DNA of 64,000 nt, taken from contig JANYHT010000045.1 of the NCBI GenBank assembly GCA_025358925.1, forward strand, positions 1-64,000, in the 5' to 3' direction. A program made the translations under genes and the position numbers. This stretch comes from Gemmatimonadaceae bacterium. Lineage in GTDB: Bacteria > Gemmatimonadota > Gemmatimonadetes > Gemmatimonadales > Gemmatimonadaceae. Positions 1 through 64,000 of this stretch are shown piece by piece. The notes under the pieces are model-generated. The model was not told where the DNA came from, did no database searches, and was given only the letters and a program-made list of their open reading frames with translations. Numbering within the stretch: the stretch's first letter is position 1; each line of letters begins with the position of its first letter.

Positions 1-243
1 GCGTGGGCCAAGCAGCGGCACATTCATCTCGACTTCATTCAACCAGGGAAACCGCAGCAGAACGCGTAGGTCGAACGCTACAATCGCACGGTGCGGACCG
101 ACTGGCTCTCGCCGTGGCTCTTCGAGCGCATCGAAGAGGTATAGGAATCCGCGACACGCTGGCGCTGGACGTACAACAACGAACGCCCCAATATGGCATT
201 GGGTGGCATCACCCCGATCATGAAACTTGCACGCGCAGCGTAG
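1..243 (+). mobile_element. IS3-family transposase (OrfB) C-terminal remnant, inactivated
   Basis: Frame 1 from the window edge reads as the end of an IS3-type DDE integrase core. It has the family phrases DFIQPGKPQQNA, VERYNRTVR and YNNERPNMALGGITP. The reading frame is broken by TAG at 67-69, where the family has Tyr in QNAYVERYN, and by TAG at 142-144, where a Gln is usual. The natural stop is TAG at 241-243. Two nonsense mutations show an old, inactive copy. The 5' part lies outside the window. The element end probably falls between 244 and 280, where kinase homology begins, but no terminal repeat could be identified. The identification as an IS3-family tail is firm; the subgroup is not determined. 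Confidence 0.85.
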
Positions 244-271
244 GTCCACTTACGGCGTCGATTAGTAAAGG

Positions 272-984
272 GTGGATTACCGAACGCCGCAGCGCATGTT
301 GGCGGCGCACATGAGTGAAGTGCCGGCGTCGCTGACCACGCTGCGCGCTGACATTCCGACATCGCTCGCGTCGCTCGTCATGTCGTGCCTTGCCAAGGAT
401 CCCAAAGATCGTCCACAAAAAGCGACTGACATCGCACGCATGTTGGAGACGATTAATAGTGGCGACGGCATGCTGGCGATGCCGCCCGTGCTGCTTGGCG
501 GCCCCGGAATGTTCAAGAAGGCGCTGCTCATCTACGTGGTGGCGGTCGCCGCGGTTGCCCTCGTCGCGAAGGCGGCGATCGTCGGCATAGGATTGCCGGA
601 GTGGGTATTTCCCGGAGCGCTCACGCTGATGGCGCTCGGGCTTCCCGTCGTGTTGTGGACGGGCTATGTGCAGCGCGTGACGCGCCGCGCGATGACGACA
701 ACGTACACGCCCGGCGGAACGCCTTCGCTTGCACAAGGACCGATCGCGACGATGGCGCTCAAGGCCGCGCCAAACTCTTTGCCGACGGTTCAGCGCCGCA
801 CAGTTACACGCTCACCAGATCGCGCGTGTCAGACACCGGCCTCGTGGTCGCACACTACGAGCGCGCGGGCGAGGTCAAGACCGCCGATGTTGCGCTCGAT
901 ACGCCTAGCGATAAAGAACGGGCGCGCCAGGAACGCATGAAGCGCGAGGACGCGGTGTCAAACGCTTCCGAAAAACCGCCCTGA
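272..984 (+). pseudogene. 3' fragment of a serine/threonine protein kinase gene
   Basis: Frame 2 from about 281 matches the end of a Gemmatimonadota-type Ser/Thr kinase domain: RTPQRMLAAHMSEVPASL, then CLAKDPKDRPQKATDIARML, the C-lobe end with the conserved Arg of subdomain XI. Two hydrophobic segments follow at about 520-600 and 600-670, as in membrane-anchored kinases of this phylum. The N-lobe and catalytic loop are missing because the transposase remnant abuts the fragment. After about 770 the frame loses likeness to the family. Frame 1 reads more naturally from about 770 to a stop at 982-984, which suggests an indel. It cannot make a kinase. It probably arose by insertion-associated deletion followed by decay. 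Confidence 0.7.
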
Positions 985-1783
985 CTGTCGCGCCAGATTG
1001 GTGCACGACGCGCACGCAGCACTTCGCCGCTCAGTGCTCGAAGTTCGGCCGTGCTTCCTGCGGTCATATCAGACCGCAACGCTACAGCACGGCGCGCGCG
1101 CGTTTTTCAGCGACCGCATCTTGCCAAAGTTGCATTCGGCCGAGCCGTTCAGTGCGGAATACTTACGGAGTGTGGCCGATCGCTATCGTGCCGCAGCGCC
1201 GGACATGGTGGGCGAGATACCATTCGTCATCGAATGTTTCATTGCCGAATACGGATCACCTAGGTCGTCTATTGTCGAGCATGAGACACGTGACGAGGCA
1301 CAGTGTATTCCGATACCGCATCTGAAATGCAACCGCTTCTGCGATTCCAACAATTCGTTATTCCGCTGTATCACACGGCGCTGGAAAACGCATCGGCGCA
1401 ACGTACCAGCCTTCGCACCGGTATCGCAATTGCACAGTTCCGCGACCAACAGTAAATCGTCACCGGCGAAGATCGAACGGTCGCGTTGTTTGATGCATCG
1501 GGACTATTCGTGCGGGTGCTGACTCGAGCTGGCGATTTCGCAACAATCGATAAACGGCTTTCGGGTCGAGACGCGCGCCGAAAGATTGAATGCGGCTACA
1601 CCAACGCACTCAGGCGCGTGGCTTAGGCCGGCGACATTCTGCATCACAACGTTTAACGCTGCGTGCGACCGGCGAGCGCGCGCCTCATGCGATCGCTTAT
1701 GCATCAGCTTGACGCGCACCAATCCCCCGCGCATGATCACCGCGTCCACGCTTCCGCTTTCTCTCTCCGACAACTGGTGTGCC
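985..1783. other. Region without a supported gene
   Basis: No reading frame here has a start, ribosome-binding site and family resemblance together. A stretch of frame 2 at about 1075-1250 has protein-like composition (phrases such as SVADRYRAAAPDMVGEIPF) but breaks into low-quality sequence downstream. It may be another gene remnant of unknown kind. The rest looks like non-coding debris leading into the PEP-CTERM gene. Confidence 0.4.
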
Positions 1784-2521
1784 ATGCTGCAATCTCGCGT
1801 CTCACTCGCGCGTGCGTTGACGTATCAATTCATGGTGATCGCGCTCGCCTGTGTCACCACGTTTACCACTCGTGAAGCTTCTGCGCAGCTCACTGGATCG
1901 TTCACCACTACCGGTAACGTGGGTATATCAGCCTCGCGCATTGACTTCGGCGCCAATGGCGTTGGGCCAGGCGCCTTCACAATCGGCGCGGGCCCAACCG
2001 GTTCGTTTTCACTATTCGCCGGATTCACCGGTTTGACTGCCGATGTGAATCTCACCACGCATTCGGTGAACACGGCGTTTAGTGATCTCAACTTCATGAC
2101 ATTCTCGACCGTTCCAACATTAGCGTTCGACGCCACGCTGTTAGCGGCCGGCGGCTTCTCATCTACACTGTGCGGGGCGGTCGCGGCAGCGGGTCAGCAA
2201 TGCACGCCGGCGAATAGTCCTTTCGCGTTCACCAATACATCCAGCACGGCATCAACGTTCTCGTTCGGTATCTCCGGCATTGCACACGACGGCGTCAACA
2301 GCGGGGCGTTCACCGCAATCTTCACGGGCGCCGCGCCATTTTCATTTCAAAATTTCCTGACAACCATCAATGCTGGCGGAACCGTTACGTCGTCGTACAC
2401 GGGATCGTTTCAAGTCGTTGGAACGACGAGTACAGTTCCTGAGCCGTCTACTCTGGCGCTGCTTGTCGCAGGGTTAGCGGCAGTTGTGGTTGTACGGCGG
2501 AAGCGAACAGTTCCTCGATAG
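1784..2521 (+). CDS. Secreted PEP-CTERM sorting domain protein
   Basis: The 245-residue product starts at ATG 1784, chosen because the signal peptide follows at once: a hydrophobic run at residues 17-27 and a cleavage-like site after TREASAQ. The body is rich in Gly, Ser, Thr and Ala, as in beta-rich surface proteins, and has two Cys near the middle. The C-terminus carries the sorting signal VPEPSTLALLVAGLAAVVVV followed by basic RRKR. In this family the PEP motif, membrane span and basic tail are cut by an exosortase (EpsH type), and the proteins are commonly tied to exopolysaccharide. No exosortase is in this window. ATG 1832 is an alternative start. The function of the body is unknown. Confidence 0.82.
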   Translation: MLQSRVSLARALTYQFMVIALACVTTFTTREASAQLTGSFTTTGNVGISASRIDFGANGVGPGAFTIGAGPTGSFSLFAGFTGLTADVNLTTHSVNTAFSDLNFMTFSTVPTLAFDATLLAAGGFSSTLCGAVAAAGQQCTPANSPFAFTNTSSTASTFSFGISGIAHDGVNSGAFTAIFTGAAPFSFQNFLTTINAGGTVTSSYTGSFQVVGTTSTVPEPSTLALLVAGLAAVVVVRRKRTVPR

Positions 2522-2536
2522 CAGTCTGCGCATTGG

Positions 2537-2564
2537 CAACGTTGCCGATTCATCGGCAACGTTG
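2537..2564. terminator. Perfect inverted repeat between convergent genes, likely bidirectional terminator
   Basis: A 13-nt arm at 2537-2549 (CAACGTTGCCGAT) is repeated in exact reverse complement at 2552-2564, with 2 nt between. It begins 15 nt past the PEP-CTERM stop and lies just before the end of the leftward pseudogene. There is no T-tract, so intrinsic termination is not certain. Confidence 0.5.
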
Positions 2565-2584
2565 AACGGCGCATTCGCGCGCCG

Positions 2585-4397
2585 TTACCTGACCGGCCCA
2601 ACGTACTTGTCCAACCACGCGATCCCTTCGCGAATGAGCTCCGTGCGCGGAACATCGTGTCCGCCCTCATACACGATGTACTTCCGATCGGCAGCGGGTG
2701 CGCCGTGGTTGCGAAAGAATGGCTCTTGCGCAGTACGAACTGGGAAGAAGAAATCGTACCGGCCGTTCAGCATCAATACCGGCTGTCGCACACGTAGCAA
2801 ATAGTTGAACGGGTCCACCTCCGGTCGACTGTGGTCCAGCGTTCGCTTGTAGTCCTTTACCCACATCACCACATGGTCGCGCCAGAAAATGCTCTGGTCG
2901 GGAATGTCGCTGTGCAAGCTGTCGGAACGCTCGTACGTCGACTTCAAAATCGGCGCAATGACAGCGCGCCCGGTTTGCAGCACCCAGCTCGCGCGTGTAT
3001 CGAAGGCGCTGGTCGCTGTACTTGCGGCCGAACCGATTATACCGGATCCAAGAACACGATGCTCTGATACGGCGGCTACCCGCGCTTCGGCGTGTACACC
3101 CACGCAAACACACGTTCCTTGCCGCACGCAGCCTCGAAGCTCACACGTTCGGCGTTGTAAGTCTCGTTCGTTGTATCACGGGACTCCACACGCGCGTTGA
3201 GTGCGACGGGATCAGAGTCAAACACGCGCGGGAAATTCGCGAACATCGCATCCGAGACAGGCTTTCCTTCGCGTAGTCCGATACAGCGTGTCGGAGCGGC
3301 GCCGACGCCTGCGCGAGCATTGGTTCATGTTCGTTGTATAGTGCGAGCCGAATACCGTTGATTTCTGTTCGATCCATCGGGCGCTGCGCATACGCGTCGG
3401 TGAACGCGTACTTCGGATCACTCCATCCGCCACCCAAAATAAATCGATCGCCCGACTCGCTCGCGTTCAGACACCACTCGCGCACGTTGCCCGCCATATC
3501 GGACACGCCGCCCTGGCCCACGCCTCTCAGCGTGCCTACAGGCAACGGACCTTTTCCATCGAGGTTGCTCAGCGGAACGATGAACTTCGAGAGCGCGACA
3601 TTTGCGCCGCGTACCCAATGAAAAACCGTCGGTAGCGATTTCTTCGCATAGCGCGCGTACGCCGCGGCCTCGTACCAACTCACACCAGAAACTGGATACT
3701 CCGCTTGTCCGGCAGGAAAATCGCCGCTCTCCCACGTGGCCGGACTCGGTCGACCTGTGCGGTCGACAAAGCGCGCCATCGCTCGTGCAAAGGACAGCGT
3801 CGTTGCGCCGTCGCGGAATGGTGCTTGCCAATAGCTCAAGTCGCGATAACCGCCCGCGTCGACGAACGCTTTGTATTGACGATTGGTGACCTCGAAGCGA
3901 TCAAGACGGAATTCGCCAAGTTTGACCGCCGGCATGGCCTCGGTGCCAACGAGAAATGCCGAGAGTTGCCCACCCGCGATGCGCTCCATTTCCGGATGCG
4001 GCGCATCAACTTTATCGAGCAATGTATTGACTGACGCAACGCCGGCTCGATACATAGCCTTTGCGGGCGGCAGCGTGCCGTATTCGGCCAACACACCGCG
4101 CAGCGATTGTCCCTGAACGTACGGCATCACGTAGTACAGCAGTCCTTCCACTTCGCCTGACTCGAGCAGCGGCAGGATATGCGGCGATTGCAGCGTCGCG
4201 GCGATGTTCACCTCGCGCAGAAAACGCTCGCTACCGACGGCCAATGCCAACTCAGGTCGCAACAGCTTGATGGCCACTTCACGCCCGTGCTTCTCGTCGT
4301 GCGCGAGATAGACGGTGGCCATGCCGCCATGTCCGATTTCGTTGGAAATCGTGTAGCGGCCAGCCAGCGCGGACGACAGACGTTCGAGCGGATTCAT
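2585..4397 (-). pseudogene. Decayed Ser/Thr kinase-formylglycine-generating-enzyme-hydrolase fusion
   Basis: Reading leftward from ATG 4397, the product opens with a kinase N-lobe: GHGGMATVYLAHDEKHGREV, the VAIK-type Lys, then YVMPYVQGQSL. It then jumps directly into the linker before a sulfatase-modifying-factor-like (FGE/SUMF1) domain with phrases RFEVTNRQYKAFVDAGGY, PVSGVSWYEAAAYARYAKKS and DMAGNVREWC. The kinase catalytic loop and DFG are deleted. The frame stops at 3141. The next part (LNARVESRDTTNETYNAERV) is in another frame, followed by stops. The hydrolase end returns at 3127-2585 (DHVVMWVKDYKRTLD, then PVLMLNGRYDFFFPV, then GGHDVPRTELIRE). Residues around the expected G-x-S-x-G nucleophile are missing between TLDH and SRPEVDP. 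Intact fusions of this type are known in Gemmatimonadota and Acidobacteria. This copy has at least two internal deletions and several frameshifts. Confidence 0.85.
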
Positions 4398-4426
4398 CGG
4401 TCGATTAATTGGTGAACGCTCGCCTG

Positions 4427-6250
4427 TCACTTCCCCTTTCGCATCTTTCCTGCGGGCTGCCACGCGGGCGTCCCCTCTTCCCACTGATTGTCCGTTAACT
4501 GCTGCACATTGGTTCCGTCAAAGCGCATGACGAAAATGTCACCGTACGGCTGCGGCGCATCGGTGTAGGTGACTTCATCTTTGAATCCCATGCGCGCCGA
4601 CGCAAACACGATGTACTCGCCGTCGGGCGACCATGACATGTGCGCATCATTGCCCTGACTGTGCGTGAGTTGCTTTGGATTTGTGCCGTCAGGATGGATC
4701 GTCCAGATCTCGTAATTGCCGCCTTCATTTCGCGAGAACATGATGAGATCACCACGCGGCGACCACAGCGGAAAATTGTCGTAACCGCTCGCAATTGACG
4801 TGATCTTTTTGGTCGCAATGTCCATGATGCGAAGCCCGTCGCCGTCGTCGCCAAACGTGCGATACACAAAGCGGCGACCGTCGGGTGAGATGGACGGAAA
4901 CGCATTGTTCGCCGGCCCCTTGGTGAGTTCCTCGTAACCACTCCCGTCGGCGCGCACCATCGCAACTTGCGCGCCTCCCTCCGAGCGCGGCACGCTCGCA
5001 CCGAATTGCGTATGAAAGTTGTTGAAGAACGCGCCAAACTCACCGATGCCGAAAATGATATGCGTTCCGTCGGCGGTCCACTGCGGCCCCAACACGTTGC
5101 GCGTCGAATCGCGATATACCACACGCAACGTATCCCGTCCAACATCGGCGACCGCCAGCGACGCACCTTTCGCATTCACCGCGCCGGGTCCGATAAACGC
5201 GAGATGCGCGCCATCCGCACTGAACGCAGAATTCGCGCCGCCGAGTACGAGTTCGTACTGCGGGTTTTTCGAGTACGCCTTCGCCCACGGATGTCGAGTG
5301 AAAGGAATGCGTTTGTGAAACACCACCTGCTTTCCGTCGGGACTCCACGACGCGGCACGAATTTGTCCCGCCGGCCCACGTGTGCCATCGCTGTACTGAA
5401 TGCCCTGCGTGCTGCCATCGCGCCGAATGAACGCCATGACATCACCATGCGCCAGCACCGGATTCAAGTTCACGCCGTGCGGTGTTTGCAGATCGCTCAT
5501 CGCGCCAGTTGCGATATCGACCGATGCAATGCGCGTGTCTTCCGCCAAATCAGGAATGGCGCGCCGATTGTCCATCGTTTGTTGCGCAGTCATGCAGTGC
5601 ATCAGCACGCGTTTGCTGTCGGGCGACCATGTTGGACTGCCACACATGCCGCCGTGCGGAGTGAGCTGCTTGAGTCCACTGCGGTCGGGATGCACGATGT
5701 ACACATCCACCACGTGCAACGCTTCCCATCGCCCCTTCCCACTCGGCAAGCTGCTGGTGCGATCTGACGAAAACGCAATCCATTTTCCATCGGGCGACCA
5801 TGACGGCCGAAAATCGCCGCCCGCGCCTGAGGTGAGTGGCGTTATGCGTTTCGTCGTGAGGTCCATCGTGAACAAATCTGCAGTTCCATCCGCGCGCGAA
5901 CTGACGAACACGAGTTGCTTCGTATCGGGAGAGAACGCCGCCTGATCGTCGTACGCCGGATTATCGGTGAGTCGTTCGAGCGCGCTGCCATCGGTGTTCA
6001 CGCGATAGAGATCGGCAGAACCGTTCCGCTCCGACGTGAACACAATGCTGCGTCCGTCTGGCGCCCACGCCGGATCGTAATTCATCTCTTGTGCAGTGCC
6101 GAGCGGATGTTCGTTGGTGCCGTCGGCATTGGCGATGAACATCGCGAGCTGTCCAGGCTGTGGAGCCACGCGCGTCATGACGATGCGCGCCGGATCGGCC
6201 GGAGCGAGGAGCGAGAGAAGGGCGAGCGGAAGCAGGTGATACGCGCGCAT
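4427..6250 (-). CDS. Secreted TolB-like beta-propeller (PD40/WD40-like) protein
   Basis: The 607-residue protein begins with a short signal peptide (MRAYHLLPLALLSLLAPADP). It then carries many PD40-type blades, each with the signature of W-S-P-D-G followed by I-V/A-F-x-S: WAPDGRSIVFTSERNG near residue 67, WSPDGKWIAFSSDRTS near 150, and WSPDGEYIVFASARMG near the end. Such propellers bind peptides or other proteins in the periplasm. No catalytic domain is seen, so it is not a prolyl oligopeptidase. The start at 6250 has GGAG about 8 nt upstream. The decayed kinase fusion begins 29 bp downstream, so the two were probably once co-transcribed and the propeller may have served that system. Its present role is unknown. 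Confidence 0.85.
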   Translation of the reverse strand: MRAYHLLPLALLSLLAPADPARIVMTRVAPQPGQLAMFIANADGTNEHPLGTAQEMNYDPAWAPDGRSIVFTSERNGSADLYRVNTDGSALERLTDNPAYDDQAAFSPDTKQLVFVSSRADGTADLFTMDLTTKRITPLTSGAGGDFRPSWSPDGKWIAFSSDRTSSLPSGKGRWEALHVVDVYIVHPDRSGLKQLTPHGGMCGSPTWSPDSKRVLMHCMTAQQTMDNRRAIPDLAEDTRIASVDIATGAMSDLQTPHGVNLNPVLAHGDVMAFIRRDGSTQGIQYSDGTRGPAGQIRAASWSPDGKQVVFHKRIPFTRHPWAKAYSKNPQYELVLGGANSAFSADGAHLAFIGPGAVNAKGASLAVADVGRDTLRVVYRDSTRNVLGPQWTADGTHIIFGIGEFGAFFNNFHTQFGASVPRSEGGAQVAMVRADGSGYEELTKGPANNAFPSISPDGRRFVYRTFGDDGDGLRIMDIATKKITSIASGYDNFPLWSPRGDLIMFSRNEGGNYEIWTIHPDGTNPKQLTHSQGNDAHMSWSPDGEYIVFASARMGFKDEVTYTDAPQPYGDIFVMRFDGTNVQQLTDNQWEEGTPAWQPAGKMRKGK

Positions 6251-6426
6251 GGCGGAGCTCCACGAAGGCTGATGATGCGCTCTGTTTCGAGCGGGAGAAT
6301 GGCCGAAGGTACCGTGTTACCTCTTCGGCGCAACGTTCTCGCCCTAACGAATATCGAAGTCGCGGAAGGCAGCGTGGGTGAAGGTCATAGTTTGCTACGG
6401 TACACCCTTGGCGGTACTGTTTGGCA

Positions 6427-6975
<549 letters not shown>

Positions 6976-7084
6976 CCGTCAATGTGGCGTGCAGCAGCAT
7001 TTCCCATGCATCGAGCGTCGAGTCGTACAAATTCTGTTCCTGTTTCTTTCATTTCGGAGCTGAGCCCTGCGTGCTAAACATCTG

Positions 7085-7411
7085 GTGGCCATCATCAGCG
7101 TCGCGTTTGTCATCGTGTCAATGACGCAAGCGTGCAGTAAGCCTGCGTCGACGGCGAACGATGACTACTCGGCGAACGTGCAAGCAGGTCTGCAGCTCAA
7201 TCGCACTGGCAAATGGAACGATGCACGTGTACTCGCGGAAAAATATCTGGCGAGCAAGCAAGGATTGCCGTCGAGTCAGGAGCGCTGTGCCATGCTGGTA
7301 TCAGCCGCGCACTCGAATGCAATTCTGCACGAAAACGCGAAAGGCGAAACGCAGTTGCGCGCGTCTCTTAAGCGTGTGAGCGATATCCGCTGCGGTTCGG
7401 TTGGCACATAG
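7085..7411 (+). CDS. Small hypothetical protein, possible lipoprotein
   Basis: The 108-residue frame opens with a hydrophobic stretch (MAIISVAFVIVSMTQAC) ending in a Cys that could be a lipobox, though Thr-Gln-Ala is not a standard -3 to -1 sequence. The rest is charged and helical (LNRTGKWNDARVLAEKYLAS), in the style of a TPR helix pair. The start is GTG 7085, with GGAG at 7056-7059, which is rather far upstream. The coding region stops in a stretch without other genes, so it could be the surviving 5' end of a longer TPR-type protein. The function is not recognised. Confidence 0.4.
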   Translation: MAIISVAFVIVSMTQACSKPASTANDDYSANVQAGLQLNRTGKWNDARVLAEKYLASKQGLPSSQERCAMLVSAAHSNAILHENAKGETQLRASLKRVSDIRCGSVGT

Positions 7412-7878
7412 AGGCTGGACGCGTTCGTCGAATCCTGAACGGCGAGAACCCCAACGAAGTGTTTCATCCATCGTCTACAGTCGGCGGTGGCTCGCGCGGT
7501 TGAAGTGTCATTGCGGTGTGCATGATGACCTGCGTCGCAGTTTGCACGCCACCGGTCTGATTGGTCGAGTGATGGCGTCGATGGATTCGTAGTCACGTCA
7601 TTCGCGGCCATCGACCCGGCCGCGCAAGTCGATCTGCTGATCGTGCATCATGCACCGTGGACCGACACGTATGCGGCAACTTCACGCAAGATTGGCACGT
7701 GTCACGTGACAGATTACACTACCGAACGATCAGAACGTTTGCGGACAAGCGCACCTAGGAGCTGCTCGTCAACGGGAGCGCGAAGCCGATGCGTATGCAC
7801 CGGGCGCGTTTTACCGTGTTGCTTGTGTCGTGTCCATTCGTGCTGCCAACTCGCGCGAGCGCGCGGCCCTCCAAGCGA
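7412..7878. other. Region without a supported gene
   Basis: Several overlapping frames are open but none has a convincing start, ribosome-binding site or family match. Frame 2 around 7590-7760 has a protein-like run (AAQVDLLIVHHAPWTDTYAA) that could be a remnant. It is treated as debris between the small lipoprotein-like gene and the leftward hydrolase fragment. Confidence 0.4.
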
Positions 7879-8205
7879 TCACGGCGTTGGCTTGATACCG
7901 AACTGCGCCCATAACACGAGATCACCGAACGCCGTACCGAGGTCCTGCGGCGTGAAACCGCAATGTCCGTTCGCATTCACGAAGCGCTGTACCAACAGGT
8001 CAGAGGTACCCGCTGCGGAAGCGGCGGCGGCATACGAAGCCTGATTGAAGCCCGGCACGACGGGATCGAAATTTCCGGAGAGCATAGCGAGTGCATCGAT
8101 TATTCGAGCGCACAACGCGTGCGTCTTCCGGCTCAAGCCGTCCACGACAACGATCTCGTTGCGACTGCCCGTCGCGATGCTGGCGGCCGTGAAGGTACTC
8201 GCCAA
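7879..8205 (-). pseudogene. C-terminal fragment of an alpha/beta hydrolase-like gene
   Basis: The leftward frame ends with features of the last strand and helix of an alpha/beta hydrolase: LSGNFDPVVPGFNQASYAAA, matching the usual 'nGxxDpvVP' acidic-residue loop, then FVNANGHCGFTPQDLGTAF, with the catalytic-type His in NGHC. The stop is TGA at 7881-7879. No matching N-terminal half or nucleophile elbow is found upstream (above 8205) in any frame, so only about the last third of a hydrolase remains. The exact family, esterase or peptidase, cannot be told. Confidence 0.6.
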
Positions 8206-8524
8206 TGCGCGCGATGTGCCGTGTCAAAGTCTCCTGAAAGTGTTTCTCGCTGAGCGGCTCGCGGCCCTCAACGCGCGCGAGATTGATGCCGCACTCGCCC
8301 GCATGACTTTCGACGTGGCGTCGCCGAAGGCGTTGAAAGGACGATGCGCGCTGCACCTGACCGCTGGAAGCCTGCGCTTTGTTTGACGCGCACGTTCTCA
8401 CATGCGCGAGAACGCTTGCTCAACTTCTCTAGCGCAACCCGCGACGACGACGTTTGTATTCAGTGCTCACGCACAAGCGATCGCACACGCGGTCACACAC
8501 GCAGCTATCCTCTGGAGGTTGTTG
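8206..8524. other. Non-coding stretch ending in a strong ribosome-binding site
   Basis: No gene is supported between the hydrolase fragment and the DUF4412 gene. The final part carries GGAGG at 8513-8517, 7 nt before ATG 8525. This is one of the clearest Shine-Dalgarno sites in the window, and it fixes the next start. Confidence 0.5.
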
Positions 8525-9328
8525 ATGGCGCTCTCCATTCGACATCTCATTGCCGCTTCCCTCGCCGTCGCGCTAAGCGGCGCGCGCGTCGAGGCGCAGG
8601 CCGGCTTTGAAGGCGTTGCGACCTTCATCATGCGCGACAAACAAAACCACAAAGCCGACACGATTCAGCAGAGCACGAAAGGTAAAAGCGTGCGGATGGA
8701 CGGACTGAGTCGCGATGGCCGGAAGGGAGGGGGCATGATCATCGACGGCGAGAAGAAGCGGTTCATCGTCATCGACGACGAAGACAAGACTGCCATGATC
8801 ATGTCACAGGACGATCAGGAAAAAATGCGCGCAAGGGCCGAGGGGATGACGCGAAACATGCCCAAGACGCGCACGCCACCGACGGCAACGCCAGAAAGAG
8901 GAATGGACATCACGAAGACGGGGCGGACGGAAACGGTCGCCGGCGTCCGTTGCGAGGTATACCACGGCGTGTCCACCGGCAAGGCGGACAAGAGCGAAGG
9001 CGATATTTGCATCGCCGACGGCGTCGGCTTCGGCATGTTCTCGGCGCTCGCCAGCAATCCGATGTTTCAGCAATCGCGCAGCAGACTGTTCGATCAATAC
9101 CGCAAGATTCTTGGCGATGGTAAGGGCGTGATCAAAGCGACAACAGTTGAAGGCGGCAGCAGCTATGTCTCGTTGGAATTAATCAGGCTCGAGAAGAAGA
9201 AAATTCCGGAGTCGGCGTTCGAGCCGCCGGTCGGTTATCAGGTGCGCTCGATGGGAGACATGCTGAAGGGAGCGACGGATGCCATGGAAAAGATGCGGAA
9301 GGCGCGGAGCGGAAAGCCGCCGGTGTGA
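8525..9328 (+). CDS. Secreted DUF4412-like protein
   Basis: The 267-residue product has a clear signal peptide (hydrophobic residues 8-18, cut site near ARVEAQA). It then has a pattern typical of DUF4412 proteins: a beta strand GVATFIMRD, then KGKSVRMDGL, a GMIIDGEKKRFIVIDDEDKT hairpin, and later TVAGVRCEVYHG with its single conserved Cys. These proteins are exported and resemble outer-membrane lipid-carrier folds (LolA/LolB-like). Their function is unknown. The C-terminal 30 residues are Met- and Lys-rich. ATG 8525 is preferred over the many upstream in-frame codons because of GGAGG 7 nt before it and the signal peptide right after it. Confidence 0.8.
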   Translation: MALSIRHLIAASLAVALSGARVEAQAGFEGVATFIMRDKQNHKADTIQQSTKGKSVRMDGLSRDGRKGGGMIIDGEKKRFIVIDDEDKTAMIMSQDDQEKMRARAEGMTRNMPKTRTPPTATPERGMDITKTGRTETVAGVRCEVYHGVSTGKADKSEGDICIADGVGFGMFSALASNPMFQQSRSRLFDQYRKILGDGKGVIKATTVEGGSSYVSLELIRLEKKKIPESAFEPPVGYQVRSMGDMLKGATDAMEKMRKARSGKPPV

Positions 9329-9336
9329 GGTGCTCT

Positions 9337-9498
9337 GATCGATTTGTCGCGTGGCTCGAGTATTTCTCGGCGAGGCCACAGGCCAGTCAGTTCGCGGCGG
9401 TAATCGAAAAGGTCGAAGAGCTGTTGGTGCCAACGATCGTGTTGGTCGAAGTCACGCGGCGAGTCTTGCAGGAAAGAGCTTTGCGCATGCGTACCTAG
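9337..9498 (+). pseudogene. VapC-like PIN-domain toxin remnant
   Basis: Frame 1 just past the DUF4412 stop reads DRFVAWLEYFSARPQASQF, then KVEELLVPTIVLVEVTRRVL and QERA before stop TAG 9496. This follows the first 55 or so residues of VapC-type PIN ribonucleases ('vDSSgWlEYf...vPtivlyEVfkrvl'). It keeps the first Asp and the conserved Glu of the second helix. There is no start codon, the C-terminal half with the other acidic residues is gone, and no antitoxin gene precedes it. A one-residue insertion is seen between the Asp and WLEYF. It is therefore non-functional. Confidence 0.6.
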
Positions 9499-9511
9499 GC
9501 GACATGAGCCG

Positions 9512-10780
9512 CTACAGGATGACTTGCATGCGCAGCGTCACGTAGCGTTCTGTGGCGCGATCGGCACCACGCGGTGCGCCACCGACGAAGCGAACAAGTT
9601 CGCCAGCGAGTTGCAGCTTGGTTTGTCGCTGCAGGAACCAGTTCAGGGCCACGCCGCTTTCCAGCGCGCTCTGCGGAGCCGCGTCTGCGTCGGCGAACGT
9701 TGGGAACGCGTGGCCGCCAACGCGTACACTCGACACGCGCGCTGTGACTTGCCAGGCGCCATGGGCACCTCGTGGCGTCAGCCCGATTTGTGTCGACGGT
9801 TCCCCGCTGAGGGACAATGCGGCCAGTGCCAGCATGCCGGTGGTCAGTACGCGCCCGCGCACCTCACCGTGGCGCAGTGCCGCGTTGTTGTAAACGATTT
9901 CGGCGTTCAGGGACAATCGCTGACGGTGCCATTGGGCGAACGCCCCGGTTCGATCGCGCCAGCCATCGGCCTGCGTTACGCTCGTGCCAACCCGATAGGC
10001 GAACCACGTGACCCCGCTGGGCGTGTTGAACAACGGCAGCTGCGCGTCAGTACCCTTGGCCGTTTCCCTGCCCCGACTTCCATTCACGCCGAGCGACAGC
10101 CCCTGCGTGGCGCCCTCCACAGTGCGCTGGGTTGGTCGCCAGACAACGCGCGCCGCGACGTCCTTGTCGGCATTGGCGTCAGTGAACCCGCTACTGTTGT
10201 CGGGCACTCCGTTCAGGAGTGCGACCGTCACTTCGAAGCGTCGCGCGCGCATTTCGTGCGTGACTTGAAGTCCCTGATCGCGATTGCTAGTGAGACTCGA
10301 CAGCAACGAACGCTCAGGAAAGAATTGGTCCAGTATCAGGTTGGCGCGTTCCTGACCAAACGGGGTGCGGAATCGTCCCACGCGCATCCACGTTGCACGC
10401 GTGAGCGACACGTCCACGAAACCATCTTCGAGGCCGGTCGCTCCGTTGGCGGAGAATTCTGGCATCAGCCGCATCACCAGCCATGAGCTGAGCACGACGT
10501 CCATGGTCACGCGCGCACGACGAATGACGAACGCCGACGAGGCCGGTGGCGCGGACGCCAGCCAGAGCCGCGGCGCGTCGAACTGGAGCACGCCGCGCAA
10601 ACGCAGTTGTCGTTTGGCGTCATCAGAGCGGATGCGCAAACCCTGTCCGTCGAACACGATTGCCGGACCTGCGGTATCAACCGTTGGAAGGCGTCCTTGC
10701 GCATGTGCACGGGTCGCCAGCATCGCACTGGCAAGCAGTGCGGTCGCGATAAATTGACTCAGCTCCTTTCGAATAATCAT
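9512..10780 (-). CDS. OprO/OprP-type outer membrane porin
   Basis: The 422-residue protein has a signal peptide (cut near ATRAHAQ). The body alternates polar and apolar residues, as in a 16-strand barrel: LRLRGVLQFDAPRLW at the start, FVIRRARVTMDVVLSSWLVM, then VGRFRTPFGQER, which is a hallmark phrase of the phosphate-selective porin O/P family, and a terminal strand ERYVTLRMQVIL. Family members form trimeric channels selective for phosphate or polyphosphate, although many homologues have no proven substrate. The gene stands alone: nearby genes do not belong to a pho-type system. The start codon ATG 10780 is preceded by a strong hairpin rather than a Shine-Dalgarno sequence, which may matter for translation. 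Confidence 0.82.
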   Translation of the reverse strand: MIIRKELSQFIATALLASAMLATRAHAQGRLPTVDTAGPAIVFDGQGLRIRSDDAKRQLRLRGVLQFDAPRLWLASAPPASSAFVIRRARVTMDVVLSSWLVMRLMPEFSANGATGLEDGFVDVSLTRATWMRVGRFRTPFGQERANLILDQFFPERSLLSSLTSNRDQGLQVTHEMRARRFEVTVALLNGVPDNSSGFTDANADKDVAARVVWRPTQRTVEGATQGLSLGVNGSRGRETAKGTDAQLPLFNTPSGVTWFAYRVGTSVTQADGWRDRTGAFAQWHRQRLSLNAEIVYNNAALRHGEVRGRVLTTGMLALAALSLSGEPSTQIGLTPRGAHGAWQVTARVSSVRVGGHAFPTFADADAAPQSALESGVALNWFLQRQTKLQLAGELVRFVGGAPRGADRATERYVTLRMQVIL

Positions 10781-10794
10781 CCCGCGAACGCGGG
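10781..10794 (-). promoter_or_regulatory. GC hairpin directly upstream of the porin start codon
   Basis: CCCGCG at 10781-10786 and CGCGGG at 10789-10794 form a perfect inverted repeat with a 2-nt centre; counting T10780 and A10795 the arms are 7 bp. On the leftward transcript it sits immediately before the ATG, where a ribosome-binding site would lie, and its 3' arm ends in the first base of the start codon. An AAGGAG sequence is found only inside the coding region (codons 5-6). It could be a translational control structure or a sign that the start is misassigned. Confidence 0.4.
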
Positions 10795-11019
10795 AGCGTT
10801 GCGCGTGGACTCAGTCCCCGCAGGTGGTGGCGGTGATCCCTGCAGCAGTCTGTCCTTTCGCCCGTATCGGGCAGCGTTCGCGGCGAAAGGAACACGGCTG
10901 CGCAAATGCCGCTGAAGATGATGTACGGATCCAGAATGCGTCACAGTAACTGTCGGTGAGTGGAGATGCTGACGGATCAAAGTTCGGTTCTTGTATGCAT
11001 ACCTAATCTTGAGTGCACG

Positions 11020-12093
11020 CTACGCCAGCGCGTCGGCGATTGCGGTCGTCACCTGCTGCGTGTTCGCGGTGCCGCCCAGATCGGGTGTTCGTGGACCGTT
11101 GTCACCAACCACGCGCTCGATCGCGCTCACAATCCGATCGTGCGCCGCCGTGAGGCCTAGCTGATCGAGCATCATGGCACCCGCCCATATAGCACCGATC
11201 GGATTGGCAATGCCGCGGCCCGCAATATCCGGAGCCGAGCCATGAATTGGCTCGAACATGGATGGATGCGTGCGCTCAGGATTGATGTTCGCGCCAGGTG
11301 CCACGCCCAGACTGCCGGAAATCGCGGCACCGAGATCGGTGAGAATGTCACCGAACAAATTCGATGCGACGATGACATCGAGCGTGCCTGGATGCGTCAC
11401 CATGCGTGCCGCGAGTGCATCGACGTGATACTTGCGATATTCAACGCCGGGATACTCCAACGCGACGGCTTCCACCGCCTCATCCCACAACACCATCGTA
11501 TGCTGCATGGCGTTGGACTTGGTCGCACTGGCCAGTCGGCGAGTCGGTCGACGGGAGGCGAGCTCGAACGCAAAGCGGGCAATGCGCTCGACGCCGCGTC
11601 GCGTGAAGATGCCGGTCTGTTCGGCGATTTCATGCGGCGTGCCTTTGTGCAAACGTCCTCCCACCCCTGCATATTCGCCCTCAGAATTTTCGCGCACACA
11701 GATCATGTCAATGTCGGCGGGCGCACGTCCCGCAAGCGGCCCTAGAACCCCAGGCAGCAATCGCATCGGGCGAAGATTGACGTATTGATCGAAGCGCTGT
11801 CGGATGGGCAGGATCAACTCCCACACCGAGATGTGATCGGGCACCGCAGGATCACCAACCGCGCCGAGATAAATCGCGTCGAAATCCTGCAGGCGATCGA
11901 GTGCGTCGGCGCTCATCATCGATCCCGTTCGGCGATAGAAGTCGCACCCCCATGGGAACTCGGTGAAGGCGAGCGTGCACGCTTCGTCACGCACGGCGCG
12001 ACGTAGCACTTCGATACCGGCCGGAATGACTTCCTTGCCGATGCCATCGCCAGCGATCACCGCGATGTTAAGCGTCTTATGAGATTGGATCAT
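11020..12093 (-). CDS. Isocitrate/isopropylmalate-type dehydrogenase, tartrate or D-malate dehydrogenase-like
   Basis: The 357-residue protein belongs to the beta-decarboxylating dehydrogenase family: GDGIGKEVIPAGIEVLRRA at the start and the family signature ASNLFGDILTDLGAAISGSLG with metal-binding Asp residues, followed by APGANINPERTHPSMFEPIHG. The phrases PIRQRFDQYVNLRPMRLLPG and VRENSEGEYAGVGGR resemble TtuC (tartrate) and DmlA (D-malate) enzymes, which oxidise and decarboxylate 2-hydroxy diacids with NAD+. It is not likely to be leucine LeuB, because no leu genes are present. It is the last gene of a leftward operon, 16 bp after the SDR gene. The exact substrate is uncertain between tartrate, D-malate and 3-isopropylmalate-like acids. 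Confidence 0.82.
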   Translation of the reverse strand: MIQSHKTLNIAVIAGDGIGKEVIPAGIEVLRRAVRDEACTLAFTEFPWGCDFYRRTGSMMSADALDRLQDFDAIYLGAVGDPAVPDHISVWELILPIRQRFDQYVNLRPMRLLPGVLGPLAGRAPADIDMICVRENSEGEYAGVGGRLHKGTPHEIAEQTGIFTRRGVERIARFAFELASRRPTRRLASATKSNAMQHTMVLWDEAVEAVALEYPGVEYRKYHVDALAARMVTHPGTLDVIVASNLFGDILTDLGAAISGSLGVAPGANINPERTHPSMFEPIHGSAPDIAGRGIANPIGAIWAGAMMLDQLGLTAAHDRIVSAIERVVGDNGPRTPDLGGTANTQQVTTAIADALA

Positions 12094-12109
12094 GAGATCG
12101 GCCGACACG

Positions 12110-12895
12110 TCACATGCCCGGCGGCGTAAAGCGTCCGTCCTGTGCGAGCCATCCACCGTCGGCATAAAGGATGGTACCGGACACATAGCTGGCAGCGTCA
12201 GACGCAAGGAACAGCGTCGGCCCTACCATCTCGTCCGGTTGTGCCCATCGACCCAACGCGGACTTTGCTGCGTACGCGTCGTACCACGCGGCATTGGCTT
12301 TGATGGGGGCGGTGAGGGGCGTTTCTACCACGCCCGGGCCAACGCAATTCACGCGAACGCCGTAGGGTCCAAACTCACAGGCAGCGCCGCGCGCGAGCTG
12401 CAGAATGCCGGCCTTTGTGGCGGAGTACACGGACTGTCCCGGCTCAACCACCAGCGACCGGATGGAGGAGAAGAGCACGATGCTGCCGCGCCGTTGTGCC
12501 ACCATGATGCGCCCGGCTGCCCGCAGCACATTGAAGTTGCCTTTGATATTCACCTCGAGCACGCGCGCCAAATCATCATCCTCGTAGTCGAGGATTTTCT
12601 TGCGCACGTTGATCGACGGTGTGCAAATCACGATATCGAGGTGACCGTGCTTCGCCGTAATTTCGGTGAAGGCCTGATCAACTGACGCGACGTTGGTGAT
12701 ATCGATGGAGCCGGATTCCGTCGCCCCACCGGCGTGCTCGGCCACGGCGGCGGCAGCGTCGCGCGCGACGTCGAGGCAAATGACCGTCGCACCCATACCG
12801 ACGGCGCCGATGGTCACAGCCCGACCGATGCCAGAGCCGCCACCGATAATGGCAGCGACTTTGCCCGTGAGATCGAACATGCTGTTGTTAGACAT
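12110..12895 (-). CDS. Short-chain dehydrogenase/reductase (SDR)
   Basis: This 261-residue classical SDR has the NAD(P)-binding motif GGGSGIGR (residues 18-25), Asp42 at the end of strand 2 (suggesting NAD+), catalytic Ser143/144, and Tyr157-x3-Lys161 in VYSATKAG. The C-terminal phrase VSGTILYADGGW is typical. The usual NNAG turn is replaced by CTPSIN, so the substrate side may be unusual. The start ATG 12895 overlaps the 3' end of the symporter gene by 8 bp (ATGTCTAA), a sign of coupled translation. It probably oxidises or reduces a hydroxyl in the compound imported by that symporter, ahead of the tartrate/malate-type dehydrogenase. Confidence 0.87.
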   Translation of the reverse strand: MSNNSMFDLTGKVAAIIGGGSGIGRAVTIGAVGMGATVICLDVARDAAAAVAEHAGGATESGSIDITNVASVDQAFTEITAKHGHLDIVICTPSINVRKKILDYEDDDLARVLEVNIKGNFNVLRAAGRIMVAQRRGSIVLFSSIRSLVVEPGQSVYSATKAGILQLARGAACEFGPYGVRVNCVGPGVVETPLTAPIKANAAWYDAYAAKSALGRWAQPDEMVGPTLFLASDAASYVSGTILYADGGWLAQDGRFTPPGM

Positions 12896-14339
12896 GATGA
12901 TGTGCCGATGGTGAAGAGGACGCGCGCGTGCTCGTCGTCGGGTCGTCCGATCCGCCAAACATGCGTCGACAGAGTTGGGCAACAAAGAACGCGATGATCG
13001 ATCCGGCAAGGCCTGCCATGGCCGGCGTGATGCCACCAATGGGCAAGCCATCGTGCAAGAGTCGTAAACCGCCGACAATGGTGATGCCCGTGATGATGGC
13101 CGCGAGCGCATCCGGTGTTGCCGCTCGGCCGCTGGTCAGACCAGCCACGATCGGCACGAACAAACTGACGCCCATGATCGTGTAAAAAATACTGAGCGCA
13201 CTAACCACACCGGCGGCGGTGAGTGCAACGCCGACCCCGAGCGCGCCGGCGAACACCGCAGTGAGTCGAGTGACCCGCAACATTTGCGTGTCGGATGCAT
13301 CACGATTGATGAAGCGTTTATAGAAATCCTGCGACAACGATGTGGTGAGCATGAAGAGCACCGCGTCCGCCGCGCTCAACTCCGCAGAAAACACGGCGGC
13401 AAGACCGAGCGTGCCGATCGCAAGCGGCACACCGGATACCAGCAGTGTGGGCAACGCCAACTCCGGCTGTGCGAGATTCGGAAATTGTACGCGCGCCATC
13501 ATGCCGAGCAGCACGGGAATGCCGGCGTACAGCATGAGCGACACAGCATTGAGTCCGACGCCGACGCGCACCGCGCGATCATCGCGCGCGCCGTAGATTT
13601 TTTGTAAGAGTCCAGGCGATACAATGAACGCCGGCCCGAGCATGGCGAGGTACACGAGGCCGGAACCACCGCTGCTCCATGGATTCCAATAGTCGGCGGT
13701 GGGCTGCAACGCGCGCACGGCGTGCCAACCGCCCGATGCCGACAAGGCAAACGGAATTGCGATGAGAAATCCCACCAACTTGACGGTGAGTTGCACCACA
13801 TTCACATACGCCGACGTGAGTAAGCCACCGGCCGCAAAGTAAACCGTGATGAGCAGGCCGCCGAGTATGCACCCGATGGCCTTGGGCACATCGGCGACGA
13901 CATTCAATATCCACGACACGGCAATGAGTTGACCGGCAAGAATAAACACCGCGCCGATCCACAGAAGCGCGGCAATCACCGATCGCACCACCACACCGTA
14001 GCGAAACTCGAGATAGTCACCGACGGTGCGCAGATCATGCGCCGCCGCCACGCGACGAATCGCGGGGCCAATCCAGAACGCGAGCACTATGGAGCCGATG
14101 CCCGCCGACAGCACCCACCAGATAGCGGCCAAACCGTCGCGATATCCGAGGCTCGTTGCACCGACCGTAGATCCCGCACCGATGTTCGCGGCCAGTGTGG
14201 TGCTAAAGAGTAACCCGGGCCCGAGCGCGCGTCCGGCGACAAAGAAGTCACTCGACGTTTTCACGCGGCGCGAAATCCATGCGCCCAGCGCCAGTTGCGC
14301 AGCGGAGTACGCAACCAGAAGGGGGAGATGAATGTTCAC
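12888..14339 (-). CDS. Sodium:solute symporter (SSS family)
   Basis: The 483-residue integral membrane protein has about 13 hydrophobic spans and SSS family phrases: SSDFFVAGRALGPGLLFSTT, then NIGAGSTVGATSLGYRDGLA near helix 2, the region of the Na+ site, and SAADAVLFMLTTSLSQDFYK in the second half. Members take up sugars, amino acids, carboxylates or vitamins with sodium. The C-terminal tail is Ser/Thr- and His-rich and soluble. It is the first gene of the leftward operon with the SDR and the tartrate/malate-type dehydrogenase, so a hydroxy-acid or related carbon source is a fair guess. Start ATG 14339 gives the usual short extracytoplasmic N-terminus. Confidence 0.88.
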   Translation of the reverse strand: MNIHLPLLVAYSAAQLALGAWISRRVKTSSDFFVAGRALGPGLLFSTTLAANIGAGSTVGATSLGYRDGLAAIWWVLSAGIGSIVLAFWIGPAIRRVAAAHDLRTVGDYLEFRYGVVVRSVIAALLWIGAVFILAGQLIAVSWILNVVADVPKAIGCILGGLLITVYFAAGGLLTSAYVNVVQLTVKLVGFLIAIPFALSASGGWHAVRALQPTADYWNPWSSGGSGLVYLAMLGPAFIVSPGLLQKIYGARDDRAVRVGVGLNAVSLMLYAGIPVLLGMMARVQFPNLAQPELALPTLLVSGVPLAIGTLGLAAVFSAELSAADAVLFMLTTSLSQDFYKRFINRDASDTQMLRVTRLTAVFAGALGVGVALTAAGVVSALSIFYTIMGVSLFVPIVAGLTSGRAATPDALAAIITGITIVGGLRLLHDGLPIGGITPAMAGLAGSIIAFFVAQLCRRMFGGSDDPTTSTRASSSPSAHHHV

Positions 14340-14462
14340 GAGCGTCGCATGTCACGCGTCATCAGACACCAATGTTTCGCAGGGAAAGTGTGCACGTTGG
14401 GCGTAGAGTACGAGCAGTGTTGATGCTTGACAAGCCAGTCGACGCTCCACACGTTTGCGCGA
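14340..14462. promoter_or_regulatory. Divergent promoter region between two catabolic operons
   Basis: The 123-bp gap separates the leftward symporter operon from the rightward M20/SusCD operon. A TTGACA hexamer at 14427-14432 could serve rightward transcription, but no convincing -10 follows at 16-18 bp. No clear operator was found. The shared gap suggests co-regulation. Confidence 0.4.
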
Positions 14463-15743
14463 ATGGCGACCAAGAGTGTACTGATGGATCGCGTTTTCGC
14501 TGCCATTGATGCGGCGACCGACGAGATGGTCGACTTCACGTGCGAATTGATTCGTGTACCGACGGTGAATCCGCCTGGAGACGCGTACGAAGAGTGTGCG
14601 CACGTCATCGGTCGTCGTCTGGCCGCGTGCGGGTTCGCGGTGGAATACCTTGCGGCCGAAGGGCGCGCCGAACATACGATCACGCATCCACGCATCAATG
14701 TCATTGGGCTACGTCAAGGCGCGACGGCGCGTCCGCTCGTGCATCTGAACGGACATTTCGATGTCGTGCCGGCTGGTGCGGGATGGACGGTAGATCCGTT
14801 TGGTGGCCGAGTGAAGGACGGTCGCATTTACGGACGTGGCGCGTGCGATATGAAGGCCGGGATCACGGCGGCGATCTATGCCGCTGAAGCGATTCGGCGC
14901 GCTGGAATTACGTTGGTCGGATCCATCGAAATCAGCGGCACGGTGGATGAAGAGAGCGGTGGCTTCGCCGGCATGGCGTGGTTGGCGCAACAGGGACGAC
15001 TGAGCGCCGACAAAACGGATGCTGTCATCATTACCGAACCGACAAACACCGATCGGGTGTACGTCGGACACCGTGGCGTCTACTGGTTTGAAGTCACGAC
15101 GCGCGGGCGCATCGCGCACGGATGTATGCCGTTTCTCGGCGTCAGTGCCATCGAACATATGGGTGTGATTCTCGATCACCTGCGACGTGATCTGATGCCG
15201 ACCCTGCGCGCGCGTACGACCGCGATGCCGGTGCAACCAGACGGCGCGCGTCACGCGACGTTGAACATCAACGGAATCGCTGGCGGCCAACCGATTGACG
15301 GGATTCAGACGCCCTGCGTCGCCGACATTTGTCGCGCCATTTTTGATCGACGGTTTCTGGTCGAGGAAGGGTTCGATGCGACACGCGCGGAGATCGTGAC
15401 GCTGCTCGAACGCGCGGCGCGCGAGACACCGGATCTCCTTTTCGAATTGCGCGACTTGATGGTTGTGCATCCAGTGCGGACGCCCGATGGTGCGACGGTG
15501 ATGGCGGCGCTCGATCGCGCGGCACAGCACGTATTGGGTCGCTCGCTGAGGATCGCCGCGAGCCCCGGCACTTACGATCACAAGCACGTCGACCGCATCG
15601 CGGGTGTGCCGAACTGCGTCGCGTACGGACCGGGCATTCTTGACCTCGCGCATCAGCCAGACGAATACTGCAACATCACCGATCTCGTGCAGTCAACGAA
15701 AATATTGGCGCTGTCTGTACTGGAGTTGACCGGCAGTTTGTAA
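14463..15743 (+). CDS. M20-family metallopeptidase/deacylase (ArgE/DapE/ACY1 type)
   Basis: The 426-residue protein has the M20 metal-site motifs: HLNGHFDVVPAG with the first His, GRGACDMKAG with the bridging Asp, and TVDEESGG with the Glu-Glu pair (general base and ligand), then TEPTN with the later ligand. The dimerisation lid lies around residues 195-310. Members cleave acyl or peptide amide bonds, as in acetylornithine or succinyl-diaminopimelate, but many in catabolic clusters act on dipeptides or N-acyl amino acids. ATG 14463 was chosen; ATG 14484 is an alternative. It is the first gene of a rightward run with SusC/SusD and a P1 aminopeptidase, which suggests that imported amide substrates are processed in the cell. 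Confidence 0.86.
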   Translation: MATKSVLMDRVFAAIDAATDEMVDFTCELIRVPTVNPPGDAYEECAHVIGRRLAACGFAVEYLAAEGRAEHTITHPRINVIGLRQGATARPLVHLNGHFDVVPAGAGWTVDPFGGRVKDGRIYGRGACDMKAGITAAIYAAEAIRRAGITLVGSIEISGTVDEESGGFAGMAWLAQQGRLSADKTDAVIITEPTNTDRVYVGHRGVYWFEVTTRGRIAHGCMPFLGVSAIEHMGVILDHLRRDLMPTLRARTTAMPVQPDGARHATLNINGIAGGQPIDGIQTPCVADICRAIFDRRFLVEEGFDATRAEIVTLLERAARETPDLLFELRDLMVVHPVRTPDGATVMAALDRAAQHVLGRSLRIAASPGTYDHKHVDRIAGVPNCVAYGPGILDLAHQPDEYCNITDLVQSTKILALSVLELTGSL

Positions 15744-15795
15744 TCCCTTGCTACGCTTCACCCGCCGTTGTCGTCCTACCTGAGGAGCACTCGCT

Positions 15796-18723
15796 ATGCA
15801 CAGAGGTTCTCGCTGGTCCGTGGTACTCGTCGGCGCGTTCGCGGTACTCACGTATGCTGCACCAGTGCAGGCTCAGACCACGGGAACGATTATCGGTCGC
15901 GTGACTGATGAGCGCACCGGTGTACCACTGCCGGGCGCACAGCTGTTCACCGACACGCGCGACCGCGTTGCGCGATCAGATCAGGACGGTCGCTTTCGCT
16001 TGGTGGATGTCCCCGCAGGGCAACGGATATTCACGGTGCGCATGATTGGCTATGCGGTCCGCACTCTGCCAGTCACCGTGTTGGTGGGACAGACGGCAAC
16101 GGTCAATCTCGCCTTGTCGGTGCGGCCGCTCGATCTCGATGCGATCGTCGTGACTGGACAAGGTGGTGAGATCTCGAAACGGCGAATCGCAACGACGGTC
16201 GACGTTGTGGGACGCGACGTGATTGAAGCGTCACCGGCCAAGCGCCTCGATGAATTGCTGCAGACAAACCTGCCGGGCGCGCAGATCCGCATGACCTCCG
16301 GACAGGCCGGCACCACGTCGATCATTCGCACACGCGGCATCAATTCCGTCAGCCGGAACTCGACGCCCGTCATTTATGTGGACGGTGTACGGGTCGACAA
16401 CCTGAACACCATCGCGACGATTGGCCTGAATGCGTCGGGCAACCGCTCGCAAGGTGCGGCAACCAGCGCGATTGCCGATCTGCCGCTCGAAAACATCGAA
16501 CGCGTGGAGTTCATTCCCGGTGGTGCGGCCACCACGCTGTACGGATCCGATGCCGCGAACGGTGTGATCCAAGTCTTCACCAAGCGCGGCGAGTCAGGGA
16601 CCACGAAAGGTTATTTCGAATTGCGCAATGGCTATGACACGCCCATTACGCAGTTCCACTACTTCAATCGCACCAAAGATCTGATTTATCGCAACGGTCT
16701 CACGCAACAGTATGCGGCCGGTATTGAGGGTGGCAACACGGCGATCACCTACAGCCTCTCGGGCAATGTGCGGGCGAGCGAGAGTCAACGGAATTTCGGT
16801 GACAATCGCGCCTTCGGATTTCGCAACGCACTCGGCGCGAATGTGGGCAGCAAGGGACGCTATCAGGGATCGCTGTCGTACAACTCCAGCGACGTGCCGC
16901 GCTTCCGCAACGGCAATTCCGGCGCCTACAACTCCCTGTGGGTGGTTGAAGACGGTCGATCGAGCGCGTTCGGCTTCAGCAACAACGTCGACGACATGAG
17001 CGCCGCCGACTATGAAAAATTCAAGACGTTTGTGCGCGATGGCGATCGGCTGCAAAACTATCGCGTCACCGCGCGTCAGTTCCAGACATCCCACAGCCTC
17101 AGCTACGACCCGACGCCGTCGATCAAGAGTCACGTCACCTTCGGTGTCAACAATCGTGTCAGTCTGGAGCGAGCGATCACGACGAACGAATTCCTCATTG
17201 CAACCAAACAGTTCGCAGTCGGCACGACTGATCGCGGTACGATCCAAAATTACGAACGCAACTACACTGGTTTCACGGTAGACGTCGGCGCCCAGCAGAG
17301 CGCCAAGTTTTTTAACAATCTGTCCGTGATTTCATCCGTCGGTGCGCAACTGTTCCGTAACGATGATCAGCAGGTGCAATACACGGCGACGAATGTTCGC
17401 GACGGTGCGCAGACGCTGGCTGGAGCGGGAGTGACGGCCAGTACGGACTTGGCCTATCGCGTGGCGAACTACGGCGTTTTCGGCCAGACCAACATCAGCC
17501 TGCTCGACCGCTACACGGTGGAACTCGGACTCCGTGCAGATAAGAACACAGCGTTCGGCCACAACACAGGTGCGCAAACGTATCCGAAAATTGGCGTTGT
17601 GTACGCACTTGCCTCGGAACCGTGGATGCGTCGTTTCATCTCGGAGGACGTGCTGTCGGACATTCGCCTGCGCGCTGCATACGGTCAGGCAGGACAGTTT
17701 CCCGCGCCGTTCGTCAATGATCGCACGATTGCGCTGAATTCGTTCAACGGTCAGCAGTCCGCCACCTTCGGTCAGCCCGGCAACATCAATCTCAAACCAG
17801 AACGCACCGGCACGCTGGAAGTCGGCACCGATCTAAGCTTTCTCAAGAATCGCATGACGTTCGGACTTGGATGGTATTCCGCGCGCACGACGGATGCGCT
17901 CATCAACGCGCCGCCGTCGCCGTCGACGGGTGAATCGAGTCAGATCGCCAACATCGGGCAGATCGCTAACAAAGGACTCGAACTCCGCACCACGATCACG
18001 CCGATCAGCAATGCCATGTGGCGTCTCACGCTGAACGCTGCATACAACACGCTGAAGAACGAAGTGCTGCATCTCAACGGCACGCCGCCGTTTAGCATCA
18101 GCGGATTCGGTGCGAGCACCGTGCAGGGTGTCGTGCAAGAAGGGTTTCCGGTCGGCTATCTGCGCGGACCGATGGCAATCTTTGACGCCGAAGGCAAGAT
18201 CACCGAAGTGCGGCAACTGCAGTATCTGGGCAAGCCGACCCCGGACAAGTTCGGCAGTTTTTCTGCGCAACTTGGCATCGGTAAGCGACTGAGCATCGCG
18301 GCGAGCGGCGATTACCAGTTCGGCGCACAGGCGCACTCTTTCGACCGTGAATTTCGCTACCTCTACGGCGTCAAAGGGACGGAAAACGAATTGCCGGCGG
18401 CGGCGCTGGCGCAGTACAACAACGATCGCTCGGCCATCTGGTTGCTGGCCGTCAACAAGTTCATCGAGAACACCGATTTCGTCGCATTGCGCACACTGAC
18501 GGTGGACTACCGCGTGAATGAGCGCTTCCTGCCACGCGGCGCCAAGAGCTTGAAGGTCGCCTTCTCCGTGACCAACCCGTGGCGCTGGACCACCTCCAGC
18601 TTCGATCCCGAGACAGATATTTCCTCCGCGACCGAACAAGGTGGCGCTGCACTCGGCGGATACAACTATGCTGCGGACTCCAACCCGCGCACGTTTCTCC
18701 TCACTCTTCGCTTCGGATTCTGA
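15796..18723 (+). CDS. SusC/RagA-type TonB-linked outer membrane transporter
   Basis: The 975-residue protein has a signal peptide cut near APVQAQ. A carboxypeptidase-regulatory-like beta sandwich follows (GRVTDERTGVPLPGAQLFT, then VRMIGYAVRTLPVTV). Next come a plug domain (KRLDELLQTNLPGAQIR, then TPVIYVDGVRVDN, then ERVEFIPGGAATTLYGSDA) and a 22-strand-type barrel ending in the aromatic strand TFLLTLRFGF. SusC proteins import oligosaccharides or peptides with TonB energy. GAGGAG lies 7-12 nt before ATG 15796. It follows the M20 gene by 52 bp and precedes its SusD partner by 2 bp. The cargo is unknown; the peptidase neighbours favour a peptide-like or N-acyl compound. Confidence 0.9.
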   Translation: MHRGSRWSVVLVGAFAVLTYAAPVQAQTTGTIIGRVTDERTGVPLPGAQLFTDTRDRVARSDQDGRFRLVDVPAGQRIFTVRMIGYAVRTLPVTVLVGQTATVNLALSVRPLDLDAIVVTGQGGEISKRRIATTVDVVGRDVIEASPAKRLDELLQTNLPGAQIRMTSGQAGTTSIIRTRGINSVSRNSTPVIYVDGVRVDNLNTIATIGLNASGNRSQGAATSAIADLPLENIERVEFIPGGAATTLYGSDAANGVIQVFTKRGESGTTKGYFELRNGYDTPITQFHYFNRTKDLIYRNGLTQQYAAGIEGGNTAITYSLSGNVRASESQRNFGDNRAFGFRNALGANVGSKGRYQGSLSYNSSDVPRFRNGNSGAYNSLWVVEDGRSSAFGFSNNVDDMSAADYEKFKTFVRDGDRLQNYRVTARQFQTSHSLSYDPTPSIKSHVTFGVNNRVSLERAITTNEFLIATKQFAVGTTDRGTIQNYERNYTGFTVDVGAQQSAKFFNNLSVISSVGAQLFRNDDQQVQYTATNVRDGAQTLAGAGVTASTDLAYRVANYGVFGQTNISLLDRYTVELGLRADKNTAFGHNTGAQTYPKIGVVYALASEPWMRRFISEDVLSDIRLRAAYGQAGQFPAPFVNDRTIALNSFNGQQSATFGQPGNINLKPERTGTLEVGTDLSFLKNRMTFGLGWYSARTTDALINAPPSPSTGESSQIANIGQIANKGLELRTTITPISNAMWRLTLNAAYNTLKNEVLHLNGTPPFSISGFGASTVQGVVQEGFPVGYLRGPMAIFDAEGKITEVRQLQYLGKPTPDKFGSFSAQLGIGKRLSIAASGDYQFGAQAHSFDREFRYLYGVKGTENELPAAALAQYNNDRSAIWLLAVNKFIENTDFVALRTLTVDYRVNERFLPRGAKSLKVAFSVTNPWRWTTSSFDPETDISSATEQGGAALGGYNYAADSNPRTFLLTLRFGF

Positions 18724-18725
18724 TC

Positions 18726-20183
18726 ATGCGCCGACAGACATTGATTCCGGCATCGGTTCGCCTGATCGCGCCGATGCTTGCAACCGCGTTGCTCGGAGCC
18801 TGCGGCCAATTCACACCAACCGAAGTCAAGAACCCGAATCTCACCGACGACCAGTTCCTCGGCACACCTGCGGCTGGCGCAGCGTGGCTTCGTGGCACGC
18901 AGCGACAGTTTCTGATCACGCTCAATAACGTGGTGCTGAACAGCGAGATCATGTCGGACAACTACTTCAACAATTACACAACCAACAATCAGCAATTCGA
19001 CACTCCCATCATCGCGTATATCGACGGCGATGTTACCGCGATACAGAACAGCGTGGCGCGCTTGCGCACCATGGCGACGTTTGGACTGGACAGCGTGTTC
19101 CCGCGTGATCCGCTCGTGACAGCCAACGACAAGGCCGAGTTGTACTACTTCCGGGGCGTCTCGAGCATGTTCGCCGGCGAGTCGTTTGTGGGGTTGCCGG
19201 CGGTGGCCAATGGCGAGGTGGTAACGTGGCAGGCACACCTGAATGCCGCCGTGGCCGATTTTCTGCAAGCCCGCACGCTGTCGACCGATGCACCGAGTCA
19301 GTTGAGTTATACGTTGGCGCTGGCGCGCGTCTACTACCGATTGGGTGACAAGGCGAAGGCTGTCGTGGAAGCACAGGCGCTGCTGGCGGCGAATCCGACA
19401 TTTATTCGAAACGCGACGTTCGATCCTGTCAACGGCCCTACGAACAGCATGCAGGGCGTGCTAACAGCGTCGGTCAACAATTTCCAACCGTTGCCACGAC
19501 TCGATTTTCTCGATCCGAAGTATCCCAATCGCGGCACAACGGTACAGAGTCCGATCGCATTTCTCAAAGCGGAAGAAGCGCACTTGATCATCGCCGAAGG
19601 ATTGATGGCAGACAACAATCTGGCGGCCGCGCGGGATCGACTGAAACTGTTACTCACGCTTGTGTCATCGCGCACAACGGAACTGGTCGACAGCCGTTTG
19701 CAACTGCGCGGCCGTGCTGGTGGAAAAATTGTCTATCCCAATACCTCGGACACGAAGGTGGCGTTCGCCGCCAATGAGCCACTGCTCGACGGTTTTGTGC
19801 TCACGCGTTCCGCCGCGACTGTTCGCGTTCCGACGGTGTCCGGCACTTCGATGACGAACGCGCGCATTGACGCGATTGCCACGGTCGATGATGCGCTCTA
19901 TGTACTCTATCTCATGCGTCAGGAGATTTTCCTCGCCGAAGGACGTCGCGCCGCCGACCTCGGGATTCGAATGCCTGTCGCACTTACGGAAATCATTGCG
20001 AATCCGCACACGAAGGACGGCGAACCGTACACGCAACCGGTCATTCCGGCGTTCATTCCGAGGGGTTTTGATATGGATGCATTCACATACAACCAGGCTG
20101 CCAAAACCGTGACGATGAAGGTTGACATGAACCGGCTGCTGGTCCAGAACAAGACGTCCGCAGCGGTCCTGCCCTTCCACTAA
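18726..20183 (+). CDS. SusD/RagB-like outer membrane lipoprotein
   Basis: The 485-residue product starts at ATG 18726, two bases after the SusC stop. It has a lipoprotein signal with lipobox LLGAC (Cys26 or so). The body is alpha-helical with TPR-like pairs (YTLALARVYYRLGDKAKAVVEAQ, given here across residues 195-220; AEEAHLIIAEGLMA; MRQEIFLAEGRRAADLGIRM), as in SusD proteins, where the helix bundle docks on SusC and captures the ligand at the surface. The early Asn-Pro-Asn motif KNPNLTDDQF is typical of the Gemmatimonadota branch. It is certainly the partner of the SusC gene. Its ligand cannot be deduced. Confidence 0.85.
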   Translation: MRRQTLIPASVRLIAPMLATALLGACGQFTPTEVKNPNLTDDQFLGTPAAGAAWLRGTQRQFLITLNNVVLNSEIMSDNYFNNYTTNNQQFDTPIIAYIDGDVTAIQNSVARLRTMATFGLDSVFPRDPLVTANDKAELYYFRGVSSMFAGESFVGLPAVANGEVVTWQAHLNAAVADFLQARTLSTDAPSQLSYTLALARVYYRLGDKAKAVVEAQALLAANPTFIRNATFDPVNGPTNSMQGVLTASVNNFQPLPRLDFLDPKYPNRGTTVQSPIAFLKAEEAHLIIAEGLMADNNLAAARDRLKLLLTLVSSRTTELVDSRLQLRGRAGGKIVYPNTSDTKVAFAANEPLLDGFVLTRSAATVRVPTVSGTSMTNARIDAIATVDDALYVLYLMRQEIFLAEGRRAADLGIRMPVALTEIIANPHTKDGEPYTQPVIPAFIPRGFDMDAFTYNQAAKTVTMKVDMNRLLVQNKTSAAVLPFH

Positions 20184-20199
20184 TCGCGCGAGACACGTC

Positions 20200-21372
20200 A
20201 TGAAAGAAGTCCGTCATTCAGTCGCGCACCGAGTGCGTCGTCGTGCGCGATGCGCTGTTGTGGTCACCGCATTCCTCCCGCAGATGCGAGGCGCGCGCGC
20301 GCAAGAGGCTCGGCCTGCACAGCCGACACGCATTACCGTCGTGGGCCCAGGCCCAACGAACACGATCAGCGATGTCCCCGGCCTGAAGGTTGGCCAGTAT
20401 TCCAAGTTCGGCGACGGCTATCGCACCGGTACGACCGTCGTGCGCACCGAACGGGGCGCGACCGCAGGTTACAGTCAGATGGGCGGCGCTCCGGGCACGA
20501 AGGAAACAGATCTGCTGAAGCCCGGTGGCCAAGTGCGCACGGTGCAGGCCATCATGCTCAGCGGCGGCAGCGCGTATGGTCTCGATGCAGCAACGGGTGT
20601 GATGCGCTGGATGGAGGAGCACAATTTCGGAGTGCCTGTCGGCGCAGGCGTTGTGCCCATCGTGCCCGCGGCCATTTTGATGGATCTTGGACGCGGCGGC
20701 GATTTCAAGAAACGTCCCGATGCCGACTTTGGATATAAGGCAACGGCAGCCGCCACCAGCGAGGCCGTTCACATCGGTCGCGAAGGCGCGGGGATGGGCG
20801 CTGGATGGGGACTCGGTTCCGCCAGCGTGAAACTGTCGAACGGTTATACGGTGGGAGCCATTGTCGGACTCAATCCTGGCGGCTCACCGGTCGATCCCAA
20901 GACCTGCTTACCGTACGGGCTGATGCTTGAACTCGGCAACGAATTTCACCTAGTGCAACCGAGCGCCCAAGAATGCGCGGCTGCGGCCACGGGACGCGGT
21001 GGGCCGAACGATGGTTCGGACAACGCGGTCACCAATACCACGATTGCGGTGGTGGCCACCGATGCGCCGTTGGAGGATCTGGAGGCCGAACGCATGGCGG
21101 TGATTGCCAACGACGGATTGGCGCGCTCCATCCGACCGATTCATGGTATCGGCGATGGTGATACCGTGTTTGGTCTCGCCACAACGGCGCCCACGCACAC
21201 GCTGTCGAATGCCGACTTGGGCGCGATCTTCAACGCCGCTGCCGACGTGCTCGGACGGGCGGTGGTGCACGCCGTGCTTTCGTCCAAGCAATTGGGCACG
21301 AGTCGCGTGGGGTACTGTCAGCAGTATCCGAGTGCGTGCGTGTTGCGCGTCGGCGATGGTAAGAAAGAGTGA
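20200..21372 (+). CDS. P1-family peptidase (DmpA-type aminopeptidase/esterase)
   Basis: The 390-residue protein has the P1/DmpA layout: TISDVPGLKVGQYSKF near the start, TGTTVVRTERGAT, the glycine-rich substrate loop LSGGSAYGLDAATGVMRWME, and the autoproteolysis region VTNTTIAVVATDAPL. There the N-T bond would release a Thr nucleophile, as in NylC-like members, rather than the Ser of DmpA. The family cleaves N-terminal D- or L-amino acids, beta-peptides or nylon oligomers. The N-terminus (residues 18-35) is hydrophobic and ends in RAQE, so a signal peptide and periplasmic location are likely. It sits 16 bp after SusD, ideal for trimming an imported peptide. The start is ATG 20200. Confidence 0.87.
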   Translation: MKEVRHSVAHRVRRRARCAVVVTAFLPQMRGARAQEARPAQPTRITVVGPGPTNTISDVPGLKVGQYSKFGDGYRTGTTVVRTERGATAGYSQMGGAPGTKETDLLKPGGQVRTVQAIMLSGGSAYGLDAATGVMRWMEEHNFGVPVGAGVVPIVPAAILMDLGRGGDFKKRPDADFGYKATAAATSEAVHIGREGAGMGAGWGLGSASVKLSNGYTVGAIVGLNPGGSPVDPKTCLPYGLMLELGNEFHLVQPSAQECAAAATGRGGPNDGSDNAVTNTTIAVVATDAPLEDLEAERMAVIANDGLARSIRPIHGIGDGDTVFGLATTAPTHTLSNADLGAIFNAAADVLGRAVVHAVLSSKQLGTSRVGYCQQYPSACVLRVGDGKKE

Positions 21373-21394
21373 CGCGCGCCGTCGCGACACGCGT

Positions 21395-22474
21395 ATGCAT
21401 CACGTGAAGAGGCTCGCATCCGTCGTGCTGGCGGTCGCCGTGCTCGCTGCACGATTGCTAGCGGGCGCACCATCGGTGGCGCTCGTCGCCGCGACGACCC
21501 TCGATCTGTATTTCATCGACGTCGAGGGTGGACAGGCAACGCTCATCGTGACGCCAGCCGGCGCATCGTTTCTGATTGATGCCGGCTTCCCGAGCGATGG
21601 GACATTCAATTCAAAGTCCGGCGCGCCAGCACAAGCGCGTGACGCGCAGCGGGTGCTCGCGGCAGCACATGATGCCGGGCTGCGGCAGATCGATCATCTC
21701 ATGGTGACGCACTATCATGCCGACCACATGGGCGGTGTGATGGAGCTTGCGCAGCTGATCCCAATTCGTTCGTTCATTGATCACGGCGCACCGAGTGCCG
21801 ACGCGGAAGTCGCGGTGCCTGGTACGCAGGCGTTGTACGAAGCGTATGTCGCACTTCGCGCGAAGGGCAAACACATCGAGCCCAAGCCTGGTGATCGTCT
21901 CCCGATAAAAGGCGTGGACGTGGTGATACTGGCAAGCGGTGGAGCCGTGTTGACCAAACCACTTGCTGGTGCCGGCTCGCCGAACCCGTCATGCTCCGGC
22001 GAGGGTGTTCCGGCGCAGGAGAAAACAGAGAACCCACGCTCGACGGCCGTTCATGTGCGGTACGGCAAATTCTCGCTGCTCGACGTTGGTGATCTGACCG
22101 GTCCGCCGCTGTTCGCTCTGACGTGTCCGACGGATCTGATTGGTGCGGCAAGCGTGTATCTCGTTGCGCACCACGGCGGCGCAGACGGATCCGATCCGTC
22201 GCTATTCGCAGCCGTGAAACCGCGTGTCGCGATTATGAATAACGGACCGCGCAAAGGTGCGCAGGCAAGGACGTTCGCGACGATCGCGCAAATGCCAACC
22301 ATTGATATTTGGCAGTTGCATCGAAGTCTCAATGCGGGTGTTGAAAACATGCCGGACGACCGCATCGCCAATCTTGACGAAAGTACGAATGCGTGGATTA
22401 AGGTGTCCGCGAGCAGGGATGGCTCATTCACGGTGACCAACGGACGCACGGGCTTCAAGAAGGTTTACCAGTGA
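21395..22474 (+). CDS. Secreted metallo-beta-lactamase-fold hydrolase (ComEC-C-terminal-like)
   Basis: The 359-residue protein has a signal peptide (MHHVKRLASVVLAVAVLAAR) and a metallo-beta-lactamase fold: LYFIDVEGGQATLIVTPAG, then FLIDAGFP, the zinc motif HYHADHMGG, STAVHVRYGKFSLLDVGD, and the last ligand His in LVAHHGGADGSD. This subgroup resembles the ComEC/Rec2 C-terminal domain found as stand-alone exported hydrolases. Substrates of such proteins are mostly unknown; phosphodiesters and lactones are candidates. ATG 21395 lies 22 bp after the P1 peptidase stop, so it closes the operon. Its TGA (22472-22474) touches the stop of the convergent PEP-CTERM gene with no base between. Confidence 0.8.
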   Translation: MHHVKRLASVVLAVAVLAARLLAGAPSVALVAATTLDLYFIDVEGGQATLIVTPAGASFLIDAGFPSDGTFNSKSGAPAQARDAQRVLAAAHDAGLRQIDHLMVTHYHADHMGGVMELAQLIPIRSFIDHGAPSADAEVAVPGTQALYEAYVALRAKGKHIEPKPGDRLPIKGVDVVILASGGAVLTKPLAGAGSPNPSCSGEGVPAQEKTENPRSTAVHVRYGKFSLLDVGDLTGPPLFALTCPTDLIGAASVYLVAHHGGADGSDPSLFAAVKPRVAIMNNGPRKGAQARTFATIAQMPTIDIWQLHRSLNAGVENMPDDRIANLDESTNAWIKVSASRDGSFTVTNGRTGFKKVYQ

Positions 22475-23344
22475 TCAGTTCCGCCGAATGCGACGACGCA
22501 TGAACGTGATCGCGAGCAATCCTGCCGCCATCAGTGCGTAGGTGCTGGGCTCCGGCGCCACCGTGTCCGGCACGGTTTCCGCATAGATGAAATCGTCCAT
22601 CACCACCACGTCACGCGAGACGCCGTTCTGATCGGTGGCGCCCGCAGCGAGTGCAGTGTTGCCACTCGTGATTCGCACGCGACTCACGACGGATGATCCG
22701 AACGAGACACCGAGAAACGAGAAAGCACCGACGGGCGTGAAGAATGTGCCGAGTGACGCGTTGGCCCCGTCGAAGAACTGGAGTGATGTGGTGCTGGCCA
22801 GATCGACATCGCTGAAGACGGCGCCGAAACCGCGACTGAGCGCGGAGTTGGAGGAGCCAGCAACAAAGAAATTGACATCGACGATGTTGCTGCCGATGGC
22901 GGTGAACAGACGTTGCGCGCTAAACGTATCAAACGTGTTTACGTACGACGGGTCGATATTTCCGAATCGGACAGACGTGGATAACCCCGCGTTCGCGCTC
23001 ACGGCAAACCCGGTGCCCGGGGTTGAAAACACCACACCGCGCGGTGAGGTGACGTTGAAGAAGTTTGCTGCGAGGTTGTTAGGCGCGGACGATGCATCGG
23101 GCACGCCATCCCAATTGATTTCGCGTCGGCCGCTGCCGAACGACCCCGCAACGTTGGTATTCAGTGGTCCAAGCGATGCACGAAATGCATCAACCTGCGT
23201 CTGAATCGCGGCGGCGTTCGCCCCACCAGCGAACGTCTGTACTTGTGCACCTGCGCCGCTGGACACAACGACGGTGAGCGCAAATACTGCGCAACGTCGC
23301 GCGTTCGCCGATGACGTTGCAAAACAATTTGGCGAGAAAAACAT
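22475..23344 (-). CDS. Secreted PEP-CTERM sorting domain protein
   Basis: The 289-residue protein begins with a signal peptide (hydrophobic AVFALTVVVSSGAGAQ) and ends with the PEP-CTERM signal APEPSTYALMAAGLLAITFM then RRRIRR. The body is Asn-, Ser- and Gly-rich and beta-like, with INWDGVPDASSAPNNL and FFNVTSPRGVVFSTPG, phrases seen in a class of PEP-CTERM proteins with a jelly-roll-like domain. GGAG is about 9 nt before ATG 23344. It is unrelated in body sequence to the PEP-CTERM protein at 1784. An exosortase encoded elsewhere would be needed to process both. Its function on the cell surface or in exopolysaccharide is unknown. Confidence 0.82.
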   Translation of the reverse strand: MFFSPNCFATSSANARRCAVFALTVVVSSGAGAQVQTFAGGANAAAIQTQVDAFRASLGPLNTNVAGSFGSGRREINWDGVPDASSAPNNLAANFFNVTSPRGVVFSTPGTGFAVSANAGLSTSVRFGNIDPSYVNTFDTFSAQRLFTAIGSNIVDVNFFVAGSSNSALSRGFGAVFSDVDLASTTSLQFFDGANASLGTFFTPVGAFSFLGVSFGSSVVSRVRITSGNTALAAGATDQNGVSRDVVVMDDFIYAETVPDTVAPEPSTYALMAAGLLAITFMRRRIRRN

Positions 23345-23601
23345 AGGGGCATCTCCGCGTGAGGACGGGATTGGGTTGACCTTTGCGCCACCGCGAGTGA
23401 GCTATGCTCGCCCGCGTGCACAAGCACCGCAAGCGCACTGGACTGTTGTCGTCAGGAATGCACGTTACGGCGTAACGAGTCGCGCACCGGCTCGAACGCG
23501 TGACGCTGTCCACACGGTTGATCGTCACCACTCACGACGAGACGCGACTTCGTCGAACTTGTGACGCGTGTGTGTTTAATCCCTTACTCACGTCCTCGAC
23601 G
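23345..23601. other. Intergenic region with leader of the PEP-CTERM gene
   Basis: No gene is supported. An inverted repeat GAGC-TAT-GCTC near 23399-23409 lies about 55 bp upstream of the leftward PEP-CTERM start and could be an operator or part of its promoter; nothing else stands out. Confidence 0.35.
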
Positions 23602-23899
23602 ATGAACCGCGCAACTCTCATGACGAAACCAGACATTGATGGCATTGCGCCATTCTTCAATCATGCTTAAGAACGTGGGCGTAGCGCTACTGCCAAACCT
23701 TATGCGAGACAACAACAAAGGTTGGACCCGATGGGACGCGCATCTCTACGTTCTAGATCCGGACGCGTTAGCCGCAGAATTCTCGTCGCGTTTTGTGGTG
23801 TTGTGGCAACCCGTTAAGGACGACAATGATGGCTTGCGTGGATTCGAACTCTTAGATACCGACGGATACGTGCTGTACTTCGGCCATCTTCGCTCGTGA
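23602..23899 (+). pseudogene. Broken VOC/glyoxalase-family gene
   Basis: Frame 1 from ATG 23602 or 23620 gives MTKPDIDGIAPFF, a usual VOC (glyoxalase/bleomycin resistance) opening, but stops within nine codons at TAA 23668. Frame 2 from about 23640 then gives the second half: a metal-side strand IMLKNVG, then GWTRWDAHLYVLDPDALAAE and LRGFELLDTDGYVLYFG to TGA 23897-23899. About 40-50 residues between the two halves are missing. So there is an internal deletion with a frameshift. The second half alone could be translated as a short peptide, but it lacks the paired beta-alpha-beta unit needed for the fold. Confidence 0.7.
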
Positions 23900-24837
23900 C
23901 TCCAACGATACTTGTCGCGACGTGGCGCGATGGGGTATTCGCGTTTACTGGTGAGACCGGCCAGCGGGAGCTTGTTGGTCAGTCGGTTCGAACGCTGGCG
24001 CGCGACGCGCAGGGCCGTGCGCTGGCCATCGTCGATGGACATCTTCTTTGCCGACGCGCGCATAACGGTGAGTGGAGTACGATCATGCACAGCGACCATC
24101 AACTCGCGTGTGCCGTTGCCGTTGGCGATATCGTCTACGTCGGGACAGACGACGCTCGCGTACTACGCGTGCGCGTAACCGGCGAGATCGACCAACTCGG
24201 CAGTTTCGACTGCGTGTCGGGGAGAGACACGTGGTACGCGGGTTCGACCATCGTTGACGGCCAGCGTGTTGGACCACCGCTTGGGATTCGCTCAATCACC
24301 GCAACATCGAACGGTACCGTGCTGCTCGCGAATGTTCACGTCGGCGGCATTCCGCGGTCGACGGACGGCGGTATGACATGGCAATCCACTATCGACGTCG
24401 ACAGCGACGTCCACGAAGTTGTTGCGCATCCGCTCGACGAGAGGGTCGTGATCGCGGCGGCCGCAACTGGGCTCTGCATCAGTCGGGATAGTGGAGCAAC
24501 ATGGGCTGTCGAAACAGCCGGACTTCATGCGTCATACTGCAGCGCCGTAGCGTTTTCGGGAAATGACATTCTTGTGTCCGCGTCTGCACACCATTTCGCA
24601 ATTGCAGGCGCCGTGTATCGACGACCAATCGACGGGCACGGTACGCTGGTGCCGGTCAGTGCTGGCCTGCCCCGCTGGGTTGATGGCATCGTCGACACGG
24701 GTTGCATCGGAACGCGTGCGTCGACCCTTGCGGTGGCCGACGCTGGTGGCAACCTCTACGTGTCATTGAACGTCGGCAGCACGTGGTCTCGTCGCGTCAC
24801 CGGCCTTTCAGCGCCGAGTAGTGTGCTGATTGTTTGA
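23896..24837 (+). CDS. BNR/Asp-box beta-propeller protein
   Basis: The 313-residue protein carries BNR (Asp-box) repeats: STDGGMTW near residue 155, SRDSGATW near 197 and a weaker NVGSTW near 295. Each sits at the end of a blade strand, as in sortilin-like and YCF48-like propellers. There is no signal peptide, so it may act in the cytoplasm. Catalytic residues of sialidases (RIP motif, Tyr/Glu pair) are not seen, so an enzyme role is not supported. GTG 23896 overlaps the stop of the broken VOC gene (GTGA), so it may have been translated in coupling with it and may now be less well expressed. Function unknown. Confidence 0.72.
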   Translation: MTPTILVATWRDGVFAFTGETGQRELVGQSVRTLARDAQGRALAIVDGHLLCRRAHNGEWSTIMHSDHQLACAVAVGDIVYVGTDDARVLRVRVTGEIDQLGSFDCVSGRDTWYAGSTIVDGQRVGPPLGIRSITATSNGTVLLANVHVGGIPRSTDGGMTWQSTIDVDSDVHEVVAHPLDERVVIAAAATGLCISRDSGATWAVETAGLHASYCSAVAFSGNDILVSASAHHFAIAGAVYRRPIDGHGTLVPVSAGLPRWVDGIVDTGCIGTRASTLAVADAGGNLYVSLNVGSTWSRRVTGLSAPSSVLIV

Positions 24838-24985
24838 GCGTCTCGTCGCGCTTGTTTGCGACACAGATCTCTCAGGAGCAAACTGACGGTACGATGAAAC
24901 GATCTCTACGAGTAGGATTTTGAGTGTCAATCGCGGTCGCGTCCCAACCTTGCGTTTGGCGGCCTTTACACTCACTGAGGAACGA

Positions 24986-25375
24986 ATGGCTTTGGTCGGC
25001 AACGTACTCTGGTTCGTGTTCGGCGGCGGCATATTTGCGTGGTGTCTCTGGATGTTCGGAGGTGTCGTGCTTGCGATGACCGTCGTTGGTCTTCCGTTCG
25101 CAATCGCCGCGTTTCGCATTGCGGGATTTGCCGCGTTTCCGTTTGGTCGGCAACTCGTCGACGCGCAAGAACTCGGCGAATCGCGCGTGATGGGCACTGG
25201 CATCGCGAATGTGCTCTGGGTAGTCCTGGCCGGTCTGTGGCTCGCCATAGCGCACGCGATCGCCGGCGTATTGTGCTGTCTCACCGTGATCGGGATTCCC
25301 TTTGGGTTGGCGCACTTCAAACTCGCTAGGGTCTGCTTCGCCCCACTCGGCAAACGTGCGGTTGCAGTATCGTAA
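24986..25375 (+). CDS. yccF: YccF-domain inner membrane protein
   Basis: This 129-residue membrane protein contains the two-copy YccF pattern: a first unit LVGNVLWFVFGGGIFAWCLW then VVGLPFAIAAFRIAGFAAFPFG, and a second unit GIANVLWVVLAGLWLAIAHA then TVIGIPFGLAHFKLARVCFAP. The paired N-x-L-W-x-x-x-x-G and G-x-P-F-x motifs define the family. Homologues in enterobacteria are small inner membrane proteins of unknown function. GAGGAA at 24977-24982 is well placed before ATG 24986. No neighbour gives a hint of its role. Confidence 0.88.
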   Translation: MALVGNVLWFVFGGGIFAWCLWMFGGVVLAMTVVGLPFAIAAFRIAGFAAFPFGRQLVDAQELGESRVMGTGIANVLWVVLAGLWLAIAHAIAGVLCCLTVIGIPFGLAHFKLARVCFAPLGKRAVAVS

Positions 25376-25858
25376 AATGCCACCAGTCTTCCGCGCGACG
25401 CTTGCGTCACCGTCGTAGCATGCGTCTCACGGATTCGCAGAGGAACTTGACTGGCGCGTACGTCGTCATGGCGACCGCAAATCTCAACGGGACGTGTCGA
25501 TCGCTCAAGCGGGCTCCGGCAAAGTGAAAGGCGTACGGCAAGCACCGAAATTTGCACTGCGTTTATTTCAACAGGAGCCTACCTCGCGCTCCCTCATTTG
25601 GTCGAAGCGATTGCCCGCGATCATCGACAACTATGCCGACATTGGTGAGTTCATCGAATGGTCCGACGAAGGCGTGAGCATGGTACCAGCAAACGACGCG
25701 TAGAAGCTGTGGGTGATTACTTCGTGTACGCGCTCACGCATGGACACGCGGTGGTTGAGACGAAGTCACCGGCGCCTCGTGACCGCTCGCGAACATATCG
25801 GCAGGTTCGTACCTTTAGTACAGATTCAGTCTTCCACCTATTTGTTGAGGCGTGCGCC
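25376..25858. other. Region without a supported gene
   Basis: A 69-codon frame at 25494-25703 with a GTG start encodes a peptide with a plausible helical middle (SKRLPAIIDNYADIGEFIEW) but no recognised family, signal or ribosome-binding site. Another frame nearby has AYLALPHLVEAIARDH. These may be fragments of one decayed gene. The last bases hold GAGG at 25847-25850, the ribosome-binding site of the next gene. Confidence 0.35.
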
Positions 25859-26245
25859 ATGGACAACGCGTCCCCCGAAAAAATCGTGTATCCAGCAGCC
25901 GGTCCCTATCCATTCTCAAACGCCATTCGCGCTGGCGACTTTGTGTATGTGTCGGGACAAATCGCGTTTCTCGCGGATGGTTCGGTCTCTTCTGGCAGCA
26001 TCGAAGCGCAAACAAAAATCGTGCTCGAGAGCGTTAAAGCCATCCTCGAAGTGACCGGCTGCGACATGTCTGACGTGATCAAATGCGGCTGCACCCTTCA
26101 GGACGCACGTGATTTCAGCGGCTTCAACACGGTCTACGCGACATACTTTCCCACGGAGCCACCGGTACGTACCACCATCGTCGTTCAGCACGTCTTAAAC
26201 GCCCGCGTCGAAATCGATTGCGTCGCCTTCCACCCCGTTTCGTGA
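25859..26245 (+). CDS. ridA: RidA/YjgF/Rid-family protein
   Basis: The 128-residue protein has the Rid-family layout: GPYPFSNAIRAGDFVYVSGQ with a conserved Ser-Gly-Gln strand, then EAQTKIVLESVKAILEVTGC, DVIKCGCTLQDARDFSGFN, YFPTEPPVRTTIVVQHV with the Arg that binds the substrate carboxylate in active RidA, and VEIDCVAF. RidA deaminates reactive 2-aminoacrylate and other enamine/imine intermediates. GAGG lies 8 nt before ATG 25859. The gene stands alone between debris and the cyclase gene. It is about 7 kb from an amino-acid-oxidase-like gene that would generate imines, although a direct link is only a thought. Confidence 0.85.
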   Translation: MDNASPEKIVYPAAGPYPFSNAIRAGDFVYVSGQIAFLADGSVSSGSIEAQTKIVLESVKAILEVTGCDMSDVIKCGCTLQDARDFSGFNTVYATYFPTEPPVRTTIVVQHVLNARVEIDCVAFHPVS

Positions 26246-26303
26246 TCCACAGAGTGCCAGCGCGCGCGAATGTGCTGTCTCCGCGCGTGTTGCGCGCGTT
26301 CTG

Positions 26304-29300
26304 ATGGAGTCTATCGCGTCGTGGCTCGCGCGATATGGTCTCGAACAATACGTCGCGTCGTTCATCGCGAACGATATCGATGTTGACGTCCTGCCAAGTC
26401 TAAGTGAAAAGGATCTCACCGAGCTGGGTGTGTCGATGGGCCATCGCAAAAAAATTCTCGCGGCCCTCCTCACCGCCACCTCGTCGACAGCGGCCACGCG
26501 GGCAGCGACGACGTCTGACACGCTATCAACCTCGCCCGAGATTACCGCCGCCGGTGAACGACGCCAGCTGACGGTCATGTTTTGCGATCTCGTGGGCTCC
26601 ACCGCGCTCGCAGAGCACCTCGATCCGGAAGATCTGCGCGAAGTAATCCGCGCCTATCAGCAATGCGCCGGTTACGTGATCACGCGTTACGATGGCCACA
26701 TCGCCCAGTATCTCGGCGATGGTCTTCTCGTGTACTTTGGGCATCCACGGGCCCATGAAGATGACGCCGAGCGCGCCGTGCGCGCTGGCCTCGCGATCGT
26801 GTCCGAGCTCAACGAGCGCATGACGCGCGCGCCGTTCGGCCGTGACACGACGCTCGCAGTACGCATCGGCATTCACACGGGCCTCATCGTTATTGGCGAT
26901 ATCGGTGACAGCGTGCGACGCGAACAATTGGCATTAGGTGACACACCCAACATCGCGGCGCGTTTGCAGGGTCACGCCGAACCGGGAACAATCGTGATCA
27001 GCGAACACACGCGTCGATTGCTCGCGGGCAACTTCGTGTGCGCAGATATGGGGGCGCTGGCCATCAAAGGCATTCGTGAGCCCGTGCGCGCGTGCACCGT
27101 GACAGGCGAGCGTGAGTCGGCCAGCCGATTTGCGGCCGCGACCGCCACCGGGATTAGTGAATTTGTGGGGCGCGAGGAAGAGAGCGCACACATTCTGAGT
27201 CGCTGGAAACTTGCAAGCACGGGGCGTGGTCAGGTCGTGCTTCTGTCGGGCGAAGCCGGCATTGGGAAGTCTCGCGTGCTCGAAGAAGTGCGGCAGCGTT
27301 TGGGTGAGGCCGGTGCCCATGCGATTCAGATGCAGTGTTCGCCTTATCACCTCACGAGTGCGTACTATCCCGTCGCGCGCGAGCTTGCTCGTACGCTCGC
27401 GTTCCGGCGCGAAGAACCGGTCGAAGTAAAACTTGATCGGCTCGACGCGTTTGTGTTGCGCACGCTCGGCCGCCCCGCACACGATGCCGCGCTGCTTGCA
27501 TCATTGCTGTCGTTCGATGCTGGCGCACGATACGATGTGCCAACTCTGCCTGCGTTGCGCCATAAAAAGGAGAGCATTCGCGCACTCGTAGACCTGCTCG
27601 AGGCGCGCGCGCGACACGCACCGGTTGTGGTGCTCTTTGAAGATGCGCACTGGTCCGACCCGACTTCGCTCGAAGTGTTGGAAGAACTCATTGGTCGCGC
27701 GGCATCCTCGCCGATGCTCCTCATCGTAACGTACCGACCTGAGTTTTCACCACGCTGGCTGCTCCGGCCGCACGTGACGACGCGCGCGCTGTCGCGACTC
27801 AGTCACGAGGATAGTGCCGCGTTGATTGTCCGCGTGACCGATGGCAAACAACTCTCGGCGTCGCTCGTAGCGCAGATCATCCAAAAAGCGGATGGCGTGC
27901 CGCTGTTTGTGGAAGAACTCACCAAGTTTTTGCTCGAGTCAGAAAGACTGCAAGAACGTGATGGCGTGTTGTACGACGTGGCTGCTGGCGATCAAGCGAC
28001 GATCCCCGCCACACTGCGCGACTCACTGATGGCGCGTCTCGATCGTGTGACGCAAGTCAAAGAGCTCGCACAAATCGGAGCCGCGATTGGGCGCGAGTTC
28101 AGCTACGAGCTGCTCGGGGCTGTAGCTGGTTTGCCGCTGCATGAACTCGACCGCGCGCTTGCCGCGCTCATCGATTCGGGTCTCGCCGTGCAACATCGCA
28201 GCGCACCGGATGCGGCGTTCAGTTTTAAGCATGCGCTTGTGCAGGACGTGGCGTACGCGTCGCTCCTCAAAGGAAGACGTCAGGAATTGCATCGCACAAT
28301 TGTGGGGGTGCTCGAGGAGCGGCATCCCGGCTTGCGCGAGACCGAACCAGAACTTTTCGCGCGACATACGTCCGCCGCTGGGCTGCCCGAGCTCGCCATT
28401 GTGTACTGGCGCAAAGCCGCCGAGCTGTCGCTGCGCCGCATGGCACTGATGGAAGCGGTCGGGCAGCTCAGTCGCGCGTTGGAACTGATCGACGCGCTGC
28501 CGCCGTCTGCCGAACGTGATCGCATCGAGCTACCGCTGCATGCGCTGTTGGGTACGACGCACATGCTCGGCAAGGGCTGGGGCGCGACGGAAGTCGAAGC
28601 TGCATATCGGCGCGCGAACGAACTGTGTCGCTCGGTCGAGCACGTCGAAGAAACCATTTGGCCGTTGTGGGGCGTGTGGGTCTTCCATCACGTGCGTGGA
28701 CAAACGTCACGCGCGTGTGACATTGCCGAGCATGTAGAATCGGTTGCCATCGCGTCCGGCGATCGCACTGCGCGGCTGGTTGCCGCCATGATGCTCGGGC
28801 AGATGTACAGTTACAGCGCCGAGTTTGATCGATCGGTACGCCACCTCGGCAAAGCGCGCGCGTTGTATCTCCCATCGCAGGATCGCGCGCTGATCAGTTT
28901 GTACTCGACCGACTTGCTCTTGGCGATCGAAGTGCACGAATCCCACGTGCGCTGGATGCAAGGTGACCCCGACCAGGCAACCGCGCATTACGAGCGTGCT
29001 CTCGAAAACGCGCAATCGCTTGACCATCCGTATTCCCTCTCGTGGGCGTTGGTGTGGGGCGCGATGGTGTATCTGCTGGCGGGTGACACCGCGACGTTAC
29101 GCGCGCGTGTGACGCGTGGGCTATCGCTTGCTCGTGAGTTTGGATTTGCCTACACCGAAGCAATCGGCACGCTGGCGTGGGGCTGGAGTGAAGCCGATCG
29201 CGGTAAGCGAGAGCATGGCATAACGGAAATGCAGCGCGGGCTCATCGCGTTTCGCGCGACTGGCGCGGAGATCGTCGTGCCGTTTTTCAAAACGCTTATT

Positions 29301-29684
29301 GCGGAGCAGATGGGGCATGTCGGTCGCGTGGGTGACGGGCTATCCCTGCTCGACGAGGCGGAGGCGCAGGTTGAGGAATGGGGCGAGCGCTGGCAGGCCG
29401 CGGATATTCATCGCACGCGCGGCGTGTTGCTGGCTTCCGACCCATCGACCACCCCCGCGGCTATCGCCTCGCTCGAGCGTGCGATACACCTCGCACGCGC
29501 ACAGCACGCGCGGGGCTGGGAACTACGTGCGACACTCGCACTCGCCCGCGTCCTTCGCGCCGAGCAACGTGATGCGGAAGGGTGCGCGCGTCTTAACGCG
29601 GTGGTCCAGCACTTTGACCCCGACACGCAGGCGCGCGAGGTCCGCGATGCGCGTGCGCATCTCGCGGCACGTCACGCCGGTTGA
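26304..29684 (+). CDS. SAM domain/adenylate-guanylate cyclase/AAA ATPase/TPR regulator
   Basis: The 1126-residue protein has four parts. Residues 3-58 form a SAM domain (SIASWLARYGLEQYVASFIA). Residues 85-260 form a class III nucleotide cyclase domain with metal Asp in VMFCDLVGST and YLGDGLLVYFG. Residues 285-650 form a STAND-type ATPase with Walker A GEAGIGKS (about 316-323) and Walker B VVVLFEDAHW. Residues 690-1120 form TPR-like helices. This architecture is common in signalling proteins of soil bacteria: the SAM and TPR parts make protein contacts while the cyclase may make cAMP or cGMP. No membrane span is seen. No cognate effector is nearby. The start is ATG 26304, without a clear ribosome-binding site. 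Confidence 0.87.
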   Translation: MESIASWLARYGLEQYVASFIANDIDVDVLPSLSEKDLTELGVSMGHRKKILAALLTATSSTAATRAATTSDTLSTSPEITAAGERRQLTVMFCDLVGSTALAEHLDPEDLREVIRAYQQCAGYVITRYDGHIAQYLGDGLLVYFGHPRAHEDDAERAVRAGLAIVSELNERMTRAPFGRDTTLAVRIGIHTGLIVIGDIGDSVRREQLALGDTPNIAARLQGHAEPGTIVISEHTRRLLAGNFVCADMGALAIKGIREPVRACTVTGERESASRFAAATATGISEFVGREEESAHILSRWKLASTGRGQVVLLSGEAGIGKSRVLEEVRQRLGEAGAHAIQMQCSPYHLTSAYYPVARELARTLAFRREEPVEVKLDRLDAFVLRTLGRPAHDAALLASLLSFDAGARYDVPTLPALRHKKESIRALVDLLEARARHAPVVVLFEDAHWSDPTSLEVLEELIGRAASSPMLLIVTYRPEFSPRWLLRPHVTTRALSRLSHEDSAALIVRVTDGKQLSASLVAQIIQKADGVPLFVEELTKFLLESERLQERDGVLYDVAAGDQATIPATLRDSLMARLDRVTQVKELAQIGAAIGREFSYELLGAVAGLPLHELDRALAALIDSGLAVQHRSAPDAAFSFKHALVQDVAYASLLKGRRQELHRTIVGVLEERHPGLRETEPELFARHTSAAGLPELAIVYWRKAAELSLRRMALMEAVGQLSRALELIDALPPSAERDRIELPLHALLGTTHMLGKGWGATEVEAAYRRANELCRSVEHVEETIWPLWGVWVFHHVRGQTSRACDIAEHVESVAIASGDRTARLVAAMMLGQMYSYSAEFDRSVRHLGKARALYLPSQDRALISLYSTDLLLAIEVHESHVRWMQGDPDQATAHYERALENAQSLDHPYSLSWALVWGAMVYLLAGDTATLRARVTRGLSLAREFGFAYTEAIGTLAWGWSEADRGKREHGITEMQRGLIAFRATGAEIVVPFFKTLIAEQMGHVGRVGDGLSLLDEAEAQVEEWGERWQAADIHRTRGVLLASDPSTTPAAIASLERAIHLARAQHARGWELRATLALARVLRAEQRDAEGCARLNAVVQHFDPDTQAREVRDARAHLAARHAG

Positions 29685-29688
29685 TGCG

Positions 29689-30894
29689 TTACGCGGCCGC
29701 CATGATGCGCGCCATGTTGTCCGGACTGAAGAACTCTGCCACCGGCACCGTTTGCGCGAACACGCCGAAGTACTTGTCGACGTCGGCTTGATTGTTTTTC
29801 AGTCCACCAAAGAACTGCCCAATCTCAGGCGTCGGCGGTAAAAGTTGCGCCATCTCCGCGGTGAACTGATAGATCGGCATCGTGCCAGCGTCACGCTGCA
29901 CCCCGTAATCGCGCAGCGCTTCATCGAGTGGCCGACGTCCCGACAAGCCATCATCGACGGCGTTCGCTAAGAGTTCCGCGTCGCGAAACGCATTGGTCAT
30001 GCCCGCGGCACTGATCGGATCCACGGTAAGCCCCGCGTCGCCGACGAGCGCCCATCCGGGGCCGGCTGCTGTGCGAAAAAAACTTTCTACCGCACCGCCC
30101 AACCACGCGTCCTCACGCTTACCGGCGCGCACACGCGCCGCCAAACTTGGCGCCCACTGTTCAAGTTCGGAGAAAAAATGCTGCTCAACGTTGTCACGAC
30201 CGGCTAAAAAATCTTCGACGGGCATCGTGACACCGACCAACGTCAAGGCGTCGTTCGTCGGCACCGCGAGAAGCATTCGGCGCAGGCCCGGGATGAACTC
30301 CATCTGTGCCGGGACACCGCTGAAATACGAAAAACGGATGCCCGTTGCCGCGGGAATTTCGTTGTACGCCTTGGCACCCACGGCTTTGGCCACCTTGGAC
30401 GTACGACCGTCCGCGCCTATCACCAACGGCGCGCGCAAAGTTTCCTGCGCGCCACCGTGTGGTCCGCCGCGAAGACCAACCACACGCCCGTTCTCCCAAA
30501 CAACATCGTCCATCAGGAAGTGCTGACGCAGCTCAGCGCCTGCTTCGAGTGCGGCCTCTCGCAGAATAGAATCGAGCACGAGCCGTCGTGGCGCATAGGC
30601 GGCCACACGGTCCGGAGACGGTGCGCATCCCACCAACGTAAACGCGCCGAGGTTGAGCGATCCTTCGAACATCGGCGGACAGCCAGACGCTTGCAACCGC
30701 TCGAGTAGGCCCCATCGCTTCAAGTGTGCTGCCCCACTCTGCCACAACAAATGCGACGACATTGGCATGTCGCTCGGAAAGCTCGCACGATCCACCATCA
30801 CGGTGCGATATCCCTTGCGCGCTAACAACCGCGCGGTCGCAGCGCCTGCACAACGCGCGCCCACCACGATTACATCATGCGTCATCTCAGACAC
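29689..30894 (-). CDS. FAD-dependent oxidoreductase (PF01494/geranylgeranyl-reductase-like)
   Basis: The 401-residue flavoprotein begins with a Rossmann motif VVGARCAGAATARLLARKG, a variant of GxGxxG, and has the second FAD motif GWALVGDAGLTVDPISAAGM near residue 285. The ADGRTSKVAK phrase after strand 6 fits the PF01494 group, which includes aromatic hydroxylases, geranylgeranyl reductases and some halogenases. The halogenase Lys/WxWxIP motifs are not seen. It lies 54 bp downstream of the ThDP enzyme and ends 4 bp from the convergent cyclase gene. Within the cluster it could hydroxylate, dehydrogenate or reduce the product of the ThDP or amino acid oxidase step. Start ATG 30894. Confidence 0.83.
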   Translation of the reverse strand: MSEMTHDVIVVGARCAGAATARLLARKGYRTVMVDRASFPSDMPMSSHLLWQSGAAHLKRWGLLERLQASGCPPMFEGSLNLGAFTLVGCAPSPDRVAAYAPRRLVLDSILREAALEAGAELRQHFLMDDVVWENGRVVGLRGGPHGGAQETLRAPLVIGADGRTSKVAKAVGAKAYNEIPAATGIRFSYFSGVPAQMEFIPGLRRMLLAVPTNDALTLVGVTMPVEDFLAGRDNVEQHFFSELEQWAPSLAARVRAGKREDAWLGGAVESFFRTAAGPGWALVGDAGLTVDPISAAGMTNAFRDAELLANAVDDGLSGRRPLDEALRDYGVQRDAGTMPIYQFTAEMAQLLPPTPEIGQFFGGLKNNQADVDKYFGVFAQTVPVAEFFSPDNMARIMAAA

Positions 30895-30948
30895 CGAATA
30901 ACTCCTGAGCAGGAAGTAATGCCATCCCGTTCTCTCCGAACGACATGT

Positions 30949-32823
30949 TCATGTTGCGGCCTTAGGCTTTGAAGGCTTCGGCAAGTGCGGCCAACCGTAC
31001 GGCGGCATCGCGGCGGTATCGATATTCACCACGATCACCTGTGGCTTGCTGCGCGCACGCGCCTGCACGAGCGCCGTCGTCAAAGCGTTCGAAAACTCTG
31101 CCGACCCCTGTTCGGTGGAAATTGTGAACGCATCGGCGCCGAATCCTTCTGCAACTTTCGCCAAGTCCGCGTGTCCGAGGTTGTAATAGCCCTTCCACGA
31201 CGACGACGACTTGGGATAGTTGACGGTGAGCTCCGCCATACCCTGCGTCACCATGCTTAGATCATTGTCGTTGAGGATTACCCAGATGGCCCCAACACTC
31301 TGTTGCGCTGCGGTTGACACTTCAGCGCCGTGCATCATGAAGGCGCAATCTCCAACGATCGCTAAACAATCGGCGTCAGGTGCGCCCATCTTCGCACCCA
31401 CCACGGCCGCTACGCCAAAGCCCATCGGGCCCATGGACAGCGCGCATTGATAGTGCAACGGTGGATCAATCACGAGATTGTTGAGCGACCATCCAACGCA
31501 ATTGCCGGCATCAATAAAAATGTGCCCCGACGGCATGCATTCGTTGATCACGCGCATCATTGCTGCGGGATGCACTGGGGATTTCGTCGAATCACGGTCT
31601 GCGGTAGACGCCCACGGCGCGTTGGCCACTTTCATGCTGGCGATGCTCGCCGCGCGATTCGGGAACTGCGGCGTGTAGTCCGCCGAGAGTCGATACATGA
31701 GATCGAGCGTATCGGCGGCGTCACCAACGATCCCACGCGTCAGCGGAAAATCACGACCCAACACCGTGCGATCCAGATCGACCTGCACGAACGTCTCACT
31801 CGGCAACAAGATCTTGCTGTAGGCGTCCGAGGCCACCACCGTGGTACTGAGCTCACCCAATGATGAACCAATCACCAGCAGCGCGTCGTATGGCGCATAG
31901 TTCGCGTCGCCCTTCATGTACAGTTGCGGCCAGGTGCATGCCGTCATGCCGTAATTGCGTAGTGACAGCGGATGCGACTCCGGAAAAATTCCCTTGCCAT
32001 CCGGCGTTGTCATCACGGGAATGCTGAAGCGTTCGGCGAACGCAACCAGATCAATCAACCGCTGTGGATTTTCCAACGCACGTCGCGCGCCATTGCCGAG
32101 AAATATCAGTGGACGCTTCGCTGATAACAGTTCATCGAGTGTGTCGCGGACTTTCGCATCGTCGGTTCCACCAGCCGTCGCACGATACTCGTTGACGGCG
32201 CGTGGGAAGTGCACGGTGTACGGATCATCACCAGGCTTGCTCACCATCTGCTGCATGAACGAGCCGCCCACATCGTTCGGAAGGCTGATATGCGTCGCCC
32301 GATTGGGGAGCGAACGACTATCGCGCAACGCTTGCTGCATGATTGTCTGAAAGTTGCTCTGGTTCGTGACCATCCCGCTGTACTCGAGGGCATTCTGGAA
32401 GATCGCGTCCACATTCAGTCGCGCATCAACACCTTCCTGCAAATATCCCTTCCCAAAAAACTGCTCGGGTACCTCGCCCGTGATGAGAAGCACGGGGACA
32501 TTGCCCGCTTGCGCGTTCATCATGCCGGTCAGTGCATTCGTTGCCGATGGCCCGGACGTCGTGATGACCACGCCAAGGTTGCCCGTCACGCGCGCGTATC
32601 CGTCCGCCATATAAGCGGCGCCCGTTTCGTGGCGATTGATCACAAGGTCAAACACATCGCGCTGCTCTTTTAACGCCTCCATGAGGTAAATCGCGGCGCC
32701 ACCCGGAATACCGAAGACCTTCGACACACCTTCAAGTTTGAGATATTCGAGCAACAGCTCGACCACCGTGCATCCGGTGCGCGTGCCGCTGACGGTGGAT
32801 TTGCTCTGTGCGGGTGCAGTCAC
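30949..32823 (-). CDS. ThDP-dependent acetolactate-synthase-like enzyme
   Basis: The 624-residue protein has the three ThDP-enzyme domains: an N-terminal PYR domain with catalytic Glu66 in NRHETGAAYMADGYARVTG, a central domain, and a PP domain with the cofactor motif GDCAFMM (491-497) ending at NDN (518-520). The third Gly of the usual GDG is Cys. It resembles acetolactate synthase and benzoylformate-type enzymes, which join keto acids or aldehydes to a carbonyl acceptor. No ilvN or ilvC lies nearby, so a role in valine synthesis is unlikely. A divergent amino-acid-oxidase-like gene starts 154 bp away. That pairing fits keto-acid supply followed by carboligation or decarboxylation. The start is ATG 32823. 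Confidence 0.85.
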   Translation of the reverse strand: MTAPAQSKSTVSGTRTGCTVVELLLEYLKLEGVSKVFGIPGGAAIYLMEALKEQRDVFDLVINRHETGAAYMADGYARVTGNLGVVITTSGPSATNALTGMMNAQAGNVPVLLITGEVPEQFFGKGYLQEGVDARLNVDAIFQNALEYSGMVTNQSNFQTIMQQALRDSRSLPNRATHISLPNDVGGSFMQQMVSKPGDDPYTVHFPRAVNEYRATAGGTDDAKVRDTLDELLSAKRPLIFLGNGARRALENPQRLIDLVAFAERFSIPVMTTPDGKGIFPESHPLSLRNYGMTACTWPQLYMKGDANYAPYDALLVIGSSLGELSTTVVASDAYSKILLPSETFVQVDLDRTVLGRDFPLTRGIVGDAADTLDLMYRLSADYTPQFPNRAASIASMKVANAPWASTADRDSTKSPVHPAAMMRVINECMPSGHIFIDAGNCVGWSLNNLVIDPPLHYQCALSMGPMGFGVAAVVGAKMGAPDADCLAIVGDCAFMMHGAEVSTAAQQSVGAIWVILNDNDLSMVTQGMAELTVNYPKSSSSWKGYYNLGHADLAKVAEGFGADAFTISTEQGSAEFSNALTTALVQARARSKPQVIVVNIDTAAMPPYGWPHLPKPSKPKAAT

Positions 32824-32977
32824 GGTTCTTCCTCAAACGACAGGGACGCTGCGATCATGTTCGCGGCGAATATGTCGCCATGATCCGCATTGGCACAAGC
32901 AGACGGCAGCATTCGACGTTACGTTGTCTGGCCGCGCCGTTCCAGCGCTGGGACCAATCCTCACGGAGACGAATTCG
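32824..32977. promoter_or_regulatory. Divergent promoter region of the flavoenzyme/ThDP cluster
   Basis: The 154-bp gap separates the leftward ThDP gene and rightward amine oxidase gene. GGAG at 32965-32968 serves the rightward start ATG 32978. No strong -35/-10 pair or palindrome was recognised, so the regulator is unknown. Confidence 0.45.
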
Positions 32978-34591
32978 ATGACCGAACACACCATTCTCGA
33001 CGTTGCCGTTGTAGGCGCGGGGATCTCCGGCATCTACAGTGCGTGGCGCCTCGGGGCGGCATCGCCGACGGCCCGGGTGCAGATCTTTGACGGCAGTGAT
33101 CGCGTTGGCGGACGCTTGCTCTCTGTCGTGCCACCCGGCATTCCGACTGCGCGCGTCGAGATTGGCGGGATGCGCTATACAAGCTCACACGTGCAAGTCG
33201 CCGGTGTCGTGAAATATTTGGGACTGGCCACCGAAAACTTTGTTGTTGGTCAACCCAACAACATCGCGTACGTGCGTGGAAGACGACTGCGTACGAAGGA
33301 TCTCACCAATGCGAAAAAAATTCCCTACGACATCGCACCCAAAGATCTTAAAGGACTCAAAACCGGCTTCCCCGCGCTCGCGGCCGAGCGCTTCTTGCAA
33401 ATCGTGCTCAAGAAAAAAAAGGTCGACCTCAAAACCGTCGACTGGCTGAGTGTCGCGCGAACGGGGCGCTATGAGGGACACGCGCTCACCGATCTCACCA
33501 TGCGCTATCTCTTCACGCGCGCTGTGGGTCACGAAGCTTTTCAGTTTGCGTACGACACTAGCGGATATGACAGCATCTTTTCTACTTGGAACGCAGCTGA
33601 CGGGTTTCCGTGGAATCTTGATGACTACGGCACCGCGGTCACGTACAGCCACGTGACCGACGGCTATCTCATGATGGCACTCAAACTCCAGCAGCTGTTC
33701 GAGCGCGGAGGCGGCAAAGTACAACTGCGGCATCGCCTCGTACGCTTTGACCGCGTGACGCTCGACGACGGAAGCGTCGGTGTACGTTTGGAGTTTGCCG
33801 TCGGCGTTCGAAACAAGCCGGTCACAGTGTTGGCGCGCAAGCTCATATTGGCCATGCCGCGTCGCGCCATAGAACTCATTGAACCGAGCGGTGTGGTGCT
33901 TGATGCCACCAACCGTGTGGTACGTGCGCTGATCGAGTCGGTCACTCCTATTCCGCTGTTTAAGATCGCGCTCGCATACCGAACACGCTGGTGGGAGAAG
34001 CTCGGCATCACCAAAGGTCAGACCGTCACCGACCTTCCAATTCGTCAGTGTTATTACTGGCCCATCGAAGACCCGAAAACAAAGCACGGCGTGATCTTGG
34101 TGTACGATGACGGTTCGGATCTCGACTACTGGGCCGCACTACGCTCGACAAAGCATGGCGGAATTTTCAAAAACGCTGAAGCAACGAATGGAGCGGCGAC
34201 GCACTTGCCACATTGGAACGATTTTGGGGCGCCGAAACTGATGGTGGAAGAAGTGCATCGCCAGTTGCTCGAGATTCACGGTGTGAAGCCGCGTGCCACG
34301 ATCGAACCTTTCTCGGCCGCGTTCATGGACTGGGGAACCGATCCATTTGGCGGCGGTGCAAACTTTTGGCCGCTGCACGTGAAAAGTCACGACGTTGCAC
34401 GCAAGATTCTGCAGCCGATGCCGACTGAGCCCGTGTACGTGTGTGGCGATGCCTATTCACACGCGCAAGGGTGGGTTGAAGGCGCGCTGGCGACAGCTGA
34501 AGAAATGCTCCAAGGGTACTTCGGGTTGGCTGCCCCCCCGTCACCGTTAGTGTCACCACGCGACGCGGGTCGCGCTACAAAGTCGGGATGA
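32978..34591 (+). CDS. Flavin-dependent L-amino acid/amine oxidase
   Basis: The 537-residue protein is a flavin amine oxidase. The dinucleotide motif VAVVGAGISGIYSAWRLG opens it, followed by the RVGGRLLS loop, the GGMR signature (EIGGMRYTSS), and the C-terminal FAD phrase VYVCGDAYSHAQGWVEGALA. The group includes L-amino acid oxidases and tryptophan 2-monooxygenases, which turn an amino acid into an imine and then a keto acid, or an amide. There is no signal peptide, so it is cytoplasmic. GGAG is about 9 nt before ATG 32978. The last 17 bp overlap the end of the convergent KAS III-like gene. The substrate is not certain; the neighbours suggest an amino acid entering a small biosynthetic pathway. 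Confidence 0.85.
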   Translation: MTEHTILDVAVVGAGISGIYSAWRLGAASPTARVQIFDGSDRVGGRLLSVVPPGIPTARVEIGGMRYTSSHVQVAGVVKYLGLATENFVVGQPNNIAYVRGRRLRTKDLTNAKKIPYDIAPKDLKGLKTGFPALAAERFLQIVLKKKKVDLKTVDWLSVARTGRYEGHALTDLTMRYLFTRAVGHEAFQFAYDTSGYDSIFSTWNAADGFPWNLDDYGTAVTYSHVTDGYLMMALKLQQLFERGGGKVQLRHRLVRFDRVTLDDGSVGVRLEFAVGVRNKPVTVLARKLILAMPRRAIELIEPSGVVLDATNRVVRALIESVTPIPLFKIALAYRTRWWEKLGITKGQTVTDLPIRQCYYWPIEDPKTKHGVILVYDDGSDLDYWAALRSTKHGGIFKNAEATNGAATHLPHWNDFGAPKLMVEEVHRQLLEIHGVKPRATIEPFSAAFMDWGTDPFGGGANFWPLHVKSHDVARKILQPMPTEPVYVCGDAYSHAQGWVEGALATAEEMLQGYFGLAAPPSPLVSPRDAGRATKSG

Positions 34592-35588
34592 GCGTGCGTT
34601 CGTACAGCATCGCCACCGTATGCATCTCCATGCCGACGCCGAGCAACACCAGGTAGCGCGTCGAGATCTGGTTGAGAAAGAGCGAAAGGTTTACGGGAAC
34701 AGATGCCGACACCATGTCCGCCAGTTCTTCGTGCGTAGTCACGTACACCGCTGGCGCGATGGCGGCCTTCCACTTATCCGCAATCATCTCTGCCACTTGA
34801 TGTGCAATCACCGTGATGTCGCTCGCCGCAACACCGTTCCGCGCGAGTAGTCGCGCCACGACGCGCGGCGGTGCGGGCACGCCAAACTGCAACACGGCGT
34901 CGCGACCGCGATCGCCGTCAATTTTCATGAGCGACGTCGTAAACGTGTCAGGGAGCGGCAGCGCAATATTCGAAGACGGGCGTGGCCCCTGATGAAGCGC
35001 ACTGTACCAGCTGGTGTCGGTTTCATGCTCCCAATCTGTCAACCGAAAGAGCGACGTGTCAGCGCTTCGACCGACCACGGCGGCACCTGCCGCATCGGAT
35101 GCGGCGACGCACACGGATTCTTTGTAATCCACGTGCTGCGTCCAGTTCATCCCGCACACGATCAATGCGCGAGAGATCGTCCCGGTCGCGATGAAGTCGT
35201 TCGCGATTTTCATCCCATCGAGAAACGTGCTGTACTCGGTGTTGAGCGCGAGAGCACGACACGAGGGTGAAAGTCCGAGCGCATGATGCACCGCCGCTAA
35301 CGCGTTGGGCGCGCTGAATTCACCAACCGAACCGGCGCCGAGCAGTATATCGATCTCCTGCGGCGACACGCTTGCCGAACGGAGTGCATCCTGCGCCGCA
35401 CTGAGCATGATACTCGTCACCGATTGGTCTGGCCCCAACACACGTCGCAACGTGAGGCCGGCGAAGATGTCGCTGTTAGAGCCGGGATGTGCGCGGATAT
35501 AGTCGAAGACAGGATCGGTGTTGTCGCGGATGATCGCGCCAAGGCAGTGCCCAACACCGAGAATCGCACCATGTCCTGTTGTCGTCAT
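34575..35588 (-). CDS. KAS III-like thiolase-fold protein with non-canonical active site
   Basis: The 337-residue protein has the KAS III fold: SAPNALAAVHHALGL, then ALNTEYSTFLDGMKIANDF, VAASDAAGAAVVG, and C-terminal IAHQVAEMI. In KAS III the nucleophile Cys sits in 'AaCsGFlyGL'. Here the aligned residue is Tyr119 (EYSTFLDGM). The HQxN His is kept (His263), and the 'GNTS' Asn position reads Asp291. So two of three catalytic residues are changed, and ordinary Claisen condensation is unlikely. Some family relatives act as acyltransferases or esterases, others bind ligands only. It lies tail to tail with the amino acid oxidase gene, next to the ThDP gene. Its most likely role is acyl transfer or substrate binding in that pathway; this is inference. 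Start ATG 35588. Confidence 0.75.
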   Translation of the reverse strand: MTTTGHGAILGVGHCLGAIIRDNTDPVFDYIRAHPGSNSDIFAGLTLRRVLGPDQSVTSIMLSAAQDALRSASVSPQEIDILLGAGSVGEFSAPNALAAVHHALGLSPSCRALALNTEYSTFLDGMKIANDFIATGTISRALIVCGMNWTQHVDYKESVCVAASDAAGAAVVGRSADTSLFRLTDWEHETDTSWYSALHQGPRPSSNIALPLPDTFTTSLMKIDGDRGRDAVLQFGVPAPPRVVARLLARNGVAASDITVIAHQVAEMIADKWKAAIAPAVYVTTHEELADMVSASVPVNLSLFLNQISTRYLVLLGVGMEMHTVAMLYERTLIPTL

Positions 35589-35697
35589 ACGGCATATCCA
35601 TCGCTGAAGGAACGCTATTCTATCGCTCGCGGCGCCTGGACACGAGACGCGGACTCGATGTTGTCTGCGGGCAGGTGCGCATGCAGATTCGACAGAT

Positions 35698-38040
35698 ATG
35701 CACTACTCTGAGAATTTCGGCGGGTCGTCGTCCGACGTCGAACGAGCGCCGCGGGCGCTGGCCCCTTTATACGAAGTCCAGCGGGTCTTGGGTCGTGGCG
35801 GCATGGCCACGGTCTATCTGGCGCGCGAAACCAAGCACGGACGTCCGGTCGCAGTGAAGGTGCTCGATGCCGATAGCTTCGACGACGCCGGAACCGAACG
35901 CTTTCTGTTCGAAATTCACCTCACCGCACATTTGAGCCACCCCCACATTGTGCCACTACTCGACTCGGGTAACGCAGGCGGCAAACCATTTTATGTCATG
36001 CCGTTTGTCAGCGGGGGCACGCTCCGCGTATGCATCGACGGGGGACCGCTCGATACCAACCAGGTCCTTAAAATTGCCGGCGAAGTGTCCGACGCCCTCG
36101 CCTACGCGCACGCACAAGGCATTCTGCATCGTGATGTGAAGCCGGAAAACATCATGATGAGTGGCCGAAGCGCCGTCGTAACCGATTTTGGGATCGCGCG
36201 CGCACTGCGCGCCATTGACGAGCCCGATGCACACTCGCTCGATGTCGGTACTGCGATGGGTACTCCTGCCTACATGAGCCCAGAACAAGCGGCCGGCGAA
36301 CAAGACCTTGATGAACGCAGCGATGTGTACAGCCTCGGCGCGGTTATGTACGAAATGCTCACCGGTGCTCCGCCATTTGTCGGCGACACCGTGCTCGCGC
36401 TGATGGCCAAACGATTTGTCGAACCACCGCCGTCACCGCGTGCGAAGCGGGCCGACCTTTGTGAAGCGGTCGACGTGCTCGTGATGCGCGCCATGGCCGT
36501 CACGCCGACCGATCGGTACGCGAGCGCCGCCGAATTTTGTGATGCGATCGCGCGAGTACGTGTCGCGCTGGAGTCACCGCAGTACGCTGTTATCACCGGC
36601 ACCTCGGCGGCCGTGCTGCCCTCCGTGGCGGTGTTACCGTTCGAAAATGCCACGGGTATCAGTGACGACGACTTTGTCGCAAGCGGGATCACCGATGAAG
36701 TGCTCACATCGCTCGCCAAAGGTGGCCGCATTCGCGTCGCTGGCCGCGGGTCCGCTTTTGTGGTCGCGGGTCAACAGGTCGATGCACGCGCAATTTGCGA
36801 GCGCCTTGGTGTACGCACCGTGCTCATGGGCTCCGTGCGTCGATCGGGACACAGGCTCCGCGTCACGGCGCAGCTGATCAGTGGCGCCGACGGTTTTCAT
36901 CTGTGGAGCGATCGCTTTGATCGTACGATGGATGATTTGTTTGCCGTGCAGGACGAAATCGCCGGGCACATTTCAACGGCGTTGCACGGTGCCTTACTGA
37001 GCACGGTGTCGGCAGCAGAAGCCCCTCGGCCCGTAGCGCCCGACGCGTACTACGCATACCTCCGCGGCCGACATTTGCTGCGCCAACGGACCGCATCGGC
37101 GATGCAGGCGGCGCAAGAGTGGTTCACGCGCGCGCTCGCGCTTGATGCGCACTTTGCGGCCGCCCATGCGGGGCTCGCGGAAACATGGGCGTTACTAGGT
37201 GTGTACGGCGAGCTCGCACCACGCGCATCATTCGACCAAGCGCGTCGCGAAGCGCAGTTGGCTCTGGCGGACGACCCATCGCTTGCCGCCGCGCATGCCG
37301 TGCTCGGGTTGGTACACGCTGGCTTCGATTGGGATCTCACGCGCGCCGCACAGTCGTTTGATGCGTCGGCGCGTGCGATGGCGGAGCCCAATGCGTATCA
37401 GTGGCTGGCCACCATGGTCTTGCTCCCGCGAGGTCAATTCGAAGAAGCGCTCAAGGTGGTCGGTAGCGCGTTACGCATTGATCCACTTTCGTTGGCCGCG
37501 CGTTCGACACTGACAGTTGCGTTTCTATATTCGCGCCGCTTCGAAGAAGCCATTCACGCCGCGCGCGAAACGCTCGAACTCGATCCGCACTTTTCCCTTG
37601 CACACTATTTTCTTGCGCAAGCGTTGAGTGCGCTTGGCGACATCACCGGTGCGGCTGAATCCGCAGGACGCGCGTGCGAGCTATCGGGCCGCAGTGGTGA
37701 AACCGTTGCGTTTGCTGCTTACGCGCACGGTCGCGCTGGACATGCTGAGGAAGCGGCGCGCTACGCAACCGAACTGCGTGCGCGCAACAACGACCGGTAC
37801 GTGTCTGCCACTCATCTGGCTCTTGTCGCCCTGGGTATCGGCGAGACAGACGCTGCACTTTCACACCTCGAGCACGCGGTCGAGGCGCGCGCAACGGAAT
37901 TGATCTGGCTTGGCGTTCGTCCGGCTTGGGCTGCCCTGCGTGAACACGCTCGCTTTGAACACATCATGGCACGCGTTGGCGTCACGACGCACTTGACCAA
38001 CCAGGCCCTCAGTGAGATCGTGCCGCACACGTCGCTATAG
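35698..38040 (+). CDS. Serine/threonine protein kinase with FlgO/TolB-N-like and TPR domains
   Basis: The 780-residue protein has a kinase domain at about 25-280: GRGGMATVYLA, Lys54 in VAVKVL, HRDVKPENIMM (His144-Arg-Asp), DFGIARAL, GTPAYMSPEQAAGE. A FlgO/TolB-N-like module follows (LPSVAVLPFENATGI, then ITDEVLTSLAKGGRIRVAGR, then GSVRRSGHRLRVTAQLI) at about 310-440, then TPR repeats to the end (AAAHAGLAETWALLG, FEEALKVVGSALRIDPLSL). No membrane span is evident, so it is cytoplasmic, unlike many relatives. Members are thought to sense or scaffold through the TPR part; the targets are unknown. No ribosome-binding site precedes ATG 35698. It follows the KAS III gene divergently across 109 bp. 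Confidence 0.88.
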   Translation: MHYSENFGGSSSDVERAPRALAPLYEVQRVLGRGGMATVYLARETKHGRPVAVKVLDADSFDDAGTERFLFEIHLTAHLSHPHIVPLLDSGNAGGKPFYVMPFVSGGTLRVCIDGGPLDTNQVLKIAGEVSDALAYAHAQGILHRDVKPENIMMSGRSAVVTDFGIARALRAIDEPDAHSLDVGTAMGTPAYMSPEQAAGEQDLDERSDVYSLGAVMYEMLTGAPPFVGDTVLALMAKRFVEPPPSPRAKRADLCEAVDVLVMRAMAVTPTDRYASAAEFCDAIARVRVALESPQYAVITGTSAAVLPSVAVLPFENATGISDDDFVASGITDEVLTSLAKGGRIRVAGRGSAFVVAGQQVDARAICERLGVRTVLMGSVRRSGHRLRVTAQLISGADGFHLWSDRFDRTMDDLFAVQDEIAGHISTALHGALLSTVSAAEAPRPVAPDAYYAYLRGRHLLRQRTASAMQAAQEWFTRALALDAHFAAAHAGLAETWALLGVYGELAPRASFDQARREAQLALADDPSLAAAHAVLGLVHAGFDWDLTRAAQSFDASARAMAEPNAYQWLATMVLLPRGQFEEALKVVGSALRIDPLSLAARSTLTVAFLYSRRFEEAIHAARETLELDPHFSLAHYFLAQALSALGDITGAAESAGRACELSGRSGETVAFAAYAHGRAGHAEEAARYATELRARNNDRYVSATHLALVALGIGETDAALSHLEHAVEARATELIWLGVRPAWAALREHARFEHIMARVGVTTHLTNQALSEIVPHTSL

Positions 38041-38044
38041 GCGT

Positions 38045-39265
38045 TTACTTCGGTGTCACTTTAAACAGTCCGCCGGACGTGGTGTTTTCGATCATCCACA
38101 CCGCGCCGTCTGGGCCGATCGCTACATCGCGGATCTGATGGCCGACATCCCAGCGTTCGGCCGGTGCGGCCCCGCCCTTCCCATTAAACGTGATCCGGTT
38201 GAGCGTCCTCGTGCCCAACCCGCCCATCAGGGCTGAGCCCTGCCACTTCGGAAACATCGCGCCCTTGTAAAACGTGAGATTTCCCGGCGCGATGATCGGT
38301 GTCCAATAAATGACCGGCTTCGCCAGATCAGGCCGAGTATCGGGACTCGGGATGGGCACGCCGTCGTAGTTGACGGCATACGATACGAGCGGCCAACCAT
38401 AGTTTTTGCCGACTTCGATCAGATTGAGCTCGTCGCCGCCGCGAGGTCCATGTTCGGCCTCCCACAGCCGACCATCGGGCGCGAACGCGAGGCCATACGG
38501 CGTGCGATGACCCGAGGTCCATGTTTCCGACGGCGTCAGGTTTGGTCCAGGGAAGGTGTAGCTGAATGCCACGGCTGCGGTCTTCGCCAATTCTGTGTCG
38601 CGCGGTGGATTGATCACGTCAATACTGGCCGCGCCGGTCTTGCCGGCCTGCGGGTTTCCGGGCGCCGGTTTACCGTCAAGCGTCAGACGGAGGATTTTGC
38701 CCAACGGTGAGTTTGGATCCTGAGCAGGCGTCATACGCTGCCGATCGCCGACCGCGAGAAACAGATATCGCTTGTCGGGAGAAAAGGCGACCGCTGCCCC
38801 AAACTGACCACCCCTGCCCCTTGCGCCGTCGCGCCAAATGACCTGCAGCCCATCGAGGCTGGCCGAGCCATCGGTGATGGTCAGCTTTGCCCGTGCGAGG
38901 GCAAGGCTAGACCCATTGTCGCCCGGCTCCGAATAGGTGAGGTAGACATTTTTGTCGGTGGCGTAGTGCGGCGAGATGTACACACCAAGCATGCCACCCT
39001 GTCCTTGCGATAGTACGGCGGGCACGTTGGTGATTGGCGTCTTCTCGCCTGCCTGCGTCACCAACCACAGCGGACCCACTTTCTCTGTAATGAGCATGCG
39101 TCCATCGGGAAGGAACGCAATGCGCCACGGCAGGCGGAACGTCGCCACTTGCGTCATCGTAAACGGTAAGCTGGGCTCGGGCGTTTGCGTGCCCGCGTTG
39201 ACCTGTGCTTCCACGGCGGTCGAGACGAACGTCAACAAGAGCGCGGCACGTGCGAACACCTTCAT
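38045..39265 (-). CDS. Secreted PQQ-dependent sugar dehydrogenase-like (glucose/sorbosone dehydrogenase family)
   Basis: The 406-residue protein has a signal peptide (ALLLTFVSTAVEAQ) and the six-blade propeller of the soluble glucose dehydrogenase/Hedgehog-interacting-like family: LPWRIAFLPDGRMLITEK, LGVYISPHYATDKNVYLTYS, GRGGQFGAAVAFSPDKRYLF, GHRTPYGLAFAPDGRLWEAEHG with the His-Arg pair near PQQ, GGDELNLIEVGKNYGWP. The homologue YliI/Asd oxidises aldose sugars in the periplasm with PQQ and Ca2+. PQQ synthesis genes are not in the window. AAGGAGAG lies 9 nt before ATG 39265, a strong site. A divergent PQQ-repeat gene starts 95 bp away, so they may share control. Substrate not determined. Confidence 0.87.
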   Translation of the reverse strand: MKVFARAALLLTFVSTAVEAQVNAGTQTPEPSLPFTMTQVATFRLPWRIAFLPDGRMLITEKVGPLWLVTQAGEKTPITNVPAVLSQGQGGMLGVYISPHYATDKNVYLTYSEPGDNGSSLALARAKLTITDGSASLDGLQVIWRDGARGRGGQFGAAVAFSPDKRYLFLAVGDRQRMTPAQDPNSPLGKILRLTLDGKPAPGNPQAGKTGAASIDVINPPRDTELAKTAAVAFSYTFPGPNLTPSETWTSGHRTPYGLAFAPDGRLWEAEHGPRGGDELNLIEVGKNYGWPLVSYAVNYDGVPIPSPDTRPDLAKPVIYWTPIIAPGNLTFYKGAMFPKWQGSALMGGLGTRTLNRITFNGKGGAAPAERWDVGHQIRDVAIGPDGAVWMIENTTSGGLFKVTPK

Positions 39266-39303
39266 CGGAAATCTCTCCTTAAGTTTTTTGCCAAGACTCC
39301 GAA

Positions 39304-39326
39304 CAGTAACGTGCAATTCGTTACTG
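39304..39326. promoter_or_regulatory. Palindrome in a divergent intergenic region, candidate operator
   Basis: CAGTAAC at 39304-39310 and GTTACTG at 39320-39326 form a perfect inverted repeat around a 9-nt centre. It lies in the 94-bp gap between the two divergent PQQ-type genes. A dimeric regulator could bind it and control both. No other copy was noticed near other genes. Confidence 0.45.
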
Positions 39327-39359
39327 ACGCGACGCCACCCTCAACCTTCCGGTGAACGA

Positions 39360-40580
39360 ATGCTCAACGCCGTCTCTTCATGTCGACGACTGCATTTCTC
39401 CGCGCTCGCGCTAGGTCTGACAATTCCCGTACTCGTCGGCGCGCAAACAGATGCGAGCGCGGTGCGTGCGCTGCGCACAACTCCGACCGAGAAGTTCGCC
39501 GTCAGCAACGGTAATCGCGATTGGGGACCGGCGTCGATTGCTGGCAATATCATCATCGCCGGTGGACCGTCAGGCAACGCGGGATTGCACGCCGTCGATA
39601 TGCTCACGGGAAAACTCAAATGGTCGTACCGACCCGCGGACATCAACGCGTCGGTCTCCACGCCACCGGCCATCGTACGTGATCTCGCGATCGCACCATA
39701 CGGCGCCGCCAATCCGGGTGCGGTGATCGCTGTATCGGTATCCACCGGCAAGGCCGTCTGGCGAGGTGCCGATCCGGCGACGAACGCGACGGTCGTTGCA
39801 ACGAGTGACATGGCGTACGTGCAAACGAAGGACGGCATATTCCTCGCCCTCGACGCCGCGACAGGAAAAGAGGTGTGGCGCCGCGCGTTTTCGAAGCGAC
39901 GATTCTGTGTGTCACGTCCAGTGATCGCCGACGGCGTCGTGTACGTCTCAGGTGGCGTCGACGCGGTTACGGGCGATGCCGCTCGACCAGACGGCTTCGA
40001 CATGTTGGCGCTCGATGCGAAAACTGGGCAAGAGAAATGGCATCACCGCGCGGAGGCCGAGTATGGCACGGCTGGCGTGTGCGTGACGGCGCCGGTCGTC
40101 GCGGGCACGACCGTGTACGGTGTCGCGGAAGCGCATCTATACGCGATTGATCGCGCGACGGGACGCGACAGATGGAAGTCCGTCGAAACGCGTGCGATGG
40201 TGAGCGGACGAGCGCGACTCGTTCAAGTTGTTGGCCTTGTCAATGCGGGCGCGGTTCTCGTCGGCCTGACCGAAACCGCACTGATCGCGTTCGACAAGTC
40301 GACCGGCAAGACCGCGTGGGAGTTAGCAGGCGCGTACAGTCTCTCGTCACCGTCCACCGCGGTCGCGGGCAACGTGCTGTATTTCCAAGGCAGTCCGCAA
40401 AGCCAACCGGCGCTGACATCGCGCGGCACGTTGTACGCACTCGACCTCGACACGCGAACCATTCTCTGGTCATTTAGCCGACCTACGGCCGAGAAGGATT
40501 GGTCATTCGGTTACGTAACGCCGGTGAACGATGGATTATGGGTCGACTCATACAAGGCCTTGGTGAAGTTGCAGCCGTGA
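39360..40580 (+). CDS. Secreted PQQ-repeat (BamB-like) beta-propeller protein
   Basis: The 406-residue protein has a signal peptide (LHFSALALGLTIPVLVGAQ) and PQQ-type propeller blades, each ending in 'a-x-D-x-x-T-G-x-x-x-W': HAVDMLTGKLKWSYR, VSVSTGKAVWRG, LALDAATGKEVWRRA, LALDAKTGQEKWHHR, YAIDRATGRDRWKS, and LYALDLDTRTILWSF. This fits either a PQQ-binding dehydrogenase relative or a BamB-like scaffold. The acidic and disulfide features of true quinoprotein alcohol dehydrogenases were not seen, so cofactor binding is doubtful. ATG 39360 was chosen because the signal peptide follows. It is divergent from the sugar dehydrogenase-like gene and convergent with the GH9 gene. Confidence 0.78.
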   Translation: MLNAVSSCRRLHFSALALGLTIPVLVGAQTDASAVRALRTTPTEKFAVSNGNRDWGPASIAGNIIIAGGPSGNAGLHAVDMLTGKLKWSYRPADINASVSTPPAIVRDLAIAPYGAANPGAVIAVSVSTGKAVWRGADPATNATVVATSDMAYVQTKDGIFLALDAATGKEVWRRAFSKRRFCVSRPVIADGVVYVSGGVDAVTGDAARPDGFDMLALDAKTGQEKWHHRAEAEYGTAGVCVTAPVVAGTTVYGVAEAHLYAIDRATGRDRWKSVETRAMVSGRARLVQVVGLVNAGAVLVGLTETALIAFDKSTGKTAWELAGAYSLSSPSTAVAGNVLYFQGSPQSQPALTSRGTLYALDLDTRTILWSFSRPTAEKDWSFGYVTPVNDGLWVDSYKALVKLQP

Positions 40581-40619
40581 CGAACGCGACGCGTATCGTC
40601 ACTGCGTATCGCGACTGCG

Positions 40620-43319
40620 CTATTGTACGAACAGTTCGCGCCGTTGCGCTGTGCGGCCATCTTTGATCGCCACCACTGTCCATGGCGCGTTGGCGTCGAG
40701 ACGCGTTGCGTGCCACTCAATTGTCGTCGGCGCACCAACACCGCGCAGGGTCGTGCGCGTGGGCGACTTCACTCGCAGGTTGTCGCTGCGCAGTTTGTAA
40801 TCGTGCGCGCCGAGATTGGCACCCGTTGCGCGTATCGTGATTTCGCCGTTGCTCGCGGTTGAACTGCTGAGGGAAAAGGACGGTGGCGCTTCACCTGCGG
40901 CGCGCGGCAATAGATCCTCCATCAACCACAACCAGCGATTGCTGGAATGGACCCACACCTCCTTGTACACGTACATATTTTGCGATGGCCAATACGGTAG
41001 GTCGGTCATGCCGCGACTCTGCATACCTACGGGCAACGAGCCCACGAGATCGCCCGAGGATACGCTGTACTGTTGCGCCCAGTCATAGCCTTCTCCGTAC
41101 ATCGTGCTTTGCGCAAACGGATTGCGACCCACCACCCACTCGGCCTGTTGCTCCGCGAGATCAAGCCCTGCACTGTCACCGCGTAAACGCGACGCCGCTG
41201 CGAGCGCCTTCGCCTGCGACAGGAGCACGCCATAGTTACCGCGTCGACTAAACCACACTGGGAACGTGCGTAGGTACCAACCTTCTCCCATCGATGTCCC
41301 GGCGCGCACCTGCTCTGCATACTCCGATTGCTTCTCTTGATACCGTCCGCCAGAATCGGGGACCTGGACACTATCGACGACGCGATACACGTACGCGGGC
41401 AGCATGTGATACGGCGCCGTAATGGTAGCCGATTGCTTTTGATACTCGGCGTACCGCGCGACGGTCGCATACCACCGCATCCAGTCTGCATGATCGGGGA
41501 GCAGGTCGATCAACTGCGACAGAGCGACGATCGGTGCTTGATCGGCGGCACGGTGAAACTGATGGAAGATCGTATCGCGATCCGGACCGGTGTAGAAGAA
41601 TCCAGAGAGCGGAAATACCGAGCCCACGCGCGCGACTTGTTGCGACTCCATGACCACGCGTGCCAACTCCACAGCCTTGTCGCGAAATCGCGCCTCGCCG
41701 GTGGCGCGAAACAGTTCGAGTGACGCGGTAATACCGATACCCGCTAGCTCCATGCGCGACGCCGCAAACGCAGGCGTGTGCCACGTACTCGGCCCGTCGA
41801 CGCCGACAATTGCCGCCGCCCAATCATCGCGCGCGATGCGCAGACTGTGGGCGGCCAGCTCGGGCTCACGCGACTTGAGCACGCGATACGCCAACGCTTC
41901 GGCCGCTGCGGCTATGTAGTTGGCGTTGGGATTATTTTTCGCCTCGACCGTTTTGTCGTCGGCATCGCCAATGATGTTGTTGGTCCAGAAATTGTGACTG
42001 CCAAATCCGATGCGATATCCGCCGTCGAAACGGACGCGTAACACCCACGCGAGTCCCCATTTCGCTTCTTCAATGAGACGCGCCACCAATTCCGGGTCGT
42101 CGCCGCGCTGGGCAAGTCGATCGGCCAGCGCGAACATCGCGTACGTCCCCTCGCCAGTGTTGATCACGCCTTGTGAGAGGTCGCCAGCGTCGTGCCAACC
42201 GCCACTCATCGTGACGCGCTGATCACCAAATGTTGCGAACCAGTCTAAATGATCGACGTCGTGAGTACCCGGTACTGCAAAACCACAGCGATTGCCGTAG
42301 TAAAAGTTGAGCGTCTTCCAGATCGACACTTTCCATGCGTCGTCGCCAATGCGAAACGGCTTCGTGGTAACATTGCCGGCGCGCAATACATAGCTGCCGG
42401 AGGTTGTAATTTCGGAAAAGTCGAGTCGCTGAAAGTCGCCGCGCATCGAGTGCACCGTCTCGATCGGTTTGCGCAACACGGTCTCACCAAAGGCGATGTT
42501 GTTCACGCGCACGACATCAAACGTCGTCGCCGAGAGCGCGCTGGCGATGGCGGATTTCGAGCTGCCGTTTTGATAGCCGCTGTGGCTGAACGCGATTTTC
42601 CCTGGTGCCAAGGTCCAGCCTGTGTGCACGTCAGGGTCGACGCGTTGCAATTCAATGGGGCCGATTTCGATCGCAACATGATCGTCGGCGTTCGACAACA
42701 TGCGATTGACGAAGTATCCAATCTCGAGCCGCGTGACGTGATCGCGCGCGAGGGGTTCGATCTCCCACACGATGTGCTGCCATCCCGGCTCGCGCAGCGT
42801 GATGATATGCGTGCCTTCGCGATTGAAGCGATCAGGCACCTTCACGACACCATCGTTGTGCATCACGAGCTGCAATGGCACGACCGGGATGCCGCTAAAA
42901 TCCGCGCGAAGCCACAACGACAGACGGTTGTATGCAGTCCAATTTTCATTCGCGAACGCGCGCTGTAGGTTGATGCTCGGCAATCGCAGACGCGCAGATG
43001 CGGGCGCATTTACGTTCAGCGTCATGTCCACGCGCAGCGATCGCATGTCGCCAAGGCCCCGCCGTTCTGGCAATGACAGTGTTCCTGCACCGCTGAGCTT
43101 CCAAACCGTTGGTTGCGACATGTTATCGAGAACTCGACTGGCCGACACGGGCTTGGTCAGCCAACCGAATTCGGCGGAATTTACGAAGTCGATCGGAAGT
43201 ACCGGTCGCGGCTCTGCGGGGCGTTCTCCTGCGCGTTGCGCTACTGCGCTTTGCGCCGCGGCGGCGTACGGTGCGAACGCATACGTCAGCGCGATGATGG
43301 CAAACCGAAAGATTCTCAT
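40620..43319 (-). CDS. Secreted glycoside hydrolase family 9 endoglucanase-like protein
   Basis: The 899-residue protein has a signal peptide (IIALTYAFAPYAAAAQ). An N-terminal beta-sandwich domain follows (about 45-230, carbohydrate-binding-like). Next come the Ig-like cellulase N-domain (about 238-325, with VVRVNNIAFGETVLRKPI) and the (alpha/alpha)6 GH9 domain (about 328-825). The nucleophile-activating Asp pair is in GGWHDAGDLSQG (DAGD at 377-380), and WVVGRNPFAQSTMYGEGYDW holds the usual GRNP signature. The C-terminal 70 residues are beta-like. GH9 enzymes cut beta-1,4-glucan or act on related glucans and oligosaccharides. The catalytic acid is the Glu expected near MYVYKEVW. It stands alone rather than in a polysaccharide locus. 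ATG 43319 was chosen for the signal peptide. Confidence 0.85.
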   Translation of the reverse strand: MRIFRFAIIALTYAFAPYAAAAQSAVAQRAGERPAEPRPVLPIDFVNSAEFGWLTKPVSASRVLDNMSQPTVWKLSGAGTLSLPERRGLGDMRSLRVDMTLNVNAPASARLRLPSINLQRAFANENWTAYNRLSLWLRADFSGIPVVPLQLVMHNDGVVKVPDRFNREGTHIITLREPGWQHIVWEIEPLARDHVTRLEIGYFVNRMLSNADDHVAIEIGPIELQRVDPDVHTGWTLAPGKIAFSHSGYQNGSSKSAIASALSATTFDVVRVNNIAFGETVLRKPIETVHSMRGDFQRLDFSEITTSGSYVLRAGNVTTKPFRIGDDAWKVSIWKTLNFYYGNRCGFAVPGTHDVDHLDWFATFGDQRVTMSGGWHDAGDLSQGVINTGEGTYAMFALADRLAQRGDDPELVARLIEEAKWGLAWVLRVRFDGGYRIGFGSHNFWTNNIIGDADDKTVEAKNNPNANYIAAAAEALAYRVLKSREPELAAHSLRIARDDWAAAIVGVDGPSTWHTPAFAASRMELAGIGITASLELFRATGEARFRDKAVELARVVMESQQVARVGSVFPLSGFFYTGPDRDTIFHQFHRAADQAPIVALSQLIDLLPDHADWMRWYATVARYAEYQKQSATITAPYHMLPAYVYRVVDSVQVPDSGGRYQEKQSEYAEQVRAGTSMGEGWYLRTFPVWFSRRGNYGVLLSQAKALAAASRLRGDSAGLDLAEQQAEWVVGRNPFAQSTMYGEGYDWAQQYSVSSGDLVGSLPVGMQSRGMTDLPYWPSQNMYVYKEVWVHSSNRWLWLMEDLLPRAAGEAPPSFSLSSSTASNGEITIRATGANLGAHDYKLRSDNLRVKSPTRTTLRGVGAPTTIEWHATRLDANAPWTVVAIKDGRTAQRRELFVQ

Positions 43320-43364
43320 TCCACAAATTCGCACATCGGTAGGAATTCGGTAACTTTTCCCGCC

Positions 43365-43766
43365 ATGAGTCTTCGCTATCGCGCACGCTACTTCGCACTC
43401 GGCGTTGCCGTCATGGTTGTTGGACTGGCCGTGCACTTCCAAGGCACGAGTCTTTCGGCGAACGCCCGCGACGTCATCGGCGATGCGCTGTGGGCAACGA
43501 TGATGGCGTCGTTTGTGAGCGCGAGCCTCCCAAGGCGGCGACCGTGGCAACGCTATTTCACGGCGCTCGTGATATGCTATGCCGTGGAGTTGAGCCAGTT
43601 GTCGCAACTGTCCGCGTTGCAATACGTGCGATCCACACTGCTGGGGCGTTTGGTGCTGGGTAGCGGGTTTGATCCGCGAGACTTTGCGGCCTATGCGCTC
43701 GGCATCGTCGTTTTCATCGCGTTAGATCAATGCTGGCTGTTGCGCAAAAACGGCGCGCTTGTGTAA
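43365..43766 (+). CDS. DUF2809-family membrane protein
   Basis: The 133-residue protein has four hydrophobic spans and the DUF2809 pattern: RYFALGVAVMVVGLAVHF, then ANARDVIGDALWATMMASFV, then VICYAVELSQLSQLSALQYV, then LVLGSGFDPRDFAAYALGI. The R-D-x-x-G-D-x-L-W/Y phrase and the GxGFxxxD loop are conserved. Members are small membrane proteins of unknown role, often near VanZ-like genes. It is divergent from the GH9 gene across 45 bp. No clear ribosome-binding site precedes ATG 43365. Confidence 0.8.
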   Translation: MSLRYRARYFALGVAVMVVGLAVHFQGTSLSANARDVIGDALWATMMASFVSASLPRRRPWQRYFTALVICYAVELSQLSQLSALQYVRSTLLGRLVLGSGFDPRDFAAYALGIVVFIALDQCWLLRKNGALV

Positions 43767-44023
43767 ACCATTTAGCAGTTGCGGCAGCGCGCACATGGTA
43801 TTCTTGCGTCCGATTCGAGTATTGAGATTGTGATGCGTCAATAGCTGAGGGAAGAATCTGCAAAGCCTCCGCACGTGGTACAGATGGCTTACTAACGATT
43901 AGATTTCTGATGCGCGGCACCTTGGCTTGAACGAGCACACATCCGAAATGCGTACGTTCGAGCACTCGTTTGTCAAATTGGCGAAGGATCTGTGTCCATG
44001 CGTAGTCTCCGTACAGAGACGCG
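43767..44023. other. Intergenic region without a supported gene
   Basis: Short open frames exist on both strands, the longest an 83-codon leftward frame, but none has a ribosome-binding site or known likeness. The base composition is less GC-rich than the flanking genes. Confidence 0.35.
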
Positions 44024-44887
44024 CTACTTCGCGTTAATAGCCTCGACGTACAAGGCTATGCCGTCCAACACGCGCGTGAGCCCAAAGTCAAACGACTTAT
44101 CGGCGGTGCGCGGTTGGCCTGTAGACGGTGATGTAAGCAGCGCCGAAAATGTTGGGAAGCGCTGGTCACCGATGGCACGACCCAGGTCCGCGCCGACGGC
44201 GGCGGCCCACGCTTCGTCCGACGTGCCACGCGCGCGCGCGCTCGCGAGCGAAATCGCCGTGTCTGATGCGCCTCGCGTATAACCGTCGATCACGCTGAGC
44301 ATTTCACCGAGGTCCGCGGCGCGCAAGCCCGTTTGGGCGAGGGCGTCGAGCAGCGCTTCCAGCCAGCGCAGCCAGTTCGGTCCGTGCGGAGCGGCAACGA
44401 ATGGCAACTCCGCCAGCCAAGGCCGCGCACACAACATCGCTCGCTTCGCGCGCGCCCAGTGCGCCACGTCTTCGCGCCACGCTCCTCGCGGCTCGATCGC
44501 TTGAGGGGGACGTCCCATTCCTGCGTCGACAATCGCGTCAAGGAGCGTCTCCTTGTTTGGGAAATATCGATAGAGCGCCATCGTGGTGAGGCCAAGGGTC
44601 GCCGCAACAGCGTGCATCGTCACCGCCGCAAGACCAGCCGCATCGGCGATCCCCACGGCCGCCTGCACCACGTCGTCCGGTGTAAACCCCGCTTTCGGAC
44701 CGCGCGTCGGCTGCGAGCGATCATCCCACAGCAGCTCACTGCGGCGTCGAAGGTCCGGATCGATGGAAGCGGCTGCGCTCAGAATGTCGTCGTGTGTCAG
44801 CTCGCGCCTCGCAATCGGCAGTGGCGACACTGCCGATGCCGATCGCGTTTTGTGCGTACGTGGTGGTGGCTTCTTTTTGCCCGCCAT
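44024..44887 (-). CDS. TetR/AcrR-family transcriptional regulator
   Basis: The 287-residue protein has an unusually long N-terminal extension (about 65 residues, Lys- and Arg-rich at the start). The TetR DNA-binding domain follows: FTPDDVVQAAVGIADAAGLA, then VTMHAVAATLGLTTMALYRYFPNKETLL (HTH around 88-115). An all-helical ligand-binding domain fills the rest. The recognition helix phrase T-T-M-A-L-Y-R-Y-F is the classical family signature. GGAG lies 4-7 nt before ATG 44887. It is divergent from an operon with an outer membrane protein, a DUF2306 protein and a Rieske-FAD protein. Two palindromes overlapping a promoter lie in the gap, so it very probably represses that operon. The inducer is unknown. 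Confidence 0.87.
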   Translation of the reverse strand: MAGKKKPPPRTHKTRSASAVSPLPIARRELTHDDILSAAASIDPDLRRRSELLWDDRSQPTRGPKAGFTPDDVVQAAVGIADAAGLAAVTMHAVAATLGLTTMALYRYFPNKETLLDAIVDAGMGRPPQAIEPRGAWREDVAHWARAKRAMLCARPWLAELPFVAAPHGPNWLRWLEALLDALAQTGLRAADLGEMLSVIDGYTRGASDTAISLASARARGTSDEAWAAAVGADLGRAIGDQRFPTFSALLTSPSTGQPRTADKSFDFGLTRVLDGIALYVEAINAK

Positions 44888-44909
44888 ACAACTCCGTTCA
44901 CGAAAAGTG

Positions 44910-44937
44910 TTGACAAGATTGAAACTGTGTATATGAT
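44910..44937 (+). promoter_or_regulatory. Sigma-70-like promoter of the TetR-controlled operon
   Basis: TTGACA at 44910-44915 is a perfect -35 hexamer. TATGAT at 44932-44937 follows after 16 bp as a near-consensus -10. It points towards the gene at 45036, giving a leader of roughly 90 nt. It is the clearest promoter in the window. Confidence 0.65.
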
Positions 44938-44956
44938 ACACACGTACTGTGTACGT
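44927..44956. promoter_or_regulatory. Tandem palindromes, probable TetR operators
   Basis: GTGTAT-ATG-ATACAC (44927-44941) and ACGTAC-TGT-GTACGT (44942-44956) are perfect 15-bp palindromes with 3-bp centres, placed end to end. The first overlaps the -10 hexamer of the rightward promoter, so a bound TetR dimer would block RNA polymerase. The second lies just downstream. Both are also upstream of the tetR-type gene itself, allowing autoregulation. Confidence 0.65.
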
Positions 44957-45035
44957 GATACGCTAATCAAGCACGTCGCACCCGAAAGAGTAAGGGCGCT
45001 ACCCTGCGTCTCGCATCCCTCTCCAGGAACACACC

Positions 45036-45686
45036 ATGTCTAGCTCATCCGCCGTCTCCACACCCACACGCGTCTCCGTCGTGGTGTTGAGCGCGCTGTC
45101 TATGTTCATCGCGCCAGTCCGTACATCCGGAGCGCAGAATTCGGCTCCGACGGCGACTACTCCGCCAATGAGCCGATGGGAGCTGCGCTTCACCAGCGGC
45201 GCGCTGATACCAACAGGCACGCAGCGCAATTTCTTGAAAGACGCGCAGATGAGCGCGGCGCAGTTGTCGTGGCTCGTGCGACCGTCACTCGCCATCACTG
45301 GCACCTTCGGTTGGGCGCGCAGCCGAGATCTCAATGTGAGCACTCGTCCGAAGCTTGATGTGTTCACCTCGGACGTTGGTGTTGAAGCCCGTCCCGCCCA
45401 GTGGTTTGCCAAACAGGTCGTCAGCTTTAGTCCGTTCGTCGGAGCGGGCGTCGGTGTGCGAAGCTACAACTATCGCTCACTTGATGCGGATGCCGCGCAC
45501 AACGTTGCGGGATACGTCGCGGCTGGCGGTGAACTGGGCATGGGTCGCGTGGGGCTGCGTCTTGAGGTCCGAGACTACGTAACGGGCTTCAAACCGCTCA
45601 TCGGCGTTGGCCAATCTGCGACGCGCAACGATGTCGTACTCGCGCTAGGTCTGCGGTTGAAAAAGCAGCACGCGTCGCAGCCGTAA
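45036..45686 (+). CDS. Outer membrane beta-barrel protein, unknown specificity
   Basis: The 216-residue protein has a signal peptide (SVVVLSALSMFIAPVRTSGA) followed by a barrel-type body. Alternating strands read LSWLVRPSLAITGTFGWARS, SFSPFVGAGVGVRSYNYR, AGYVAAGGELGMGRVGLRLE and VRDYVTGF, ending with VVLALGLRLKKQ. It is like small 8-strand OmpA/OmpW-style barrels. No periplasmic OmpA domain is attached. AGGAAC lies about 10 nt before ATG 45036. It is first in the TetR-controlled operon. Its specificity is unknown; the later Rieske-FAD gene suggests a stress or detoxification operon, which is inference. Confidence 0.7.
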   Translation: MSSSSAVSTPTRVSVVVLSALSMFIAPVRTSGAQNSAPTATTPPMSRWELRFTSGALIPTGTQRNFLKDAQMSAAQLSWLVRPSLAITGTFGWARSRDLNVSTRPKLDVFTSDVGVEARPAQWFAKQVVSFSPFVGAGVGVRSYNYRSLDADAAHNVAGYVAAGGELGMGRVGLRLEVRDYVTGFKPLIGVGQSATRNDVVLALGLRLKKQHASQP

Positions 45687-45719
45687 GCACCGAAGCGCGC
45701 CCGCCCACCGAAGCTTTGG

Positions 45720-46373
45720 ATGAAGTCGACCAGATCCGACTGGCTCGTTCCGTTCGCGCTCATATCACTGAGTTTGGTGCCGGCCATGGCCGGCACCATT
45801 CGCCTCGCCGAACTCGCGCGTAGCGCGCACATCACGGCTGAAAACGCACGGTTTTTCGCAGCGCCGTTACCAATCGTGCTCCACGTCCCCGCTGTCATTA
45901 TTTTCAGCATCCTCGGTGCCTTTCAATTCTCTGCGGGTTTCCGACGTCGACACGGCGGCTGGCATCGCGCTGCCGGTCGCATCCTGGTTCCGTGCGGATT
46001 GGTGGTCGCGTTCACTGGACTATGGATGACCAAGTACTACGCGTGGCCGGTCGGTGACGGTGTCATCCTCAACTACGAACGTGTCGTCGTTGGCTGGGTA
46101 ATGGTGCTGTGCATCGCCCGTTCGGTGCTCGCCATCACGCGCAGAGAATTCTTGTCGCATGGTGCGTGGATGATTCGTGCGTACGCGATTGGTCTTGGTG
46201 CGGGCACGCAGGTGCTGACGCACCTCCCATGGTTTCTATTGGTTGGCGCTAAGCCCAGCGAACTACCAAGAGCCATACTGATGGGTGCGGGATGGGCGAT
46301 CAACGTTGTCGTCGCTGAGTGGATTATTCGCAAGCCACAGATTCTGCAGAATCGGCGCACGGTAGTATCGTAA
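45720..46373 (+). CDS. DUF2306-type integral membrane protein
   Basis: The 217-residue protein has about six spans and the DUF2306 style: an N-terminal span, PIVLHVPAVIIFSILGAFQF with the conserved His, RRHGGWHRAAGRILVPCGLV with H-R-x-x-G-R, then VLCIARSVLAITRREFLSHG and WMIRAYAIGLGAGTQVLTH. His residues in these helices suggest haem or metal binding, as in related membrane oxidoreductase partners, but this is unproven. It lies 33 bp after the barrel gene and its TAA touches the ATG of the Rieske-FAD gene. The role may be electron transfer with that protein; this is inference. Confidence 0.75.
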   Translation: MKSTRSDWLVPFALISLSLVPAMAGTIRLAELARSAHITAENARFFAAPLPIVLHVPAVIIFSILGAFQFSAGFRRRHGGWHRAAGRILVPCGLVVAFTGLWMTKYYAWPVGDGVILNYERVVVGWVMVLCIARSVLAITRREFLSHGAWMIRAYAIGLGAGTQVLTHLPWFLLVGAKPSELPRAILMGAGWAINVVVAEWIIRKPQILQNRRTVVS

Positions 46374-47960
46374 ATGCACCTCGCGCGTTTTATCGCACAC
46401 CGTTCACCGACACGACACGTGGCCACTCCCGCAAGTGAACTCACCGGCCCTAATCTGGCGGCAGGACTTCCTCTCGCGACGCTCAATGTCGGCGCAATGG
46501 TGCTCGGCCATGCGCATGGCTCGGCCGTACTCGTGGTGCGACGACCACAATCAATCGTCGCGATTGGCGCGTCCTGCACACACTACGGCGCCGCGCTGCA
46601 CGGCGGGCTGGTTGATGGCGATACGATACGCTGCCCGCTCCATCACGCATGTTTTAATCTGGACACAGGCAAGGCAGTGCACGCGCCGGCCTTCGATGCG
46701 CTTCGGCGCTGGGCGGTCGAAATTCGCGACGACACAATTTTCGTCACGTCGCCGCTCGCACCGATCACCATCGTGGAGCGACGCGACAAAGCACCTGTGT
46801 TGCACATGGTGATTGTTGGCGGTGGCGCCGCAGGTGATGCGGCCGCCGCGATGCTACGAGAGCAGGGGTACGAGGGTCAGATCACGATGCTCAGCGCGGA
46901 CCACCATGCGCCGGGTGATCGTCCGAACTTTTCGAAAGGTACAATTGCTGGCACGGTGGCGATGGATTTCAATTTCGTACGCCCGGATGGCTTTTATCGC
47001 GAGCACAACATTGACCTGCGCTTGAACACCGTGGTCACGTCGATCAACACCGACAATCGTACGGTGCAACTCGCGAACGGCGAAACTGTGGCATACAATG
47101 CGTTATTGCTTGCCACCGGCGCGGAGCCGATTCGACTTTCTGTACCTGGTGCATATCTGCCGCACGTGCGCACGTTGCGCACACTGGCTGACAGTCTCGA
47201 CATCGCCATGCGCGCGTCGCGTGCGCGACGAGCCGTGGTGATTGGCGCGAGCTTTATCGGTCTCGAAGTGGCCGCCGCACTTCGTGCACGCAATGTCGAC
47301 GTCCATGTGGTCGCGTTTGACGACATACCGATGATGAATGTGCTTGGACGAGAGTTGGGGGTCTACATGCAAGCACTGCACGAACGTCATGGCGTGACGT
47401 TCCATCTCGGTACAACCGTTTCACTGATCGACGCCAATGCTGTGCATCTTGAAAACGGTGAGGTCATTGCCGCCGATTTGGTGATTGTCGGGATTGGCGT
47501 GCGCCCGGCTCTCACACTTGCGACGAACGCTGGCCTTGCGACCGATAATGGCGTACTTGTGAACTCACGCCTCGAGACCAGCAGTCCAGGTGTGTTTGCG
47601 GCGGGTGACATCGCTCGGTGGATGGACGACACCACTGGTGTTCGGACGCGCGTGGAGCATTGGGTGGTCGCGCAACGACAGGGCCAGATCGCGGCGCGCA
47701 ATATGCTTGGTGCGAACGAGGTGTTCGACGCAATCCCGTTCTTTTGGACGGAGCACTATGACATGTCGTTGCGCTACGTTGGGCATGCGGAGCGCGGGTT
47801 CACCACCGACGTGTCGGGGACACTCGGCGACGTATCGCCGAATGTCGGCGTGTCCTACAGCAATAACGGAAGACTCGTGGCGGTGGCGACGATTGGACGC
47901 GATCGCGAGAGTTTGGAGGCGGAGCTGGCGTTTGAACGCGCGCGGGTCGGTGCGCGGTGA
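46374..47960 (+). CDS. Rieske [2Fe-2S]/FAD-dependent pyridine nucleotide oxidoreductase
   Basis: The 528-residue protein begins with a Rieske domain at about 30-115. The cluster ligands are Cys68-x-His70 in SCTHYGAALHGG and Cys87-x2-His90 in CPLHHACFNLDTG. It continues as a ferredoxin-reductase/AIF-like flavoprotein: FAD site VIVGGGAAGDAAAAMLREQG, NAD site VVIGASFIGLEVAAALRARN, and the FAD phrase VFAAGDIARW. The layout equals human AIFL/NFRL-type and bacterial ferredoxin reductase-Rieske fusions, which pass electrons from NAD(P)H to a cluster. The gene abuts DUF2306. Together with the DUF2306 and barrel genes it makes a TetR-controlled redox operon. The final electron acceptor is unknown. Confidence 0.9.
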   Translation: MHLARFIAHRSPTRHVATPASELTGPNLAAGLPLATLNVGAMVLGHAHGSAVLVVRRPQSIVAIGASCTHYGAALHGGLVDGDTIRCPLHHACFNLDTGKAVHAPAFDALRRWAVEIRDDTIFVTSPLAPITIVERRDKAPVLHMVIVGGGAAGDAAAAMLREQGYEGQITMLSADHHAPGDRPNFSKGTIAGTVAMDFNFVRPDGFYREHNIDLRLNTVVTSINTDNRTVQLANGETVAYNALLLATGAEPIRLSVPGAYLPHVRTLRTLADSLDIAMRASRARRAVVIGASFIGLEVAAALRARNVDVHVVAFDDIPMMNVLGRELGVYMQALHERHGVTFHLGTTVSLIDANAVHLENGEVIAADLVIVGIGVRPALTLATNAGLATDNGVLVNSRLETSSPGVFAAGDIARWMDDTTGVRTRVEHWVVAQRQGQIAARNMLGANEVFDAIPFFWTEHYDMSLRYVGHAERGFTTDVSGTLGDVSPNVGVSYSNNGRLVAVATIGRDRESLEAELAFERARVGAR

Positions 47961-48004
47961 ACGTCAGGTCCCTGCATGTACCGATCACGGGGTCGGGCTG
48001 CCCA

Positions 48005-48472
48005 TTATCGCGTGCCGCTCCGACCACTCAAGATGCGCGCTGGAAACTCGCGATACTCCGTAATCGCCTCGGATTTCGCAAAGAGTTTATAGTTCGCCGC
48101 GGTGACAGCAGCGGGCATCGTGTGGTCGTTCCCACTCGCAATCAGCAGCAGGGCGCGCGGTTATTATTCGCAAAGTTCACGGTTGTTGCTGATCGGTGGC
48201 GTCGCGAGTGCGCTGATGATCTCCACGTAGTGATCGACAATCTCCGAGACGCGCAATCCCGTGATGGCGGATGGATCGCGCCGCAATGCGTCGATGTCAC
48301 CGTCCACGTGTGGCCAACTGCACGCAATGACGTTGTATCCGCGCGATTCGTAGCGTGTGACCCAATGTTCCCAACTGCGTGCCGTGAACCACCCTCGTAG
48401 CGGCACAGCGTCTGCCGAGGAGGCACGTTCCTTGCGGTGCATGATGAAGCAACCGGAGGGTGCTGCACTCAA
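48005..48472 (-). pseudogene. Alpha/beta hydrolase gene with internal deletion
   Basis: Reading leftward, the first part (frame ending at 48164) gives ARSWEHWVTRYESRGYNVIA, CSWPHVDGDIDALRRDP, and LRVSEIVDHYVEIISALATP, the N-terminal strands of a hydrolase family that usually opens with a 'LVHGLwxtp.SWe.W' phrase. A second frame from about 48160 to 48005 gives RALLLIASGNDHTMPAAVTA then NYKLFAKSEAITEYREFPAR, its C-terminal region with the acidic loop. The nucleophile elbow and the centre are missing between them. The opening strand is also disturbed. So the gene has a large internal deletion with a frameshift, and is dead. Confidence 0.75.
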
Positions 48473-48492
48473 ATCAAACCGGGACCGCCACG

Positions 48493-48924
48493 ATGCAACG
48501 CAATTGGGGACGTGCCGTCGTTGGTGGACTGGTTGCCACGGTGGTGATGAGTCTTGTTGGAATGTTCATTAACCCGCTACTGGGCCTGCCTGCGGGCGAT
48601 ACCGCGAAAATGCTGGCTGGCGTCATGGGCGGGAACCTCGTGCTGGGATGGGTTGGGCACCTTATGATCGGAGTTGTGCTTGCGATCATCTATGTGTTGG
48701 TGGTCGAGAAGTTTCCTGGCGCACCTGCCGTTCGCGGTGCCTTGTACAGCTTGGTGCCGTGGCTGATGGCGATGGTTGCCGTACTTCCCATGATGGGCAT
48801 GCCCGCCTTCGGAGGCAGCGCCGCGCCCGCAATCGGCAGTCTTATCGCGCACGTGGTATACGGTGCAACCCTTGGCGCGATCTACGGACTGTCGCCAAGC
48901 GATCACGGTGTCACGCGCGCCTGA
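48493..48924 (+). CDS. Small integral membrane protein of unknown function
   Basis: The 143-residue protein has four hydrophobic spans: GRAVVGGLVATVVMSLVGMF, VLGWVGHLMIGVVLAIIYVL, GALYSLVPWLMAMVAVLPMM and IGSLIAHVVYGATLGAIYGL. The pattern (G-x-x-A-T-x-x-M-S near the start; H-x-x-Y/I-G-x-x-L in helices 2 and 4) resembles DUF6789/DUF1440-type membrane proteins found near stress genes. Met-rich helices around MVAVLPMMGMP are notable. No ribosome-binding site is clear. It overlaps nothing and its neighbours are a broken hydrolase and non-coding DNA. Function unknown. Confidence 0.68.
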   Translation: MQRNWGRAVVGGLVATVVMSLVGMFINPLLGLPAGDTAKMLAGVMGGNLVLGWVGHLMIGVVLAIIYVLVVEKFPGAPAVRGALYSLVPWLMAMVAVLPMMGMPAFGGSAAPAIGSLIAHVVYGATLGAIYGLSPSDHGVTRA

Positions 48925-49373
48925 AGCGCGGAAGTCCCACGGCTCTCTGCGCTATGCGGGCGGTGTCGTGGAGTTCGTGGGAGGTGCGCTGGCCGGTCAG
49001 GCGGGAAAGGTCGAACGGGACACAATCCGGCTGTTCAACGAGCGACGCAGCCGCAGTGTGATCGATTGCGAGAACAAATAGCTCTTTCCAGTGGCGTCGG
49101 TACCCGCAGGTTGGAACCTCCTTACAATTTGCAGACTACGTGTCGACTGCTTTGTTGACGTCGACCGAACAGAAATTTCGTATGAAGAATATTGAGCAAT
49201 GCTCGGAAAGATCGCGAGCATCAGCGTTCGTCGTTATCATGGCGCACGCCACCCCCGAACACGCATTCCATTACACAAAACTTTTGCGGCGGCTTAATGA
49301 GCTGTCATCGCGCACTTTCCGGCGAGTGCATAGCAGAGGACACTGTGCGTTCCCTGCCTACCCCTCCCCGTTT
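48925..49373. other. Region without a supported gene
   Basis: One frame around 48932-49081 encodes YAGGVVEFVGGALAGQAG then VERDTIRLFNERRSRS and stops at TAG 49079-49081. It has no start or ribosome-binding site of its own and no recognised family, so it may be a gene tail. After it there is a T-rich, lower-GC stretch to the next gene. Confidence 0.35.
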
Positions 49374-50249
49374 ATGTCAGACTTCGTCTCGCTCTTTCGA
49401 CCCATCGTGATGGCCGTGATGCTCGCCGCACAGACAGTATGGCACGTTGGCGACCGCGTTGAAGCCGGATTTATGGGTAGCAGTTACAGCTACAAGTTTG
49501 GAGATATCATAGCTGTCGACGGCGACCGATACAAAGTGCACTTCGATGGATACGATGTGTCCTACGAGAGCTGGGTCCCGGTGTCGCATGTACGACCAAT
49601 CGTCGCACCAACGCCCGCAATTGCGACCCCACCAATGGCGGCAGCGACCACGCGAGCTCTTGCCAATCAGATGCCAGCGTGTGAAATCGGCATGGTCATA
49701 CGAGCCGGCGCACTCAATTACGACGCGAAGATCATCGAGTTCAGCAAAACAACGGGCTTGTATAAAGTGCAGTACGTGACGGGATACAAAGGGGACATTG
49801 AATTCGTACCGCCAACTGGTTTGAAAACCTGTTCGGCACCGTCGATCGCACCCGTAGCGGAGAAATGGTTTGTCGGCGTCTGGCAGCTGTTCACCGGTGG
49901 CGGTGGCGCGTGGCAGAAGAATCCGACAACGAACTCGTGGAAGGTGATCGGACTCGACGTCGCCGGCGCGCCACCCATTCGCTTCAGCGGCGACGGCACG
50001 TACGAATGGGTCATCGACGCGAGCCAGACCATTCGCGGCGCGTGGCGTACGGCAGCAACATCAGAACGGAAGTACGGTTACGAAAAGCGTGGCACGACCA
50101 TCATTCTCCTCAACGGAGAGAGTGGGAAAAACTGGCTCGTCTCTCGACAACTCGTCGGGACATCCGACGGGCGCGATCAGTTGCTGATCGAGCGAGTAGA
50201 CCTTGGATTGACATACCGGGGCCAGCGCGTGGGCCCGATCTCGCACTGA
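49374..50249 (+). CDS. Secreted protein with two Tudor/agenet-like domains
   Basis: The 291-residue protein has a hydrophobic N-terminus (FRPIVMAVMLAAQTVWH) that acts as signal or anchor. Next comes a domain like Tudor/agenet barrels: WHVGDRVEAGFMGSSYSYK, IIAVDGDRYKVHFDGYDVSY and ESWVPVSHVRP, followed by a second weaker copy (MVIRAGALNYDAKIIEFSKT, GLYKVQYVTGYKGDIEFVPP). The 'YkVhFdGyd.syesWVp' phrase is typical of these five-strand folds. The C-terminal half (about 160-291) is a beta-rich lipocalin-like region (GVWQLFTGGGGAWQKNP, RFSGDGTYEWVIDASQ). Tudor-like folds bind basic or methylated ligands in eukaryotes; a ligand here is unknown. ATG 49374 has no clear ribosome-binding site. Confidence 0.72.
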   Translation: MSDFVSLFRPIVMAVMLAAQTVWHVGDRVEAGFMGSSYSYKFGDIIAVDGDRYKVHFDGYDVSYESWVPVSHVRPIVAPTPAIATPPMAAATTRALANQMPACEIGMVIRAGALNYDAKIIEFSKTTGLYKVQYVTGYKGDIEFVPPTGLKTCSAPSIAPVAEKWFVGVWQLFTGGGGAWQKNPTTNSWKVIGLDVAGAPPIRFSGDGTYEWVIDASQTIRGAWRTAATSERKYGYEKRGTTIILLNGESGKNWLVSRQLVGTSDGRDQLLIERVDLGLTYRGQRVGPISH

Positions 50250-50316
50250 CAACACATCGCGAGCGCTGTCGCCATCGTACATTGCGGATGGCCAAACCGC
50301 ACACGTCCGCCGTTCC

Positions 50317-50877
50317 GTGGTATCACGCGATCACGACACAGGCACATATCTGACTCCGCCTACCGATCCTGACGCGCTAGACGATGTCTTCCCATTGCTG
50401 TACGACGAGCTGCGTCGATTGGCCGGACGCCACTTGGCGCGTGAGCGTCCGGACATCACGCTGCAGCCGACAGAATTAGTACACGAAGCGTACATGCGGC
50501 TCGTTGGTCAGCGTACAGTCGACTGGAATAATCGGTCGCACTTCTTCGGAATGGCGGCAGAAATGATGCGGCGGATTCTGCTCAATCATGCGCACGCGCA
50601 TGCGGCCGCGAAACGCGGCGGCGGCCAATCACCCGTCACGCTGAGCGATGCAAACGACGTTGGGTATGAACCGGATGTCGATCTCGTAGCGCTCGACGAC
50701 GCACTCACCGCACTCGCTGCATTCGATGCCCGACAAGCGCGCGTCGTCGAACTGCGATTTTTCGGCGGACTCGGCGTCGAAGAGACGGCCGATGTCATGA
50801 GTATTTCTCCGGCCACCGTGAAACGCGAATGGGCGACGGCGAAGCTCTGGCTGCGTCGCGAAATGTTGCGCGAGTGA
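50317..50877 (+). CDS. ECF-type RNA polymerase sigma factor
   Basis: The 186-residue protein fits the Acidobacteria/Gemmatimonadota ECF-like group (TIGR02999 style). Region 2 reads LLYDELRRLAGRHLARERPD, LQPTELVHEAYMRLVGQ and HFFGMAAEMMRRILLNHAHA. Region 4 reads ARVVELRFFGGLGVEETADV, ISPATVKREWATAKLWLRRE. Region 1.1 and 3 are absent, as in all ECF factors. Its TGA overlaps the next ATG (TGATG, 50875-50879), so it is translationally coupled to a kinase/TPR gene. In such pairs the kinase is thought to modify or tether the sigma factor. There is no anti-sigma gene. GTG 50317 was chosen as the only start giving the full region 2. Confidence 0.87.
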   Translation: MVSRDHDTGTYLTPPTDPDALDDVFPLLYDELRRLAGRHLARERPDITLQPTELVHEAYMRLVGQRTVDWNNRSHFFGMAAEMMRRILLNHAHAHAAAKRGGGQSPVTLSDANDVGYEPDVDLVALDDALTALAAFDARQARVVELRFFGGLGVEETADVMSISPATVKREWATAKLWLRREMLRE

Positions 50878-53540
50878 TGGACCCAATACGTTGGGCGCAC
50901 GTGAAGCGCGTGCTCAACGACGCGATCGTGCTGCCGACCGCCGAACGATTGACGTTTGTCAATGCCTCGTGCGTCGGCGACGATGCCCTCCGCGATGAGG
51001 TCCTGTCGTTGCTCGACGCGGACGACAGCGCGTTCCTCGACAAACCGGCCTTTCACGAGGCCGCAATCGCGCTGGCTCGGCACCGTGCCATCGACGCCGC
51101 GATTCCCAATGACGGCCGCATCGGCGAGTTCCGCATCGTACGCCAATTAGGTCGCGGCGGCATGGGTACCGTGTATCTCGCCGAACGCGACGACGGAGAG
51201 TTTCGTCGACTCGCCGCAGTAAAAGTGGTGAGTCAAGGGCGCGATACGGAACTCGTCGTGCGGCGATTCCGTCAGGAGCGCCAGATTCTTGCCGGTTTGG
51301 AGCACCCCAACATCGCGCAGCTCTTCAGCGGCGGTACAACCGACGATGGTCTCCCATACTTCGTCATGGAGTATGTCGAAGGCGAGCCAATCGATCAGTA
51401 TTGCGAGCGACAGCGACTGACCACCGCAGCGCGACTTGAGCTCTTTCGCAGCGTCTGCGCCGCCGTGAGTTACGCGCATCAACGGCTCGTCGTGCATCGT
51501 GATATCAAGCCGGCAAATATTCTCGTCACGCCAGACGGCGTTCCGAAGTTGCTCGATTTCGGCATCGCCAAACTGCTCGACGACACACACCCGCGCTCCA
51601 CCACACTACTCGCGCTAACACCAGCGTACGCTAGCCCCGAGCAGCGCGCTGGCGAAATCGTCACGACGCTTAGTGATGTGTATTCACTTGGCGTGCTACT
51701 GTATCAGTTGGTGACGGGAGTACATCCCGGAATCGACGTAGAGTCGCGCCGGCCGAGTGACGCAACACCATCCTTGCGGCGCGTGCTGGCCGGCGACGTG
51801 GACAACATCGTTGCCATGGCGATGCGATTCGAGCCGCGGCGGCGGTATGCCTCTCCCGCACAATTGTCGGAAGACATTCGCCGCCACCTCACCGGACGAC
51901 CGGTGCTGGCGCGCCCCGACACGTTTAGCTATCGCACTGGTAAGTTCGTCCGGCGCAATGCGGTCATCGTCAGCGCGGCCACCGTCGCGGCAACCGTCAT
52001 CATTACGGCCGGTGTTGTCTCGGCATCACAGGCGCGCATTGCTCGCCAAGAGCGAGTCCGTGCCGACGGCGAACGTGTGCTCGCCGAACGACGGTTCAAC
52101 GAAGTACGCGCGCTCGCAACAAGCTTCCTCTTCGAAGTTGATTCGCAGATTGCTCCCTTGGTCGGCGCCGTGCCGGCGCGTGAAGCACTCGTTCGTCGTG
52201 CGCTCGCATCACTTGATGGCCTGTCGCGTGATGCGCAAAACGACCGATCACTGCTGCGTGATCTCGCATCCGCATACGTGCGCGTCGGCGACACACAAGG
52301 CAAGCCGTATTCACCCAATCTTGGCCACACCGCCGAGGCGTTGCAGAGTTATCGCAAAGGCGTGACAATTCTTGAGCATCTCGCGCAGACCTACCCGGAG
52401 GATGTGCGAACGAGACAGGACCTCGCCCGCGCACTGCAGGGAGCAAGTGCGGTGCAGGCACGCGTTGGCGATGTCGATGGTGCGATTCTCACGCAGCGGC
52501 GAGCGGTCGCGCTCTGCGAAACCATACGTCGCGCCGACTCTGCGAACGTGTCATTTCGCGCGCAGCTTGCCGACAACCTGCTTTGGCTCGGTCGCGCTCT
52601 TTCGCAGAAAAACACCGTCTCGGCCACCACCGAAGAACTATCCGCGTATCGTCGCGGTCGTCTCATTCGCAGTGAATTGGCACTGCGCGAGCCGACGTCG
52701 CCCGCGAGACGATACGCCGCCGGTGTTGCCGAGGCGTATGAGGGATACGCCTTGTGGCAGTTGGGTGATCTCACCGGTGATACCAGTAACTATCGCGCGG
52801 CGTTGCAGCGTTTACAGACGTCGCAAAACATCAACGTGCAAGTCAGCGCGTTGGTACCAACCGTCGTCGATATGCGTCGTGCATCGGTGGATGCCTTGCG
52901 TGAGATGGCCGTCCTTCACGTGAAACTGAGTGATGGTGCAGCGGCTCTCCGTGAACTGGATCTTGCGCTCCCCACCAATCGCGCACTCGCCGCCACCGAT
53001 CCACGCAACGCCGAAGCGCAACGCGACCTCGCCGCCGTTCTTGGTACGTACGCCGTTGCCCATGGCAGTGTGGGGCACGTAGCGTTGTCGGAACAGTACG
53101 CACAAAGAACGCGGGTCATTTTATTAGGGCTCCGTGTCACCGATACTGGAGGAACGGACGATCTGGCCAGTTTGTCCAGACTTGAAGCGCAACGCGGTGC
53201 GGCGAATCAGTCTGCTGGCTTGATCGCGCAAGCTGCGGCCAGTTATCAGACGGCGCGTGATGAAGCACGCCTATGGCAACAGAAAGCGCCCACGAGCGAT
53301 GGACCACGGCGCTTGCTTGCGACACACGACGCAATCCTTGGCGACTTGTTTCGGCGTCTCGCACTTCGTAGCAACGACGGCGGCGCGCGCGTGCGCTTTG
53401 CAGCCTTGCAATGCGATGCGTGGAGCGAGGCCGTGGTACAATGGACAATGCTGCGGGATCGGAGCGAACTCGCGCCAGTGGACACGCTTCCCGCGCGTGT
53501 CGCACAGGAAGCGCTCGCGCACTGCGAAAAAACTCGCTAA
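50877..53540 (+). CDS. Membrane serine/threonine kinase with TPR domain, sigma-factor partner
   Basis: The 887-residue protein has a kinase domain at about 84-350: GRGGMGTVYLAE, Lys116 in AAVKVV, HRDIKPANIL (His207-Arg-Asp), LLDFGIAKLL, and ALTPAYASPEQRAGE. A short N-terminal helical region (1-80) precedes it. One membrane span lies near 361-383 (AVIVSAATVAATVIITAGVV), followed by a TPR-like helical C-terminal half up to residue 887. ATG 50877 overlaps the sigma factor stop, so expression is coupled. The layout is the usual Acidobacteria/Gemmatimonadota sigma/kinase pair, where the external TPR part could sense a signal and the kinase act on the sigma factor. Direct targets remain unknown. 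Confidence 0.9.
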   Translation: MDPIRWAHVKRVLNDAIVLPTAERLTFVNASCVGDDALRDEVLSLLDADDSAFLDKPAFHEAAIALARHRAIDAAIPNDGRIGEFRIVRQLGRGGMGTVYLAERDDGEFRRLAAVKVVSQGRDTELVVRRFRQERQILAGLEHPNIAQLFSGGTTDDGLPYFVMEYVEGEPIDQYCERQRLTTAARLELFRSVCAAVSYAHQRLVVHRDIKPANILVTPDGVPKLLDFGIAKLLDDTHPRSTTLLALTPAYASPEQRAGEIVTTLSDVYSLGVLLYQLVTGVHPGIDVESRRPSDATPSLRRVLAGDVDNIVAMAMRFEPRRRYASPAQLSEDIRRHLTGRPVLARPDTFSYRTGKFVRRNAVIVSAATVAATVIITAGVVSASQARIARQERVRADGERVLAERRFNEVRALATSFLFEVDSQIAPLVGAVPAREALVRRALASLDGLSRDAQNDRSLLRDLASAYVRVGDTQGKPYSPNLGHTAEALQSYRKGVTILEHLAQTYPEDVRTRQDLARALQGASAVQARVGDVDGAILTQRRAVALCETIRRADSANVSFRAQLADNLLWLGRALSQKNTVSATTEELSAYRRGRLIRSELALREPTSPARRYAAGVAEAYEGYALWQLGDLTGDTSNYRAALQRLQTSQNINVQVSALVPTVVDMRRASVDALREMAVLHVKLSDGAAALRELDLALPTNRALAATDPRNAEAQRDLAAVLGTYAVAHGSVGHVALSEQYAQRTRVILLGLRVTDTGGTDDLASLSRLEAQRGAANQSAGLIAQAAASYQTARDEARLWQQKAPTSDGPRRLLATHDAILGDLFRRLALRSNDGGARVRFAALQCDAWSEAVVQWTMLRDRSELAPVDTLPARVAQEALAHCEKTR

Positions 53541-53654
53541 GTCACGGCGCTTGAGCCACTGTTTGCGTCGGCGTCCATACGAATGAGCCCGTTCGCCGAC
53601 TGTTCCGGCGAGTGAGTTTTAGAGGATTTACGTCGAGCCACCTCCTCACTCACT

Positions 53655-56621
53655 ATGCGCAACGTCATCCAAACATCGGTCTTGTTTCTGTTGCTCTGTG
53701 TTGGCGGCGCAGTAGCGTGCCCCGACAATACCAAAGCACTGCCGGTCGAGCTATCGATAACACCCAGCACTATCGATCTCGAAGTCGGCGACGCTACACA
53801 GGTGGTGGCGATTGTGCGCAATGGCTCGCAAGCCGTTTCGTTCAGCTCCACCGATAGCCGCGTGGCATCGGTGTCGGATGCTGGACTGGTCACAGCGGTC
53901 GGTGCTGGTTCTGCAGTGATCACTGCAACGTCGACACAAGACGCGAATGCGCGCGCGGCAACATCGGTCGTCGTACGAGTACCAATCGCCGTTACCCTGT
54001 TGCCAGCGGCACCTCCGTCGATGCGCCTCGGCGAAGCGTTGCAGCTTGCAGCCACTGTAACGGGGACAACAAATACCGCCGTGACATGGTCCAGTAGTTC
54101 GCCCGCGACGGCCAGCATCACAAACACCGGCATAGTCACGGGACTTGCTGTTGGTACGGCGACCATCAGCGCTACCTCCATAGCGAATCCCGCGAAATTC
54201 GCGACAGCGTTTATTACGGTCAGTACGCCGGTCGCAGTGAGCGTCTCACCGGCTGTCGGTTCCGTCAGCGTTGGGCAGGCAGGACAACTGACCGCGACGG
54301 TATCGGGCACCAACAACACCGCCGTCGTCTGGACCAGCGGCGCCACCTCAATTGCGAGCGTGAGCGTCACCGGTGTGGTGACCGGCGTTGCAGCGGGCAG
54401 CGTTGCGATCACGGTAACCTCGGCCGCTGATCCGACCAAGAGTGCGATCGCACAAATCACGGTCACCGCGTCTTCCGCGATCACCATCGTGAACGGTGCG
54501 GTGATAACGGGGCTCAGCGGCGCCGTCAATAGTTCGCGCACGTATCGCATCACCGTACCGACCGGAACGGGACAACTGACGGTGCGCACGACGGCCGGCA
54601 CCGGCGATGTCGATCTCTATGTGCGGTATCTCACGCCGCCCGATCCATCGACAACAAACACCGCAACAAGCTGCGCCTCCGATGGCGAAACAACAGTCGA
54701 AGCGTGCACGATCAACAATCCTGCTGCTGGCGATTGGTACATCGTGGTCTTCGGCTATCTCGCCTACAATGGCGTGACACTGTCAGCCACCACCGGAGTC
54801 GCAGCGGCCGTCGTCATCGCACTCACGCCGACGACTGTCAACGTGACCGTTGGTCAGACGCGACAATTATCTGCGACCATTTCGGGCAGTGCGAATACGG
54901 GCGTGACGTGGGCATCCGGCAACGGCGCGATTGCGTCGGTCAACGTATCGGGATTGGTGACCGCAATCGTCGCCGGATCAGCGATCATCACGGCACGTAG
55001 CGTCGCCGATCCAACCAAGTTTGCGCAGGCGACTATCACCGTGACGCCGGCCAGCACCGCGCTCAATCTGTCGATCCCGAAGGCGTATGTCGTGCAGTCA
55101 GTACAAAACAATGGCAGTATCCGACTCGTCGCCGGCAAAGCCGGATTAATTCGCGCGTTCCTCGTTGCGTCGATCGCGAACGCGGTGCGTCCGGCGGTAC
55201 GATTTCGCGTCTTCAACGGTACAACGCTCCTCAGCACCACCGACGTGCAGGCTGGTCGAGCATCGGTGCCGCTCACGTCGGCCGATGGACCACTCGCACA
55301 GACATGGAATGTGCCGATCGCGGCGGCCAATGTGCAGGCGGGGTTACGCATCGTCTTCGACGTCGATCCGGACAACCTGATTGCCGAATCTGACAAGACC
55401 GACAACAGTGTGTTTATCACGCCGACGGTCGTATCACTACCCACATTTAAGGCGCGATTCGTGCCGATACGTCAGAGCGCAAACAATCAGGTTGGCGATG
55501 TCACGGTCAACAACGCGAACAACTACATGCTTGAAGCGTTGAGTCGTCACCCAATCGGCGCGTACAATATTGATGTGCGCCGTGTGTACACCACCACCAA
55601 CATCATCGGGGTGGACTATGCGAATGGGTGGTCACCGTTGCTGAGTGAGATTTATGCATTGCAGGTTGCCGAAGATCCCACACGCTTCTTCTACGGCGTG
55701 CTCAAACCGAGCAACAATACCAACGGAACCGGCTTGGGATACATTGGCTCGCCCGCCGCGATCGGTATTGATTGGGAGAACATTCGCTCGCAAACGGCAG
55801 CACATGAGTGGGGACATAATTTCAATCGCCAACATGCGCCGTGCGGCAATCCCGGTAATCCGGATCCGAAGTATCCATACGCCAACGGTCAGACTGGCGC
55901 GTGGGGCTTTGACGCATTCACTGGATCGGAAAAACCACCCACGTACTCGGATCTGATGGGCTACTGCGATCGCGACTTGCAATGGGTCTCCGATTATACC
56001 TATGACGGGGTGTTGAGTTGGCGAGCGGCATCGGCCGACGCGCAAAGCACGGCACCCGCCGAGAATTCGCTCATTGTATGGGGGCGCGTGACATCGCGCG
56101 GACTCGTGCTTGAACCATCGTTCGAGTCGGTGACGAAACCGCGCCTCCCCGATGGCAATGGCACAACACGACTCGAGGGATTTGATGTCGACGGCGCGCG
56201 AATGTTTAGCTACGCGTTTGACGGCGCCGTTGTGGCCGATCTTGCAAATGGCGACGAGCGGCACTTTGCATTTGCGATACCAACGCGACTGCTCACGACG
56301 AATCGCTTAGATCGTATGCGGCTGTCGGCGAGCGGTGGAAGCATTGAACAGAGCAGCCGTGTGCTGGCACCGGCGGCGAACAGCAGCGGATTGCGTTTGT
56401 CGAGTCTGCAATCTGTTACAGCGGTGCGCGTCGGTGCGATGGTTGCGGTACGTTGGGATGCACAATCATTTCCGATGGTTGTGGTGCGCGATCCGCGCAC
56501 GAGCGAGATCCTGTCGTTGGCTCGCGGCGGATTTGTTTCTCTGCCGTCATCCGCACCCGACGTCGAACTCCAGCTTTCCGATGGCGTTCGATCAAGCAGG
56601 ATGATTTTACCTCTCCGGTAA
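53655..56621 (+). CDS. Secreted multi-domain metzincin-like protease with bacterial Ig-like domains
   Basis: The 988-residue protein has a signal peptide (NVIQTSVLFLLLCVGGAVA, with Cys in AC possibly a lipobox). Big2-type Ig domains follow at about 30-110, 111-190 and 191-272, each with a 'W/FSSTDSRVASVSdaGlVTAvgaGsAvITAts' type pattern. Next are a PPC-like domain (about 275-375), a fourth Big2 (about 378-460) and a CARDB-like stretch (about 465-590). The protease domain holds the zinc motif HEWGHNFNRQH (His717, Glu718, His721, His727) and a Met-turn in YSDLMGY (Met768). A C-terminal beta region follows. HExxHxxxxxH with a Met-turn marks a metzincin. The substrate is unknown; its place beside a sigma/kinase pair may be chance. 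ATG 53655 precedes the signal peptide. Confidence 0.86.
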   Translation: MRNVIQTSVLFLLLCVGGAVACPDNTKALPVELSITPSTIDLEVGDATQVVAIVRNGSQAVSFSSTDSRVASVSDAGLVTAVGAGSAVITATSTQDANARAATSVVVRVPIAVTLLPAAPPSMRLGEALQLAATVTGTTNTAVTWSSSSPATASITNTGIVTGLAVGTATISATSIANPAKFATAFITVSTPVAVSVSPAVGSVSVGQAGQLTATVSGTNNTAVVWTSGATSIASVSVTGVVTGVAAGSVAITVTSAADPTKSAIAQITVTASSAITIVNGAVITGLSGAVNSSRTYRITVPTGTGQLTVRTTAGTGDVDLYVRYLTPPDPSTTNTATSCASDGETTVEACTINNPAAGDWYIVVFGYLAYNGVTLSATTGVAAAVVIALTPTTVNVTVGQTRQLSATISGSANTGVTWASGNGAIASVNVSGLVTAIVAGSAIITARSVADPTKFAQATITVTPASTALNLSIPKAYVVQSVQNNGSIRLVAGKAGLIRAFLVASIANAVRPAVRFRVFNGTTLLSTTDVQAGRASVPLTSADGPLAQTWNVPIAAANVQAGLRIVFDVDPDNLIAESDKTDNSVFITPTVVSLPTFKARFVPIRQSANNQVGDVTVNNANNYMLEALSRHPIGAYNIDVRRVYTTTNIIGVDYANGWSPLLSEIYALQVAEDPTRFFYGVLKPSNNTNGTGLGYIGSPAAIGIDWENIRSQTAAHEWGHNFNRQHAPCGNPGNPDPKYPYANGQTGAWGFDAFTGSEKPPTYSDLMGYCDRDLQWVSDYTYDGVLSWRAASADAQSTAPAENSLIVWGRVTSRGLVLEPSFESVTKPRLPDGNGTTRLEGFDVDGARMFSYAFDGAVVADLANGDERHFAFAIPTRLLTTNRLDRMRLSASGGSIEQSSRVLAPAANSSGLRLSSLQSVTAVRVGAMVAVRWDAQSFPMVVVRDPRTSEILSLARGGFVSLPSSAPDVELQLSDGVRSSRMILPLR

Positions 56622-56625
56622 ACCG

Positions 56626-57114
56626 ATGCCTCGTCTATCCCGCTTCTTCGCACTGGTGAGCGTGTGCGCATGTGCTGCACCACATCGCGCCACCGACGCC
56701 CCATCCGACGTCATCTCGGCGGTCACGCTCGTGCGCGGCGCGTGCTTTGGTACATGTGCGCAATACGCATTGACCGTGTCATCCGACGGCGGCGTTGTGT
56801 TTGTTGGCTTCGCCCACGTGCGGACACGAGGACTCGCCCGCGCGCATATAAACCCGACTAACGCGCGCGTGCTGATCGCGCGTTTCACTGAAGCGAATTT
56901 TGTCGGCATGTGGGAGCAATATCTCCCTGGGCAAACGTCCTGTGGTCTGTACGCGACGGATGCACCAATTGTCGAACTCTCCCTCGTCACGCCCACGTTG
57001 TACAAGAAAGTCGTGCACGACTACGGCTGTGGCAGTGCGCCGACCGTGTTGCGCGAACTTCAGGCAGCCGTGGATGCGACGGGAGAGAGTAGTCGATGGC
57101 TTCCCGCGCGGTAG
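56626..57114 (+). CDS. DUF6438-like secreted protein
   Basis: The 162-residue protein has a hydrophobic N-terminus with Cys (FALVSVCACAAP), possibly a lipoprotein signal. The DUF6438 phrase follows: AVTLVRGACFGTCAQYALTV then SSDGGVVFVGFAHVRTRG, with paired Cys in the 'r.gCfGtCp.Y.v.i..dG...' motif. Another Cys pair appears later (TSCGLYAT and DYGCGSAP). This family is of unknown function, usually extracytoplasmic. The start is 4 bp after the protease stop, so the two may be co-transcribed. Its end is 3 bp from the convergent repeat-protein gene. Confidence 0.78.
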   Translation: MPRLSRFFALVSVCACAAPHRATDAPSDVISAVTLVRGACFGTCAQYALTVSSDGGVVFVGFAHVRTRGLARAHINPTNARVLIARFTEANFVGMWEQYLPGQTSCGLYATDAPIVELSLVTPTLYKKVVHDYGCGSAPTVLRELQAAVDATGESSRWLPAR

Positions 57115-57117
57115 CTG

Positions 57118-57681
57118 TTACTTGCGGATGACGAGCACCATACCGCCAGCAAGCGGAATCCGAAGCTTTTCACCGACCGCCAATGTTTTGTAATTGCCGC
57201 CGCCCGACGCGACGATATTACCGCCGCCCGACGCGACGATATTGCCGCCACCTGATGCGACGATATTCCCACCACCCGACGCCACAATCTTCGCCGGTTG
57301 GCCTGCAACGTCGCGGGACATATCGATGACTTTTATCGCCGGAGCGCTGCCGTCCATCCCCCACATCAGGTTTGACGAAGCCAACGACTGCTTGTGTGCG
57401 CGCACCGCCTGCACCAGCTCAGCGTAACTGCTCCACTTGCCGCCGTTGTAAAGCCTCGGCGCGCACTCGTCAGCCGCACCCGAGCCAGAAGCGCGCCCGG
57501 GTCCAGCGCTCGTTGTTTTCACAACCGATATCGCAAGACTGATCCACGGATCCGTACACGGATTGTTCGATGCATTTTTGCTATCGGCCGCTGACGGATT
57601 GGCCTGCGCGTGAGCGACTCCTGCCTGCACCAGCACCAGCGCCGCCGTGGTGGTAAGAATGCCAATCGTTCGTCGTGACAT
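57118..57681 (-). CDS. Secreted protein with octapeptide repeats
   Basis: The 187-residue protein has a signal peptide (TTTAALVLVQAGVAHAQ), a central region with two Cys (NNPCTDPW and DECAPRLYNGG), and near the C-terminus four tandem copies of IVASGGGN (residues about 132-163), then YKTLAVGEKLRIPLAGGMVL. The repeats are Gly-rich and beta-like, and the DNA units are 24 bp. It is not recognised as a known family. The pattern is like adhesin, matrix or amyloid-like repeats, and copy number could vary between strains. It is convergent with the DUF6438 gene, 3 bp away. Start ATG 57681. Confidence 0.72.
   Translation of the reverse strand: MSRRTIGILTTTAALVLVQAGVAHAQANPSAADSKNASNNPCTDPWISLAISVVKTTSAGPGRASGSGAADECAPRLYNGGKWSSYAELVQAVRAHKQSLASSNLMWGMDGSAPAIKVIDMSRDVAGQPAKIVASGGGNIVASGGGNIVASGGGNIVASGGGNYKTLAVGEKLRIPLAGGMVLVIRK
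57193..57288. repeat. Four 24-bp tandem repeats inside the octapeptide-repeat gene
   Basis: Units lie at 57193-57216, 57217-57240, 57241-57264 and 57265-57288, with no spacer. Units 1 and 2 differ by one base, unit 3 by a few, and unit 4 most, as expected from stepwise duplication. Because 24 is a multiple of three, gain or loss keeps the frame. They are coding, so they are not a CRISPR array. Confidence 0.85.
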
Positions 57682-57879
57682 CGCGTCGATCTCCGAGAGA
57701 AGGGGGAGTGCGGAATAGACGCGCAGGCGTGCCGCGTCTACTCATTACTCGCACGGAAGCGGTCGCCAGCAGCTCATCCGGTCGCTCGCGCTCACACTGT
57801 TTGTCACACTCGACAACGACATGCGTTGGCATGCGCATTGACGCAGTGATTTGGTAACGTTGCAGGTTTCCCTGTTGTT

Positions 57880-58503
57880 CATGTTGCAGCGTGCACCCCG
57901 ACCTTCCCATCCCCCTTGCGCAATAGGCGCCGCCGAGCCGACTCTATGGGCATGCCCGCGCAAATTCAGCCGTATTATACCGTCGACGAAGTCCTCGCCT
58001 TTCCGGAGGACGGGAACAAGTACGAGCTCATTTACGGCGAGTTGGTCGTGAGCCCGACGCCCCGGGTCTGGCATCAGAAGATCGTGATGCGCTTGACGCA
58101 CATTTTGCTTGACTACTGCCGACGCGAAACGGTCGGCCAAGTGTTTTGCGTGGGCGCCGATCTAAGCTGGGGACGTCGCGATGTCATTACGCAGCCGGAT
58201 GTCTTTGTGCTCTCGCTCGAGGATAGCAGTATTGATCAATGGGCGGAGGTGCGCCACGTGCCGCTGATCGCCGAAGTGCTGAGTCCGTCCACGGCGCGAC
58301 ACGACCGTTTTGGCAAACGCCTCGTGTACCGCGATCAACGCGTGGACACGTATTGGATTGTCGACGCGGACAATCACCGCGTTGAAGTGTGGACCCCTGA
58401 CGCACAATTTCCGCGCGTTGAACGCGAACACATCTCATGGTCGCCAACCGGTGCATCGCAACCGCTCGTGATCATGCTGCCTGAGCTATTCGCTAAGCGC
58501 TAA
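57880..58503 (+). repeat. Direct duplication copy 1 (624 bp), includes a Uma2 gene
   Basis: The segment from 57880 to 58503 recurs at 60934-61557 with no insertions or deletions; the offset is 3,054 bp throughout. Both include about 66 bp of shared leader upstream of the ATG. Substitutions are scattered. The two copies flank a GntR gene and an amino acid permease gene. Confidence 0.85.
57946..58503 (+). CDS. Uma2-family (DUF820) endonuclease-like protein, copy 1
   Basis: The 185-residue protein is a Uma2/DUF820 member with a PD-(D/E)xK-type fold. It shows YTVDEVLAFPEDGNKYELIY with GELVV, SWGRRDVITQPDVFVLS (the Asp of P-D), VPLIAEVLSPSTARHDRF (the Glu of A-E-V and Ser-Pro-Ser), and KRLVYRDQRVDTYWIVDADN (Tyr and acidic end). 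The P-D, E-V-x-S and K residues form the expected catalytic core. Such proteins are numerous in cyanobacteria, Gemmatimonadota and Planctomycetes; their role, restriction-like or transposon-linked, is unproven. ATG 57946 or 57952 may be used. It duplicates the gene at 61000; the proteins are about 85% identical by eye. Confidence 0.83.
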   Translation: MGMPAQIQPYYTVDEVLAFPEDGNKYELIYGELVVSPTPRVWHQKIVMRLTHILLDYCRRETVGQVFCVGADLSWGRRDVITQPDVFVLSLEDSSIDQWAEVRHVPLIAEVLSPSTARHDRFGKRLVYRDQRVDTYWIVDADNHRVEVWTPDAQFPRVEREHISWSPTGASQPLVIMLPELFAKR

Positions 58504-58506
58504 CGC

Positions 58507-59232
58507 TCACCAACTTCCGCGTTCGCCAGCTATGCCAATCACTGTGGCGATGCGGTCGGCTGCGTGACGCCAATTCGTCTGCACTGCAACTTGCGCCTCC
58601 TTTGCTTTTCCATGGCGAATCGCGCTGATAATGGCTGCGTGCTCCACGACTGATGCTTTGATGTCGCTGGCGAGCAAACTGATGTACATCCGGATGTAGC
58701 GCTCCGCTTGCGGCTTGACGCTGTCGTGCAACGCGATGAGCCGAGGGCCCGCACTGGCCACGACAATCTTTCGGTGCAGTCGTTCGTCGGCTTCGTACAA
58801 ACGACTGTGATCGGCTGCTACACTGCGGCCCGTGCGGTGGAAGTCCGCGTTTAGTGCGTCAAGCTCCTTTGTGAGCGCGCGCCGTGCCGGAACGGGGAGC
58901 GCGGCCACCCAGCGCGCGGCTAGCCCCTCAAGCTCGCCTACGATGTTGAGCAGCTCGTGTGCGTCGGCGCGCGTCAGTGGCGCAACCGTGAGCCGCGCCT
59001 GCTGTGCACCGGGTGCGCCGACCACGAAGCCTTCCTGCTGAAGGCGCTGCAGCGCTTCGCGGACAGGTGTTCGGCTGTAGCCGAGTCGGGCTCCGACCTC
59101 GGTCTCCACCACGCGGCTTCCTGGAGCGAGCTGACCCTGCACGATGAGTTCGCGAAGCCGTTGGTACACTTGCTCCGGGAGGTTTCCGGGCGTGGCGTCA
59201 GCAGCAGCGTCAGGGATGTCTTGGGGCGTCAT
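58507..59232 (-). CDS. GntR-family regulator, FadR/FCD subgroup
   Basis: The 241-residue protein has an N-terminal winged HTH (QVYQRLRELIVQGQLAPGSR, then VETEVGARLGYSRTPVREAL, then RLQQEGFVV) and a C-terminal FCD helical domain. The FCD domain carries ADERLHRKIVVASAGPR and EHAAIISAIRHGKAKEA with the Asp/His residues used for metal and ligand binding. FadR-type GntR proteins sense small organic acids or amino acids. ATG 59232 was chosen; GTG 59241 is a possible start. It is divergent from an amino acid permease gene with palindromes in the gap, so control of amino acid uptake is likely. The 3' end is 4 bp from copy 1 of the Uma2 gene. Confidence 0.88.
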   Translation of the reverse strand: MTPQDIPDAAADATPGNLPEQVYQRLRELIVQGQLAPGSRVVETEVGARLGYSRTPVREALQRLQQEGFVVGAPGAQQARLTVAPLTRADAHELLNIVGELEGLAARWVAALPVPARRALTKELDALNADFHRTGRSVAADHSRLYEADERLHRKIVVASAGPRLIALHDSVKPQAERYIRMYISLLASDIKASVVEHAAIISAIRHGKAKEAQVAVQTNWRHAADRIATVIGIAGERGSW

Positions 59233-59374
59233 GGTAGGCACAGCTTAACAGAAGTACAAGTGCGCGACGGGCGACGATTGACAGCGCGTTCGAGTGTCGA
59301 CACGTTTGTATACAAATTGGCATACACATGCCAATACCTACCTGTCGACACCCGTCCCCTTTGAGGATACACCG
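59233..59374. promoter_or_regulatory. Divergent control region of GntR regulator and amino acid permease
   Basis: TTTGTA-TACAAA at 59305-59316 is a perfect 12-bp palindrome that fits the loose GntR/FadR operator form (GT...AC core). TTGGCAT-ACAC-ATGCCAA at 59317-59334 is an adjacent inverted repeat with 7-bp arms. Both lie upstream of GTG 59375. The first is the likelier GntR site. GAGG at 59363-59366 is the ribosome-binding site of the permease. Confidence 0.55.
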
Positions 59375-60850
59375 GTGAACCGCTCACTTCATCGCACGAA
59401 GTCCATTGATCAACTGTTGGCTGAGAGTGCCGACTCCGAGCGCCTTGGGCTTAAGCGCACACTGGGGCCGTTGGCGCTTATCGCGCTGGGCATTGGTGCC
59501 GTCATCGGTTCAGGTTTGTTTGTGCGCACGGCGTCGGCCATCGCCGAACGCGCCGGTCCATCCGTCACCATCGCGTACGTCATCGCCGGTATTGGGTGTG
59601 CGCTTGCTGGTTTGTGCTACGCCGAGTTCGCCTCAATGATTCCAATTGCCGGCAGCGCGTACACGTATTCGTACGTGACCATGGGTGAATTGGTGGCGTG
59701 GATTATTGGGTGGGATCTCATCATCGAATATGCAGTTGGTGCAGCCACCGTGGCGATTTCGTGGAGTCAGTACTTCAACAAGATGTTGGAATACGTAGGC
59801 CTGCATGTGCCGTACGCATGGTGTCATTCGCCGTGGGAATCTGAAGCGGGCGTGCATGGCATCATGAACGTGCCCGCAGTGGCGATTTTGTTCTTGTTGA
59901 CTGGATTGCTCGTGCGTGGGACGCGCGAGTCAGCGTTTGTGAACAACGTCATTGTGATCACGAAGCTGGCGATCGTGTTCATCGTCATCGCGGTGGGCTG
60001 GGGGTTCATGAATCCGGCCAACCACACACCTTATATTCCCGCCGCAACCACGTTTACAACCGCGCAAGGAGTCACGCATCCCTATGGCGGCGTGATGGGC
60101 ATTCTAGGTGCGGCGGGTGTCGTGTTCTTTGCCTTCATCGGATTTGACGCGGTCTCGACTGCGGCACAAGAAGCAAAAAATCCGCGACGCGATATGCCCA
60201 TCGGACTGCTCGGCTCCTTGCTTGTGTGTACGGTGTTGTACGTGCTGTTTTCACATGTGTTGAGCGGCGTGGCGACGGTGGAAGATTTTCGGTCGGCGGG
60301 CAAGGAAGCGTCGGTGTCGTTTGCGATTGCAAAATACATGACCGGATATGGATGGCTTGCAAAGTTTGTGACCGTTGCTATTCTCGCGGGATTCTCCTCG
60401 GTAATTCTCGTGATGTTGATGGGACAATCACGTGTGTTCTACACCATGAGCACCGACGGTTTAGTACCAAAGATTTTCTCCGAACTCCATCCACGATTCA
60501 AGACGCCGTATAAGTCGAACATCCTCTTCTTTCTCTTCACAGCACTGCTTGCCGCCTTTGTTCCTGAGGCCATTGTTGGAGAAATGACAAGCATCGGGAC
60601 ACTGTTCGCATTCATTCTCGTGTGCGTTGGCGTGTGGATTATGCGTGTGAAACGTCCCGACTTACCGCGAGCATTTCGTGCACCGGCGCTCCCACTCGTT
60701 TCCACGCTCGGCATCTTGTTGTGTGGCGCGATGATTTTTGGGTTGGGTTGGACGAACTGGTTGCGACTCGCGGTCTGGCTATTGCTCGGCCTAGGCGTGT
60801 ACTTCGCGTATGGTCGATCGCATTCATCGCTAGCACAGCGAGGTGCGTAG
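59375..60850 (+). CDS. APC-family amino acid permease
   Basis: The 491-residue protein has about 12 spans and APC motifs: LIALGIGAVIGSGLFVRTAS in helix 1, the unwound substrate-binding 'IGSGxF' segment, then CALAGLCYAEFASMIPIAGS in helix 2-3 and VVFFAFIGFDAVSTAAQEAK in helix 6. It resembles the CAT/YfnA group of cationic or broad amino acid transporters. A long GTG start at 59375 has GAGG 8 nt upstream; the open frame continues to 59294 but that part overlaps the operator palindromes. It is divergent from a GntR regulator, its probable controller. Substrate is not decided. Confidence 0.88.
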   Translation: MNRSLHRTKSIDQLLAESADSERLGLKRTLGPLALIALGIGAVIGSGLFVRTASAIAERAGPSVTIAYVIAGIGCALAGLCYAEFASMIPIAGSAYTYSYVTMGELVAWIIGWDLIIEYAVGAATVAISWSQYFNKMLEYVGLHVPYAWCHSPWESEAGVHGIMNVPAVAILFLLTGLLVRGTRESAFVNNVIVITKLAIVFIVIAVGWGFMNPANHTPYIPAATTFTTAQGVTHPYGGVMGILGAAGVVFFAFIGFDAVSTAAQEAKNPRRDMPIGLLGSLLVCTVLYVLFSHVLSGVATVEDFRSAGKEASVSFAIAKYMTGYGWLAKFVTVAILAGFSSVILVMLMGQSRVFYTMSTDGLVPKIFSELHPRFKTPYKSNILFFLFTALLAAFVPEAIVGEMTSIGTLFAFILVCVGVWIMRVKRPDLPRAFRAPALPLVSTLGILLCGAMIFGLGWTNWLRLAVWLLLGLGVYFAYGRSHSSLAQRGA

Positions 60851-60933
60851 ATAGGCAATTCGCAGAACCGGCAGGTGCGTACGAATGCTCGCACGCGCAC
60901 TGATATGGTGATACTGCACGCAATACGACGTGG

Positions 60934-61557
60934 CATGTTGCAGCGTGCACCCCGCCCTTCCCACCCCCCTTGCGCAATAGGCGCCGCCGAGCCGACTCTA
61001 TGGGCATGCCCGCGCAGATGCAGCCGTATTACACCGTCGACGAAGTCCTCGCTTTTCCGGAGGACGGGAACAAGTACGAGCTCATTTACGGCGAGTTGGT
61101 CGTGAGCCCGACGCCCCGGCTCTGGCATCAGAAGATCGTCATGTGGCTGACGCATCTGTTGCACGCGTACTGCCAGCGCGAAACGGTCGGCCACGTGTTT
61201 TGTGTGGGCGCCGATCTGAGCTGGGGACGTCGGGATGTCATCACGCAGCCGGATGTCTTTGTGCTCTCGCTCAAGGATAGCGGCATTGACCGATGGGCGG
61301 ATGTGCGCCACGTACCGCTGATTGCCGAAGTGTTGAGTCCCTCCACGGCGCGACACGATCGTTTTGGCAAACGCCTCGTGTACCGCGATCAGCGCGTGGA
61401 GACGTACTGGATCATCGACGCAGACAATCACAGCATCGAAGTGTGGACCCCTGACGCACAATTCCCCCGCGTTGAACGTGAACAGATCACATGGTCGCCA
61501 GCCGGTGTAACGGAACCGTTGGTGATCGTGCTCGCCGACCTGTTCGTCAAGGGCTGA
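60934..61557 (+). repeat. Direct duplication copy 2 (624 bp), includes a Uma2 gene
   Basis: This is the second copy of the segment at 57880-58503, with the same order and length. It starts just after the permease gene (stop at 60850) and ends with the second Uma2 stop. Recombination between the copies would delete the GntR/permease pair. Confidence 0.85.
61000..61557 (+). CDS. Uma2-family (DUF820) endonuclease-like protein, copy 2
   Basis: The 185-residue protein is a full-length paralogue of the gene at 57946, about 28 residues different by eye. The catalytic-type residues are kept: DVITQPDVFVLS, IAEVLSPSTARHDRF and KRLVYRDQRVETYWI. Differences cluster near the centre (LTHLLHAYCQRETV) and the C-terminus (SPAGVTEPLVIVLADLF). 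Both copies are intact, which suggests selection rather than decay after the duplication. It is convergent with a leftward membrane protein gene 21 bp away. Promoter elements within the duplicated 66-bp leader were not recognised. ATG 61000 or 61006 may be used. Confidence 0.83.
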   Translation: MGMPAQMQPYYTVDEVLAFPEDGNKYELIYGELVVSPTPRLWHQKIVMWLTHLLHAYCQRETVGHVFCVGADLSWGRRDVITQPDVFVLSLKDSGIDRWADVRHVPLIAEVLSPSTARHDRFGKRLVYRDQRVETYWIIDADNHSIEVWTPDAQFPRVEREQITWSPAGVTEPLVIVLADLFVKG

Positions 61558-61578
61558 GGCGCGGGCGACTCGGTAGTC

Positions 61579-62220
61579 TCACGATGCTCGAACCGATACA
61601 TCGAGGCCGCGCATGCGTCGGAAGTAGATAGCGATGAGGATCGCCGAGCCTGAGATGGTGACCGCCCACGGAGCAGCGCTCCAGAGGAACGACCGATTGA
61701 CGAAGTACGTGAGAAAGATCGGAACGGCGAGAACGCCGTTTGCAATAAACAACCAGCGAATCCATCGTTCGTTCTGCGTATCACCAAACGCTGGTGCAGC
61801 GAACAGTGTGGAGAGACACATGAAGATGTAGCCGATTCCGTCAATCGCATTGAATACGGAATCTCCGCGAACGAGTGTCAGCAACGCCATTTGCGTAGCT
61901 TCCCCGCGCAACACGCGTGGTTCAACGACAAATAACTCAACGACGTAGGCGGCAGCACACAACGGGACGTACACGCACGCAAACGCGACGCCCAGTTGGC
62001 TCCAGATTTTTCGGTCGATTGGTGCTGCGGCATTCACGCACACCATCATCGCCAGAAAACTCGGCGCCAAGAGCAACGACGGTCCGATTGTTAACACAAC
62101 GTCCCATGGCGCTGACAACAGGTGTGTTTCGGTCAGCACCGCAGCGATCGTGAACAGCACGCAGAAGCACGCGGTGGCGAGTGCTGACCAGTAGCCGAGC
62201 GTAGCGATTGGTGATGTCAT
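61579..62220 (-). CDS. Integral membrane protein of unknown function
   Basis: The 213-residue protein has about six spans: LGYWSALATACFCVLFTIAA, VVLTIGPSLLLAPSFLAMMV, LGVAFACVYVPLCAAAYVVE, FNAIDGIGYIFMCLSTLFAA, WLFIANGVLAVPIFLTYF and AVTISGSAILIAIYFRRM. No catalytic motif is seen. The pattern is like the DUF4386-type group of small membrane proteins. Its ATG overlaps the stop of the preceding SRPBCC gene by 4 bp (ATGA), so the two are coupled and may form a complex. Function unknown. Confidence 0.72.
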   Translation of the reverse strand: MTSPIATLGYWSALATACFCVLFTIAAVLTETHLLSAPWDVVLTIGPSLLLAPSFLAMMVCVNAAAPIDRKIWSQLGVAFACVYVPLCAAAYVVELFVVEPRVLRGEATQMALLTLVRGDSVFNAIDGIGYIFMCLSTLFAAPAFGDTQNERWIRWLFIANGVLAVPIFLTYFVNRSFLWSAAPWAVTISGSAILIAIYFRRMRGLDVSVRAS

Positions 62221-63203
62221 AAGGCGTGCCTCCGAATGTTTGACCTATCGCGCATGCGCAGTATAAAAATCACAATACCATTCACGGCAACACACAACCA
62301 CAGTGGGATCGACGCGTACCAAACGACAAGCCACGCCCCGCCCGCGATCAGTGTCACGCGCCAACGGTGTGAGGTGAGCGGACGGCGCAGCACAAGCCAA
62401 ATCGACACCAAGAACGCAACGAAGGCCCACACGAGGATAGCGAATGCAAACGTCTGTCGTGCGATGGATTCGACGTGTCCCTCCACGCGTTCCTTTACGC
62501 CGTGTAAAATCTTGCGCACCGCAAGATGGTCCGTGAATTCGGTGAACAGATCCATGACCAGCACGAGGGGCTGCGTCCAATGATGGCTCCATTGGATTCG
62601 GCTCACGAGTCGCGTGTGGTTCGCGTCGATGGGATATAGCGCCCAGGTGAATCCACCAGGAAATGGCCCTTTCGCGCCAGACCACACGAGATAGCGGTTT
62701 GGTGCGATCGCGTTGAACACGAGCCCGCCAGCTGCGCTCAGGGGAAGTGGATCGCCAACAGAAATTTGCTGCAGCTCGGGCACGATATGTCCCGCGCTGC
62801 GCAAGCCTCGCGCGCTACCGATATTCTCGATGATGTCGTAGCCGTAAAAGCCGGCGCGTCCATATCCCATTTGCACGAGCCACGGCCAGATGATCTCCGG
62901 CGTGGCGTTGATGGTGATGGCGCGCGTGGACAAAAATGTTGGATGGTCGCTCAGCGCATCGCCCGGCATGCTTCGAGCGATCTCCGCATCCGTCGCACCC
63001 CAGCGAAGTTGCGATGGGCGTGCGAAAAGCAGATACGCTGTGACTACGATGCCGATAAGCGTGAGGACGCTGCTGATTTTGGCAATGGACGCATGCTTGA
63101 TGCGCGCGTCCTTTGTTGTGCCGGTGCGCACCGCTTGCGCGTTGGGATCGTTCACGCTTGCCTTGGGTGCAGGGTTTGTGCCAGCGACCTCACTTCGTTG
63201 CAC
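62217..63203 (-). CDS. Membrane-anchored SRPBCC/START-like domain protein
   Basis: The 328-residue protein has a hydrophobic span near residues 43-62 (SSVLTLIGIVVTAYLLFAR). An SRPBCC-type domain follows at about 85-235: TRAITINATPEIIWPWLVQM, the usual 'I.Apae.VWp.l' opening, then GYGRAGFYGYDIIENIG, then FTWALYPIDANHTRLVSRIQ. Three C-terminal spans end the protein (FAFAILVWAFVAFLVSIWLV, then two more). SRPBCC cavities bind hydrophobic ligands; the ligand here is unknown. The start is GTG 63203, the only early start in frame; a weak AGG lies about 11 nt upstream. It is translationally coupled to the downstream membrane protein gene. Confidence 0.75.
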   Translation of the reverse strand: MQRSEVAGTNPAPKASVNDPNAQAVRTGTTKDARIKHASIAKISSVLTLIGIVVTAYLLFARPSQLRWGATDAEIARSMPGDALSDHPTFLSTRAITINATPEIIWPWLVQMGYGRAGFYGYDIIENIGSARGLRSAGHIVPELQQISVGDPLPLSAAGGLVFNAIAPNRYLVWSGAKGPFPGGFTWALYPIDANHTRLVSRIQWSHHWTQPLVLVMDLFTEFTDHLAVRKILHGVKERVEGHVESIARQTFAFAILVWAFVAFLVSIWLVLRRPLTSHRWRVTLIAGGAWLVVWYASIPLWLCVAVNGIVIFILRMRDRSNIRRHAL

Positions 63204-63263
63204 GACTCGGCGACCTGCTGCTCAATTTCCGTGAAGCGTCCTGACTGATTTCTTACGTCTCTA

Positions 63264-63809
63264 CTACCGCACCACTTCGTCCATGCGAGTTATCGTCTCG
63301 GTTAGGCGCGCCCACGGAATTCCGATCACGGTAACCTCAGCCCTGTTCGACGCCGATCTTCCGTCAGGCTGCAGGTAGAGCCATTGCTCCATGTAGACAC
63401 GCGGGTGTCGCAACAAGTAGCGAAGGTGAAAGACGCTACCGTTCACGTCGGCCGTCACGTCGCCCGTAGCATCGCTCAGGGTGGCACGGAAGTGCGTGGA
63501 GTCGACACGACTCATCAACCACACTCGCTTATCCACGACTCCGTCGTTGAAGGTGATCGTCTGTTCGAGTCGCAAGCTCCCATCCAACTGCCGCGTGCCG
63601 CGCCCATCGACACCCAACGGCCGCCTCGCTCGGCCACGAACGTCAAGCGTCCCTTCCCCACGCGTTCGGCCTTCAAAGAAGGAGATCGGATCAAACGTCG
63701 GCCCAGTTTCCATTGTGGAATGGGAGCGGAATGCGCCGAGGCATCCTGCGAGCGACGAAAGGAGCAGGGTATAGACTATGAGGCATGAGGTCGTTTTTAG
63801 TTTTGTCAT
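63264..63809 (-). CDS. DUF3833-family lipoprotein
   Basis: The 181-residue protein has a lipoprotein signal with lipobox SLAGC (hydrophobic TSCLIVYTLLLSSLAGC). It has the DUF3833 pattern: PISFFEGRTRGEGTLDVRGR, then QTITFNDGVVDKRVWLMSRV, then VTADVNGSVFHLRYLL, and MEQWLYLQPDGRSASNRAEV. Members are outer membrane or periplasmic lipoproteins of unknown role, often near flavin or carotenoid-type genes in Proteobacteria. It is upstream of the SRPBCC gene by 60 bp and could be in the same operon. ATG 63809 was chosen because the lipoprotein signal follows. Confidence 0.83.
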   Translation of the reverse strand: MTKLKTTSCLIVYTLLLSSLAGCLGAFRSHSTMETGPTFDPISFFEGRTRGEGTLDVRGRARRPLGVDGRGTRQLDGSLRLEQTITFNDGVVDKRVWLMSRVDSTHFRATLSDATGDVTADVNGSVFHLRYLLRHPRVYMEQWLYLQPDGRSASNRAEVTVIGIPWARLTETITRMDEVVR

Positions 63810-64000
63810 CGTGTCTGGTACGGCACTAATCGTTCCGCAGATGTTGCACATTCGCGACTGAATACGCGTGAGCGTGGGCTGCTACTCCGTGTCGGCCGTT
63901 GCCCACAAATCGATGAGACGAGTAGCCGCGACCGCATGTGCGCGTTCGAACGAGTGCGCGCACAGACCACCAGTCGTCGTTCATCGGCACGTCACATGTA
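63810..64000. other. End of window without a supported gene
   Basis: No coding frame or RNA gene is supported in the last 191 bases. They probably hold the promoter of the leftward DUF3833 gene. Confidence 0.35.

Follow-up and report, generated by a model that had tools for sequence, protein, structure and literature searches.

The window, the 64,000-nucleotide stretch of Gemmatimonadaceae DNA analyzed here, carries a conserved biosynthesis-like gene cluster, a conclusion that is well supported. The cluster encodes a ThDP-dependent enzyme, an L-amino acid oxidase (LAAO), a KAS III-like protein that lacks the catalytic Cys, a flavoprotein, and a large signaling protein with cyclase and AAA domains. 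The reading that we favor, and hold to be rather probable, is that of a horizontally spread unit of specialized metabolism, with the LAAO, the ThDP enzyme and the Cys-free KAS III-like protein as its core, accompanied in this genus by the flavoprotein and the cyclase-AAA protein, and with a putative five-step chemistry set out below. Because the core trio travels together in three phyla, its product is probably an as yet undescribed small molecule derived from amino acids. A small natural-product cluster had been suggested by a sequence-only reading of this DNA, and the idea gains from the retention of the neighborhood in related genomes as well as across two further phyla.

Table 1. Genes of the cluster and the neighboring RidA gene in the window
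Feature	Coordinates	Strand	Basis
FAD-dependent oxidoreductase, FAD_binding_3/UbiH/geranylgeranyl-reductase-like	29689..30894	-	Pfam and NCBIfam
ThDP-dependent carboligase/decarboxylase, distinct clade	30949..32823	-	Pfam TPP_enzyme N, M, C and tree
FAD L-amino acid oxidase (LAAO), VioA/ancestral LAAO type	32978..34591	+	Amino_oxidase PF01593 and PDB 8jhe
KAS III-like protein without catalytic Cys	34575..35588	-	Pfam ACP_syn_III and PqsD/FabH structure alignments
SAM domain, class III nucleotide cyclase and AAA_16 ATPase signaling protein	26304..29684	+	PF00536, PF00211, PF13191
RidA-family imine deaminase	25658..26245	+	PF01042

The four open reading frames of the sequence-only reading are all present where it placed them, on strands -, -, + and -, and so are all four kinds of enzyme that it named, but its two flavoprotein labels are exchanged if its title follows the order of the coordinates: the LAAO is the third gene, not the first (Table 1). 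Its four-gene set is likewise real but overlooked the cyclase-AAA gene, which is part of the conserved unit. The LAAO and KAS genes have a 17-base tail-to-tail overlap, the divergent ThDP and LAAO genes are separated by a 154-base gap, and 54 bases lie between the co-directional ThDP and flavoprotein genes. Since the genes lie on mixed strands, they do not form one operon in the window. Scans for promoters and terminators gave results at chance level, and the GC content of the cluster shows only a weak dip (~58% vs 61%). In the window, a gene for a RidA-type imine deaminase precedes the cyclase-AAA gene by 58 bases. Rid proteins hydrolyze imines, according to two papers (PMC5619798, PMC5979572), and from its adjacency the RidA protein is a possible helper that would hydrolyze the imino acid formed by the LAAO; the RidA gene was not seen at the cluster loci of the two other species described next.

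Searching the genus with the acetolactate synthase family brought up two more carriers, G304 and G310, both of them other species of the same genus. In both, all five genes are clustered and are 40-56% identical to those of the window (ThDP enzyme 56%, LAAO 48%, KAS 46-49%, flavoprotein 48%, cyclase-AAA 40-41%). The neighborhood that the sequence-only reading had proposed to look for in related genomes is thus kept, with the fifth gene included. Gene order and strands differ from the window: the ThDP, LAAO and KAS genes follow one another on one strand and meet the flavoprotein and cyclase-AAA genes on the other. When window genes were used as flanking queries, no match was found near the G304 and G310 loci, and the neighborhoods of GH9 genes in other species had no tested flank in common with the window. 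The five-gene content is therefore shared while order and flanks have changed, which argues that the set has been kept together despite rearrangement and relocation, and the clustering of these genes by two other species, in another order, argues that the grouping is not due to chance. G304 is close to G310, so the two amount to one independent comparison with the window's genome. A profile search found the KAS-like protein in 3 of 179 genomes of the family, namely the three cluster carriers, and 298 sampled Gemmatimonadota genomes yielded the ThDP and KAS types in the window's genome only.

The cluster is not specific to Gemmatimonadota, as its core trio is also found on plasmids of Flammeovirga kamogawensis (p1; Bacteroidota) and Rhizobium jaguaris (pRCCGE525c; Pseudomonadota). 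Of 72,556 plasmid records, only these two encode ThDP enzymes closely related to that of the window (48% and 44% identity), the next-best matches among those listed being at ~30% or less. They are also the only two with full-length close KAS relatives (35% and 31%), so that both plasmids with the KAS relative carry this ThDP type and an LAAO as well (39% and 37%). On the Rhizobium plasmid, the ThDP, LAAO and KAS genes form one run, followed tail to tail, at a distance of 8 bases, by a cyclase-AAA gene. On the Flammeovirga plasmid, the ThDP gene and a gene for a second amine oxidase lie on one strand, and the LAAO and KAS genes lie on the other together with a gene for a kinase-AAA-GAF-phosphatase protein (domain names read from the protein's sequence), with gaps of 3-4 bases. 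Viral contigs gave no KAS match and only distant ThDP matches. The single match in a KAS scan of genome contigs (L002) proved to be an antisense artefact over another gene.

The ThDP enzyme of the window is a full three-domain TPP protein with the catalytic Glu and the GD..ND cofactor motif of the superfamily; E66 and the cofactor-motif residues D492 and D519 are invariant among the five cluster enzymes. Its relatives are 44-57% identical to it, and the five form one clade (support 100/100) on a long stem, loosely beside BbmA and CsmA. The latter (PDB 8x3x, 8x3z; E 4.7e-82 for BbmA) are its closest solved relatives and fall outside the clade; a limited literature search found no reaction for either. 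The acetolactate synthases of the same genus group with that of Gemmatirosa kalamazoonensis, in support of a Gemmatimonadota origin, and a tree in which the window enzyme joins them is rejected (AU p 1.85e-36), against the sequence-only reading's own refuting scenario of a firm grouping with acetolactate synthase. Consistent with this, the window enzyme scores 252 bits against the biosynthetic acetolactate synthase model TIGR00118, under the cut-off of 538. The same reading had noted the lack of ilv partners, which holds genome-wide: neither an acetolactate synthase nor ilvC was found over cut-off in the window's genome, of which the assembly is 96% complete. The mixed strands of the window genes might suggest chance neighbors, or a displaced piece of primary metabolism made up of an acetolactate synthase and FabH. 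Such an explanation is extremely improbable given the tree, the missing Cys of the KAS-like protein, and gene content that is conserved, though reordered, in three species and two additional phyla.

The LAAO has the Amino_oxidase domain and strong similarity to solved LAAOs, the best PDB match being the ancestral LAAO 8jhe (E 2.7e-99); against the VioA tryptophan oxidase model NF053546 it scores 89.9 bits, under the cut-off of 600. LAAO relatives are present in all five loci and fall on one side of a tree branch with weak support (58/66). In G176, G223 and Photobacterium, genes for related LAAOs directly adjoin those for ThDP decarboxylases of other kinds (pyruvate- or benzoylformate-decarboxylase-like), which suggests that LAAOs recurrently come paired with a ThDP enzyme that takes over the keto acid. 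These pairings could also be taken to mean that the LAAO is the main actor, in amino acid catabolism or H2O2-mediated antagonism, with a ThDP enzyme that merely disposes of keto acids. We doubt this strongly, since it leaves unexplained both the flavoprotein and the KAS-like protein, which is co-inherited with this ThDP clade at five loci. The flavoprotein, a FAD_binding_3 protein, is nearest to UbiH, geranylgeranyl reductases and flavin halogenases and is not an amino acid oxidase; it scores 81.9 bits against the geranylgeranyl reductase model TIGR02032 (cut-off 158.8) and is probably a tailoring oxygenase or reductase. Beyond G304 and G310, it is absent from the other genomes of the genus that were sampled.

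The KAS-like protein had been called odd, and its active site bears this out. In alignments with PqsD and FabH structures, Tyr121 of the window protein falls on the catalytic Cys. This position is Tyr in all three Gemmatimonadota proteins and Phe in those of Flammeovirga and Rhizobium. The His of the triad (His263) is kept in all five, and the Asn is retained in Flammeovirga and Rhizobium and replaced by Asp in Gemmatimonadota (Asp291 in the window), so that none of the five has the Cys-His-Asn triad of KAS III. The window protein reaches 81 bits and its relatives 82-97 bits against the FabH model TIGR00747, where the cut-off is 292. In G304 the KAS gene is frameshifted, perhaps through an assembly error, and that of G310 is intact. 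AlphaFold models built from single sequences were too poor for use for both the ThDP enzyme and the KAS-like protein (pLDDT 39 and 33). Judging by the aligned residues, the KAS-like proteins have lost the nucleophilic Cys and are unlikely to form the covalent acyl-enzyme of ordinary KAS III. This bears on the xenocyloin pathway of Xenorhabdus, which reportedly combines a ThDP enzyme with KAS III-like proteins. Both enzyme classes stand side by side in the window, and by analogy the ThDP enzyme would make an acyloin whose hydroxyl the KAS-like protein acylates, giving an acylated acyloin. With the nucleophile for carrying an acyl group missing from all five KAS-like proteins, we regard this outcome as quite unlikely. 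We know of no LAAO, flavoprotein or AAA partner in the xenocyloin pathway, for which a limited literature search found neither a paper nor a sequence.

At all five loci, a large AAA signaling gene lies next to the biosynthetic genes. In G304 and G310, the cyclase-AAA orthologue directly abuts the flavoprotein gene. Full-length cyclase-AAA homologues within the genus are limited to the three cluster-bearing genomes and G307, whose copy lies in a LodA-type oxidase locus unrelated to the cluster. PADLOC matches of the AAA protein reflect the cyclase domain only. The constant neighborhood, with the abutting gene in G304 and the close succession of LAAO, KAS and AAA genes in Flammeovirga, has led us to consider a signaling module in which the trio makes a diffusible signal of the alpha-hydroxyketone type that the adjoining cyclase-AAA or kinase-AAA protein reads. 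While the gene arrangement is consistent with such a module, its interpretation is complicated by AAA architectures that differ between loci (cyclase vs kinase/PP2C), by the G307 homologue in its other setting, and by how common such genes are in these genomes, with 19 first-look candidates in that of the window. On balance, we consider the signaling module unlikely.

Returning to the favored reading of a biosynthetic unit, conservation and family membership are observed directly, and from there we infer all five steps of a pathway. An L-amino acid, perhaps aromatic, would first be oxidized by the LAAO to a 2-imino or 2-keto acid with release of H2O2, and the ThDP enzyme would then convert the keto acid to an acyloin or an alpha-hydroxy-beta-keto acid. 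The KAS-like protein, with its His and no acyl-carrying Cys, may handle the beta-keto acid as a non-covalent decarboxylative condensing enzyme, a decarboxylase or a cyclase. The flavoprotein would oxidize or hydroxylate the product, and the cyclase-AAA protein may control the unit or respond to that product. The cluster genes include no recognizable carrier protein, acyl-activating enzyme or dedicated exporter. A bolder version, which we put forward tentatively and think has a small chance of being correct, is a new cross-phylum class of unit in which ThDP-made alpha-hydroxy-beta-keto acids undergo non-covalent C-C bond formation, or decarboxylative cyclization, on a Cys-free KAS III homologue, and in which the adjoining cyclase-AAA or kinase-AAA protein senses or controls the diffusible product. 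With three core enzymes at five loci in three phyla, the unit is a compact target in the search for a new family of amino-acid-derived compounds from little-studied bacteria. That the KAS III Cys is consistently lost raises the enzymological question of what role a condensing-enzyme fold can play once its nucleophile is gone, and the tie to large AAA signaling proteins may indicate a function in communication or stress response.

Several known systems offer parallels. The KAS-like proteins share the KAS III fold family and the His with PqsD, PqsC and FabH; they differ in having Tyr or Phe for Cys and, in Gemmatimonadota, Asp for Asn. ScyA of scytonemin biosynthesis is a ThDP enzyme that joins aromatic keto acids, but the cluster ThDP enzyme scores 210 and 224 bits against the ScyA profiles NF035923 and NF035927 (cut-offs 1020 and 1000) and is not a member. 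In the Streptomyces carquinostatin pathway (CqsB7, CqsB3 and CqsB1), formation of a keto acid is followed by a ThDP-dependent step and a KAS III-like decarboxylative condensation (PMC7466098). That pathway starts with a transaminase where the window unit has an oxidase; the window KAS-like protein lacks the Cys, and no second KAS III was recognized. At the five loci, surveyed with part of their short open reading frames and without a CqsB2 query, neither a CqsB2-type carbazole synthase nor a pathway ACP was recognized among the cluster genes, so a carbazole product seems unlikely. What the unit would share with carquinostatin and neocarazostatin (NzsH and NzsJ), likened by published description rather than by sequence, is the overall route from an amino acid to a keto acid, then by a ThDP enzyme to an alpha-hydroxy-beta-keto acid, and on to a KAS III-like step.

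The only further full-length homologue of the cyclase-AAA signalling protein in the genus, beyond the three cluster carriers (the genome of the window, G304 and G310), is found in G307. Its gene overlaps that of a Trp-halogenase-like flavoprotein by 4 bases, and the two follow genes for a Ser/Thr kinase, a ferritin-like protein (PF12902), a radical SAM enzyme and a protein that has no Pfam match and is LodA-like as judged from its sequence. This locus is possibly a second amino-acid-oxidase context carrying the cyclase-AAA gene. It also includes a 41% homologue of the Ser/Thr kinase-TPR protein of the window, whose gene starts 109 bases from the KAS gene. On a Nostoc plasmid, a kinase-AAA protein of 1993 residues is encoded close to a related L-amino acid oxidase (LAAO), separated from it by an IS element; the ThDP and KAS genes are both absent from that locus.

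An acetolactate synthase large subunit scored over the cut-off in four of 30 same-genus genomes. Because most of the 30, including complete ones, have no recognisable large subunit, branched-chain amino acid auxotrophy is suggested across much of the genus.

LAAO genes are also paired with decarboxylase-like ThDP genes in G176, G223 and Photobacterium, probably as two-enzyme modules converting an amino acid to an aldehyde.

Loci and genes compared with the cluster
Feature	Location	Positions	Remark
LodA-type locus with cyclase-AAA homologue	L052 (G307:C243)	3641-16168	same-genus genome
Ser/Thr kinase-TPR gene	window	35698-38040	orientation opposite to KAS gene
Related LAAO and kinase-AAA protein	L067, Nostoc sp. 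UHCC 0926 plasmid pn3	7992-17367	
LAAO and pyruvate- or benzoylformate-decarboxylase-like ThDP gene pair	L072 (G176)	7505-11074	
Same pair type	L074 (G223)	9313-12866	
Same pair type	L066 (Photobacterium)	3984-7626
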